A stretch of 42,917 bases of DNA, taken from Opitutales bacterium. Lineage in GTDB: Bacteria; Verrucomicrobiota; Verrucomicrobiia; Opitutales; Seribacteraceae. Below, piece after piece: positions 1 through 42,917 of the stretch. The notes under the pieces are model-generated. The model was not told the DNA's origin. It searched no databases and worked only from the letters and a program-made list of their open reading frames with translations. The DNA lies in assembly GCA_029252505.1 (NCBI GenBank), contig JAQXBH010000109.1, positions 1 through 42,917 on the forward strand. The letters run 5' to 3'. Position numbers and translations under genes: made by a program. How positions within the stretch are numbered: position 1 is the first letter of the stretch; the number at the start of each line of letters is the position of its first letter.

Positions 1-308
1 GTAGGGATGGTTAATGAAATGATTCAAATATAAAGTGTTGTTTATTGTTTTATTAAAATGAATGAAACAATGTTGGCATTTCGCATGCCATTTAATTTCT
101 CTTTTTCATAAATACACTAATCATCAATACTTTACATTTCTTAAGTTAGATTGATCATCCCTTAATCTTTAGCTTATTGCATATTATGTAATGATAGTAT
201 AACATTTTATGTATTATGAGGATGAACGATTTAAAGTTTTTGCTAGCTGAAATACATGCCCTTGCTTTTATGAACCCATTTGGAATTGTAAAGAAACTAT
301 AAATTAAA
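1..308. other. AT-rich intergenic region at window edge
   Basis: No convincing gene is visible here. The stretch is strongly AT-rich and lies between the left window edge and the 3' end of the leftward acetyltransferase gene. The only structure I can point to is a short hairpin at 74-90, listed separately. The 77-residue minus-strand ORF that overlaps this region also overlaps the acetyltransferase C-terminus in another frame and has no recognisable motif, so it is not called. Confidence 0.6.
74..100 (+). terminator. possible weak rho-independent terminator
   Basis: TGGCAT (74-79), loop TTCGC (80-84) and ATGCCA (85-90) form a perfect 6-bp stem followed by a T-rich tail. It could end a rightward gene lying off the left edge. 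The stem is short and only half GC, so this is a weak call. Confidence 0.3.
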
Positions 309-740
309 TCAAGAGATTGAAAATCGGTAAACATTTGTTTCCCGTCCCTCAAATCCAATTGCCTGGTATAATTTGTTAGCAGCTTCACGGCTAGGACGGG
401 AAGTTAAATCCGCACTTTTTGCACCCAGTTCTTTTGCTACATTCAAAGCATGGTTCATCAATTCTCTCCCTACTCCCTTCCCCCTTGCTCTTTCATCTAC
501 AACCACATCCTCGATCCATGCTTTTGTCCCGGTAGGGATAGAAAAAACAACCAGGCTCAGCATTCCAAAAATAGTATCGTCTTCCTTCGCTACATAGAGC
601 CGTGTACACTCCGAATTGGAGAGCTTTTGTAGAGTGCTCCTATTAATCAGCTTTGAGGACTTGGAAAGTTGAGGTAATAGACCATTCACGGCATCCAGTG
701 TCTCATCGTCCGCTTCTGTGATTTCAAATATTTTAATCAT
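309..740 (-). CDS. GNAT-family N-acetyltransferase
   Basis: A 143-residue cytoplasmic acetyltransferase of the GNAT superfamily, which moves an acetyl group from acetyl-CoA to an amine. Motif A is clear: a strand 'IEDVVVDE' (about residues 76-83) runs into the CoA pyrophosphate loop 'RGKGVG' (86-91) and helix 'RELMNHAL'. Motif B is also present, with 'ANKLYQAIGF' near 121-130. Length is normal for a single-domain GNAT. The substrate cannot be told from sequence. It stands alone and is transcribed away from the amidohydrolase gene, so the roughly 280 bases to its right should hold divergent promoters. Start ATG at 740 is the natural one, since the fold begins at once with 'KIFEITEADDE'. Confidence 0.9.
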   Translation of the reverse strand: MIKIFEITEADDETLDAVNGLLPQLSKSSKLINRSTLQKLSNSECTRLYVAKEDDTIFGMLSLVVFSIPTGTKAWIEDVVVDERARGKGVGRELMNHALNVAKELGAKSADLTSRPSREAANKLYQAIGFEGRETNVYRFSIS

Positions 741-1016
741 TTAATTTTTTAAAATGTGTGATTGTTATTAAAAAAAGTATGTCGTTCCAATTATCGATTA
801 ATTTAACTATTCTTCAACTTATAATTTCCAATTGGAGTTCAATCAAAAAATTGTTTCAATTGAGGTCAATGTCTTGAGGTGGTGATTAGTACCTTTTTTT
901 TCGTGACAACTTTTTCCAATACTCACAGGGTAAAGGTTGGACATATTTTAAAGTGTCATAAATTCCGTTTCATAATCAAATACTCAGTACCAACATCTTA
1001 CTACCAATATTTTATT

Positions 1017-3872
1017 ATGATTTCTAGTACTCGAGCTTTCCTCTTTATCGGGGTATGTTTTTGTTTACTCAAACCGTTATATCCAAAGACGGAATTCCCC
1101 TACCCTGGTGATCGTCCTAATGGAATTACACTGCATGCATTCGTAGGGGGAGATATTCAAGTGACCCCCGAAAAAAAAATTAGGAGGGGCACGCTAATCA
1201 TTCGTGATGGAAAAATTGAAGCGGTTGGAAAAAATCTAAAGATACCCGATGGATGCAGAGAGTGGAACTGCACGAATCAAACAATCTATGCTGGTTTTAT
1301 TGATCCCTATTTGCTCTCAGGCAGCGAGAACCCAAAATTTTTGGAACTCAATCATGATGAACATATTCACGCAACCGCAGACCTTTCCTTTCATGGTATC
1401 CCCTCCACCGGTCAAGATCCTGGGGAAAAAGGCCCTGGCTTTGAAGTATCTGGTGTTCACCCACAAAGGAAACTTATGGACGGACTTCAAACGGAAGAAA
1501 GGAAATGGGGGAAATTGAGGAAATTCGGTTTCACATCTGCTCATCTTGCACCATCAGAAGGAATTTTTCGCGGAACTGGTCCATTTGTACTTCTATCAGA
1601 TCAAGAACCAAATGAATTAATTCTAAAAAATGAGGTCTCTCAAATTATTGCCTTCGATCCAGTGGGGAAAAAGAGTTCTCCTCCAGTTTATCCTGTTTCA
1701 TTGATGGGGGTATTGTCAGTTATCCGGCAAACAATACTGGAAACAAAGTATACAAATGAGCGGGCTCGGTTCGAAAGTAAGAATCCAGTTAACCTACGAC
1801 TTATGCCTCACACTGGAGTCCGGGCGCTCTCCCGTAGTCTCGGAGAGAGAAAAAGTATTCCTATTTGGATTGAACCGGGAAGTTGCCTCATGAATGCAAA
1901 AGCAATGGAGATCGCTCAGGAATTTGAATTAAACAATCCCGTAATTATTGCAACTGGTGATGAGTGGCGGAACCCTAAAATCTCCCTCTCTCCACACCAC
2001 GACTACATCCTCCCCATGATCTTTCCAACAATTCCTGACTTGCCCAATCCCGAGGATTGGGAGCAAATTTCCCTGGATCAGTTAAGGGCATGGGATCACG
2101 CACCCAGTATGGCCCGCCTTCTGAATGAAATGACTCGTACTATTTCTTTCACTACTTCGGAAACTGAACCCGGAGAATTTCATAAAAACCTTTTACAATC
2201 AATCGCCAGGGGCTTACCGGAAAACTCGGCCTTGGCCAGCCTGACCACAAATCCAGCACAAATTTGCGGAGTCGATAAAATCTGCGGAACATTGGAAGCA
2301 TCGAAACTTGCCAATTTTTTTATTGTATCCGGAGAGACTTACTTTACAGAAAATCCCAGAATTGAATCCACTTGGATTCAAGGCCGCCCTTTTTTCCATT
2401 ATCCCGATCAAGGGGTTACAGATTCAAACTCTACTGAAAAACGAAACGAGCAAACGAGCAAATTAGCACAGCACCCCTCCCGATTGAACAAACCGGTACT
2501 TCGTCCCACTTCCGTTCTTTTTTCCGGTTTTAACCTATGGAGCTGCGAAGAGGAAAGTATTTTACTGAATCATGATATTTTAATTGAGAACGGAAAAATC
2601 TCGAAAATAGGGCTAAACCTGAAAACTAAATTGCCCAAGGGGTGTAAAGTTATATTGGGAAAAGGCAGGCACCTGACTCCCGGTATTATTGATTGCCACA
2701 GTCACGCCATGATCCTCGGTCGGGTCAACGAGTCCACCCTCCCCTCCACCGCAATGGTTCGCATTGCAGATGTCGTCAATTCGGAGAGTATAAATATTGA
2801 AAGACAGTTAGCAGGTGGTGTTACCATTTGTAATCTTTTGCACGGTTCGTCCAATCCAATTGGAGGGCAAAATGCAGTTATCAAGCTCAGGCTCGGCGAG
2901 TCACCTAATAAGTTGATTTTTAAAAAAGCACCCCAGGGAATTAAATTCGCCCTTGGCGAAAATGTGAAACAGGCCAATTGGGGCGATAAGTACACCACCC
3001 GTTTTCCGCAGTCGAGAATGGGCGTAAAGATGTTTTTTCAAAACCGCTTCGGTGCCGCTCTTTTTTATGAGAAAAAACTTAAAAATGCAGCCGAACAGGG
3101 ATTACCATTTAGGAGAAATCTTGAATTAGATGCGATCCTCGAAATCATTAGAGGGAAAAGGTTCATTCACTGCCACTCCTACCGCCAGGATGAAATACTC
3201 GTTTTCCTGCGCACGATGGAAGGCTTTGGTGTACGGGTGGGCAGCCTGCAGCATGTGCTGGAGGGATATAAAGTCGCAGATGAAATCTCCCGCCATGGAG
3301 CGGGAGCTTCCACCTTTTCCGATTGGTGGGCTTATAAATTCGAAGTCTATGACGCGATCCCTTACGCTGGGGCAATTATGCATGAAAGGGGTTGTGTCGT
3401 CAGCTTCAACTCGGATTCTCCGGACCATGCAAGACGGCTTAATCTTGAAGCGGCGAAGGCGGTAAAATACGGGGGCCTTTCCGAAATGGAAGCACTCAAG
3501 TTCATAACCCTCAATCCGGCAAAACAGCTCGGAATCGATCCGTGGGTTGGCTCGCTCAAGGTGGGCAAGGATGCGGATATCGCCATCTGGTCAGGCAATC
3601 CACTCGATTACCGAAGCCGTTGCGTACAGACTTGGGTAGACGGAATCCTTTTTCATGAAATTGAAGCCTCCGCCGAACGCGATAAAAAGAGAGCAGATGA
3701 AAGATTGTCACTGGTTACCAAAGCTCAACAATCACTGAAAAAAGAAATTTCGATTGAGCCCTCAGAAAAAGCGAAGAGCAAGTTTTTCCGTTATTCCCTC
3801 GAAAGTGCATGCGATCTATACCCTCATTCCTGCAGGTCCAATGAAAACCATGCCCAGTGTCTTCATCAATGA
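1017..3872 (+). CDS. exported tandem amidohydrolase-fold protein (one active-site domain, one degenerate)
   Basis: A two-domain protein of the metal-dependent amidohydrolase superfamily, closest in pattern to imidazolonepropionase-like members. I start it at ATG 1017 and not at the track's GTG 879, because 1017 gives a clean signal peptide (MISSTR then a hydrophobic run), so 951 residues. The N-terminal domain has the family's composite-barrel opening ('GTLIIRDGKIEAVG') and closing ('LTTNPAQICGVDKICGTLEASKLANF') but no HxH ligand pair; 'GFIDPYLL' stands where it should be. The C-terminal domain keeps H561/H563 ('DCHSHAM'), H718/H720 ('HCHSY'), H746 ('QHVLEGYK') and D800 ('NSDSPDH'), so it is probably catalytic. 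The substrate is unknown; dipeptides or cyclic amides are typical of relatives. It overlaps the next gene by ATGA, implying translational coupling. Confidence 0.85.
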   Translation: MISSTRAFLFIGVCFCLLKPLYPKTEFPYPGDRPNGITLHAFVGGDIQVTPEKKIRRGTLIIRDGKIEAVGKNLKIPDGCREWNCTNQTIYAGFIDPYLLSGSENPKFLELNHDEHIHATADLSFHGIPSTGQDPGEKGPGFEVSGVHPQRKLMDGLQTEERKWGKLRKFGFTSAHLAPSEGIFRGTGPFVLLSDQEPNELILKNEVSQIIAFDPVGKKSSPPVYPVSLMGVLSVIRQTILETKYTNERARFESKNPVNLRLMPHTGVRALSRSLGERKSIPIWIEPGSCLMNAKAMEIAQEFELNNPVIIATGDEWRNPKISLSPHHDYILPMIFPTIPDLPNPEDWEQISLDQLRAWDHAPSMARLLNEMTRTISFTTSETEPGEFHKNLLQSIARGLPENSALASLTTNPAQICGVDKICGTLEASKLANFFIVSGETYFTENPRIESTWIQGRPFFHYPDQGVTDSNSTEKRNEQTSKLAQHPSRLNKPVLRPTSVLFSGFNLWSCEEESILLNHDILIENGKISKIGLNLKTKLPKGCKVILGKGRHLTPGIIDCHSHAMILGRVNESTLPSTAMVRIADVVNSESINIERQLAGGVTICNLLHGSSNPIGGQNAVIKLRLGESPNKLIFKKAPQGIKFALGENVKQANWGDKYTTRFPQSRMGVKMFFQNRFGAALFYEKKLKNAAEQGLPFRRNLELDAILEIIRGKRFIHCHSYRQDEILVFLRTMEGFGVRVGSLQHVLEGYKVADEISRHGAGASTFSDWWAYKFEVYDAIPYAGAIMHERGCVVSFNSDSPDHARRLNLEAAKAVKYGGLSEMEALKFITLNPAKQLGIDPWVGSLKVGKDADIAIWSGNPLDYRSRCVQTWVDGILFHEIEASAERDKKRADERLSLVTKAQQSLKKEISIEPSEKAKSKFFRYSLESACDLYPHSCRSNENHAQCLHQ

Positions 3873-5161
3873 AATCCATTTTCCTGCATCTCCTCCTTGG
3901 GACTATCCCGTTCTTTTTAATGGGAGAAACGACAACGCTTTATCGGGCAAAAAAGATTCAAGTCACCCCGTCCCAATTCTTTCAGCCCGGTGAAATCTTA
4001 ATTCAAAATGGGAAAATTAGGGCAATTGGAAATTCAATTAAAACGCCCAAAGGTTGCAAAATTATCGAATGGAAAAACTCGGAAATCTACCCCGGATTAA
4101 TAAGTCCCGGTTCCTCACTTGGTCTCGCCGAGATCAACGCACTTCGTCCGACAAGGGATCTATCTGAAGTGGGCACTCATACTCCTGCGATTGAGGCCTG
4201 GGTTGCAGTCAATCCAGATTCTGAACTAATTCCCGTTGCGCGGGCCAATGGAATCACCCACTCTTTAATTATACCGATGGGGGGAATGATTTCCGGAACT
4301 TCCGGTTTACTTCAATTACACGGGTGGGGCATAGAAGAAATGGTGATTAAAAAACGGGTTGCACTTCACCTTTGGTGGCCGGGTCATGGATTATCCATCC
4401 CGCAACCCAGCCATAAAAGTAAAACCAAGCCCAAATCAATTGCCGACCAGGACAAAGAGAGAATAAAGAGAATTACCGAAATTAATGAATACTTTGATCA
4501 AGCAATTGCCTATCAAAAGCTCAAACAGTCTGGCGATCAAAGCTTTGTACAAATTCCTTCCTGGGAAGCAATGATTCCAGTAGTGGAAGGAAAAGTACCG
4601 ATCATGATCCACGCCGATGAATCCAGGCAAATCAAGGCGGCCGTTCAATGGGCACAAAAAAGAGAATATCAAATTATTTTATCAGGAGCACGCGATTCAT
4701 GGAAGCACGCTGATTGGTTAGCCGAAAACAAAATTCCGGTCATTTTTAGGCATATTTTTTCTGCTCCGCCTCATCGAAGCTCTCCGCATGATTATTATTT
4801 CAAAGCTCCCGGTATACTTGCACGCGCCGGAGTTTCACTCTCTATCGGACTGCCATTAGGTGGATGGGCAACAGCCAACCAAAGAAACCTACCCTACCAT
4901 GCCGCCCACGGAGTAGCCCATGGTTTCAGTAGGGAAAAAGCATTAGCTTCTATTACCATTGAACCGGCAAAAGCCTTGGGAATGGAAAAAGAGATGGGTA
5001 CACTTCAAGTCGGAAAGCATGCCACTTTTCTATGTGCTTCCGGAGATATATTGGATTTGCGCACCCGTGTCGAAAAGATAGTCATCCAAGGAATTGAAGT
5101 AAGTGTGGAAAGCCGGCACACCCGATTAAACCAACGCTATAAAGACCGGCCTAGGCGATAA
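3869..5161 (+). CDS. exported amidohydrolase-like protein lacking the HxH metal site
   Basis: A 430-residue relative of the preceding protein. The start is placed at ATG 3869, inside the ATGA overlap with the upstream stop, which gives a good signal peptide (MKSIFLHLLLGTIPFFLMG); the track start at GTG 3857 would spoil it. It has the amidohydrolase frame 'GEILIQNGKIRAIGNSIKTP' at the N-terminus and 'ITIEPAKALGMEKEMGTLQVGKHATFL' at the C-terminus. The first metal motif is replaced by 'YPGLISPGSS', the usual aspartate region reads 'SIGLPLGG', and only an isolated histidine in 'MIHADES' survives. It is therefore probably not a classical metal hydrolase by itself. I infer a partner or regulatory subunit for the 951-residue protein. 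Its stop overlaps the convergent DUF1501 gene by 11 nt. Confidence 0.85.
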   Translation: MKSIFLHLLLGTIPFFLMGETTTLYRAKKIQVTPSQFFQPGEILIQNGKIRAIGNSIKTPKGCKIIEWKNSEIYPGLISPGSSLGLAEINALRPTRDLSEVGTHTPAIEAWVAVNPDSELIPVARANGITHSLIIPMGGMISGTSGLLQLHGWGIEEMVIKKRVALHLWWPGHGLSIPQPSHKSKTKPKSIADQDKERIKRITEINEYFDQAIAYQKLKQSGDQSFVQIPSWEAMIPVVEGKVPIMIHADESRQIKAAVQWAQKREYQIILSGARDSWKHADWLAENKIPVIFRHIFSAPPHRSSPHDYYFKAPGILARAGVSLSIGLPLGGWATANQRNLPYHAAHGVAHGFSREKALASITIEPAKALGMEKEMGTLQVGKHATFLCASGDILDLRTRVEKIVIQGIEVSVESRHTRLNQRYKDRPRR

Positions 5162-6644
5162 TATCTTGGACCACATGACCGTGAATATCGGTCAGTCGAA
5201 AATCGCGGCCTTGGTATCGATAAGTGAGTTTTCTATGATCGATGCCAAGGAGGTGTAAAATCGTCGCATTCAAATCATGCACATGCATCGTGTCTTGTGT
5301 CCAATGATCCATATTAGGCTTAATTACATTTCCGTCCCGATCGGTCAGGTTGTATCCGTAATGATCGGATTGTCCATAGGTGATTCCTGGTTTCACTCCA
5401 CCGCCCGCCATCCAAGTCGTGAATGCACGGGGATGATGATCCCGGCCATAATTTTCTCTTGTCAATTTCCCCTGGCAATAATTAGTTCTCCCAAACTCGC
5501 CTCCCCATACAACTAAAGTGTCATCAAGCATACCCAATCGTTTAAGATCGGTAATCAATGCATAACAGGCTTGGTCAATATCCTTGCATTGGGAACCGTG
5601 CTGACTGGGCAGGTTACCATGAGAATCCCAGCCCCTATGAAAAATTTGGATATTGCGTACCCCGCGTTGAGCCATCCGTCGAGCATTCAGGCAGGAGGCA
5701 GCAAATGTACCAGCCGTCTTGGCATCCTCTCCATACAACTCAAAAACCTCGTCCGGTTCTTCACGATGATCCATCAGTTCAGGAATGGACGACTGCATCC
5801 GATAAGCCATTTCGTGTTGCTTGATTCGGGAAAGTACTTCGGGGTCAGCAAAATCCTGATAGTGATTTTGGTTAAGAACAGAAAGGGCATCGAGCTGGGA
5901 ACGACGATCACTTCGGGAAACTCCGGCCGGGTTCTTCAAATAAAGAACGGGGTTTTCAGCCGCCCGAAAAAGAACACCTTGGTGATCGGATGGCATAAAG
6001 CCAGTGCCCCATAATCGATTAAACAGGCTTTGTTGCGGATGGTTACTCCGGGCATGCATCACCACATAATTAGGCAAATCCTCATTCATACTACCCAGTC
6101 CATAACTTAGCCATGCCCCCAAGCTTGGACGACCGGGGATTTGGCTACCGGTTTGGATATAAGTAATTGCTGGATCATGATTAATTGCCTCCGTAAAAGT
6201 GCCGTGTACGACACATAATTCTTTGGCCACCTTGGCAGTGTGCGGAAGCAAAGAACTTACCCATACTCCACGGTCATTATTTTCCTGCTTGGTAAATTTG
6301 TACTTACTGGGAGCTAATGGAAGAGTTTTTTGACCGGAAGTCATTCCGGTAATCCGTTGACCATCCCGCACCTCCGCAGGGAGATCTTTACCAAACTCGT
6401 CGTTTAATTTGGGCTTGTAGTCCCACATATCAATATGACTGGGCCCACCACTCATGAACAAATAGATCACTCGCTTTGCCTTGGCCTGGTGATGCATCCC
6501 ATCGAAAGATTTTTTGCCTAACAAATCACTCCCTAATAATCCGGCCATGGCAGCTGTTCCAAGACCGAGGGCCGAGCGACCAAAAAATTTCCGCCGGTTA
6601 ATATTGAAGGAGTTGTCAAGGAGTATGTCGCTTGGGTTCATCAT
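5151..6644 (-). CDS. DUF1501 family protein, Tat-exported
   Basis: A DUF1501 protein of 497 residues if started at the ATG at 6644; the track start at 6695 lies inside the upstream gene and adds an unlikely hydrophobic tail. The N-terminus carries a twin-arginine signal ('NRRKFFGRSALGLG'). Family motifs are plain: 'YLFMSGGPSHIDMWDYKP', 'FHRGWDSHGN', 'VVWGGEFGRTNY', and 'GRDHHPRAFTTWMAGGGV'. The many conserved D/H residues fit the alkaline-phosphatase-like fold to which this family has been related, but no activity is established. The start is 4 nt downstream of the PSD1 stop, so the two genes are surely cotranscribed, the usual arrangement in Planctomycetota and Verrucomicrobiota. Its 3' end overlaps the convergent amidohydrolase-like gene. 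Confidence 0.9.
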   Translation of the reverse strand: MMNPSDILLDNSFNINRRKFFGRSALGLGTAAMAGLLGSDLLGKKSFDGMHHQAKAKRVIYLFMSGGPSHIDMWDYKPKLNDEFGKDLPAEVRDGQRITGMTSGQKTLPLAPSKYKFTKQENNDRGVWVSSLLPHTAKVAKELCVVHGTFTEAINHDPAITYIQTGSQIPGRPSLGAWLSYGLGSMNEDLPNYVVMHARSNHPQQSLFNRLWGTGFMPSDHQGVLFRAAENPVLYLKNPAGVSRSDRRSQLDALSVLNQNHYQDFADPEVLSRIKQHEMAYRMQSSIPELMDHREEPDEVFELYGEDAKTAGTFAASCLNARRMAQRGVRNIQIFHRGWDSHGNLPSQHGSQCKDIDQACYALITDLKRLGMLDDTLVVWGGEFGRTNYCQGKLTRENYGRDHHPRAFTTWMAGGGVKPGITYGQSDHYGYNLTDRDGNVIKPNMDHWTQDTMHVHDLNATILHLLGIDHRKLTYRYQGRDFRLTDIHGHVVQDIIA

Positions 6645-6648
6645 TATT

Positions 6649-9471
6649 TTAATATAATAAAAGTGCAGGATCGCTAGCCAGCATAGTTGCCGCAACCTGA
6701 GTCCATGCGGCCACCTCTTCTGAATGAAGATTTTGATCTACAGCAGAAAGCCCTTGCTCCATTAGTTTTAATGCATCGCTGGGATTCTCGGAATAACGAG
6801 CCTTTGAATTTTGGAGTAATTCAGAAAGTGCCTCGATTTCGATCGATTTTGGTTTTCGTGAGGTGAGCAATTCGAAAAGATAATGAATCCGTGCAGTATC
6901 TTGCCTAGAATGACGAATCAAGCGTTCGGCCAATTTGCGGGAAGCTTCCAATCTTTGGGTTTCATTTAAAAGGGCCAAAGATTGAAGAGAGGTACTGGTT
7001 CGGGAGCGCTGCACACAACTGGACTCCCGGCTGGGGGCATCAAACAGGGACATCATGGGGTGTGGGGATGTGCGCTTCCAATACATGTAAAGACTGCGAC
7101 GATAAATACTGTCATCCATATCCATCTTATAGTTCTTAGTATCACTATTGGGATGGGACAAGGCGATCCACATGCCAGAAGGTTGGTAAGGCTTAAATCC
7201 TTCTCCTCCGATCTTACGATTGAGCAACCCGGAAGACCAAAGAGAAAGGTCTCGCACTACTTCTGCATCCAAGCGGTAGGAAGGCCCCCTACCCCAGTTT
7301 CTGTTTTCGGGATCAGCGAAATCCACCCGACGGGCGGAGGATTGCCTAAAGGTTCGGCTGGTCAGAAACTGAGTAAGTAAACGTTTAAGATCCCAACCAT
7401 TATCCCGAAAGTCCACCGCTAACCAATCAAGTAGTTCAGGGTGAGTGGGGTGTTCGCCTTGTAATCCAAACTCCTCAGGAGTGCGCACTAGACCTTCGCC
7501 GAAGACCATCAACCAAAACCGATTGACCAAAACCCTGGAGGTTAGAGGTTGCTCGTCACTGGTGATCCAGTTAGCCAAGCCTAATCGATTGGAAGGACTC
7601 CCTTCTTTCATCTTGCCCAAGACTGCAAACACTCCGGGATTCAAGGCTTTGCCGATTGGCTTTGTATATTCCCCACGCTCCAAAATCTTGGTCTCCCGCC
7701 TGCTTTGCTGCGGTAAGTCGCGGGCAATAAGTGTAGTGGTAAGGTAATTCTTTTCGGAGTTTATTCTCTCGGTATTCAACACCTGGGCACGGGCAAGTAG
7801 ATCATCCTTTGCAATCACATCTTTCTTGAGAAGTTCAATCTCCGCGATTTGCATTTCCTTAGAATAAACATCCACTAACTTGGGAAAGGTCAGGCGGTAA
7901 TGGTTGTAGGATAAATTATTATCAAATAAGATTTCCTTCGTTTGGCGGCGCCTGGTAAAACTAGGCACTTCTCCCTCTGAAATCAGAGAAAAAGCCTTAC
8001 CATTGGTCGAGCCTTCCAGTTTGTAAGTCTTGGGATCACGACCGGGAGCATCCTCAGCTGAAGTCAGGCTTAACCCAGCAACGAATCCCAACCGGGTAGT
8101 AATGGTTAACCCGCTTCCATTTCCATCCCGATTTAAATACTTAGTGCCAGGTCTATCATCAATTGCATGCTCTGGTTTTTGGTTTCTGGGAGAATTAGCG
8201 GAGCTACCTCTTACCTTGTTTCCAGGTTTAGAAAGATCAGCATTGAGCAAATCGGTAAGTGAGGAAAGACTGTGATCTTTCCCACTGTATTTCGCCGATT
8301 TCTTAACTTCTTCTAGAAAATCCGATTCTTTCTTGAGAAAATCGTTCCATTTCTTTTTCGACACTGGATCCTTTGCCACAGTCATATGATCGCCGTAAAC
8401 ATACTTGTTTCTATCCATCGATTCTTCTGCTGTATTGTTGAAAAAAGCAAGAAACTCAAAGTATTCCTGATGAGTGATCGGGTCGTACTTGTGCGTGTGA
8501 CATCGTGAACAGGTAAGGGATAAGCCAAGCAACGCAGTTCCAGTTGTTTCCACCCGGTCAAAATTGTTCTTTGCCTGTAATTCTTGACGAATTGCTCCAC
8601 CCTCACCCGATGTGGGATTCAAGCGTACATAGCCAGTGGCAACTTTTTGATCCTCCGAAGGATTGGGCATCAAATCCCCAGCCAATTGGAAACGGATGAA
8701 TTCATCGATCGGTTGATTATCATTGAGCGCACGCACCACCCAATCCCGATAAGGATATATCCCCCGACGGTTATCGAGGTGCAATCCATGGGTATCCCCG
8801 TAGCGTACTGCGTCCAACCAATAGCGGGAAACATGCTCTCCGTAGTCGACTTTCGAAAACAAGCGAGCGAGAAAACGCTCATAGGCACCGGGCTTATCGT
8901 CACTTAAAAATTCATTCAACTCCACTGGTTCGGGGGGTAAACCGTTAAGAGTAAGAGACGCTCGCCTTGCCAAAGTCGCTCGGTCCGGTTCCTCGGCAAA
9001 ACCAGATCCTGCTCTCTTCAAACCACGGGCAATAAAATGATCGACTGGATTGCCTGTTGGTTGCACTCGCCCTTTGCTCGGGGCAACAAAAGACCAATGT
9101 GGGGCATACTCGGCACCCGACTTTACCCAATCCGCAATTAATTTTTTCTCTTTAGCGGACAAAATTTTCCCAAAGTCCTCAGGTGGCATGGGGTCATCCT
9201 CATCAGCAATCCGAAATAGGAGTTCACTTTCCTTGAGGTCATTCGGATCAATTGCATGGTAGCCACCCAGATCCTTCTTTGCTAATTCCTCTAGATCGAG
9301 TCGGACCAAGTCTTTCTTTTTTGTGTCCGGTCCATGACAGGCAAAGCACTTGTCGGAGAGGATGGGTAAAATTTCGCGGGCGAAGTCTATTGATGTATCT
9401 CCTCCGGCCAAAAATGAGACAGAAAAAAATGCACCTATAATAAATGGCAGTATTTTACTTCGAATTAACAT
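6649..9471 (-). CDS. PSD1-type protein: planctomycete cytochrome c + DUF1549 + discoidin-like + DUF1553
   Basis: A 940-residue secreted protein. A signal peptide (residues 1-23) is followed by a cytochrome c-like segment with haem motif 'CFACH' (42-46). DUF1549 spans about 120-340 ('RRASLTLNGLPPEP', 'YWLDAVRYGDTHG'), and ends with a second possible haem motif 'CSRCH'. About residues 420-540 look like an F5/8 type C (discoidin) carbohydrate-binding fold ('TYKLEGSTNGKAF', 'MQIAEIELL'). DUF1553 follows ('TSRVLVNRFWLMVFGEGLV') and closes with 'VAATMLASDPALLLY'. This is the standard PSD1 layout. The function is unknown; roles in polysaccharide handling at the cell surface have been suggested for these families. 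It is the first gene of a two-gene operon with DUF1501. Confidence 0.92.
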   Translation of the reverse strand: MLIRSKILPFIIGAFFSVSFLAGGDTSIDFAREILPILSDKCFACHGPDTKKKDLVRLDLEELAKKDLGGYHAIDPNDLKESELLFRIADEDDPMPPEDFGKILSAKEKKLIADWVKSGAEYAPHWSFVAPSKGRVQPTGNPVDHFIARGLKRAGSGFAEEPDRATLARRASLTLNGLPPEPVELNEFLSDDKPGAYERFLARLFSKVDYGEHVSRYWLDAVRYGDTHGLHLDNRRGIYPYRDWVVRALNDNQPIDEFIRFQLAGDLMPNPSEDQKVATGYVRLNPTSGEGGAIRQELQAKNNFDRVETTGTALLGLSLTCSRCHTHKYDPITHQEYFEFLAFFNNTAEESMDRNKYVYGDHMTVAKDPVSKKKWNDFLKKESDFLEEVKKSAKYSGKDHSLSSLTDLLNADLSKPGNKVRGSSANSPRNQKPEHAIDDRPGTKYLNRDGNGSGLTITTRLGFVAGLSLTSAEDAPGRDPKTYKLEGSTNGKAFSLISEGEVPSFTRRRQTKEILFDNNLSYNHYRLTFPKLVDVYSKEMQIAEIELLKKDVIAKDDLLARAQVLNTERINSEKNYLTTTLIARDLPQQSRRETKILERGEYTKPIGKALNPGVFAVLGKMKEGSPSNRLGLANWITSDEQPLTSRVLVNRFWLMVFGEGLVRTPEEFGLQGEHPTHPELLDWLAVDFRDNGWDLKRLLTQFLTSRTFRQSSARRVDFADPENRNWGRGPSYRLDAEVVRDLSLWSSGLLNRKIGGEGFKPYQPSGMWIALSHPNSDTKNYKMDMDDSIYRRSLYMYWKRTSPHPMMSLFDAPSRESSCVQRSRTSTSLQSLALLNETQRLEASRKLAERLIRHSRQDTARIHYLFELLTSRKPKSIEIEALSELLQNSKARYSENPSDALKLMEQGLSAVDQNLHSEEVAAWTQVAATMLASDPALLLY

Positions 9472-9574
9472 ATAATAGTATCACTCCAAAAGCTGACGAA
9501 TTTGACATATTAATGCATCTTCTACTCGGTGTTGTCTTCAGGGCAAACCTTTTCCCCTAACAGATCACATATAT

Positions 9575-10120
9575 TTATCCACGGTTAATATCCCACTCCG
9601 GTTTCCTTTTCGCGGGAGATCTGTTGAATTGAGGTACAAACTCTAAGTGTTCTTCGATCACTTTCTTGAACTTTTGCTCTTTAGCCAGATTTCTCAACTC
9701 ATTTGGATCATTTCGAATATCATACAATTCTCGGGTTCCATCTGCTTACTGGATAAATCTCCAACCTTCCAAACGATCCCAGTGATTATCTTAATTATGC
9801 GTGGTCACTACAGGACGAATTTAGGGTGAATTCTTGTCCTGTAATTGGGGAAATGAAACCAACAACTCCAATTTTTTATTTTATAAGGAAGTGCGCAAAG
9901 TTCAATTAGTGTCGGATAAATATCTAGCAACGACATCGGCTTGCTATGATCTAGACTACTATTCACCTTTGCACCAGAAAAGATAAAAGGTATACGTTTA
10001 CTGTCATTCAAAAGCGTGTTTTACCGATTATTTCCTTTTCTCCTAAGTCCCATATGTTTATCTCGCCCTAAGGGAAACGAATGATGAAAAACTGTAAGAA
10101 ATAAAATATCATCATAATAA
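9575..10120 (-). pseudogene. sulfatase remnant (C-terminal part only), decayed
   Basis: Reading leftward, pieces of a type I sulfatase C-terminus appear in order but in different frames. First come degraded relatives of the histidine/lysine region ('LGRDKHMG', 'GEKEIIGKTR'). Next is 'RIPFIFSG' with 'SLLDIYPTLIELC' in the frame of the ORF at 10011-9808. Finally '[39 protein letters not shown]' appears in another frame. I see a one-base frameshift near 9800-9810, in-frame TAA codons at 9791-9793 and 9746-9748, and the natural stop at 9575-9577. The second stop sits where relatives usually have a tyrosine, so a TAT to TAA change is likely. The N-terminal half with the formylglycine CxPxR site is absent. 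The right boundary is approximate. Confidence 0.8.
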
Positions 10121-10301
10121 AACAAAAAGAAACTCTATTTTAAAAGCAATATTATGCTCGTTTTACCATTGATTTATTCACAAAGCATGTCACAATAAAC
10201 ACTTTATTCGTTTATTCATGGAAAGGCTTGGAAGCTTAATCTTAAATTTCCCGACCCGAAATGTTACGAACGATCTAGGATAATTCAAAGAAAATAGTAA
10301 A
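10121..10301. other. non-coding region upstream of the RRM gene
   Basis: AT-rich sequence between the sulfatase remnant and the RRM start, with no supported ORF and no trace of the sulfatase N-terminus that I can recognise. It should hold the RRM promoter and leader, but I cannot assign -35/-10 boxes with confidence. Confidence 0.5.
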
Positions 10302-10574
10302 ATGGAAATATATGTGGGAAATCTCCCTTGGTCAATCAGTGATCAAGATTTATCGGATGCATTTGGTGCACACGGAAAAGTTGAAAAAGCTGCAATCATA
10401 TCTGATCGCACTTCAGGACGTTCTAAAGGCTTCGGCTTTGTGACTATGGAAGACGCAGACGAAGCTAATAAAGCAATCGAAGCAATGAATGGTGCTGAAA
10501 TGGCTGGACGAAACCTTAAAGTAAATGAGGCACGCCCTCGTGAGGAACGCCCTCCTCGCCAGTCAAACTGGTAA
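10302..10574 (+). CDS. single-RRM RNA-binding protein
   Basis: A 90-residue glycine-rich-type RNA-binding protein made of one RNA recognition motif and a short basic tail. RNP2 is 'IYVGNL' (3-8) and RNP1 is 'KGFGFVTM' (42-49), both with the aromatic residues that stack on RNA bases. The helix 'ADEANKAIEAMNGAEMAGR' and strand 'NLKVNEARP' complete the fold. The tail 'REERPPRQSNW' is short compared with cyanobacterial Rbp proteins. Such proteins bind single-stranded RNA in the cytoplasm and are often cold-induced, though nothing here shows regulation. The gene is monocistronic: a strong terminator follows 9 nt after the stop. A broken second copy lies downstream. Confidence 0.95.
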   Translation: MEIYVGNLPWSISDQDLSDAFGAHGKVEKAAIISDRTSGRSKGFGFVTMEDADEANKAIEAMNGAEMAGRNLKVNEARPREERPPRQSNW

Positions 10575-10612
10575 TCTTTAATTAAAAAAATCCGCTCAAC
10601 GCGGATTTTTTT
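10542..10612 (+). repeat. 71-nt direct repeat, copy 1 (RRM 3' end plus terminator)
   Basis: Covers the last codons of the RRM gene and its terminator. By hand alignment it matches 10773-10843 with 7 mismatches in 71 positions and no gap, at an offset of 231 nt. Confidence 0.9.
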
Positions 10613-10614
10613 TT
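10584..10614 (+). terminator. rho-independent terminator of the RRM gene
   Basis: A-tract, TCCGC (10591-10595), loop TCAAC, GCGGA (10601-10605) and nine T. The A and T tracts can pair to extend the stem to about 12 bp, making this nearly symmetrical and possibly active in both directions. Confidence 0.9.
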
Positions 10615-10643
10615 GGCTTTTTCCAAGTTCTGTAAAAGATCAG

Positions 10644-10802
10644 TTAAATTTAAAATGCTGCGATCCAATCATAATTCAGAACATTCTTATCACTTTTGCT
10701 TTGTGACTATAGTAAACACAGAAGTAGATATTAAATGATGCTGTATTGACTTTATCAAATCTAAAAGAGAAAGAGGACCCCCCTCCTCGCCAGTCAAACT
10801 AG
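10644..10802 (+). pseudogene. decayed tandem copy of the RRM gene
   Basis: A second, broken copy of the upstream RRM gene. 'GCTTTGTGACTAT' (10698-10710) repeats 10435-10447 exactly, flanked by clear but diverged matches (from about 'GCTGC' at 10657 and 'TTCAG' at 10675 on the left). The offset to the intact gene drops from 268 to 263 and then 231 nt, so roughly 5 and 32 bases were lost in this copy. The retained frame reads 'CFVTIVNTEVDIK' then TGA, where the intact gene has 'GFVTMEDADEANK'. The last tryptophan codon TGG has become TAG. The left edge is uncertain because the first third of the gene is not recognisable. Confidence 0.8.
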
Positions 10803-10843
10803 TAATCTTTATTTAAAAAATTCCGCTTTACGCGGATTTTTTT
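10773..10843 (+). repeat. 71-nt direct repeat, copy 2
   Basis: Best preserved part of the duplicated RRM unit: 3' coding end plus terminator, 64 of 71 positions identical to 10542-10612 by eye. Preservation of the terminator better than the coding part may be chance or may reflect continued use. Confidence 0.9.
10815..10843 (+). terminator. second copy of the RRM terminator
   Basis: TCCGC (10822-10826), loop TTTAC, GCGGA (10832-10836), seven T. One A-to-T change at the stem base breaks the A/T-tract extension seen in copy 1. It insulates the flagellin gene from read-through. Confidence 0.8.
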
Positions 10844-10861
10844 GTTTAATTTAAAATTGAT

Positions 10862-10888
10862 TAAAGGTTCATCGAATACGGTCGACTT
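10862..10888 (+). promoter_or_regulatory. candidate sigma-28 (FliA-type) promoter for flagellin
   Basis: TAAAGGTT (10862-10869), 11 nt, then GTCGACTT (10881-10888). The enterobacterial sigma-28 consensus is TAAAGTTT-N11-GCCGATAA; the -35 half differs at one base and spacing is exact, while the -10 half matches at G, CGA only. A start site 6-7 nt beyond would leave a leader of only about 5 nt before the ATG at 10900, which is odd, so the call is tentative. Confidence 0.4.
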
Positions 10889-10899
10889 TAGATAGTAAC

Positions 10900-12171
10900 A
10901 TGGCCTTTCATATAAACTCAGATTCTAGTACCTCAATATCTCGACAATATTCAAATAAAGCAATTCAAGGCACGAAGAAAAGTATACAAAGAATAAGCAC
11001 TGGTCAAAAAATTGTTTCTCCTAGTGATGATGCTGCGGGACTTGCAGTCGCAAGTAAACTTGCGGGTAAAACAAAAAATCTGTTTAAATTAAAAGAAAAT
11101 TTTCAAAATTCATTATCTTTTCTGCAGATTCAAAATAGTATTATTGAGAATGCGGGAAAAATGATTACCCGAGCTAGCGAACTCAAACATCAATTTCACG
11201 ATTTAACAAAAAACAGTTCTGATAAGGCAAATTACGATGAAGAATTTAGAGAAATACAATTGCAATTAAGAGAACTGCAACAGCAAAAATTTAACGGAGT
11301 TAGTTTGTTTGCGAGTGGAAATGTGAAATCATTAGCCTCATCTTCTAATCATGCCAGTATTCTTAAAGTCGAACACCTCGATCACAGTAAATCGCTGGAT
11401 ATTCACAGGACTGGCATCTTCGATTCCTTGTTTATTGAAAAAAAACCAAACGAACAAGATGTTCCATTTCCCAATATTAATGGAGATGGTAATGAAACTA
11501 AACTGACGATTCCGTTAACTTCTCGTAATGGTGAAGTCACATGGAATATTCAATCTGGTTTTGCTGGAGACCGATTTACAATACAACAAGGCACAGATGT
11601 TTTGTTAGACGAAGTTTACGGAAAACCATTATTTGGTGCAAATCCTAATATCGTGTTCGGGGATGGTTTTACTGGTAATGCCAGCTCTAATGATCATCGA
11701 TTTGGTAAAGATCCAGCAACTGGTGGAACTATTTCATTTCCTGTTTCATCTATCAATGATACGGAAGACCTTACTTTCTTTGTTAATAAAGGAGGTCAAA
11801 CCTTGGCGACTGCAACGCAATGGGAAACTGACATTAAGATAACTTATAGTTCTACTCAAATGTCACTAACAGATGGTAACATTTATTCACTGGGAGACTT
11901 TGAATTTTCTGAGTTTTCAGGGTTCTCCGATGTAATATCAAATGCAATTGCACAAAACGGTTCCAGCCAATCGAGGATTAATTACGAGTATGAACATATC
12001 AACACTTCACAAATTCATTTATCAAGTGCTCATAGTAAAATTAATGATGCTGATTATGCCAAAGAATCCCTAAGACTAGCAAAATTTAATATCTTAAGCC
12101 AATCATCTGCTAAAATGATTGGACAAGCAAATCAATTGACAAAGCTTGCTATCAAAATCATGGGACAGTAG
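10900..12171 (+). CDS. flagellin
   Basis: A 423-residue flagellin, the filament subunit exported through the flagellar type III apparatus. The N-terminal D0/D1 helices are typical ('RISTGQKIVSPSDDAAGLAVASKLAG', about 32-57, and 'RELQQQKFNGVSLFA'), and so is the C-terminal helix ('SAHSKINDADYAKESLRLAKFNIL' to 'LTKLAIKIMGQ'). The middle, about 150-340, is a variable beta-rich surface region with acidic glycine-rich turns ('NINGDGNETK', 'IVFGDGFTG'). It has no cysteine that I can see. No other flagellar gene is in the window, so this is an isolated flagellin locus. The start is fixed by the conserved N-terminus 'MAFHINSD'. The gene looks more AT-rich than its right neighbours. Confidence 0.95.
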   Translation: MAFHINSDSSTSISRQYSNKAIQGTKKSIQRISTGQKIVSPSDDAAGLAVASKLAGKTKNLFKLKENFQNSLSFLQIQNSIIENAGKMITRASELKHQFHDLTKNSSDKANYDEEFREIQLQLRELQQQKFNGVSLFASGNVKSLASSSNHASILKVEHLDHSKSLDIHRTGIFDSLFIEKKPNEQDVPFPNINGDGNETKLTIPLTSRNGEVTWNIQSGFAGDRFTIQQGTDVLLDEVYGKPLFGANPNIVFGDGFTGNASSNDHRFGKDPATGGTISFPVSSINDTEDLTFFVNKGGQTLATATQWETDIKITYSSTQMSLTDGNIYSLGDFEFSEFSGFSDVISNAIAQNGSSQSRINYEYEHINTSQIHLSSAHSKINDADYAKESLRLAKFNILSQSSAKMIGQANQLTKLAIKIMGQ

Positions 12172-12252
12172 TCACGGTCATTTTTTTGGCTTTTTTCGAA
12201 CTCTTTTTACTTCAAGTTTGCCTGATATAAAAAATTACTTCAGGAATTCACT

Positions 12253-13668
12253 ATGAGTGTAGAGTACCCAACCACCTTTCTTCAAAGCGTAGACCGCTGC
12301 TTCAACCGTGCGGCAGACGCTTTAGAATTGCCCAAAGGCCTTGCCCGTCAAATCCGCACCTGTAATGCGATTTGTGAGATGAAGTTTGGAGTGGAAATAC
12401 AAGGCGGATACGAAATATTTACCGGTTGGCGGGCGACTCATAGTGAACATGTTCTTCCCGCAAAAGGCGGTATTCGATATGCCCCATTCGCGGATCAGCA
12501 GGAAGTAGAAGCATTGGCAGCCCTCATGACCTATAAATGCTCGATAGTCAGTGTTCCTTACGCCGGCTCAAAGGGTGCACTCAAGATTGATCCAAAAAAA
12601 TATTCTATCGAAGAACTTGAACATATTACCAGAAGGTTTGCCCAGGAACTGGATAAAAGAGGATTACTTGGACCGGGAATCAATGTGCCGGCACCTGATA
12701 TGGGAACTGGACAAAGAATGATGTCATGGATTGCGGATGAATATCAAAAACTGCACCCATCTGATATTAATGCCCAAGGATGCGTTACCGGAAAACCAGT
12801 TCATTTTGGAGGGGTTGAGGGAAGAGTAGAGGCAACCGGGCGAGGAGTACAATATGGTCTGCAAGAATTTTTCAGACATCGCGATGATGTATCGTCCGCA
12901 AATTTAGAGGGCAGCTTAGACGGTAAGAAAATTATCGTTCAGGGCCTCGGAAATGTCGGTTATCACGCAGCAAAATTCCTTCAGCAGGAAGATGGTGCCT
13001 TGATCATAGGAATTTTAGAAAGAGATGGAGCAATCATTAATGAAAAGGGATTAGACGTCGAAGAAGTCTCTAAATACAAATTAGAACACGGAAAAGTCGA
13101 AGGTTTCCCTGATTCCCAGTTTATAAAAAATGGAAATGATGTGCTGGAACATCCGTGCGACATTCTCATTCCCGCAGCAATGGAGGGAGTGATTACCCAC
13201 GAAAACGCCCCGAGAATCCAGGCAAAAGTCCTGGCTGAAGCAGCCAATGGACCCGTCACCTACGAGGCTGATCAAATTCTCAACGAAAAAGCTATCTTTA
13301 TCATTCCCGATGCCTACCTCAATGCCGGCGGAGTAACAGTATCCTATTTTGAGTGGCTCAAAAATTTATCTCATGTTCGATTTGGGCGCATGGATCGGCG
13401 GTTTGTCGAAGCACAGGGCCAAAAAATAATAGAGGCCATAGAAAGTGGAATTGGAAAATCACTCGCTCAAGTGGCAAAAGATAAACTTTTAGCCGGTCCA
13501 AGCGAAATTGACCTCGTTCGTTCTGGTTTGGACGACACGATGCGAGTCGCGTATTCGGAGATTAAAGAACAACAGCTATCGAATAACTTAATAAATGAAC
13601 GAAGGACTGCGGCTTACGCTTTAGCTATCCGCAATATAGCGGATATTTACGAAAGCATGTATTTATAA
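12253..13668 (+). CDS. glutamate dehydrogenase (Glu/Leu/Phe/Val dehydrogenase family)
   Basis: A 471-residue amino-acid dehydrogenase that interconverts glutamate with 2-oxoglutarate and ammonia using NAD(P). The substrate lysine lies in 'PAKGGIRY' (K71), the catalytic lysine in 'PYAGSKGAL' (K107), and the conserved aspartate in 'NVPAPDMGTG' (D149). The Rossmann segment 'VQGLGNVGYHAAKFL' begins near residue 229. An acidic residue at the end of the second strand ('GILERDG') favours NAD(H), as an inference. Length is a little above the usual 410-450. 'AGGA' is placed about 7 nt before the ATG. The gene is followed after 6 nt by the semialdehyde dehydrogenase gene, so the two likely form an operon linking 2-oxoglutarate supply to nitrogen metabolism. 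Confidence 0.92.
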   Translation: MSVEYPTTFLQSVDRCFNRAADALELPKGLARQIRTCNAICEMKFGVEIQGGYEIFTGWRATHSEHVLPAKGGIRYAPFADQQEVEALAALMTYKCSIVSVPYAGSKGALKIDPKKYSIEELEHITRRFAQELDKRGLLGPGINVPAPDMGTGQRMMSWIADEYQKLHPSDINAQGCVTGKPVHFGGVEGRVEATGRGVQYGLQEFFRHRDDVSSANLEGSLDGKKIIVQGLGNVGYHAAKFLQQEDGALIIGILERDGAIINEKGLDVEEVSKYKLEHGKVEGFPDSQFIKNGNDVLEHPCDILIPAAMEGVITHENAPRIQAKVLAEAANGPVTYEADQILNEKAIFIIPDAYLNAGGVTVSYFEWLKNLSHVRFGRMDRRFVEAQGQKIIEAIESGIGKSLAQVAKDKLLAGPSEIDLVRSGLDDTMRVAYSEIKEQQLSNNLINERRTAAYALAIRNIADIYESMYL

Positions 13669-13674
13669 AATCCC

Positions 13675-15090
13675 GTGCCCGCTTATTTCCCAGACGCAAC
13701 TGAGGAAGAAATCGATGAATGCCTAAGAAAGGCTGATAATTGTTTTAATTTCTTCAGGAAACTGGAAGGTAAAAGACGTGCAGAATTTCTTTTTCAAATT
13801 GCCCAGGAACTGGAAAGTGAGAGTAAAAAAATACTTGCCGTTTCCGAAGAGGAAACACTTTTGGGAAATCCCCGCCTTCAAGTAGAGTTAGCCAGAACTA
13901 TTGCAGAGATTGGAATCTTTGCGAATGTGGCGAATTCCGGCGAATGGCTTCAGACTTCTCTCCAAGATTTTGGTAAAAGTCCCTTCATTACCAAGCTAAG
14001 CAAACAAAATATTCCACTCGGCCCAGTATTGGTAATAGGTGCCTGTAATTTCCCCTTGGCAATATCGGTGGTAGGAACGGACACAGTATCGGCTTTAGCA
14101 GTAGGCTGTCCGGTTGTCGTAAAAGCCCATCCCGACCATCCTAAAACATGTCAACTACTTGCCGATCTTGTCGACAAAGCCGCTGAAAAATCAGGGATGC
14201 CCGTAGGTACTTTCCAGTTAGTTCATGGAAAGAATTATCAAATTACGGAAAAGCTGGTGCTTCATTCGAAAACAGCCTGCGTTGCCTTTACTGGGTCGTT
14301 CCTAGGTGGTTCAACATTATCTCAAATTACTTCTCAACGGGAATACCCCATCCCCTTCCATGCGGAAATGGGCAGCCTGAACCCGGTGGTATTCTTGCCC
14401 AAAGCTGTTTCTAATAATCCGACCCAATTAGCGCACGGTTATGTTCAGGCAGTGAACCTATTTGCTGGACAAATGTGTACAAAGCCCGGTGCACTCTTCT
14501 TTATAAACTCGGAGAAAGATAATACCCTCACTCAGTTGATTAAAGAAACTGTTCGGGCCCAGGAAATCCTTCCAATGCTCAACGAAAATGTCTATCAAAA
14601 TTACGAAAAGAGCGTCCGTTTCCTTAGAGATACAGTTCCACTCTTAGCTACTAATGAACAGAATAGCCATGAGAGTAAAAATCCAGCTTTTTGCCGAATT
14701 TTCCAAATCTCTGCCGAGGAATATATCGAAAAACCCGAAATCCGAGCCGAGGCATTTGGGCCAGCTTCGTTGGTAATACAGTGTAAAAATGAAAATGAGC
14801 TGTTTAGTTGTATTGATTCCTTGGAAGGTAGTTTAACCGCAAGCCTACACTGCGAGAGGAAGGAAGATTTCTTAAGTCGTAAGATTATTCCCAAACTTGA
14901 ATCAGTTACAGGCCGATTACTTTGGAATGAATTTCCGCCTGGTGTAAGTCCAGGACCGGCGACTCATCACGGAGGACCCTGGCCTGCGACTACCGACTCT
15001 CGGTATACATCAATTGGAAAGGAAGCATATAAAAGATTTGTACGTCCTTTGTGTAAACAAGGTTTCCCTGAAAATAAATTTCAGCTTTGA
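13675..15090 (+). CDS. 2-oxoglutarate-semialdehyde (2,5-dioxopentanoate) dehydrogenase type aldehyde dehydrogenase
   Basis: A 471-residue NAD(P)-dependent aldehyde dehydrogenase. The active-site glutamate lies in 'AEMGSLNPVVFLP' (E231) and the nucleophile in 'GQMCTKPGALF' (C268), with 'ACNFPLA' (N125) completing the site. 'GSLNPV' and 'CTKPG' are the signature pair of the 2-oxoglutarate-semialdehyde dehydrogenase subgroup used in pentose, glucarate and hydroxyproline breakdown, unlike the 'GQxC' context of betaine-aldehyde enzymes. Starts at GTG 13675, 6 nt after the glutamate dehydrogenase stop, with no clear Shine-Dalgarno site, suggesting coupling. None of the upstream dehydratases of those pathways is in the window. 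The last 10 nt overlap the convergent macB-like gene. Confidence 0.87.
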   Translation: MPAYFPDATEEEIDECLRKADNCFNFFRKLEGKRRAEFLFQIAQELESESKKILAVSEEETLLGNPRLQVELARTIAEIGIFANVANSGEWLQTSLQDFGKSPFITKLSKQNIPLGPVLVIGACNFPLAISVVGTDTVSALAVGCPVVVKAHPDHPKTCQLLADLVDKAAEKSGMPVGTFQLVHGKNYQITEKLVLHSKTACVAFTGSFLGGSTLSQITSQREYPIPFHAEMGSLNPVVFLPKAVSNNPTQLAHGYVQAVNLFAGQMCTKPGALFFINSEKDNTLTQLIKETVRAQEILPMLNENVYQNYEKSVRFLRDTVPLLATNEQNSHESKNPAFCRIFQISAEEYIEKPEIRAEAFGPASLVIQCKNENELFSCIDSLEGSLTASLHCERKEDFLSRKIIPKLESVTGRLLWNEFPPGVSPGPATHHGGPWPATTDSRYTSIGKEAYKRFVRPLCKQGFPENKFQL

Positions 15091-17150
15091 TGCCTCAATG
15101 CATCTACTGGGTTCATACTAGCCGCTTTTCGAGCGGGATAAATACCAAATAGAACTCCTGTTAGTACAGCGGTTATAAGAACTAAGGGCAGTGACCATAT
15201 AACCAACTCCGGAGTCATATTTTTCATAGAGGGTGGAAAAGATTCAAAAATGGAAGGGGTAAATTTTTCAATCAAGCCAAGTCCTAATTTGTAAGCAGGC
15301 TCACATAAAAATCCGGCAGCAATTCCAAGAATTCCACCCAATCCAGTTAGTGCCATAGTTTCTATTAGGAATTGAAGCGTAATATCTCCTTTTCTCGCTC
15401 CCAGTGCACGCCTAATCCCAATTTCACGAGTTCTTTCTGTAACAGTAGCGAGCATAATATTCATTATTCCGATTCCGCCCACGAGAAGTGAAATACCGGC
15501 AACTAATCCCATTAATCCAACAAAAGTAAGTTTCGCTTTTTCCGCCTGTTCCATTAATTCCAAAGGAACGGTAACTTGATAATCTTCCATTTCATGCTCT
15601 TTACCCAACAAGTCGCGAATCATTTGAGCTACCGTCATTAATTTTTGAGGGTCCTTCAAAGTAAGGGTAATTTTGGAGACCAAAGGGGAACCGTCATATC
15701 CTCGATAATAGTAATCAAACACTTTTGACCATACTGTTTGCAGGGGTAAATAAACATTGTCCTCAAATAATTCTTTGAAACCAAGGCCATCAGAATCCTT
15801 TAATTCGCTTCTTGGGCTAACCTCCCCCACAACAATATATAAATTACCAGCAATATTTATTGTTTGGCCAATTGAATCCCCAAATGGAAAAAGTGTTTTT
15901 GCCAATCCGGTAGCTAATACACAAACTTCTGCTTTTTGTTGATTATCGAGATCGGACAGAAATCTTCCCTTGTGCACCTCTAAATTATGTAAATTTTGAT
16001 AATTTGGCATACACCCGAGTAATTCTGCCCGAGTTTTGCCGGCTTTTGTAAAAACAGTTCGATTGTTAAGTTCACGGGTTGGATAGATTGCAGTTAGAAA
16101 GGGAATCGATTTAGAAATTTTTTCTAGATCATTGGAAGTGATGCCATAAGAATAAAAATACTTCCCCTTATTTCTTCTCTCCTCTTCTGGTGGTTTTTTT
16201 GAAGACAAAATTAAATTATTAGCACCTAGTGCCATAATTTCACCCTCCGCCTGTTCTGCAATGCCTTCTCCGATCGCCAACAACCAGACTACACTAACAA
16301 CCCCAATAAAAACTCCTAAACCAGTTAACAAAGACCGCATTGGATGAGTCCAAATACTAAGCAACGCAGTCTTAACTAAATTTTGCCAGAACCTTACAAT
16401 TCTTTGACGCCAAGAAAATACACTGTCAGGGATTGGCTCTAGTCTTGAAGATTCAGGTCCAACAGGTTCTTTATTTCTAATATCCTCGACGATCTTCCCA
16501 TCTTTCATCCGCACAATTCTGCTTGCACGCTGGGCCACCTCATCTTCATGAGTAACCAAGACAATTGTTTTTCCATCCCGGTTTAATTCATCCAATAACA
16601 AGAGTATTTCCTCGGTAGTTTTACTATCTAAATTACCGGTGGGTTCATCTGCTAAAACAAAAGCAGGATTCCCAGATAGCGATCTTGCGATGCCCACTCT
16701 TTGCTGCTGCCCTCCCGATAGTTCCTGAGGGCGATGATTTACTCGATCCCCCAGTCCTATTCGCTGCGCTAATGCTAATGCTGTCGCAAGTTTATCTTTA
16801 GAACTACGAAGATAAGCTCGGGGCATTCTTATATTATCCAATACATTTAGGTATGGAATTAAATTGTATGATTGAAAAACAAAACCAATTGATTCTCCAC
16901 GAACCTTAGATAGTTCGTTATCACTTAATTTAGTAACTTCAGTTCCATTCACTTCATGACTCCCACCTGAGGAACGATCGAGACAGCCAAGTAAATTTAA
17001 TAAAGTACTTTTCCCTGATCCAGATGGCCCCATGATTGCAAGGTAATCACCTTCTGGAACATCTAAATCAATACCGTCAAGTGCCCGAACTTCCTCGGTT
17101 CCCATTTGGTAAACCTTAGACAATGAACGAACAGAGAAAGCAAGGTTCAT
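15081..17150 (-). CDS. MacB-type ABC transporter (ATPase fused to permease)
   Basis: A 689-residue type VII ABC transporter. The N-terminal ATPase has Walker A 'GPSGSGKST' (41-49), signature 'LSGGQQQR' (144-151), Walker B 'FVLADEP' (164-170) and the switch histidine H201. One transmembrane helix (about 274-294) leads to a large periplasmic domain. Three more helices follow at the C-terminus, with the FtsX/MacB motifs 'ERTREIGIRRALGA' and 'YPARKAASMNPVDALR'. ATPase and permease on one chain, ATPase first, is the MacB layout, not LolCDE, and matches E. coli MacB in size. It is the last gene of the run that begins with the giant PSD1 protein, 40 nt after the membrane-fusion gene. Substrate unknown: peptides, lipids or siderophores are all possible. 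Confidence 0.93.
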   Translation of the reverse strand: MNLAFSVRSLSKVYQMGTEEVRALDGIDLDVPEGDYLAIMGPSGSGKSTLLNLLGCLDRSSGGSHEVNGTEVTKLSDNELSKVRGESIGFVFQSYNLIPYLNVLDNIRMPRAYLRSSKDKLATALALAQRIGLGDRVNHRPQELSGGQQQRVGIARSLSGNPAFVLADEPTGNLDSKTTEEILLLLDELNRDGKTIVLVTHEDEVAQRASRIVRMKDGKIVEDIRNKEPVGPESSRLEPIPDSVFSWRQRIVRFWQNLVKTALLSIWTHPMRSLLTGLGVFIGVVSVVWLLAIGEGIAEQAEGEIMALGANNLILSSKKPPEEERRNKGKYFYSYGITSNDLEKISKSIPFLTAIYPTRELNNRTVFTKAGKTRAELLGCMPNYQNLHNLEVHKGRFLSDLDNQQKAEVCVLATGLAKTLFPFGDSIGQTINIAGNLYIVVGEVSPRSELKDSDGLGFKELFEDNVYLPLQTVWSKVFDYYYRGYDGSPLVSKITLTLKDPQKLMTVAQMIRDLLGKEHEMEDYQVTVPLELMEQAEKAKLTFVGLMGLVAGISLLVGGIGIMNIMLATVTERTREIGIRRALGARKGDITLQFLIETMALTGLGGILGIAAGFLCEPAYKLGLGLIEKFTPSIFESFPPSMKNMTPELVIWSLPLVLITAVLTGVLFGIYPARKAASMNPVDALRHQS

Positions 17151-17190
17151 CTATTAAAAAAGGGGGGATTATACAAAAAGAGAATTCCCT

Positions 17191-18609
17191 CTAACCTGAG
17201 GAGTCTGAATCTAAGCTGGATGTATATTTTTCGGAAAAGGAATCTGGATTAACTAACACTTTTTCCCCCACAGTTAACCCCTTAAGCACAATTACTTTAT
17301 TCAAATTATTTGCACCCAACTGAAGGCTACGAAGAGAAAAACCGATACCGTCCTTATTCGAAACTAAACAATAAGCATTTCCATTTTTACGAAAAATAGC
17401 GGTAAGCGGGATCTGCAATGCATTTTCGTATTTTTCGGATAATATAGAAACTTTCGCTGTCATGCCTGAACGAATTCCAACAGGCGGATTATGAATAATA
17501 ATTTCAGTGGCATATTCTTTAATATGTGCCGTGTACCGGCTAAGCGATGGAAGTGGATATTCACTAACCGATTCAACTTCCCCCTTAATCTCAACTCCCC
17601 GAATTGCATCAATCGTAATAGAACAGGACATGCCTTTTTTAATCTGCTCGATTCGATTTTCATTCACTTTTGCAATCACTCGCATAAGAGATGCATCAGG
17701 CAAACGGATTATAGTTTGCCTTTCTCTAACCGATTTCCCCTCCTCAATCAAAACACCGTCTTCAGACCCTGACTTTGTACGATTTGCGTAAGTTACTTCT
17801 CCAGCAGAGGGAGAATAAATGATACATTTTTTGATCTGCTCATTGATTTCTTTTTCCCGGGTACATTCCAATTCATAAGAATTTTCTACTGATTTTAGTT
17901 TTGCTTCGGAAGTTTGGATTGAGGCGTTAAGGTCATTTACTTTTGCCTTTCTCGAATGAACTCTCAATACCTCCAATTTCGTTTGAGAAAGATCAAGTTC
18001 TTTTCCTGCTTTCTCGACTGCAAATTGATCCGCCTCCAATTGTGCGTCGGAAACATACCCTTTAGCTGCCAACCTCTTACTGTAAGCAAGATACTCTTCC
18101 GCCCTACGTAGATTTTCCTTGGCAACAAATTCTGCACTTTCGAGTTGCTCCTCCTCCTGCCTAAATGATCCAGACAAATATTCCTGCATAGATAAAAGAG
18201 CCGCTTCACGATCAGCCCGAGCTTTGACTAGGGATGCGCGGGATTGATGCACCGCGATTCGCTGTTGAAGCAAATCTTTTTGTAATGCGGCATCATCCAG
18301 TCTTACTAAAAAATCACCCTTTTTCACTAATGTTCCCTCGGGCACAATTTCAAGTATGCTGATACCGGATGAGCTTCGGCTTCTTACTTCACAACGGATC
18401 TCCACATTCTCCGCACTTTCAATCTCACCAGGCTCCGTGATTTCGAGAACAAATTCATTGGATGTCACCTCCTCTAGTAATGGTTGAATAGAAAGGTTTT
18501 CATTCGAAGCATCTCCCATCAACCACCAAGCGAAAGATACAACACCAGCACTGGCTAGACCTAAAAGCACCTTGGAGGATATAAAACCTGATTTTAATGA
18601 AGTGTTCAT
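17191..18609 (-). CDS. HlyD/MacA-like periplasmic membrane-fusion protein
   Basis: A 472-residue adaptor that would link the MacB-type pump to the outer-membrane channel. A membrane anchor lies near 14-31. The first half of a lipoyl-like domain is at about 60-105 ('SGISILEIVPEGTLVKKGDFLVRLDD'), followed by a long coiled-coil hairpin (about 110-260). The second lipoyl half is 'IIYSPSAGEVTYA', and beta-barrel and membrane-proximal domains follow ('GMSCSITIDAIRG', 'GIRSGMTAKVSIL', 'LQIPLTAIF'). The hairpin is long, which fits MacA-type adaptors working with TolC-like channels. It sits between the channel gene (69 nt upstream) and the transporter gene (40 nt downstream). Confidence 0.9.
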   Translation of the reverse strand: MNTSLKSGFISSKVLLGLASAGVVSFAWWLMGDASNENLSIQPLLEEVTSNEFVLEITEPGEIESAENVEIRCEVRSRSSSGISILEIVPEGTLVKKGDFLVRLDDAALQKDLLQQRIAVHQSRASLVKARADREAALLSMQEYLSGSFRQEEEQLESAEFVAKENLRRAEEYLAYSKRLAAKGYVSDAQLEADQFAVEKAGKELDLSQTKLEVLRVHSRKAKVNDLNASIQTSEAKLKSVENSYELECTREKEINEQIKKCIIYSPSAGEVTYANRTKSGSEDGVLIEEGKSVRERQTIIRLPDASLMRVIAKVNENRIEQIKKGMSCSITIDAIRGVEIKGEVESVSEYPLPSLSRYTAHIKEYATEIIIHNPPVGIRSGMTAKVSILSEKYENALQIPLTAIFRKNGNAYCLVSNKDGIGFSLRSLQLGANNLNKVIVLKGLTVGEKVLVNPDSFSEKYTSSLDSDSSG

Positions 18610-18678
18610 TATTATAAATTCTCAATATAAATTATGGTCATTTAATCAGCAAGGCAGGATCAAAAGAACACGATATTT

Positions 18679-21006
18679 TTATGGAAGAGGTACAGCAGAA
18701 AGAACGGGGCCCGGATCTTCCCAAATTCCATTTTCTGAAAGCCGCATGGTTCCAAGATCGTATGTTAGTCGCATTCGCATCGCTTCATATCCAATCCATA
18801 CGCTTAGGAAGGAATTACTTGCATCTAAAAGGTCGTTTAATGCATTAACCAAGTCACGGGCAGTGGTTGCACCAAATTGAGAGTTTTTTCCTGGTTGCGG
18901 TGGTTCGTTCAGCCGCAAACGGGCAAGATCAACTTGAGCAATAGCTCCACGAACAGCAGCCCGGCTTAATTCAAAATTCAATTGATATAACTTGGACATC
19001 CGTGCGTGTTGGCGTAGCGATCGTAAAATATTATCCACAAATGATACGTACTGTCGCCGGGATTGTTGATACATGATAAGGGATGCCTGATAGCGATTCC
19101 GTTCACGGACCTTGGACAGAGGAGTGTCTAATTCAATCCCCACCCTAACCCTGCCCTCGCTTGATTTAAAATGACCTGAGCCCATTGAATCTGAGCCCAA
19201 ATCGCCTGATAAAATCAAATCCAAATCCGTGCGAAGATCGTCCCTCGCCAAATCAGCCAATCTCCACGAATCAACAAGGGATGCCCGTGCATTCATCCAA
19301 TCTAAGCGTAATTCCGATGCCATGTCATGGGCTTTTTTTGAATCAACCGAAACATCGACCATCGAAATCGATTCCAACCTCACCGAGGCACGGGTCAAGG
19401 ATAACTCAAGAACCAAGCCCGACAATTCATTAATCCGAGAAGCTAACTCACTCCTTGCTTTCTCAATGGGCACAGAGGATAAATCTTCCATTCTTTTTTC
19501 CAACTTATCCCATTGAATATTTAATTCGGCTTCTAACCGAAGACTGGTTTGATTCAAATCAAGGGCTAATTCTTCAAGTTCCTGTTCTTGAAATGCGTTT
19601 CCCCCCATCCCCAGCTCCTTTAAGTCAGGTCGATCTCGTAGTCGTTGAAACCATTTTTTCCTTTCAGGCAGTCGATCCCTCAACGAAACAAGATCTAACA
19701 TTAATCCCGACAAACTCTGATTGAGCGATTTTTTCATATCCTGAGTTTGCTTACCATAATCCTTTAATCCAGAAAGGTTTAGCAAAGTTTCGGGGTTTCG
19801 GATTTTTAGTAGTAGTAGATTAAGTTGATCCTGAATCGAGACAAGTACGGGGTCAGTAAGACGAAAGACCTCGATGTATTGATCCTTAACTTGAACCGAT
19901 AAATCAGGAGGAAGTCCCAAGAAGAGTTTATAACCATCCAGCCTGTTTTCAAAAGATGACTTGGCCGCAAGCAATCCACTTTGTCCATTAAACAATGCCT
20001 GCCTGGCCTGATCAACTTGTAATCGATTCCCAATCCTTCCGGCCTCAAAGGCGGCCTCTAATTGAACAAGACTATCCTTCAACTTAGCTACATTAGCTTC
20101 CTGGTTTCTAATTCTTTGAACTTCCTGAACAAGACCGAGGTAACCGGACACACCACTCGAAAAAGAAGATACCCTGGGCATTCCTCCCCCACCCACTCCT
20201 TCAGCCGGATTATTCCCCGTTACCACATCCAAAAAGAAACCCTGCCTAAATTGCTCTAAGCTTCTTGCATGGGCAAGCAATGTGCGTTCAGCCTGCGTAA
20301 GTCGTTCTTTATAAATTCGCTTACTTGCACCACGCAATAGTGGTTGAGTAATCGTAAGATTTGCCAAAGAACCTCCAGCTTTTGCATCGCCATTGCTTAA
20401 CTCTAGAGTAAGACGGTTCGCTAAAGAGGCCACCCAGGTTGCACCCATCCCCGCGACCCCTCGAAATCCAACCTGTGCACGGGATTGCAGATCAATTTCA
20501 TCATCAGAGGTTTCCCTGTCTGCCTGTGCCGATACACCAGCAAATGGATTCGGTTCAAGGCGAAACCTTTCATAAGTTACATCCAATGCGGATAGATACA
20601 AGTTTTCCTTCTGCTTTTGAAATTGAGAAGAATGCAAATTTGCCAAATACATCGCGTTTTTTAAACTGAGCTGAATGAAACCATTTTCATCTAAAGGTAA
20701 AGATTTCTTCCAATCATCCCCAACAAGATTTACACTTTTTTTCCCATCTTCATACGCACTTTTATCCTGAATACGTTTAGTAATTTTGCGGGAAATAGGA
20801 TCATCTGCGGGGACCTCGGGGAATAAAGAGTTTCCGTGATATTTTAACCTCGAATCCTGATCTAATTCCCAATCAAAACCGGGCACATCACGCAAAAGTT
20901 CCCGTACCTCCCGATCTGCACTTGCAGGATCCACATTTGACCGACAGGAACTAAAAGATAAAAATAGCAAAAAAATGGCACCAATAATGGCAACATTAGT
21001 TTTCAT
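18679..21006 (-). CDS. TolC-like outer-membrane efflux lipoprotein
   Basis: An outer-membrane factor of 775 residues, larger than the usual 420-500. The N-terminus is a lipoprotein-type signal ending '...LLFLSFSSC' with the cysteine at about 21; the -3 residue is phenylalanine, so the lipobox is not canonical. The rest is rich in long heptad helices in two related halves, as in TolC ('RIRNQEANVAKLKDSLVQLEAAFEAGR', 'LSRAAVRGAIAQVDLARLRLNEPP'), with beta-strand segments such as 'LANRLTLELSNGDAKAGGSL'. About 200 extra residues between the halves are predicted helical by eye ('LEELALDLNQTSLRLEAELNIQ'). It lies 32 nt after the DUF1501 stop and precedes the adaptor, completing a tripartite pump. 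Confidence 0.88.
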   Translation of the reverse strand: MKTNVAIIGAIFLLFLSFSSCRSNVDPASADREVRELLRDVPGFDWELDQDSRLKYHGNSLFPEVPADDPISRKITKRIQDKSAYEDGKKSVNLVGDDWKKSLPLDENGFIQLSLKNAMYLANLHSSQFQKQKENLYLSALDVTYERFRLEPNPFAGVSAQADRETSDDEIDLQSRAQVGFRGVAGMGATWVASLANRLTLELSNGDAKAGGSLANLTITQPLLRGASKRIYKERLTQAERTLLAHARSLEQFRQGFFLDVVTGNNPAEGVGGGGMPRVSSFSSGVSGYLGLVQEVQRIRNQEANVAKLKDSLVQLEAAFEAGRIGNRLQVDQARQALFNGQSGLLAAKSSFENRLDGYKLFLGLPPDLSVQVKDQYIEVFRLTDPVLVSIQDQLNLLLLKIRNPETLLNLSGLKDYGKQTQDMKKSLNQSLSGLMLDLVSLRDRLPERKKWFQRLRDRPDLKELGMGGNAFQEQELEELALDLNQTSLRLEAELNIQWDKLEKRMEDLSSVPIEKARSELASRINELSGLVLELSLTRASVRLESISMVDVSVDSKKAHDMASELRLDWMNARASLVDSWRLADLARDDLRTDLDLILSGDLGSDSMGSGHFKSSEGRVRVGIELDTPLSKVRERNRYQASLIMYQQSRRQYVSFVDNILRSLRQHARMSKLYQLNFELSRAAVRGAIAQVDLARLRLNEPPQPGKNSQFGATTARDLVNALNDLLDASNSFLSVWIGYEAMRMRLTYDLGTMRLSENGIWEDPGPVLSAVPLP

Positions 21007-21038
21007 TAAGGTAGGTAGATTAAAAAATTTTGGCTCAC

Positions 21039-22505
21039 TTAACCAAATAACTCCGTCACAGCCTGAGCTTTGACCAACTCACGAGGTTGGTTTAGGTGAT
21101 TGTAGACGATAGTTTCCGGATCTATACCAAAGCCATGATAAATCGTCGCCAGTAATTCGCGAGGGTGAATGGGTTTATCCAATGGAGCAGATCCAGTCTT
21201 ATCAGACTCTCCATGAACATATCCCCGTCTAATTCCTGCTCCTGCGATAACACCAGTATAACAATATGGCCAATGGTCCCGACTCCCGCCGTCATTTCCA
21301 TTACCTGAAGTACTCACTCCTTTTTCAGGACTTCTACCAAATTCTCCGACACATACAACCATCGTTTCATCCAATAGTCCACGTTGATCTAAATCAGTCA
21401 TTAGTCCAGATAATCCCCTATCCAGCATAGGGGCAGATTGATCTTTCAATCGTTTTGGTAAATCTTTGTGTGTGTCCCACGAGTGATTATTAGAGTTTGC
21501 AACCTTCGGCCAAATTACCTCAACAACTCGCGTCCCCGCCTCCACCAACCGCCTGGCGAGGAGACAACTCTGTCCAAATGTATTGCGACCATAGGAATCT
21601 CGAATCGAGTCGGCTTCCTGATCTAGTGCAAATGCTTCCCTCGCACGTCCTGATGCAACCAATTCAAGTGCACGATCATAGTGCTGGTTTAAATTGTATT
21701 TCTCTACCGCCTTGTCAATTACCGGCATGGCATCGGACATGGCATCCCGTAATTTAGCCCGTCTATTGAGCCGAACCCCAAACATATCAGGTCTCATTTG
21801 TAAATCGTCCACCCGCAATTTAGCCATTTTTTGCATATCCATATCGTCTCCAGGAGGATAAAGAGTGTATGGGTCATAGGCTTTACCAAGAAAACCAGCG
21901 GTTCCTCCCTTCCCCACTACCCCGCTCTCTTGAAGTGGGCGTGGGAGCATAACAAATGGAAGCATTGGCTCAGATGTAGGTTTTATCCGTATTATATTGG
22001 ATCCAAAATTTGGGAAATCCTTTGGACTGGGTGGTTCAAGCTGACCAGAAGGGCTAACCTTGTCTGTAGTATAACCGGTCATCATTTGATAAATGGCCGC
22101 GGTATGATTGAACAAACCTTTCGGTGTGTAACTCACCGAACGCATCATGGTAAACTTATCATTAACCTTAGCCAGATTCGGTAAAAGTTCGGTGAAATTA
22201 ACCCCCGGAATTTTTGTTGGAATCGGTTTAAATATACTGCGGACATTATCAGGGGCATCTGGTTTGGGATCCCAAAGGTCTAAATGACTGGGACCGCCCT
22301 GTAAATATATCATGATAACACTTTTCGCCTGCCCCCAACCCGGTCCACCTCCACTCAGGGGGTTGGCAGATGCTTTCATTTGCAACATAGCACCCAGGGA
22401 TAAGCCTAACATGCTTGAGCCTCCAACTTTTAATACATCCCTCCGACTCATCGGCAAATGAGCGTCACATAAATCTCGTCCTAATTGTCCCGGTATTCCG
22501 ATCAT
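21039..22505 (-). CDS. DUF1501 family protein, Tat-exported (second copy)
   Basis: A 488-residue DUF1501 protein with twin-arginine motif '[10 protein letters not shown]' (about 20-29) and the same family motifs as the first: '[18 protein letters not shown]', '[10 protein letters not shown]', '[11 protein letters not shown]', '[18 protein letters not shown]'. It differs from the first copy through much of its length, so the two are old paralogues and not a recent duplication. It follows the giant PSD1 gene by 53 nt and precedes the TolC-like gene by 32 nt on the same strand. Biochemical role not established for the family. Confidence 0.92.
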
Positions 22506-22558
22506 AATAATATCCTAATTTAGTTTTTTTAAATTTTCAAAGATGTTAATTTCTCTGC

Positions 22559-25500
22559 CTAGCGGTTGAAAAGAAATGCAGGTGTGTTAATTAAAGCCCA
22601 TGTCAAATCCTGAACAGCGATCAGTCTTTTATTTTGCAAGTGCCCATTGCTTAGTGAAACGGCTCTGCGTAACCGAGCAACCTCAGGGGGCAAGGGAATC
22701 GGTTTCTTTGCCTCAGTTAAAACTCCCTCCAGTTTTACTAGTTGAGGATCTTTGGGATGTGGTTTGCTTACTTCCGCAAGCTGTTTGGTAAGTAATGCTC
22801 TCTCGGGATTGCTCTTCTTGAAGGCGTCGGAAAGAGTTTTGAGCTGTTCTGAACTACGCTTATTTCTAGCAACCGCAAAGATGCCTTTCACATTTTCAGG
22901 CAACCCAAAAGAAACCGGAGGTGGAACATTGGTAACTGCTAATCTAAAGCGTCCAAGAGAATGCTGACCGCTTTGAAACTGCTGCTTCAATGTAAGAGTT
23001 AAGTCAACAGGTCCTTTAAAGATAACCTTACCCTTAACCTGAAAGGAAGCAAAATGAACCTTGCCCATTTGAGGAGAAATGGCCCATCCATTTCGACTGG
23101 GAGCCACTTTACCATCGACGGCCGAGACCACAGGGTATCCACCTTGACTAAATGTGGCCAAGGAGTTTTCAAAGGAAAGTTTATGGGGAGCTTCATTTCG
23201 GTATAACTTAAGCGAACGGATTGCTACTCCATTATCCAATAGAAGCTGAATACCCTTTAAATCTTGTAGAGAAACAAAATTGAGTCGATATGATTTCCAA
23301 TTACTTGATTTAAGAATCTTCAATCCTGAGGAAATATTTTTTGGAGAATAGGATCCCGGCTCTGTTTTCCATCCCACTTTAGCAACAGCAGATTTCTTTG
23401 CCTTCGCCATAAATTCGATCGCAAAACTTCCCTTTTTATAAGAAAGATCAATGGCTAGGCTTGGCTTGAAAGTTTGGCCTGCTCCAGATTTGTAGTAAAA
23501 CCCTGATGGTCCCCCCCCATTATAAATTTTAAGAAGCACAAGATTTCGTCCTTTATTCAAGGTAAGAGTTATTTTTTCCTGATCTGGGGCTGCGGCTCTT
23601 CCAATATTATTTTCCAAAACCAACTTGCCGTTAAGATAAACTTTAATTCCATCATCACTACCTAAGTTCAAAGGGATTTTTGTCGGAGCATCTGAGTTAA
23701 TTACTTTCATTAAATAATTTGATGAGTTTTCAGCTGAAAACACAGTGCCGTATAACACCCCTTCTTTCCAATCTGGCCTTGCCTTCCAATTATGCTGAAT
23801 ATCACCATGATTAAAAACCTTATTCTCATCAAAAGCGTAGTCGAGTTCAGGACCTGCCTTGTCATCAAAGCCTACCCCCTTAAAAGGTCCGACATGATAA
23901 AAACCTCCTGATCTAACCCTCCCATTTGGTACGCTCTGAGATAAAAGGAGACTTTCATTTGAATCATGAAAATTTGTTTGAATTCCAGCTTTCCATTTGT
24001 TTTTTCCGCCTTTCGTTCCAAAATTCCAATCGTCCTTTACCTCCCAATTTTTCAAATCATTCGAAGGTTTTGCATGAACTTCGAGTTCAGTAAGAACAAA
24101 ATTCCCATCCCCAGGAGAACGACCCGGGCCTTTTTTGGGAAGCCTAGCGTCGGTCATCGCCTCCACTCGGACTCCTGTTATCGAGGACAAATGGGTGGTC
24201 GTTTTTACCACATAACTACCCTTTGCACTTCGACCTCCCACAAATACGGATCCATCTTTTTGATTTTCAAATTTGACCCCAGGCATTTGGGAAGTGACTT
24301 TCCCCAAGTCCAAGTTTTCCCACTTACTTATCCCTTGCGAATATTCATCTTCCCATTGAGCCAATCGTGCGGGGAGCGTTTGATCAAATAAGGAAACTGC
24401 ATCTTTTGCTTTTTTGATTTCCAGTTTTCGCTTTTCAGTGGCTACCTTAACTGCATGTGCAGTTTTTTCTCTGTAATCATTGATCTCAGCATTGGCCCGA
24501 CTGATCGCAAGTTTTCTCTCTCTTTCCTTAGCGTCAAGCGATTCTTTTATACCCCTCTCTTCTTCTTTCAATTGTTTAGTCAAACCTTGATGGTCATGTT
24601 GCAATTGATCAGCAAATAATTTCAGGCTTTGTTCGATCTCATTCTTCGATGCCGGTCGGTTGAGTATACGAAGAAATAAATTGTTGATTAATTTATGATC
24701 ATCCTTTTGAGCGTTTGCCATTTTCGCGACTGCATTGTTGGGATCTGAAATCGCGTTATTTACAGTAGGTCCACTTACAAGAGCCATAATCGGTCCCAAC
24801 TGGAGCTCACCATTACGTTCACATTCACAGGAAGTTTCACGAGCAGGACGACCGAAAGTACTCAAAAAACCGTCTGATAATTTAATTCCCACATCCGGTA
24901 AGGATGCCGCACGCGTCCCCGAAGGAACTCCTGGAAACTTAGTCACAGACCCCGTTACACGATATACCGCATCGAGCAGGGTTTCAGCTGGCAAGCGTCG
25001 AGGATGGGCATGAGAAAAATTAATCTCATCGTCCTCGTTCCATTTGCTCGATTCAACAGAAAGTTGATAGGTATTAGATTTACATATTAGCTTGATGATA
25101 TGCCTGACATTAAATCTACTTTCTATGAATTCTTTCTCCAAATAGTTCAAAAGCGCAGGATTGCTTGGTGGATTACCAGCCCGTATATCATCAATAGGTT
25201 CGATAATTCCGACCCCAAAAAGATAACCCCAAATTCGGTTTACATAACTTCTCGCAAAGTAAGCGTTATCGGGTGAAGTCATCCATTCGGCTAACTTTGT
25301 ACGACGAGACATCTCTGGTTTAGCCTTAAATTTGACGGGATAAGGAAAGTCAGGTGCAACAACCTCACCAGTCCTCTCATGCTTAACCTCGCCGATTTTG
25401 ACATCCTTAACAAATTCGTAAAGTGGTTTTCCTCGCTCTACCGCAGTCTTCCCGATTTCGTTTTTACCCGAAGCTGGATCTTTTTCCAATTTAAATTGAG

Positions 25501-28432
25501 CAAAATGAGCGGCCATTTCATAGTATTGGTTTTGCGTCCATCGTTCGAAAGGATGATCGTGACATTTATTACAATTAAATCGAGTGGCCAAAAATAAATG
25601 GGTCGTATTCTCCATGGTGTCTTCAGGCGTCCTCAGTATTTTAAAATAGGATGCCGGTGGGTTTTCCTTATTAGAACCTGTGGCCGTCAAAATTTTTCGG
25701 ACAAATTGATCATAAGGAGTGTTATTTTTAATTTCTCCTCGTATCCATTTCCTTAATTGTGTGGCTCCCGCACGACCAAGAAATTTTCCGTTTACCTGAA
25801 GTAAATCAGACCACTTGTTAGTCCAGTGCTCGACAAACTCTTCACTCCCCACCAATTGATCGATAAGATGGCCACGCTTTTCGCTGCGTGGTTTTTTGAG
25901 ATCCACAAACTGAAGGACTTGTTCTGCGGTGGGAGGTAGTCCAATCAAGTCCAAATAAACCCGACGAATAAAATCAAGATCATCACTTATTACGGATGGA
26001 AGAATTTTCATTCTTTTCCACTTCTCTGCAACAAATTGATCGACTGGATTGTTCACTTGGGGCTCGATCCACTGAAAGCCCTTACGATTCCCCATAACGG
26101 TCATGGTTGTGGCTGCATAGCAACCTTCGTAACGAGCGAGAATGGGTGCTTCGCCCCTCCGAAGCGAAGTGAGTAAACCAAAATTATCATGCTCTGCAAC
26201 TTCTCCATTTCCACTTGTAATAAAAGCCTCTCGAGTGACATCCCTCCTAACCCCGTTCTTAAAAGTCGCAACGACACGCATTTGTTGTTTAGAGCCAATA
26301 TTCGAGACCACCGGATCATTCGGAAATAATTCAATTCTGCTTACTCGAACTCCCTTCTCGTTAAGAGAAGCCCCAGCTGCGATCCATGAGCGGATCACCT
26401 GATAGTATTTTGACTTTTTATCGGTCAGTTTACCACCTTCATGTGCAACGCTCCCTGAGGCCTTCAAAAGCATTAAGCTACTATCAGGTGCGGCTACACT
26501 AACTCTTCGACAAGCCATATCGTCTGAAAAACCACGAACATCAAAGACCGCATCGTAACCTCTTAAGGAAAGTTTAAACCCATTCTTCCCGTCTTTCGCG
26601 CCGTGGCAAGTCCCTGCATTGCAACCAAGTTTCGATATAATGGGATTTACATCTTCAATAAAGTCAGGAGTCCATTTTTTTTGCATTCCGCTCACCTTGA
26701 CTTGAACAGTTTTCTTCTTTCCACCAACACTTGCCGTAAGATTTCCTGAACCATTTTTCTGTGGAGTGAACAAACCTCGATGGTTCACCTTACCGAATTC
26801 TCCCTCGATACTCCATTTCGCCATTCGAGTTACATCAACAAATTCACCGTTGCCTAAATCCGCGGTCAAAAGCAATTGAGAATAATCGATTGATCTGGTT
26901 ATTGAAATCTTACCTGGTCGAACGATAAGATTTTTTACTTCGAGCCCCTTCGCAGGCAACTCAACATTGGGGAGAGGCGGGTCGCTTTCCATTTGTGTCA
27001 TTACATTACTTAATTCCTTAGTCGCCTTCCTGTTCAAAGGAACTGATATAAACTTTTTAATAATTTCCCCCGAAGAAACCTTGTGCAGACGAACGAGTCC
27101 ATCATATCCTCCCGAAGCCAAGGTTTTTCCGTCGGGAGAACATGCAAGTGAATAGATTGGTGATTCGGAGACTTGCCTCCTCCATAGTTCCTTGCCCGAT
27201 TCAATCTCAAAGCAAGAAATTTCTCCTTTCCCATTCAAACTGCTTCCAGCAAAGCCAAGGTTTCCTTTAATATTAAAGCAGACTGAGAAAATTCTCCCTA
27301 TTTGCGATTTATATTCACGGATTTGATTGGGGTTTCCTCCACCCGCCGGAGCCGCCTTGGTGGCTTGTCTAAATAATTTTGGTTTACCATCAGCACCTCC
27401 CACTAACAACTCAGTTTTCCCGGGTCTTACCGCGATTGAATTCTGCCCTCCACTCAAAATTCCGGGTGTGTGGGTAGTTACATTACCAATAAACCTTTCT
27501 GACTTTACATCCGTTTGCTTTACCGTCTTGTCACGACTGACAGAAAAAATCGAGTTTCCATCTTCCGAAAAAACAGTCCCTCTCACCCAGTCATCATGTC
27601 CCGACATGTAGGAAACCTGTTTTCCATCATTGGACTGAATAACTCGAACTGATGAATCACTCCCTCCAAAACCGAGCAATGCTCCATCCGGTGACCACGA
27701 AACCCCGTATAATGTATCGTAAGTTACGGAGTGTGATAATTTTAATTTTTGGGCTCTCCAGTCCCAAACCTGAACCTCCCCCATTCTTCCAGGTTGCCCT
27801 CCCGCTAAAGCGAGGCTCTTTCCATCCGGTGAAAAAGTAACCGATTCAATTCGCTCAGACATCCCAACCAATCTGTTTACAATCGAACTTCCGTCTGATT
27901 TGTATACAATAGCTTCATGGAAACCAGAGAGAGCAAGGTGCCTACCATCTGGAGAATAATCGAGAGAAAGAATTAACGGTGGTATTTCATAAATGGGAGG
28001 ATTTTCAATACTATATTTAGGCCCGGAATTGGCAGGAGAATCATCTTTCGCTCCTTCTTCAATCCACTGTACTATTTTTTGGTACTGATCAGGGTGCAAT
28101 GCATTTGCACTTTTTCCTTTCGGCATCTCAGACGTTCCGTCTGGTTTAATCTTGATTTGATCGATAAGATAACTCCCAGCAGGATTGCCAGGTACAATTG
28201 CCAGTTTACCCGTTTCTCCTCCCCTCAGTAAAGATTGGAAATCAGTCATTAGATAATCTCCCTTCATTTTTGCAGGTTGGTGGCAACCATTGCAATTGGC
28301 CTGAAAAACAGGTCGGATATCATTATAAAAACTAATCTCATTCGCCTCTTCTGCCCCGCAAATAAAAGACAACAAAAAGCCACAAATAAAATGGTAAAAC
28401 TTGTTAGAGAACTTTCGAACGAAATGAGGCAT
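22559..28432 (-). CDS. giant PSD1-type protein with WD40 repeats, three haem-like motifs and an inserted carbohydrate-binding-like block
   Basis: Start placed at the ATG at 28432, which gives a proper signal peptide; the track start at 28474 adds 14 residues. Numbering here follows the 1971-residue track ORF. In order: haem motif 'CNGCH' (61-65); WD40-like propeller, about 165-470 ('SLDYSPDGRHLALSG', 'SVSWSPDGALLGFGG'-type blades); Ig-like BIG2 segment ('WSIEGEFGKVNHRGLFTP'); a 'CNAGTCH' motif near 616; a second Ig-like segment; DUF1549 (about 815-1020) with 'CNKCH' near 967; DUF1553 ('FARSYVNRIWGYLFGVGII'); a charged coiled coil (about 1310-1390); and beta-rich modules including a PA14-like 'NLGSDDGIKVYLNGKLVLENN'. 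The usual DUF1553 ending 'DLTWALINTPAFLFNR' comes only at the extreme C-terminus. First gene of a five-gene run. Confidence 0.9.
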   Translation of the reverse strand: MPHFVRKFSNKFYHFICGFLLSFICGAEEANEISFYNDIRPVFQANCNGCHQPAKMKGDYLMTDFQSLLRGGETGKLAIVPGNPAGSYLIDQIKIKPDGTSEMPKGKSANALHPDQYQKIVQWIEEGAKDDSPANSGPKYSIENPPIYEIPPLILSLDYSPDGRHLALSGFHEAIVYKSDGSSIVNRLVGMSERIESVTFSPDGKSLALAGGQPGRMGEVQVWDWRAQKLKLSHSVTYDTLYGVSWSPDGALLGFGGSDSSVRVIQSNDGKQVSYMSGHDDWVRGTVFSEDGNSIFSVSRDKTVKQTDVKSERFIGNVTTHTPGILSGGQNSIAVRPGKTELLVGGADGKPKLFRQATKAAPAGGGNPNQIREYKSQIGRIFSVCFNIKGNLGFAGSSLNGKGEISCFEIESGKELWRRQVSESPIYSLACSPDGKTLASGGYDGLVRLHKVSSGEIIKKFISVPLNRKATKELSNVMTQMESDPPLPNVELPAKGLEVKNLIVRPGKISITRSIDYSQLLLTADLGNGEFVDVTRMAKWSIEGEFGKVNHRGLFTPQKNGSGNLTASVGGKKKTVQVKVSGMQKKWTPDFIEDVNPIISKLGCNAGTCHGAKDGKNGFKLSLRGYDAVFDVRGFSDDMACRRVSVAAPDSSLMLLKASGSVAHEGGKLTDKKSKYYQVIRSWIAAGASLNEKGVRVSRIELFPNDPVVSNIGSKQQMRVVATFKNGVRRDVTREAFITSGNGEVAEHDNFGLLTSLRRGEAPILARYEGCYAATTMTVMGNRKGFQWIEPQVNNPVDQFVAEKWKRMKILPSVISDDLDFIRRVYLDLIGLPPTAEQVLQFVDLKKPRSEKRGHLIDQLVGSEEFVEHWTNKWSDLLQVNGKFLGRAGATQLRKWIRGEIKNNTPYDQFVRKILTATGSNKENPPASYFKILRTPEDTMENTTHLFLATRFNCNKCHDHPFERWTQNQYYEMAAHFAQFKLEKDPASGKNEIGKTAVERGKPLYEFVKDVKIGEVKHERTGEVVAPDFPYPVKFKAKPEMSRRTKLAEWMTSPDNAYFARSYVNRIWGYLFGVGIIEPIDDIRAGNPPSNPALLNYLEKEFIESRFNVRHIIKLICKSNTYQLSVESSKWNEDDEINFSHAHPRRLPAETLLDAVYRVTGSVTKFPGVPSGTRAASLPDVGIKLSDGFLSTFGRPARETSCECERNGELQLGPIMALVSGPTVNNAISDPNNAVAKMANAQKDDHKLINNLFLRILNRPASKNEIEQSLKLFADQLQHDHQGLTKQLKEEERGIKESLDAKERERKLAISRANAEINDYREKTAHAVKVATEKRKLEIKKAKDAVSLFDQTLPARLAQWEDEYSQGISKWENLDLGKVTSQMPGVKFENQKDGSVFVGGRSAKGSYVVKTTTHLSSITGVRVEAMTDARLPKKGPGRSPGDGNFVLTELEVHAKPSNDLKNWEVKDDWNFGTKGGKNKWKAGIQTNFHDSNESLLLSQSVPNGRVRSGGFYHVGPFKGVGFDDKAGPELDYAFDENKVFNHGDIQHNWKARPDWKEGVLYGTVFSAENSSNYLMKVINSDAPTKIPLNLGSDDGIKVYLNGKLVLENNIGRAAAPDQEKITLTLNKGRNLVLLKIYNGGGPSGFYYKSGAGQTFKPSLAIDLSYKKGSFAIEFMAKAKKSAVAKVGWKTEPGSYSPKNISSGLKILKSSNWKSYRLNFVSLQDLKGIQLLLDNGVAIRSLKLYRNEAPHKLSFENSLATFSQGGYPVVSAVDGKVAPSRNGWAISPQMGKVHFASFQVKGKVIFKGPVDLTLTLKQQFQSGQHSLGRFRLAVTNVPPPVSFGLPENVKGIFAVARNKRSSEQLKTLSDAFKKSNPERALLTKQLAEVSKPHPKDPQLVKLEGVLTEAKKPIPLPPEVARLRRAVSLSNGHLQNKRLIAVQDLTWALINTPAFLFNR

Positions 28433-28516
28433 ACAACCAATACTGATCTCAATTAATCTCGAGACAAGGGTCAAAGGGAGATTTATAAAATTAAAATCCT
28501 TGAAGATAGTTATAAT

Positions 28517-28538
28517 TAAGCAATGTACTTATTGCTTA
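28517..28538. promoter_or_regulatory. perfect palindrome upstream of the PSD1-MacB run
   Basis: TAAGCAAT (28517-28524), six bases, ATTGCTTA (28531-28538). Perfect 8-bp arms about 85 nt before the chosen PSD1 start. It could be an operator for a dimeric regulator or a leader hairpin. No known binding consensus is recognised. Confidence 0.45.
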
Positions 28539-28598
28539 GATGGATCATTTCTACCCAATTTTTTTAATCAAACTGTAAAAATCCCACACAGAAATCCC

Positions 28599-28617
28599 TT
28601 TTACAGATAATGTAAAA
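28599..28617. promoter_or_regulatory. perfect palindrome TTTTACA-N5-TGTAAAA
   Basis: TTTTACA (28599-28605), GATAA, TGTAAAA (28611-28617), plus a further TGTAAAA half-site at 28574-28580. Lies in the gap between the PhzF stop and the PSD1 run. The symmetry and the extra half-site favour a regulator binding site over a terminator, as no GC-rich stem is present. Confidence 0.45.
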
Positions 28618-28640
28618 GCCATCCCACATAATAATTTTTT

Positions 28641-29438
28641 TTAGATTGAAATATGCCCACTCATAAAAGTATCCGCTTTTCCTACTACCCATATTCCTTT
28701 ATTGCTCATTCCACATTTAAATGAAGTGCCACGGGGAGATAGTTGCTTAACCTGAAGGGTATCCTTCTTAAGCTTTTTACTCCAGTAAGGAACAAGAATG
28801 CAGTGAATTGAACCACTCGCTTCGTCTTCGTCCACGCCACAAGCAGGGGCAAAATAGCGCGTAACATAATCAATCTTGGGATCGGTTGATAAGGCAGTGG
28901 CAATAATTCCTCGCGCACCTGAGATTCGTTTCAAAAGAATGGGGTCGGGTTGCATATCCATCACAATTGATTCATCAGAAAATATGCATAAACAATCTAG
29001 ACCAATATAAGTTTCATTAGGATATGCACCCAAACCTTCAATGAGTAGCGGTGAAGCAACACAAATCCGTGATGACAATGAGGGTAGCTCCAAAGATAAG
29101 GTACCATTATCCAACTTGGTTACTTTCAATTCGCCGCTATTAGAAGAAAAGTATACTGAATCATCGCCCTCAGAAAAACCCTCTTCAAACAGTATATGCG
29201 AAGCCGCTAATGTACCATGTCCACTAAGATCGATCTCAACTAAGGGAGAAAACCACCGAATTGACCATTGATTGGGGGAGTTTAAAAAAAGAAATACAGT
29301 CTCGGGTAAATGTGTTTGCGCGGCAATACTTTGCAATTCATCGGTCGACAACCAATCCTTTAATATACAAATTCCAGCAGGATTCCCAGTGTAGGAATCC
29401 TCGCAAAATGCATTTACTTGATAATAGGGTACATTCAT
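28641..29438 (-). CDS. PhzF-family isomerase/epimerase-like protein
   Basis: A 265-residue PhzF/diaminopimelate-epimerase-fold protein. Family hallmarks are 'YTGNPAGICIL' (about 16-25), the catalytic glutamate in 'THLPETVF' (E46), 'SGHGTLAASHIL' (72-83) and 'RYFAPACGVDEDEASGSIHC' in the second half. Characterised members isomerise dihydro-hydroxyanthranilate in phenazine synthesis, but most are of unknown substrate, and no phenazine genes are here. Cytoplasmic, no signal peptide. It stands alone between the Gfo/Idh/MocA gene (233 nt away) and the PSD1 run (over 200 nt away). Confidence 0.92.
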   Translation of the reverse strand: MNVPYYQVNAFCEDSYTGNPAGICILKDWLSTDELQSIAAQTHLPETVFLFLNSPNQWSIRWFSPLVEIDLSGHGTLAASHILFEEGFSEGDDSVYFSSNSGELKVTKLDNGTLSLELPSLSSRICVASPLLIEGLGAYPNETYIGLDCLCIFSDESIVMDMQPDPILLKRISGARGIIATALSTDPKIDYVTRYFAPACGVDEDEASGSIHCILVPYWSKKLKKDTLQVKQLSPRGTSFKCGMSNKGIWVVGKADTFMSGHISI

Positions 29439-29671
29439 TCCAATTTCATTAAAAAAAGTTTAACAACCGCTTTACTACCGACCGATTAATGACGATTGAG
29501 TAAGTAAGAATAAAGCAATGTGTTAAACAAGCAAAATCATAGCCCGTATAGTGGCATTTATCGGAGAGCAGCTCAGATAAAATAAATTCTATGCAATTTA
29601 ACTTACAAGATCATACTTTTGCCAAAATCAAGGCAAAGATATTTAAAATGTGAAAAAGGTAAAAGCCTTAA

Positions 29672-31072
29672 TCAAACGGGTACAAATCCCCACTGGGAGC
29701 GATACGCTTTAGAAATCAATTGATTTGCATCTTTACGATTGGTGGTAAGTTTCTTCGCGTTCCATTTAAATTCTCCCCCCACTCGCATCGCAACATTACC
29801 CAATAAAATAGCCTCCGTTAAATTCCCAGCATAGTTGAAATTGGACAGAGCAATTTCAGGTTTATTTTCCCGGATTGCTTTTACCCACTCTTCTTTCATC
29901 CCCGCGTCTCCTCGACCATTTCGTGCAATCGATTGATCAGGCAATTCCACCTCGTTCTTTGTATGCCACTTCCCACCTTTGTAAACCAACCAATCGGCTC
30001 CATAATCATTAGGAGAATACATTATCCCATCTGTACCCACAATAAGAAGGCCACTATTTTTAGGAGTCTGACCATGAAAAAGATCCATGGGAGGGAGATT
30101 CTTAACTCCCTTATTGTCCTTCCCGTTATTACCCACTTTTCCTTCGTACCAATGGAATTTAATTGGCCCACGCTTTTCGGTCTTAGGAAAGTACAAATTG
30201 ATACTGGCCCAGGAAGGATAAGTCTCATCATTAATGGGACCCGTATTTACTGACTCCGCCCTAGTTGGCTGAGTGAGTTCGCACCCCATAAAAGCAAGAT
30301 TAGTGGTATGACAAGCCATATCTCCTAGTGCTCCGGTACCATAATCATACCACCCTCGCCATTTGAAAGGTGCATAACAGGAGTGATAGGGTCTCATTGG
30401 TGCAGGTCCAATAAATGAATCCCAATCGACATGACTCGGCACATCCATCGCTTCACTTGGGCGAGCTGTTATTGAAGGAGCTTGCGGCCAAACTGGACGG
30501 TTTGTCCAAGCATGTATGTCTTTTACCTTCCCCAATCCTCCTGCACGTATGTATTCGGCTCCTTCACGAAGGCCATTCTCTGCAGTTCCTTGATTTCCCA
30601 TCTGTGTGCAAATACCCTTTGCATTTGCAATGGTAGTCATTTGACGAGCTTCCCAAACAGTATGTGTCATCGGTTTTTGTACATACACATTGATACCCTT
30701 TTGCATTGCCAACATCGCTGCAGGTGCATGGGTATGATCTGGAGTACTGACTGTAAGTGCATCAATCTTATCTCCAAATTGGCTTAGTAATTCACGATAA
30801 TCTGAAAACTTGACCGCATCTGGATGCTTTCTCAACGCTACATCCAACCTACGAGAGTCGATATCACAGGCAGCCACTACATCGCCATGCACCGATGCGT
30901 GATCAAAATCACTTTTACCTTTTCCCCCCACTCCAATACCTGCGACTTGAAGCCTACTATTTGCACCAAAAACCCGAGAAGGTAAAAAATTAATAGCGAA
31001 CGCAGTGGATGCGGCTGCCCCAAGAAATGTACGACGAGAATAGTGGTAGGTTTTTTGATAGCTTTTATTCAT
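29672..31072 (-). CDS. Gfo/Idh/MocA-family oxidoreductase, Tat-exported
   Basis: A 466-residue NAD(P)-binding oxidoreductase with a twin-arginine signal 'SRRTFLGAAAS' (12-22). The Rossmann loop is 'VAGIGVGGKGKSDF' (43-56), the second half has 'VSTPDHTHAPAAMLAM', and the family lysine is in 'YVQKPMTHT' (K133). The C-terminal beta-sheet domain includes 'HTTNLAFMGCELTQP' and 'LIVGTDGIMYSP'. This 440-470 residue exported subtype is abundant in Planctomycetota and Verrucomicrobiota and probably acts on sugars or inositols in the periplasm with a tightly held cofactor; the substrate is not deducible. The gene lies 133 nt from the sigma-factor operon and may have its own promoter. Confidence 0.93.
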   Translation of the reverse strand: MNKSYQKTYHYSRRTFLGAAASTAFAINFLPSRVFGANSRLQVAGIGVGGKGKSDFDHASVHGDVVAACDIDSRRLDVALRKHPDAVKFSDYRELLSQFGDKIDALTVSTPDHTHAPAAMLAMQKGINVYVQKPMTHTVWEARQMTTIANAKGICTQMGNQGTAENGLREGAEYIRAGGLGKVKDIHAWTNRPVWPQAPSITARPSEAMDVPSHVDWDSFIGPAPMRPYHSCYAPFKWRGWYDYGTGALGDMACHTTNLAFMGCELTQPTRAESVNTGPINDETYPSWASINLYFPKTEKRGPIKFHWYEGKVGNNGKDNKGVKNLPPMDLFHGQTPKNSGLLIVGTDGIMYSPNDYGADWLVYKGGKWHTKNEVELPDQSIARNGRGDAGMKEEWVKAIRENKPEIALSNFNYAGNLTEAILLGNVAMRVGGEFKWNAKKLTTNRKDANQLISKAYRSQWGFVPV

Positions 31073-31205
31073 AGTAAAAAGAGATATTTATGGGTAAATT
31101 CAGAATAGAATAATTCTAGACGCTCTCTACAAGACAAAAATAAAGGAACGGAGAAATTTCAAATAGAGGCCTTTTCAGCTTCCAACAATAATTTAAAGAC
31201 CTACC

Positions 31206-31706
31206 CTATTGTTCGTCTTTAATAGATTTGAAATACTGAGTCCGATCGGCCAAGCACAGTTTATGAAACTTTCTCATTTCTTTCTTACGTTTTTCTGGCT
31301 CCAGCGTTTGCCAATATTTACCAAGTATATTTTGTCGATTTCGAAGGGTTTTGAGTTCTTTAGTTCTGTCCTCAGGTCGCAAGTTCCTTAAATTCTTAAG
31401 TCGATGTTTGATCTCTTTTTTTCGCTCTATACTCATGCCCTCGAGTCGTTCAATCGTTTGTCTTAAAATCCTGAGCTTTTCAGGAGGTGCATCCAGCAAT
31501 GAGCGAAGTAAATCGACTTGATTTGCGCCTGGAAACAATGGGTTTTTAAGATGCGACTTCGTGGACTGATTTTTGTCGACAAATTGTTTCCTGATTTGTG
31601 AATTCTTTGCGCCCGAAACATCTCGTTCATTTAGGTCTGCTGCAAAAATTAAACTTAATGGGGTAAACAGAAAAAAGAGAACGAGCTTAGTGGTAATATT
31701 TTTCAT
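31206..31706 (-). CDS. small exported basic helical protein (DUF3106/Spy-like pattern)
   Basis: 166 residues with a signal peptide (MKNITTKLVLFFLFTPLSLIFA). The mature part is very rich in K, R, E and L and looks all-helical: 'PPEKLRILRQTIERLEGMSIERKKEIKHRLKNLRNLRPE'. Repeated 'L..L.P.....' spacing recalls DUF3106 and the Spy/CpxP periplasmic chaperones, but I cannot confirm membership of either. It is the third gene of the sigma-factor operon, 11 nt after the membrane protein stop. By analogy with CpxP- and CnrX-type proteins it may sense or respond to envelope state; this is inference. Confidence 0.75.
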   Translation of the reverse strand: MKNITTKLVLFFLFTPLSLIFAADLNERDVSGAKNSQIRKQFVDKNQSTKSHLKNPLFPGANQVDLLRSLLDAPPEKLRILRQTIERLEGMSIERKKEIKHRLKNLRNLRPEDRTKELKTLRNRQNILGKYWQTLEPEKRKKEMRKFHKLCLADRTQYFKSIKDEQ

Positions 31707-31717
31707 TATCTATTGGA

Positions 31718-32116
31718 TTACGAATCTAACAAAACGAGCAAATCATAAGTTTGTTCACTCAGAAAACTTTCGGAAACATTCAATTCTTGCGGAATTGCCA
31801 TGAGATCCTCAATTATTATTTTCTCCGGCTCATGTAAATAAGAGGGTAAAGAATTAGACTCCAAGGCAATATCATCTTTCTCATTAACGGTAACTTCTAA
31901 ATCGAATAACGGGGTGAAAAAAAAGAGTGCACAAAAAACAACACCAAAGGAGACAAAGGGGATAAAATAGCTCACCCCTCTATTTGTTGATTTATTTTCT
32001 GAATTCAGTTTTTTAATATCAACAAGAAGTGATTCAGTAAATTCTTCACTCAATGATGCGCTTTCATTGGAAAGAAAATCTTCAATTACTTGTTCCGGAC
32101 CATTCTTATCTTTCAT
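31718..32116 (-). CDS. single-pass membrane protein, probable anti-sigma factor
   Basis: 132 residues: a soluble acidic N-terminus (about 1-47), one transmembrane helix (about 49-69, 'YFIPFVSFGVVFCALFFF') and a short acidic periplasmic tail. It begins one base after the sigma-factor stop, the usual place for a cognate anti-sigma factor. No zinc-binding HxxxCxxC motif is present, so it is not a typical ZAS-domain anti-sigma. The role is inferred from position and topology. Confidence 0.7.
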   Translation of the reverse strand: MKDKNGPEQVIEDFLSNESASLSEEFTESLLVDIKKLNSENKSTNRGVSYFIPFVSFGVVFCALFFFTPLFDLEVTVNEKDDIALESNSLPSYLHEPEKIIIEDLMAIPQELNVSESFLSEQTYDLLVLLDS

Positions 32117-32117
32117 C

Positions 32118-32732
32118 TTATTTTCTGTATTCTAGAAGAGTTTGCTTTAAATGTGTTCGTGCCCGGTGAATCCAAGTTTTTACCCTTGATTCAGATACTT
32201 TCATTATATCTGCAATTTCCTTATAGCTAAGCTCTCTTTGCACACGGAGCAATAATGCAGTTGAATAATGTTCAGGAATCTCTCTCATTGCAATATCAAG
32301 TATCTCATTCCACTCTTCTACCTCGTTTCTAGTTTGTGCAACTTGGCCTTGGATTAATTCATCCGAATAAATCGATATTTGCTGACGGTTTTTTTTCTTT
32401 AACTCATCGATCAGTAAATTTCTTGCAATCGTGAAAAGGTAGGTGGAAAATTTTGCTTTCGGTTGGTATCGGGACGCGGATTGGTAAACACGGATAAAAA
32501 CTCTCTGAGTCAAATCCTCCGCATCAGCCTTGTTTCGAAGTGAACGGTCAAAAAAGCGGAATAGTCCATCTTTCCATCGAGTAATTAATTTCTCCATTGC
32601 AACTGGACATTGTTTCGCAACCTCTTTCATGAGCAACTGATCGTCGCTCAGTATGCAGTTCGCACGATCTTGGTTTCCACTCATTTCAAGTAGAGCACCA
32701 TGAGACGATAAAAGATTGGGTATGCTTTGCAT
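32118..32732 (-). CDS. ECF-type RNA polymerase sigma factor
   Basis: A 204-residue sigma-70 family regulator with only regions 2 and 4. Region 2 is 'ADAEDLTQRVFIRVYQSASRY' and 'KFSTYLFTIARNLLIDELKKKNR'; region 4 is 'HYSTALLLRVQRELSYKEIADIMKVSESRVKTWIHRARTHLKQ' with a helix-turn-helix. The true start may be the internal methionine 'MSGNQDRANC' 16 residues in, since the first residues look poorly conserved in kind. It is followed at once by the membrane protein and the small exported protein, forming a three-gene envelope-signalling unit. The target promoters are unknown; I found no clear autoregulatory -35 box. Confidence 0.9.
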   Translation of the reverse strand: MQSIPNLLSSHGALLEMSGNQDRANCILSDDQLLMKEVAKQCPVAMEKLITRWKDGLFRFFDRSLRNKADAEDLTQRVFIRVYQSASRYQPKAKFSTYLFTIARNLLIDELKKKNRQQISIYSDELIQGQVAQTRNEVEEWNEILDIAMREIPEHYSTALLLRVQRELSYKEIADIMKVSESRVKTWIHRARTHLKQTLLEYRK

Positions 32733-32798
32733 ATGTTCTGACCTTAAAAACGGACGAACAAAAGAAAAGTTTCAAAATAAACTTATTTTAATTGATAG

Positions 32799-34910
32799 CT
32801 AATCAAGTGGGATAATATGAGCAGCGTCCACAATTACATAACCTTCAGTATCCTCATTAAAAACTTTCAGATCGTATTTTTCTCCTTTTTTGAAAACAAA
32901 AGAGCCTAATGAATGCCATAAATTATCTGTACTGCCCTCTTTCCTCTGATCTACCATTACAGAAGATAATTTTTTTTCATCCTTAATTTCATATCTAACT
33001 TTTCCTGCTCGGTTGGCAGAAGCTACATATGAAACCATTATTTCATGCCGTCCTTCTTTAGGTGCCTTGAAAGGAAAGCAAGCGGTACGCATCCCCTTCC
33101 CTCCATTACCGTCATGGAAATAAGAATTGCCCACAAAAGGACGCAGTGAAGTACTTTTGACCCACTCCCCCTCGAAGCTTAAATTTGTACCATCCACCAC
33201 CAGACCGCTCATTTGGGCTGGATCGATTCCGCGCCCATACGCAACACGGTTTGATTTTTCCAATTCAATCACTTGTCCATCCTCAACCAATCGAGTTTTT
33301 AACTTGTCATAGGAGATATCCTGAACGGGAATATCCTCCTCGATCGCAAGAACGGCGGCGGTGGCGGCAGACTGGGCTAAAATCATAAAGACTGGTTCCA
33401 TCCGAATTGAGCCAAATGCGATATGGGAGGAAGAGAGACAAATTGGAACTAACAAGTTACTGCACTCGTCAGCCTTAGGAATAATGGAGCCATAAGAAAT
33501 TTGATAAGGCTCGCCCGGATGAACCTGTACATCGCCCTCATTTTGAACATATGCCATACCGTTTTCATCTTTGGCTACATAGCGCTGAACATGATGGGAA
33601 TCCATTGTGTAAGAGCCCATTCCAATGGATCGGGGGGTCTCTGATTTCCCGCGCAGATTCAATTCAGTAATTACGAAATTACTGACCATACGCCTGGCTT
33701 CTCGCACATAAATCTGGTGGGGCCAATGACCATTTAATTCAAATTCGTCTTTCGCCAATCCCCAGGTGTTCATTCTTTTACGAATATCTTCAGGCACACG
33801 AGGATCATTACATAAAAAATAAAAATAGCCTTTTTGATACCTTTCATGCTCGAGGATAATTTCCGCCCGCTCCCGATAACCCGCTTCTGGGTAAAGATAA
33901 TTCATTCCGATATTATCTGTGCTGAATGGACCATGGTTATTAGTATCTGTCTTGCCATTCGGAATCGGGTCAAATTTCCCAAATACATGAGTGGAACCCT
34001 GCACCAATGTACGTAGTAAGAGTTCGTACTGTGCGGGATCATACTGGTCAGGCCTTGAAAATGGAATTCGATTTTCCTCCACTTGAGTTAAACACAAACG
34101 AAAATTATAAGCCTGCATTTTTGAATCTCCCTGCCCTTCTTCACCAGGTAATTGGGAACTAATCCTGGATAACAAGCCACTGCTCGGATCCCCTTTTATT
34201 ATAAAGGGGTCAACTTTCCCATTAAATTGATGGGATCGTGCATTTTTAGTCTGCACACCACTTAATGATTCACCATAAACTGAGTTCCCTTCTCGTCCCA
34301 CGAAATAGCTTACTCCCGCAGAAGCCATAAGGTCTCCCTCGTAAGTACAATCGAGAAAAGCGGATCCATTGTAAGTATTTCCGGAAAGGGTAGATATTGA
34401 GATAATTACCCCACCCTTTTTTTGAACACCATTAGTTCGGTCCAACTTTTCCTCCCGGTAGACCTCTAATTCATTTTCCTTCACCCATGATTCAAAAATC
34501 AATTCTGCAACATGTGGTTCAAAAATCCACATTGTCCTACGGTCTCCATCAATTGCAGGGGCACCCTGACCTCGGTTGCCATACTCTTCCATTTTTTGCC
34601 ACCTCCACGAATCAACGCTTTGGTAATGCCTCCATACTCGATGATAAAAATCGCGAGCTATCCCGCCAATTGCTTCTTTCTTCCCACTATCTGTCCATCC
34701 TAAACCACTGCTTGAAAGACCACCTAAGTGTTGATCGGGAGAAACCACCACCACTGATTTCCCCATTTTCTTAACCTGTACCGCAGCACTAATTGCGGAT
34801 GAAGTGCCCCCATAAATAACCACATCATGGGTATACGACTTTTCTGCCAAAGCAAAAAAGGAAGTGACTAAAAGGAATGTAGTTAAAAATGTGGTTCGGA
34901 TCATAAGCAA
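32799..34910 (-). CDS. exported FAD-dependent oxidoreductase with golvesin-like C-terminal domain
   Basis: 703 residues. A signal peptide (1-22) is followed by a FAD-binding Rossmann segment 'HDVVIYGGTSSAISAAVQVKKMG' (about 28-50) and the family region 'HLGGLSSSGLGWTDSGK'. This is the FAD_oxidored family pattern. Residues about 575-703 form a beta-rich module: 'SYFHDGNGGKGMRTACFPF', 'SNRAGKVRYEIKDEK', 'LWHSLGSFVFKKG' and 'TEGYVIVDAAHII' match the golvesin/xanthan-lyase C-terminal domain, a likely polysaccharide-binding part. The reaction is unknown. Transcribed leftward, 66 nt before the sigma-factor gene, and divergent from the haloperoxidase gene across a 194-nt AT-rich gap. An internal start at the second or third codon (MIRTTF) is equally possible. 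Confidence 0.9.
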   Translation of the reverse strand: MLMIRTTFLTTFLLVTSFFALAEKSYTHDVVIYGGTSSAISAAVQVKKMGKSVVVVSPDQHLGGLSSSGLGWTDSGKKEAIGGIARDFYHRVWRHYQSVDSWRWQKMEEYGNRGQGAPAIDGDRRTMWIFEPHVAELIFESWVKENELEVYREEKLDRTNGVQKKGGVIISISTLSGNTYNGSAFLDCTYEGDLMASAGVSYFVGREGNSVYGESLSGVQTKNARSHQFNGKVDPFIIKGDPSSGLLSRISSQLPGEEGQGDSKMQAYNFRLCLTQVEENRIPFSRPDQYDPAQYELLLRTLVQGSTHVFGKFDPIPNGKTDTNNHGPFSTDNIGMNYLYPEAGYRERAEIILEHERYQKGYFYFLCNDPRVPEDIRKRMNTWGLAKDEFELNGHWPHQIYVREARRMVSNFVITELNLRGKSETPRSIGMGSYTMDSHHVQRYVAKDENGMAYVQNEGDVQVHPGEPYQISYGSIIPKADECSNLLVPICLSSSHIAFGSIRMEPVFMILAQSAATAAVLAIEEDIPVQDISYDKLKTRLVEDGQVIELEKSNRVAYGRGIDPAQMSGLVVDGTNLSFEGEWVKSTSLRPFVGNSYFHDGNGGKGMRTACFPFKAPKEGRHEIMVSYVASANRAGKVRYEIKDEKKLSSVMVDQRKEGSTDNLWHSLGSFVFKKGEKYDLKVFNEDTEGYVIVDAAHIIPLD

Positions 34911-35104
34911 GGGACTTACAGTCCTATTTGATTAGAATGAATCGAAAATGTTCAATCACAAAGAAATTTTGTTAATAAAATCATTGATTTAATTATTCCT
35001 TGTGAACAACCTGTAAAAAGGTAATAGGTACACATATATAATATAAAACTTCACTTTACTTTTTTATTATATACTTATTTAACGACTATACCGAACTGAA
35101 AAAA

Positions 35105-36355
35105 ATGAAAAATACATTCTACCTTTTACTGTTATATTTAAATACTATTTTACTATTTGGAAAACCAACCGAACTCATTGAATGGAGATCAGAATTTTTA
35201 AAGGCAGTACGCGAAGAATCTCTTTCACCAAACCTAATGGTTAGAAATTTGGCTATTTTTTCAATTTCCGTTCATGACGCAGTAAATAGTCTAGAAAAAA
35301 AGTATCATCCTTATCTAAAATTCCACAATCATGATCTCAAAACATGGGATTTAAACTCGGTGGTTGCAGGTTGTGGAAGCTATTTAGGAAAAAGCCTTCA
35401 TCCAGCAAGAGCGGTAAACTTTGAAAAACTTGCCTATTTTACCAAGAGAGAAAATTCTGAAGTGATGGATAAATCCTTTTTATTCGGCCGACAGGTAGCT
35501 CGATTTATGTTACAATACAGAATAAACGATGGAGCAACTACCACTGTAACCTACATTCCAAGAACAAGTCCAGGATTGTGGAGAAGAACTCCAAACTTTT
35601 TTCGCCCACCTGAACAACCTCATTGGAGAAAAGTAAAAACATTCGCAATTAAATCATTAGATGATTTCATGCCCCAACCACCTCCCCATCCAACAGATAA
35701 ACTATTTCTAGATTCCCTAAAGGAAGTAAAAATCTTAGGTAGTAAAGACAGCCAAATTCGATCAAAAGAACAAACTTTCATTGCCCAGTTTTGGAAAGAC
35801 TTCAGTTATACCCAAACTCCACCGGGCCATTGGAATGATATTGCGACAGAGTTATGCAAGGCAGAGAAGTATAGCTTGATTGAAGAAGCCAGAATATTTG
35901 CAATGCTTAACATTGCACTCGCGGATAGCGGTATCATTTCATGGGAGTGCAAGTACCGTTATCATGTATGGAGGCCAATTCATGCCATACGACATGCTGA
36001 TCAATTCCCACAATCTAAAAAATATGCAAATAAAGAATGGGATTCACTACTTGAAAGCCCGGCACATCCAGAATATGTGTCCGCACATAGTTTTTTTTCG
36101 GGAACTGCCTCTACAATTCTCGCCATGATTTACGGTAATGATGAATATAAATTTAGAGTTAAAAGCGACCAGTTCCCAAATCAAAAAAGGGAATTTAATC
36201 GTTTTTCTTCCTGTGCCGAGGAAATAGGTTTAAGTAGGTTATATGGAGGTATTCACTACCGATTTTCAAACGATAGAGGTATTGAAAGTGGAAAAAAGCT
36301 AGGAATGTTCATTTATAAGCAAACCTTAGGACCCTTGACAAAATCTAAAAAATAA
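35105..36355 (+). CDS. vanadium-dependent haloperoxidase / PAP2-superfamily protein, exported
   Basis: 416 residues with a signal peptide (1-19). The three vanadate/phosphate-binding motifs of the superfamily are in order: 'KYRYHVWRPI' (K283, R290), 'EYVSAHSFFSG' (S326, H328) and 'SRLYGGIHYRFS' (R378, H384). All expected ligands, including the proximal histidine H384 and the acid-base histidine H328, are kept, so it may be an active vanadium haloperoxidase or an acid phosphatase; sequence alone does not decide. The second motif has SAHS where many relatives have SGHS. 'WNDIATEL' before motif one is also common to bacterial members. It lies 17 nt before the giant secreted protein, so the two are probably cotranscribed. 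Confidence 0.88.
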   Translation: MKNTFYLLLLYLNTILLFGKPTELIEWRSEFLKAVREESLSPNLMVRNLAIFSISVHDAVNSLEKKYHPYLKFHNHDLKTWDLNSVVAGCGSYLGKSLHPARAVNFEKLAYFTKRENSEVMDKSFLFGRQVARFMLQYRINDGATTTVTYIPRTSPGLWRRTPNFFRPPEQPHWRKVKTFAIKSLDDFMPQPPPHPTDKLFLDSLKEVKILGSKDSQIRSKEQTFIAQFWKDFSYTQTPPGHWNDIATELCKAEKYSLIEEARIFAMLNIALADSGIISWECKYRYHVWRPIHAIRHADQFPQSKKYANKEWDSLLESPAHPEYVSAHSFFSGTASTILAMIYGNDEYKFRVKSDQFPNQKREFNRFSSCAEEIGLSRLYGGIHYRFSNDRGIESGKKLGMFIYKQTLGPLTKSKK

Positions 36356-36372
36356 CATCTAAAATTTACATT

Positions 36373-39300
36373 ATGCGCCTATATGTCCTAACAATACTTT
36401 ATTTTATAACAATTTTTAAATCATTTTCAAATAACCAGCGGATAGTTGGAGATATGAACGGAGATGGAATTGTAAACCTAGTTGATACCATCAAAATGGT
36501 GAATCATATTCATGGTACAGGTTTTACAACCGAACTTGAGACTTTAAAATGGCAGGCGGATATTAATGGAGATGGTCTCGTGAATTCTTTTGATGTAGAA
36601 AGTTCATTAGAGTTTGTCTTTAAGCGCGAATCAATCAAGTCGCTCCCTTTCGCAGGAATTATTAATACATTTCCTTACGCAGGTGAAGGTGATATCTCAC
36701 TCACGAGAGAATTTGTCATTCACTTCAACATGCCCCTTGCACAGGGCACTGTCTTAACTAATGAAGCTTTCTTTGCTTATTCAGGGGACAGTCTACAAGT
36801 TACATCCGCCAGGCTTTCTTCAGACCGTATGAAAGCGACTCTTTTCTTGAACGGTTTTCGCTGGCCGTCCAATTCGACAGTAACTGTTACCCTTAACGGC
36901 GGAGGATTAACGGATTTTATAGGCAGGGGCATTGATGTCGATGGAGACGGCGTAGAAGGTGGAATTAAAACTTGGACTTTTTCAACTCTGGGTGTTGAAG
37001 CAAGTGACCCCTCTACAATTGTTGAAGGTCAAGTTTTTGATTCTGATAATTCAAATGGAGAAAAACCTTTGCATGGAGTTCTCATTACTGTCGTTGGAAA
37101 TGAGGAGGCTATGAGCGTATTAACCGATTCAAATGGAAGTTTCCAACTTTCCTCAGCACCTATAGGAAGATTTTTTGTGATGGTGGACGGACGCTTAGTG
37201 GGAGCCCCAAATGGAGAGACGCTCAGTCAAGGTTCATGGAAAGATAGAGATTATTACACCTTCGTGGGCAAGGCGTGGGAAGCCGTGCCAGGGAAAACAG
37301 TAAAAGCCACCAAGTACGGAAAGTTTGCAGAAAACGGCACCTACATAGCTGATTCCAGAGATGGAAAAATATTCTTACCGTTAGTAAAAAAAGGTGCCCT
37401 TAAGCCGGTTGATGCCACAAAAAAAACGAGTATTTCCTTTGCATCGGGATACTTGGATGGAAACGATTCGAACCTTATGTCGATGCTGGCTGCTACTTCT
37501 ATTACCATCCCTCCAGGCTCGTTACAATCAGATGATGGTACAACTGGTGGAAGTGTGGGCATGGCTCCCGTTGCTCCTGATCGTTTACCCGAACCTTTAC
37601 CCGAAAGTTTAAAAATGCCTTTGGTCATTACCATTCAAACAGATGGCCCTTCCAATTTTGATATCCCTGTGCCCGCGCGATTTCCCAATGTCGACAACCT
37701 CCCTCCCGGTGCAAAATCTGCCTTATGGAGTTTTGACCACGATACTGGAGTGTGGGAAATCTCTGGCCCGATGACAGTAAGTGCCGATGGTAAATTCCTT
37801 GAAACTGACCCCGGCGTGGGAATTCGCCAACCAGGATGGCATGGATCTTCACCAGGTGCTCAAGTTTTTGGCAAAGCTGTTACGACAGGCCCTAGTATTA
37901 CAAAACCTAAAAAAGGAGCTTGCGGACTGAGTCATGCATCTATGTCGATTACCGAGGGAGATTTTACTAACTTGGGCAGGCTATCCGAAGGAATAGAAGA
38001 GACCATTTTCGGACAAAATGAGAGTGATCTTAGTTTTACGAAAGATGTACTCGGTGCTGGAAATCGCTTTGGTAATACTCAAAATGCGGGAGGTAGCGAC
38101 TGGAATCAATTTCGAACGCACGCGGAAAAAGATGCAAAGCTCCATGCTACCATTTCCCGTACCGTTTCGACCTTGCTTGGTTCAGAAGATTTTTGGACGA
38201 CTTTCTCAACCACCGCTTCTACAATAAGAGACAATGCAATTATCGCGTCAAAAAATAGTTCCGCTCAGACCAAGATAAATTCTGCTCATCAGGTATTTCT
38301 TAGCGATTTAAATCGGGCAAAAGCAAAGATTTCTAGTCAAATCAGCAAATGGGAAAATTACTCGGTTTCACTCTCCGCATTAATTGGCCAAACCACAGGA
38401 ATCTCAGGACATGCTGTCTTGCAGACTGACAGAACCCTTATTGCAAAGGAAATTAGTTCCACATTAAAAGCATACCGTTCTATCCCGGGAGGAAATAGTC
38501 GACTCGATAAACAGCTCAAAAAATTTGCTCAATCATGGCAAAAATTCCTCCAAGCCACCCTCAATGGAAACCTGCACCTTTACAAAGGAGAATCATTTGT
38601 TTTCTTAAAGAGAATTGGTTCCGAAGCCGAAGAAACTCGTGTGCCTCCGATTGCGGCTCAAAGAATTAGGGTTGGAACTGGTGGATCCTATGACGCAATC
38701 GTACGTCCAAACAGCTGGTATGAAGCATGGATGCTCGAACCGACCACACTAGTCATTGGTTCAACTACTTTCATCTCCCCCCGCAATGGAGGGAATGGTC
38801 CTGTGCCTCCCATCCCCCTCTGTCATGACGACAAACCAGACAGTGACTTTGACTATCTGAGTGACCGGGGTGAACGGATTGTCGGTACTAATAAAAGCCA
38901 GCCAGACACCGACGGGGATGGAATACCAGACGGATTCGAAATACTCAACGGAACCGACCCGAGTGGTGGAAATCCTGTTTTTACCGGCATCCTAGCTACC
39001 ATTGCTCCCACTCGCGGTTTTTCCGATTTTGTTACTACCGGAAACGACCTTGCCATTCTTGGTAATGGGCCAAGTGGAGTGGACATATTCGATATTGGAT
39101 CTGGAGTTCGTCCAATCAAACAATCCACTTTTAATACCCCAGGCTCGGTTCGAAAAGCTGCCCTGTCTGAAAATTATCTGGTCATTGCGGATGGAAAAGC
39201 AGGACTCACAGTTCTCGACCTGACTAGTATAGAAAGTCCCTCACAAGTATGGAACATCCCACAGGAATCTCCTGCAAACGCGGTTGCTGTGGCTGGTAAG

Positions 39301-42300
39301 ATCGCGTTTGTCGGATTGGAAAATGGGAAAATTAAGAGTTATGATCTTTTTAGTGGGCAAAAAATCGATGAGATTGGCTTAGGTCAAACCATCGAAGATC
39401 TCGGAATGAATGGGGATTCGCTCTATGCCCTCGAGAATGTTCAACGACAAAGAAGCCGATTACATTCTGTTCCTACATTCAACGGCCGTTTTAAAGACGA
39501 TGATGGTCCATTTCTTCCCCGCAACTCAGTAGATACTCCAGGACATCGTCAATGGGGACTTAAAAACGGATTAGGACGAAGACTTTTTGTTGGAGACGAC
39601 TTTGCCTACGTAACCGACTTAATGGGTTTCAACCGTATAGATCTTTCAGATCCTACAGTTCCAGTTCGAGCGGAAAGAACCAAAACACCTTCACGCGGTT
39701 GGCGTCAGACAGTTTCCAATGGGTCTGGTCTAGCTATTGTTCTTGAACATCGAAACAGCCCTAAATTTGCGAAAGCTGATCCAAGTATTTATACAGTTCA
39801 AAATAATGGAGATTTTTTACGAGCGGGTGGATATATGAAAAACTTTGAAACTCGTTTCCCCACTCCCGGCAATGCAGGTGCGGTCTCGATCTACAACGGG
39901 CTTGCCTATGTCGCTGACGGAACCAAAGGTCTACAGGTCGTCAATTACCGGGCGTATGACATTAATGGAGTCAAGCCTACCCTGTCAGTCACCTTAAATG
40001 ATATGAACGGAACGGTGGAAGAAGCAAAACTCCTTACACTACGAGCTTTCGTTCAGGATGACATCCAGGTTAAAAATGTGGACTTCTTTGTAGACGGTGA
40101 AAAAGTTTTCGTCGATGGAGGCTACCCATTTGCACATACCCTCGAAGTTCCTCTTCGCAAAGATCAGGCAACCCTTCGTCTCCGCGTGATTGCCAGAGAT
40201 ACAGGAGGAAATGAAGCCTACTGGCCCGGTCCTGGTGCAAGTAATGAACATACCCTAACTATTGCCGACGATTTGGTGCCTCCCCAAGTAGTGACTTATT
40301 TTCCCCGGGAAAACTCAACCGTTTTACCGGGAGAAACAGTAGTCGCAGTTTTTAATGAGCGCATGGCACCCGACTCGATCCATGTACGGTCAATTAGGTT
40401 GGATCGTCTTAATGACAATAATACATCGACTCCAATTGAACTTGCTTCCGTTGTGTACGACGATGCGACTCAATCCGCCTACGCCACCCTTCCCGCAACT
40501 CTTCCTCCTGCAAAATATCAATTGTATGTGAACGAACTCGCAACCGATTTACCTACTAATGCCCTCAAAACTCCGGCTCCTGTTCGTAACTTATTTGGTC
40601 CCAGTGAAATTCATGGCAAGTTTTGGTTCGATCGAAATCATAACACGGTGCAAGACACAGGAGAAGAAATTCTTAAAGAATGGACTGCATTTCTTGACTA
40701 TAATAACAATGGTGAACTCGATACCGGTGAGCCTAATGCCACTTCTGACCAAGCAGGGAACTACTCCTTTACGAATCTCTACCCTGGTGGATACTCCGTT
40801 TCGGAGGTATTGCCACACGGTTGGACTCAAACATTCCCGAAAGGACAAAACCTTGGTGCAACAGAACAATTTACAAATGTGGGCTGGATCAGTGAGAGTG
40901 ATCAATCTGCAAATCAGACTTTTGCAGTTGATACCCTTGGAAACGGATGGACTGCCGGTATTGTTCCCGACGGAAATTTCTCCATTGGTTCAACCAATTT
41001 TGATGGTAATGGTACCGCCGGACAACTTTTTATAGCGAGGGTAGCCCCCACCGGATTAGTGAACAAGGTTGTCACATTAGGAAATCCCGACATTAATAAT
41101 ACAGGTCTCTCTCCCAACCTCATTATCAAGCCGGATAATGATGCAGGTATTTGGTTAACCGGATCTTTTTCGGGTAATGGACTTTCTATTCCAGGAACTG
41201 TTTTAGATGCAAATAACACCACTGCTTTTGCAACCCGTTTTGATCAGGACTTCAATGCAAGCCTCACTACCGTTTTAACAAATTCTACTATTTTTGACCT
41301 TTCTCCTGATCCCGATGGACGAGTCGCAATTGCCGGGACATTTACTGGTTCAACAACGATGGGAACTACTACACTCACTTCCAGTGGGGGAACGGATGCA
41401 TTTATTGCCAAAATTGCTTCCACAGGAAAAATTGCTTGGGCAAAATCACTTGGGGGCAGTCAATGGGAATCGGTTCAATCTATCTCAACCGATGTAAATG
41501 GGAGTCTATGGATAGCGGGCGATTCGAATTCATCCAATTTTACAGCCAATACAACAAACCTTGACCTGTCTGGAAATGCTGGTGGCTACCTTGCTATGTA
41601 CAATCAATCAGGCTCAAACTTATGGGCGATTGATCCAATTGGTCAAGTTAGCTTACTCAATGATGGTTCTGCCGCATGGTTCCTTGATCAAAATGGTTCA
41701 ACCTTCCTCATTAAGAAAGTATCCGCGAGCGGTACGATTACTTCAATTACATCCATTACTGGTTCTATTGTAACCGATCTGCTTTCCACGACTGATGGAG
41801 GCGTCAATGTATCACTCTCCACCACCTCAGGAACAATTAGTGTCAATGGAGTAAATGTCTCTGCAAGCACAGGCAACAGTGGACTGCTATTGAAACTAAA
41901 AAGTAATGGTGACTTAGCGTGGTCTATCCCACTCTCTACGAATGGCTCCGATTCAATAACTCAACTTGCCCGTGGTTCATCACCTGACACTTGGGCAATG
42001 GGTACTGTGGGCACAACCAATCAATCACTTACCTATGGCACAAAGACCATTGACTTAAATTCTTCTACCGGAGTTCTCTTAAAAATCGATCCGATCGGAG
42101 AGGTTACTTCCATATGGGCAATTCCTGTGGTGGGTAATCTCTATGTAGATGTGAACGATAATGTCTGGGTAACCGGAAATAATAGCGGAGATCCGGGACA
42201 AACGAGGTCGATTACAATTGGTGCCCTGCCCCTTCAAACAGAATCGGCAAAGGGTAATTACATCGGACGAATTGGTCGTGCGGGTTCGGAATCCCATACC

Positions 42301-42917
42301 ATTCAACTTGGCTCTGGTGAAATCCAACAAAATAAAAACTTTGGAAATTCCCTACCGCTCATCGAAAACAGAAAAGCGATCTGTGTGGGAGGACCCAATG
42401 AAGATGCTTCACGCTCGGTGGTTACTGACTCAGCAGGTAATGCGTACTATGCCGGTGATTTCACAGGCCATACAGAATTTGGTGGTCGCAAGCTTAAGAG
42501 CGACGGGCAAAACGATGCCATGTTTGTTAAGTTTCTCCCCAATGGAAAAATTGACTGGGCTAAAAACTTTGGTGGAGATGGCGACGATCTTGGCCATGCA
42601 ATCTTTGCAGATGATAACGGTACCCTCTTTGCCTCAGGCACTTTTCAGGGAACCGCCAAGTTCGGGGACTTTACCTTAGTATCGGCGGGCATGCGCGATA
42701 TTTTTGTTCTCCGTCTGGATGATAATGGTACTCCAACCCATGCCTTCCGGGCAGGCGGCCCACGGGATGATGATGCATTTTCTTTGGTCGCAGATTCCAA
42801 TAACTCCGTTTATGTCGGCGGTGCAATTGAACAAACCGCTGATTTTGGTGCTTACCAACTCACCAGTCAGGGAAATCGAGATGCCTACCTCCAAAAATTA
42901 GACTACAACCTGTCGGC
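36373..42917 (+). CDS. giant multidomain secreted protein, 3' end outside the window
   Basis: The frame is open from ATG 36373 to the window edge (2181 complete codons read, no stop), which is why the ORF track omits it; the small track ORFs here are shadows. After a signal-like N-terminus (MRLYVLTILYFITIF) comes a dockerin-type pair of calcium loops ('GDMNGDGIVNLVD' at 27-39, 'ADINGDGLVNSFD' at 62-74). Then follow: Ig-like Big_5 segment (about 97-210); carboxypeptidase-regulatory-like segment ('VEGQVFDSDNSNGEKPLHGVLI', about 217-275); helical region (about 660-770); thrombospondin-3-like calcium loop 'PDTDGDGIPDGFE' (about 850); LVIVD-like propeller (about 877-1190); second Big_5 (about 1300-1395); SdrD-B-like segment (from about 1410); SBBP-type propeller repeats (about 1510 to the end). 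Likely an adhesin, scaffold or surface-layer-associated protein. Confidence 0.9.
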   Translation, partial: MRLYVLTILYFITIFKSFSNNQRIVGDMNGDGIVNLVDTIKMVNHIHGTGFTTELETLKWQADINGDGLVNSFDVESSLEFVFKRESIKSLPFAGIINTFPYAGEGDISLTREFVIHFNMPLAQGTVLTNEAFFAYSGDSLQVTSARLSSDRMKATLFLNGFRWPSNSTVTVTLNGGGLTDFIGRGIDVDGDGVEGGIKTWTFSTLGVEASDPSTIVEGQVFDSDNSNGEKPLHGVLITVVGNEEAMSVLTDSNGSFQLSSAPIGRFFVMVDGRLVGAPNGETLSQGSWKDRDYYTFVGKAWEAVPGKTVKATKYGKFAENGTYIADSRDGKIFLPLVKKGALKPVDATKKTSISFASGYLDGNDSNLMSMLAATSITIPPGSLQSDDGTTGGSVGMAPVAPDRLPEPLPESLKMPLVITIQTDGPSNFDIPVPARFPNVDNLPPGAKSALWSFDHDTGVWEISGPMTVSADGKFLETDPGVGIRQPGWHGSSPGAQVFGKAVTTGPSITKPKKGACGLSHASMSITEGDFTNLGRLSEGIEETIFGQNESDLSFTKDVLGAGNRFGNTQNAGGSDWNQFRTHAEKDAKLHATISRTVSTLLGSEDFWTTFSTTASTIRDNAIIASKNSSAQTKINSAHQVFLSDLNRAKAKISSQISKWENYSVSLSALIGQTTGISGHAVLQTDRTLIAKEISSTLKAYRSIPGGNSRLDKQLKKFAQSWQKFLQATLNGNLHLYKGESFVFLKRIGSEAEETRVPPIAAQRIRVGTGGSYDAIVRPNSWYEAWMLEPTTLVIGSTTFISPRNGGNGPVPPIPLCHDDKPDSDFDYLSDRGERIVGTNKSQPDTDGDGIPDGFEILNGTDPSGGNPVFTGILATIAPTRGFSDFVTTGNDLAILGNGPSGVDIFDIGSGVRPIKQSTFNTPGSVRKAALSENYLVIADGKAGLTVLDLTSIESPSQVWNIPQESPANAVAVAGKIAFVGLENGKIKSYDLFSGQKIDEIGLGQTIEDLGMNGDSLYALENVQRQRSRLHSVPTFNGRFKDDDGPFLPRNSVDTPGHRQWGLKNGLGRRLFVGDDFAYVTDLMGFNRIDLSDPTVPVRAERTKTPSRGWRQTVSNGSGLAIVLEHRNSPKFAKADPSIYTVQNNGDFLRAGGYMKNFETRFPTPGNAGAVSIYNGLAYVADGTKGLQVVNYRAYDINGVKPTLSVTLNDMNGTVEEAKLLTLRAFVQDDIQVKNVDFFVDGEKVFVDGGYPFAHTLEVPLRKDQATLRLRVIARDTGGNEAYWPGPGASNEHTLTIADDLVPPQVVTYFPRENSTVLPGETVVAVFNERMAPDSIHVRSIRLDRLNDNNTSTPIELASVVYDDATQSAYATLPATLPPAKYQLYVNELATDLPTNALKTPAPVRNLFGPSEIHGKFWFDRNHNTVQDTGEEILKEWTAFLDYNNNGELDTGEPNATSDQAGNYSFTNLYPGGYSVSEVLPHGWTQTFPKGQNLGATEQFTNVGWISESDQSANQTFAVDTLGNGWTAGIVPDGNFSIGSTNFDGNGTAGQLFIARVAPTGLVNKVVTLGNPDINNTGLSPNLIIKPDNDAGIWLTGSFSGNGLSIPGTVLDANNTTAFATRFDQDFNASLTTVLTNSTIFDLSPDPDGRVAIAGTFTGSTTMGTTTLTSSGGTDAFIAKIASTGKIAWAKSLGGSQWESVQSISTDVNGSLWIAGDSNSSNFTANTTNLDLSGNAGGYLAMYNQSGSNLWAIDPIGQVSLLNDGSAAWFLDQNGSTFLIKKVSASGTITSITSITGSIVTDLLSTTDGGVNVSLSTTSGTISVNGVNVSASTGNSGLLLKLKSNGDLAWSIPLSTNGSDSITQLARGSSPDTWAMGTVGTTNQSLTYGTKTIDLNSSTGVLLKIDPIGEVTSIWAIPVVGNLYVDVNDNVWVTGNNSGDPGQTRSITIGALPLQTESAKGNYIGRIGRAGSESHTIQLGSGEIQQNKNFGNSLPLIENRKAICVGGPNEDASRSVVTDSAGNAYYAGDFTGHTEFGGRKLKSDGQNDAMFVKFLPNGKIDWAKNFGGDGDDLGHAIFADDNGTLFASGTFQGTAKFGDFTLVSAGMRDIFVLRLDDNGTPTHAFRAGGPRDDDAFSLVADSNNSVYVGGAIEQTADFGAYQLTSQGNRDAYLQKLDYNLS

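Follow-up and report, generated by a model that had tools for sequence, protein, structure and literature searches.

In this study, which was based on a 42,917-nucleotide stretch of DNA from an Opitutales bacterium (the window, which is contig C143 of its genome) and on a comparison with related genomes, we identified the gene of a giant exported protein that is best explained, at a rough probability of 0.6, as a cargo or fibre whose dockerin is bound by a cohesin encoded in the neighbouring gene and which is thereby tethered to the cell surface, i.e., as part of a non-cellulosomal cohesin-dockerin complex. The gene and its two upstream neighbours are as follows:

36373..42917, plus strand: the first 2181 codons of the giant's gene; the gene runs past the contig end, and its C-terminal 387 codons are placed on contig C85 of the same genome
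35105..36355, plus strand: exported protein of the PAP2 superfamily that resembles vanadium haloperoxidases; a conserved upstream neighbour, separated from the giant by 17 bp
32799..34910, minus strand: FAD-dependent oxidoreductase with a Golvesin_C domain; a divergent neighbour that is conserved in another genus too

Translation of positions 36373-42917 gave 2181 residues in a single open frame with zero stops, and an ORF list that admitted open ends placed the frame at 36373..42915 with an open 3' end, which confirmed the original prediction that frame 1 is open from the ATG at 36373 to the right edge for 2181 codons. Because the contig terminates exactly at 42917, inside the open frame, the gene was cut by the assembly and not by a stop codon. 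A contig end inside a gene, together with the fact that the contigs of four relatives (G011, G025, G026 and G039) break there too, might speak for an assembly or frame artefact, a possibility that the original prediction itself had named. However, a different species of the window's genus has an ortholog that shares 94% protein identity and is open for 2026 codons until its own contig ends; 485 of the 632 base changes between the two are at third codon positions, and the dN/dS across the 2026 codons is 0.08, which marks the giant as a real, constrained gene. Further giant orthologs were found in three more genomes (62-67% identity), and a complete ortholog of 3697 aa lies on a 237-kb contig of genome G004. 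The constrained ortholog led us to reject the artefact, whose probability we consider negligible.

The sequenced part of the giant contains the following features, all on the plus strand:

36373..36432, plus strand: hydrophobic N-terminal stretch, probable signal peptide by sequence inspection, present in all orthologs (residues 1-20)
36448..36597, plus strand: type I dockerin, by Pfam PF00404, PDB dockerins and alignment (residues 26-75)
36658..36987, plus strand: Ig-like domain Big_5, above the Pfam cut-off (residues 96-205)
37021..37185, plus strand: CarboxypepD_reg / transthyretin-like domain, just under the Pfam cut-off (residues 217-271)
37360..37812, plus strand: conserved module of ~150-170 aa, by sequence comparison (residues about 330-480)
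38905..38961, plus strand: TSP3-like calcium repeat, just under the Pfam cut-off with 23.2 vs 25 bits (residues 845-863)
39139..39222, plus strand: LVIVD beta-propeller repeat, best stretch, above the Pfam cut-off (residues 923-950)
39976..40173, plus strand: Ig-like domain Big_7, above the Pfam cut-off (residues 1202-1267)
40621..40839, plus strand: SdrD_B domain, above the Pfam cut-off (residues 1417-1489)
42409..42822, plus strand: SBBP-type beta-propeller, best match the CylK beta-propeller, E 6e-10 (residues 2013-2150)

The picture of a giant, multidomain and secreted-looking protein was supported. The dockerin scored 28.8 bits against a Pfam cut-off of 22.9, contains two complete DxNxDGxxNxxD calcium loops, that is, both F-hand loops of a type I dockerin, and matched the solved PDB dockerins 4dh2, 2y3n and 6kg9; the out-of-frame row L122 of the dockerin alignment was disregarded. 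Of the other modules that had been proposed, the Ig-like, LVIVD and SdrD_B domains also stood, while TSP3 narrowly missed its threshold and SBBP received no Pfam call in the window's protein; the latter is nevertheless backed by the CylK match and by an SBBP domain above the Pfam cut-off in an ortholog of the giant. RCC1 and LamG domains were also found in the giant's ortholog. The CarboxypepD_reg-like domain had been missing from the earlier list of modules. The module at residues ~330-480 is the most conserved portion of the giant, with 47-63% identity to other Opitutales dockerin proteins; a Pfam search with it gave no match, and its AlphaFold2 model, which was built from four sequences, was too poor for interpretation (pLDDT 46).

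Cohesin is the classical partner of dockerin, the socket to the dockerin's plug. The original prediction suggested that the giant itself may be a surface scaffold, and its great length and mosaic make-up of Ig-like and propeller modules would suit such a role. However, the chain contains neither a cohesin nor any other known docking socket, the single N-terminal dockerin is the one docking element known in it, and because the socket is encoded by the next gene, this reading was set aside as highly improbable.

The next gene was reached through contig C85, which also belongs to the window's genome: its first open frame encodes the C-terminus of the giant, and the cohesin gene starts 27 bp downstream of that frame. 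We infer that C143 and C85 join and that both carry pieces of one giant. On the scale of the G004 ortholog, ~880 residues (roughly 2.6 kb) are absent between the two contigs, and the full protein, gauged against the 3697-aa sequence, would be about 3,400 aa long. In G004, the cohesin gene is located directly after the giant's stop on the same contig, and the order of giant followed by cohesin was found in three genomes: G004, the window's genome (with its contigs joined) and G024. The assignment of the neighbour as a cohesin is based on Pfam (PF00963, 47.6 bits against a cut-off of 24.1), and a profile of the Opitutales cohesins matched only cohesins in the PDB, with a best E of 1e-13 and 22 distinct sequences, all of which are cohesin-bearing cellulosomal proteins by name. 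An AlphaFold2 model of the cohesin from a single sequence was too poor for interpretation (pLDDT 34). Judged by their sequences, the giant's dockerin and the neighbouring cohesin would form a cognate clip. They constitute a non-cellulosomal pair that is encoded in the same genome and linked, across the presumed join in the case of the window's genome.

Cohesins and dockerins are the signature domains of cellulosomes, and such complexes have been proposed in Planctomycetes and Cloacimonadota, so that the cohesin protein might also be read as a mini-scaffoldin on which dockerin enzymes dock. Against such an enzyme complex, the window's genome (87% complete) has one cohesin and one dockerin above the cut-off, no catalytic domain was recognised in the sequenced part of the giant or in the full G004 ortholog, and the haloperoxidase-like protein had no dockerin match in Pfam. 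Because of the single cohesin, the single dockerin and the dockerin protein's lack of a recognised catalytic domain, a cellulosome was rejected as very unlikely. If the giant is instead a tethered cargo or fibre, it would be exported, and its mature N-terminus would be the calcium-binding dockerin, followed by the Ig-like domains and beta-propellers. After export, the neighbour's cohesin would bind the dockerin and tether the giant N-terminally to the cell surface, so that an adhesive or substrate-binding propeller part would face outward and may serve in attachment to particles or polymers.

Among 373 Opitutales genomes, a cohesin was found in nine and a dockerin above the cut-off in 35; seven genomes had both, i.e., seven of the nine cohesin genomes also had a dockerin (Fisher p = 1.1e-6). 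In six of these seven (G000, which is the window's genome and is counted across the presumed join, G004, G048, G070, G119 and G138), the two domains are at most about 10 kb apart in varied gene settings. On the other hand, 28 of the 35 dockerin genomes have no recognised Pfam cohesin, which indicates that dockerins often stand alone in the order. The dockerin could then be only a calcium-stabilised N-terminal cap, with the giant being an adhesin that is either freely secreted or anchored in some other way, and the neighbouring cohesin binding something else; similarly, dockerins in a giant ORF were read as possible adhesins in Omnitrophota (PMC10066038). We consider this unlikely, although it is the strongest of the alternatives, because both domains are rare and yet co-occur strongly and are linked in several independent settings. 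Moreover, weak matches to the Opitutales cohesin profile (L122, L125) were found upstream of some dockerin genes that lack a Pfam cohesin, and the count of lone dockerins may therefore be overstated. In the four relatives whose contigs break inside the giant, the dockerin giant is present and no cohesin was seen.

The recovered 3' end, in which the giant's C-terminus reads ...GDFDSDQVRKDFSLDN, was also searched for the type IX, PEP-CTERM or LPXTG-like sorting signal that had been proposed for it. No PEP-CTERM or LPXTG motif was seen by inspection, the NCBIfam sorting-domain search was also blank, and there was no Por_Secre_tail-type domain in the recovered C-terminus or in the whole genome, for which reason type IX cargo was rejected. 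Neither the C85 nor the G004 C-terminus of the giant has a recognised sorting signal. The cohesin protein has a different end. In genomes of the window's genus it terminates in a Trp-rich domain of ~95 aa, three (G000) and zero (G024) residues from the stop. This domain occurs in 22 copies in the window's genome, 17 of which are within 14 residues of the stop; it had no match in Pfam, NCBIfam or PDB searches, and the sequenced parts of the giant contained no copy. In the G004 cohesin protein, it occupies an internal position (residues 257-360 of 671), followed by an extra InlB part. For the window's genus, we propose that the cohesin protein may itself be held by this C-terminal domain, with which many exported proteins of this family end. 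It is feasible, albeit tentative, that this represents an unreported surface-display route of Opitutales in which the Trp-rich C-terminal domain anchors exported proteins and a cohesin that carries it recruits a dockerin-headed giant of >3,000 aa with no known anchor of its own, the two being exported separately and clipped together outside.

The cluster has the order vanadium-haloperoxidase-like protein, giant and cohesin-PKD-Trp-rich protein, which are followed in the window's genome by a pentapeptide-repeat protein, an InlB/Trp-rich protein and a coiled-coil protein; in relatives, an outer-membrane beta-barrel gene is found at the corresponding position. The presence of a haloperoxidase-family gene beside the giant, as originally noted, is supported: it is found ahead of the giant in five genomes and matches 4cit, the vanadium-dependent haloperoxidase of Zobellia (E 1e-35). 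The vanadate-site residues K, R, S, H, R and H are kept, and the SGH motif is SAH in G000, G039 and G004 and SGH in G011 and G133. By these residues and its homology to solved VHPOs, the protein would be a vanadium haloperoxidase, with halide oxidation as a predicted activity. The FAD-dependent oxidoreductase is probably not part of the complex.

No description of this giant-cohesin cluster was found in the openly licensed papers searched. The Opitutales pair belongs to the general class of non-cellulosomal cohesin- and dockerin-like modules, which is reportedly covered by a survey by Peer et al. (2009, FEMS Microbiol Lett), as cited in PMC6461901 and PMC10066038. The cluster resembles the "Planctosome" of freshwater Planctomycetes (Nemodlikiaceae), a non-cellulosomal cohesin-dockerin set with very large exported proteins, whose anchoring protein combines a cohesin with TSP3 repeats and for which tethering to the outer membrane was proposed (PMC6461901). 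However, the dockerin proteins of the Planctosome include peptidases, and it has an adaptor with both domains and a lamin-tail anchor, whereas no lamin-tail or peptidase domain was found among the scanned cluster proteins of Opitutales, in which the giant dockerin protein has no known catalytic domain, the cohesin gene adjoins it and the cohesin protein bears the Trp-rich domain. In Cloacimonadota (Ca. Stygibacter), a cohesin-dockerin assembly was likewise proposed outside the cellulolytic Clostridia (PMC8542988). In that system, several dockerin enzymes dock on a scaffoldin that bears CBMs, tandem cohesins and a conserved C-terminal surface-attachment domain, in contrast to the one cohesin, the one dockerin above the cut-off and the genome with no Por_Secre_tail match that are described here.

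Cohesin-dockerin clips are known mostly as assembly parts of cellulosomes, while here a clip apparently holds a single non-catalytic giant at the cell surface in an uncultured lineage. Since both of its halves are encoded side by side, a partner can be predicted for an otherwise opaque giant, and this prediction is directly testable with the two small domains in purified form. Should the Trp-rich domain indeed serve in sorting or anchoring, it would provide a handle on the display of exported proteins in the Opitutales families.

The original prediction of a frame that starts at ATG 36373 and stays open as far as the window's right-hand end held, and its 2181 codons without a stop are the first part of a real gene, with position 42917 being the contig end. 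The group falls within Opitutales (Verrucomicrobiota), as shown by named records of relatives. In a close relative, the matching frame is open for 2026 codons up to its own contig end, with 94% protein identity; third codon positions hold 485 of the 632 base differences, and dN/dS is 0.08. These observations, together with a complete ortholog of 3697 aa on a 237-kb contig of a different genus (G004), show that the frame is real. The domain layout of this giant protein was as follows.

Domains of the giant (residue numbers; Pfam search unless stated)
26-75: Dockerin
96-205: Big_5
217-271: CarboxypepD_reg-like
845-863: TSP3-like
from 923: LVIVD
1202-1267: Big_7
1417-1489: SdrD_B
~2013-2150: SBBP-type propeller (similarity to CylK)

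The highest conservation was found in a module at ~330-480 that has no Pfam name. Other Opitutales proteins contain this module too, with 47-63% identity, and several of them likewise carry an N-terminal dockerin. The ortholog has LamG, RCC1 and InlB-like parts beyond the stretch that is covered by the window. At L101:8951-15823, a 2290-aa protein has DUF6531 and RHS repeats fused to a dockerin, a CarboxypepD_reg domain and the conserved module, and a separate TSP3-LVIVD-Big_7-Big_5 gene follows; the dockerin head is the same as in the giant, but its payload differs.

The gene upstream encodes a vanadium-haloperoxidase relative (best match 4cit, E 1e-35) that retains the K, R, S, H, R and H residues, with SAH in place of SGH in the window's genome. 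It precedes the giant in G000 (the window's own genome), G039, G026, G004 and G011, while G025 has a different gene there. The linkage of haloperoxidase and dockerin extends beyond the window's family, since in G133, from another Opitutales family, such a gene stands before a dockerin protein gene (L127:1615-3090 and 3864-6941). Elsewhere in the window, 22559-28474 (-) encodes a 1971-aa protein with PSCyt1, WD40, PSCyt2 and PSD1 domains. In G011, two near-identical giant N-termini were observed (L028:3-3254 and L029:2760-3132), one 3' of an outer-membrane-barrel gene and the other 3' of the haloperoxidase gene, which may reflect either a duplicated giant or an assembly chimera.

Comparison with the ortholog suggests that the window's contig (C143) continues in C85 of the same genome, which begins within the giant's C-terminus (387 codons, 57% identity to G004); ~880 residues by ortholog scale are absent from both contigs. 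A cohesin-PKD-Trp-rich protein (336 aa) starts 27 bp past the giant's stop, followed by pentapeptide-repeat, InlB/Trp-rich and coiled-coil proteins (the last one cut), all on a single strand with gaps <30 bp. G024 has the same order of giant C-terminus, cohesin and pentapeptide genes. In G004, the gene 3' of the giant encodes cohesin, a PKD domain, the Trp-rich domain and an InlB repeat, and a gene with outer-membrane-barrel relatives stands after it; in G025, G032 and G011, such a barrel relative follows pentapeptide and/or InlB relatives.

The neighbouring cohesin scored 47.6 bits in Pfam (cut-off 24.1), and an Opitutales cohesin profile matched only cohesin-bearing chains in the PDB. Among the 42 genomes of the family, four had cohesin and seven dockerin over the cut-off, three having both (p 0.011); among the 373 of the order, the numbers were 9, 35 and 7 (Fisher p 1.1e-6). 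In six of the seven genomes with both, the two lie within ~10 kb in several distinct gene settings: giant then cohesin (G004, and G000 by the proposed join); dockerin protein, ~415-aa protein and cohesin protein (G048, G070); or an FG-GAP dockerin protein adjoining the cohesin protein (G048, G119, with the gene order of G119 repeated in G138). This co-occurrence and linkage is as expected from cognate cohesin-dockerin pairs, for which binding is predicted. Immediately upstream of two further dockerin genes, weak matches to the Opitutales profile (L122:4660-5988, L125:3870-5183), in which no Pfam cohesin was called, are possibly divergent cohesins.

The cohesin protein's Trp-rich domain (~95 aa, GWxxxxWFGxF...WIYHExLGWLY...WFW...GWxWTS...PY...WLY...YDYS) occurs in 22 distinct copies in the window's genome (L130-L151), 17 of which end <=14 residues from the stop codon. 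The following loci carry the domain as well.

Loci with the Trp-rich domain
L006:58-3030
L016:628-3519
L082:2-3904

All 42 family genomes hold matches to the cohesin protein, mostly in this region, and the domain profile matched seven of 388 sampled genomes of the phylum, six of them in Opitutales. No relative was found in Pfam, NCBIfam or PDB searches, nor was the domain found in the window part of the giant, the C85 end or the orthologs examined. A C-terminal position, multiple copies and lineage specificity across otherwise unrelated exported proteins usually mark sorting or anchoring domains. On these features, the domain is a candidate C-terminal sorting/anchoring domain of Opitutales families, a reading that is weakened for G004, where it is internal in the cohesin protein. 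One copy (L142) ends a second giant on the window's genome's contig C142 (L030:8668-18525; 3285 aa). Besides FG-GAP, Big_9 and cadherin-like domains, this second giant has propeller stretches that match the giant of the window.

On the features tested, the cluster matched neither the cellulosome nor the planctosome. With the proposed planctosome (PMC6461901) and the Cloacimonadota complexes (PMC8542988) it would share cohesin-dockerin joining outside classical cellulosomes. In contrast to both, the dockerin partner here is a single non-catalytic giant and the cohesin gene is adjacent to it. The suggestion that the giant is itself a surface scaffold was not supported, as it carries the dockerin and the next gene encodes the cohesin. 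We class the cluster as a distinct form of the non-cellulosomal cohesin-dockerin kind, and the giant as its probable clipped-on cargo or fibre.

Follow-up and report, generated by a model that had tools for sequence, protein, structure and literature searches.

Evidence for an eight-bladed beta-propeller nested in a split SdrD_B domain of a giant protein from an Opitutales bacterium

A giant gene at the end of a contig from a marine Opitutales bacterium very probably encodes one SdrD_B (Ig-like, prealbumin-like) domain that is formed by residues 1411-1489 together with residues 1973-1992, with an eight-bladed beta-propeller (residues 1490-1972) lying in the loop before the last beta-hairpin. 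At the level of sequence, both the split and the propeller are well supported as real. The sequence-only reading of this DNA had proposed that a whole propeller is nested in a single Ig-like fold. This proposal is supported by the complementarity of the profile matches and by the scores of the C-terminal half in two diverged homologues, and also by purifying selection, by intact relatives and by a second type of propeller at the same point of an unrelated protein. The window, which is the whole stretch of DNA analyzed (42,917 nucleotides), is one entire contig (G000:C143) of an incomplete genome, and its closest named relatives are MAGs or assemblies of Opitutales/Opitutia in the Verrucomicrobiota.

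The giant gene (36373-42915, plus strand) is one open frame, which runs for 2181 codons from position 36373 and then off the end of the contig. Pfam analysis of the 2181-residue protein showed, in order, a dockerin domain, Big_5, a carboxypeptidase-regulatory-like domain, TSP3, an LVIVD propeller, Big_7, a second Big_5 and a partial SdrD_B. The dockerin type I-like domain is at residues 26-75 (36448-36597; PF00404, E=1.5e-6), the best of the two stretches of LVIVD propeller repeats is at residues 923-950 (39139-39222; PF08309, E=4e-12), and the Big_7 Ig-like domain is at residues 1202-1267 (39976-40173; PF17957, E=3e-6); these and the features of the window given below are all on the plus strand. 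A signal peptide was apparent when the sequence was read by eye. Because of this apparent signal peptide, the dockerin-like domain and the tandem Ig-like and propeller modules, the giant protein most likely serves as a scaffold that is secreted or sits on the cell surface. Directly upstream lies a PAP2-superfamily gene (35105-36355; PF01569, E=4.9e-7), which synteny analysis showed to adjoin the giant gene also in G008, G006, G222 and G019, and the kept adjacency suggests joint expression of the two genes. The 3' end of the giant gene probably lies on the minus strand of contig G000:C85 (4259-5413), with the middle of the gene missing between the two contigs. Contig C85 begins within the last SBBP blade and closes in a divergent InlB B-repeat-like region, with 57% identity to the C-terminal end of the G222 protein.

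The N-terminal half of the host domain (residues 1411-1489, 40603-40839), which ends in GWTQTFP, was matched by an HMM of intact domains, by the SdrD structure PDB 10ps (E=1.8e-7) and by Pfam PF17210, of which positions 7-75 of 112 aligned to residues 1417-1489 (E=2.3e-12; 47.5 bits against a curated cut-off of 29.7). It carries the SdrD_B N-terminal motif W.D.N..G..D.GE ... G.Y.F..L.PG.Y.V, with FWFDRNHNTVQD at residues 1417-1428 and YSFTNLYPGGYSVSEVLPHGWTQTFP at residues 1464-1489. That the first half ends near residue 1489, as had been read from the sequence alone, agrees with the limits of the Pfam match and with QTFP ending at 1489. The partial Pfam match was rejected as a proof of the split, since many intact SdrD_B domains also match the first 75 positions only. 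As it proves little by itself, the C-terminal half was scored separately.

For this scoring, a matrix was made from the last 19 positions of 27 intact SdrD_B domains, all taken from outside the window family. Residue 1973 ranked first in the whole 2181-residue protein with 15.15 bits (runner-up 4.78), a score that was reached by 0.2% of 1000 whole-protein shuffles, and the equivalent site of the G222 homologue also ranked first, with 20.0 bits. The segment concerned, ESHTIQLGSGEIQQNKNFGN, covers residues 1973-1992 (42289-42348). Within it lies the C-terminal hairpin HTIQLGSGEIQQNKNFGN (residues 1975-1992), a terminal hairpin ending in FG that the insert displaces from the N-terminal half. The matching second half that had been noticed near residue 1975 is thus the best C-half site in the protein. 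A full-domain HMM of 101 positions, built from uninterrupted SdrD_B domains, was searched without filters; in the window protein, positions 2-82 fell on the N-terminal half and positions 80-101 on the C-terminal half, and the two matches were separate, collinear and complementary. The same HMM was split in this way in the G008 and G222 homologues (L096 and L097), with positions 78-101 on the C-terminal half in G008. Taken singly, the C-half HMM segment did not reach significance, which a stretch of about 22 residues would not be expected to do. In the same phylum, intact SdrD_B domains of this subtype show the pattern ...Y.V...P..W.QT.P, then about 4-5 residues, and then H.V.L..GE......FGN. 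An uninterrupted counterpart from G182 reads PPEWEQTYPAGGAAHVVELSPGETAEIAFGN, and intact QT.P...FGN domains were found in L068/L127, L126, L128, L131 and others.

Between the two halves, 483 residues (1490-1972, 40840-42288) form repeated blades with D..G..Y/W..G and DAF[VI]AK motifs, including TDAFIAKIASTGKIAWAKSLGG at residues 1674-1695. All the strings quoted in the sequence-only reading (FWFDRNHNTVQD, YSFTNLYPGGYSVSEVLPHGWTQTFP, TDAFIAKIASTGKIAWAKSLGG and HTIQLGSGEIQQNKNFGN) were present where it had placed them, and the block of about 485 residues of SBBP-type repeats described there corresponds to this propeller in the blade profile and in two AlphaFold2 models. The insert matched Pfam SBBP (PF06739) weakly (E=0.26, under the model cut-off) and matched CylK from the PDB by phmmer (E=1.1e-7). 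A blade profile grown from the SBBP proteins found in this analysis detected seven blades and missed a degenerate one (about 1750-1798). AlphaFold2 model 1 (residues 1400-2007, four homologues) gave eight blades, with pLDDT of about 80-90 across most of them. Model 2 (residues 1488-1995) included rows of Sporocytophaga propellers, which were trimmed beforehand because MAFFT had put their last blade on the SdrD_B C-terminal half; its mean pLDDT was 71.7, and its strand pattern was counted as eight blades, of which blade 8 had three strands and the fourth was not placed. The best Foldseek match of both models was CylK (9e-13 for model 1 and 1.3e-13 for model 2). On profiles and models together, the insert is predicted to be an eight-bladed SBBP/CylK-like beta-propeller. 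Blade 8 may be closed from the N-terminal side by FTNVGWI (residues 1500-1506, 40870-40890), a candidate strand chosen for where it lies with respect to blade 1 and because a closing strand also opens the free-standing Sporocytophaga propeller; it did not show up in the models. Closure by this strand would bring the propeller ends side by side, as insertion in a loop needs. A second SBBP propeller starts directly after the C-terminal half (residues 1993-2181, 42349-42915), and SBBP repeats do continue there as had been noticed: three blades were found before the contig end (blade HMM, E=2.9e-16, 9.8e-22 and 1.4e-16; Pfam SBBP, E=1.8e-4).

Homologues of the giant protein were found in G008 (94% identity over 1995 residues, with the contig ending soon after the insert), in G019 (67%, with the contig ending inside the insert) and in G222 (62%, a complete gene of 3702 aa), and fragments were also found in G036 and G006. 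Other members of the order have only the N-terminal parts in common with it and differ in their C-termini. The split arrangement is conserved in three related genomes; intact domains occur in other proteins, and no insert-less orthologue of the giant protein itself was found among the homologues searched. Scans of viral contigs for relatives of the SdrD_B halves found none. Blade 7 of the nested propeller in G222 houses a further module, a LamG domain (PF13385, 45.6 bits), which makes three levels of nesting there, SdrD_B, propeller and LamG. Further on in the same protein, RCC1 repeats interrupt another domain, LamG-like, in the region of the second propeller.

We then weighed other explanations of the segment after the propeller. 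The segment HTIQL...NFGN might belong to the propeller, either as the fourth strand of blade 8 or as a linker and the first strand of the second propeller, which would make residues 1411-1489 a self-sufficient, shortened SdrD_B domain. The spacing of C-strand, turn and D-strand fits this explanation, 'L-G-[GS]' is loosely like the D-strands of SBBP proteins, and in a D-strand matrix GEIQQNKNFGN scored 1.0 bit, above the 99th percentile of positions, while FTNVGWI was weak in this matrix, which does not favour the N-terminal candidate. Model 1 also drew HTIQ as a short, weak strand beside the propeller, immediately following strand three of blade 8 (pLDDT about 44), but no strand was present there in model 2, so that an arrangement with the region near 1975 in the propeller and residues 1410-1490 folding alone was not obtained. 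Moreover, the blade profile finds nothing in the segment, which scores 15-20 bits as an SdrD_B C-terminal half in two diverged homologues, and the same C-half motif follows unrelated inserts in other proteins. We consider it unlikely that the segment is a part of the propeller. The two structure predictions, which bore out the propeller, left the packing of the host halves undecided: in model 1 both halves were unfolded, with pLDDT below 40 or nearly so, because the alignment was shallow (4 rows in model 1, and 4-6 rows over the two runs). From homology, we infer that the two halves pack into one fold.

The unfolded host in the models, together with the length of the insert, might also be expected if the propeller had jumped into an SdrD_B domain whose remnants no longer fold together and serve as linkers only. 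Against such a decaying relic, comparison of the window with G008 gave omega values of 0.05 for the N-terminal half, 0.09 for the C-terminal half and 0.12 for the insert (pooled, 0.058 for both halves and 0.124 for the insert). The low omega in both halves indicates that they are under strong purifying selection and that the host is maintained. Both halves are kept in the orthologues (92% identity in G008 and about 51% in G222) with the hallmark residues retained, and the N-terminal half is more similar to G222 (68%) than the insert is (48%). A relic is therefore very improbable. Contigs of several MAGs end near repeats, which could point to an assembly chimera or a frameshift joining two genes, but the giant gene is a single open frame and the split arrangement has the same order in three separate assemblies, including one 237-kb contig. 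Since the same arrangement recurs in separate assemblies, it is not attributed to an assembly fault, and we regard such an origin as hardly conceivable. An SdrD_B domain split by a propeller is the explanation we prefer.

The use of this loop in other proteins was surveyed by scanning all loci for an SdrD_B N-terminal half followed by a C-terminal half, with no other N-terminal half between. The survey gave 132 pairs, with a median gap of 2 residues and a 90th percentile of 27. Apart from one false and one doubtful case, gaps of more than 100 residues were found only in the window family (477, 480 and 709 residues), in one G646 protein with two SdrD_B domains (gaps of 318 and 223) and in a family with inserts of about 190 residues. 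The last family comprises five loci, namely two in G572 and one each in G938, G842 and G944, the G944 locus having been added by reading the sequence. The false case was a gap of 1029 residues in L216, whose real C-terminal half is at about 190 as read from the sequence, and a gap of 136 in L203 was left out of the count for its weak N-half match. Of the two G646 inserts, the first is similar to a YVTN propeller from the S-layer protein of an archaeon (1l0q, E=2.7e-6); the second, smaller one had no match in the PDB and is propeller-like by eye only. In the G646 protein and in the family with inserts of about 190 residues, the inserts, which are unrelated to that of the window, are followed by the same C-half motif. 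Because the types of insert are unrelated to one another, this SdrD_B loop has likely been used independently at least three times.

The host has the sequence motifs of the SdrD_B domain (PF17210), as in the B repeats of staphylococcal SdrD (PDB 10ps and 4jdz), both over its N-terminal two thirds and in the terminal hairpin, which ends in FG[NY]. In contrast to those repeats, it is broken by about 485 residues ahead of the last hairpin, and it belongs to a secreted scaffold of Verrucomicrobiota and not to a sortase-anchored MSCRAMM. The best match of the insert in both sequence and fold is the CylK beta-propeller (PDB 7ron/7fh6). The CylK propeller is seven-bladed, lies C-terminal to a Ca-binding domain and is an enzyme (PMC8916777), whereas the window propeller has eight blades and is placed in the loop of an Ig-like domain. 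Nothing pointing to catalysis was found for the insert, and its likeness to the CylK propeller does not imply the chemistry of that enzyme. SBBP proteins (PF06739) such as Sporocytophaga L099/L100 show the same blade pattern and have an N-terminal closing strand; their propellers are free-standing, N-terminal and seven-bladed by motif count, whereas the nested blades of the window are more diverged. In a survey of 2.7 million domains, inserts were smaller than their hosts in 77% of events, with medians of 115 and 199 residues (PMC13114784). The A1-B-A2 insertions described there have a discontinuous host and an inserted module and are sometimes recursive, as here; in contrast to them, the window has an insert of about 480 residues in a host of about 100, and the nested propeller itself carries another insert in G222. 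Domain insertion is a known principle; what makes this variant unusual is that the insert is about five times as large as the host, that the loop is reused by unrelated modules and that the insert in turn serves as a host in one homologue. A search of the available literature found no paper on a propeller inside an SdrD_B or CnaB-type domain, an absence that is no proof.

In the proposed arrangement, most of the host strands would precede the insert and the final hairpin would follow it, and the propeller, anchored at both ends, would project to the side of the chain of Ig-like and propeller domains. Such two-point anchoring in a small, rigid domain may leave the faces of the propeller exposed for binding, and the purpose might be to display rigidly a propeller that binds a ligand (a polysaccharide, a surface or a partner). 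The SdrD_B loop is likely a two-point display socket. With moderate confidence, we propose that the loop before the last SdrD_B hairpin is a recurrent insertion socket in Verrucomicrobiota, which has taken up at least three unrelated modules independently and whose inserts accept further inserts, so that the scaffolds would grow by Russian-doll nesting and not only by end-to-end addition. In the usual annotation, such proteins appear as a truncated SdrD_B with repeats behind it, so that nested displays are missed. The present case breaks the usual size rule of small domains inserting into large ones, and one specific loop is reused by unrelated modules. These are natural examples, with intact relatives as controls, for studying how a loop can take up a module several times larger than the host domain, and they may be useful for protein engineering and for understanding the evolution of giant bacterial surface proteins.

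Two DUF1501 genes were found in the window, each next to a gene with planctomycete-type cytochrome domains (PSCyt1/PSCyt2/PSD1). Both pairs lie on the minus strand (5151-9471 and 21039-28474), and the second set additionally contains a WD40 propeller. A flagellin-like gene with Flagellin_N and Flagellin_C domains is located at 10900-12171. Synteny with the giant gene was observed for two of its neighbors, a divergently oriented gene (32799-34910) whose FAD oxidoreductase product carries a Golvesin C-terminal domain and a PAP2-superfamily gene (35105-36355, plus strand), which lies 17 bases upstream and is kept there in relatives. The motifs KYRYHVWRP, SAHS, and SRLYGGIHYRF of the PAP2-superfamily protein resemble, at motif level, those of vanadium-dependent haloperoxidases.

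The 1898-aa protein of locus L180 (G646:C100, 2016-7709, minus strand) has a cyclophilin domain and three SdrD_B domains, one of them intact; another holds a YVTN-like propeller insert of about 320 aa and the third a propeller-like insert of about 220 aa, both in the same loop. The inserts of about 190 aa at loci L216, L217, L218, L219, and L220 form one family in the same SdrD_B loop and are followed by the displaced terminal hairpin (C-half), which ends in FGR; the single insert tested had no Pfam match.

The 3702-aa homologue of the giant protein at locus L082 (G222:C12) contains nested-insert regions at residues 1921-2147 and 2743-3040. Its nested propeller itself harbors an inserted LamG domain, and C-terminal of this propeller a LamG-like domain is split by an RCC1 repeat array.
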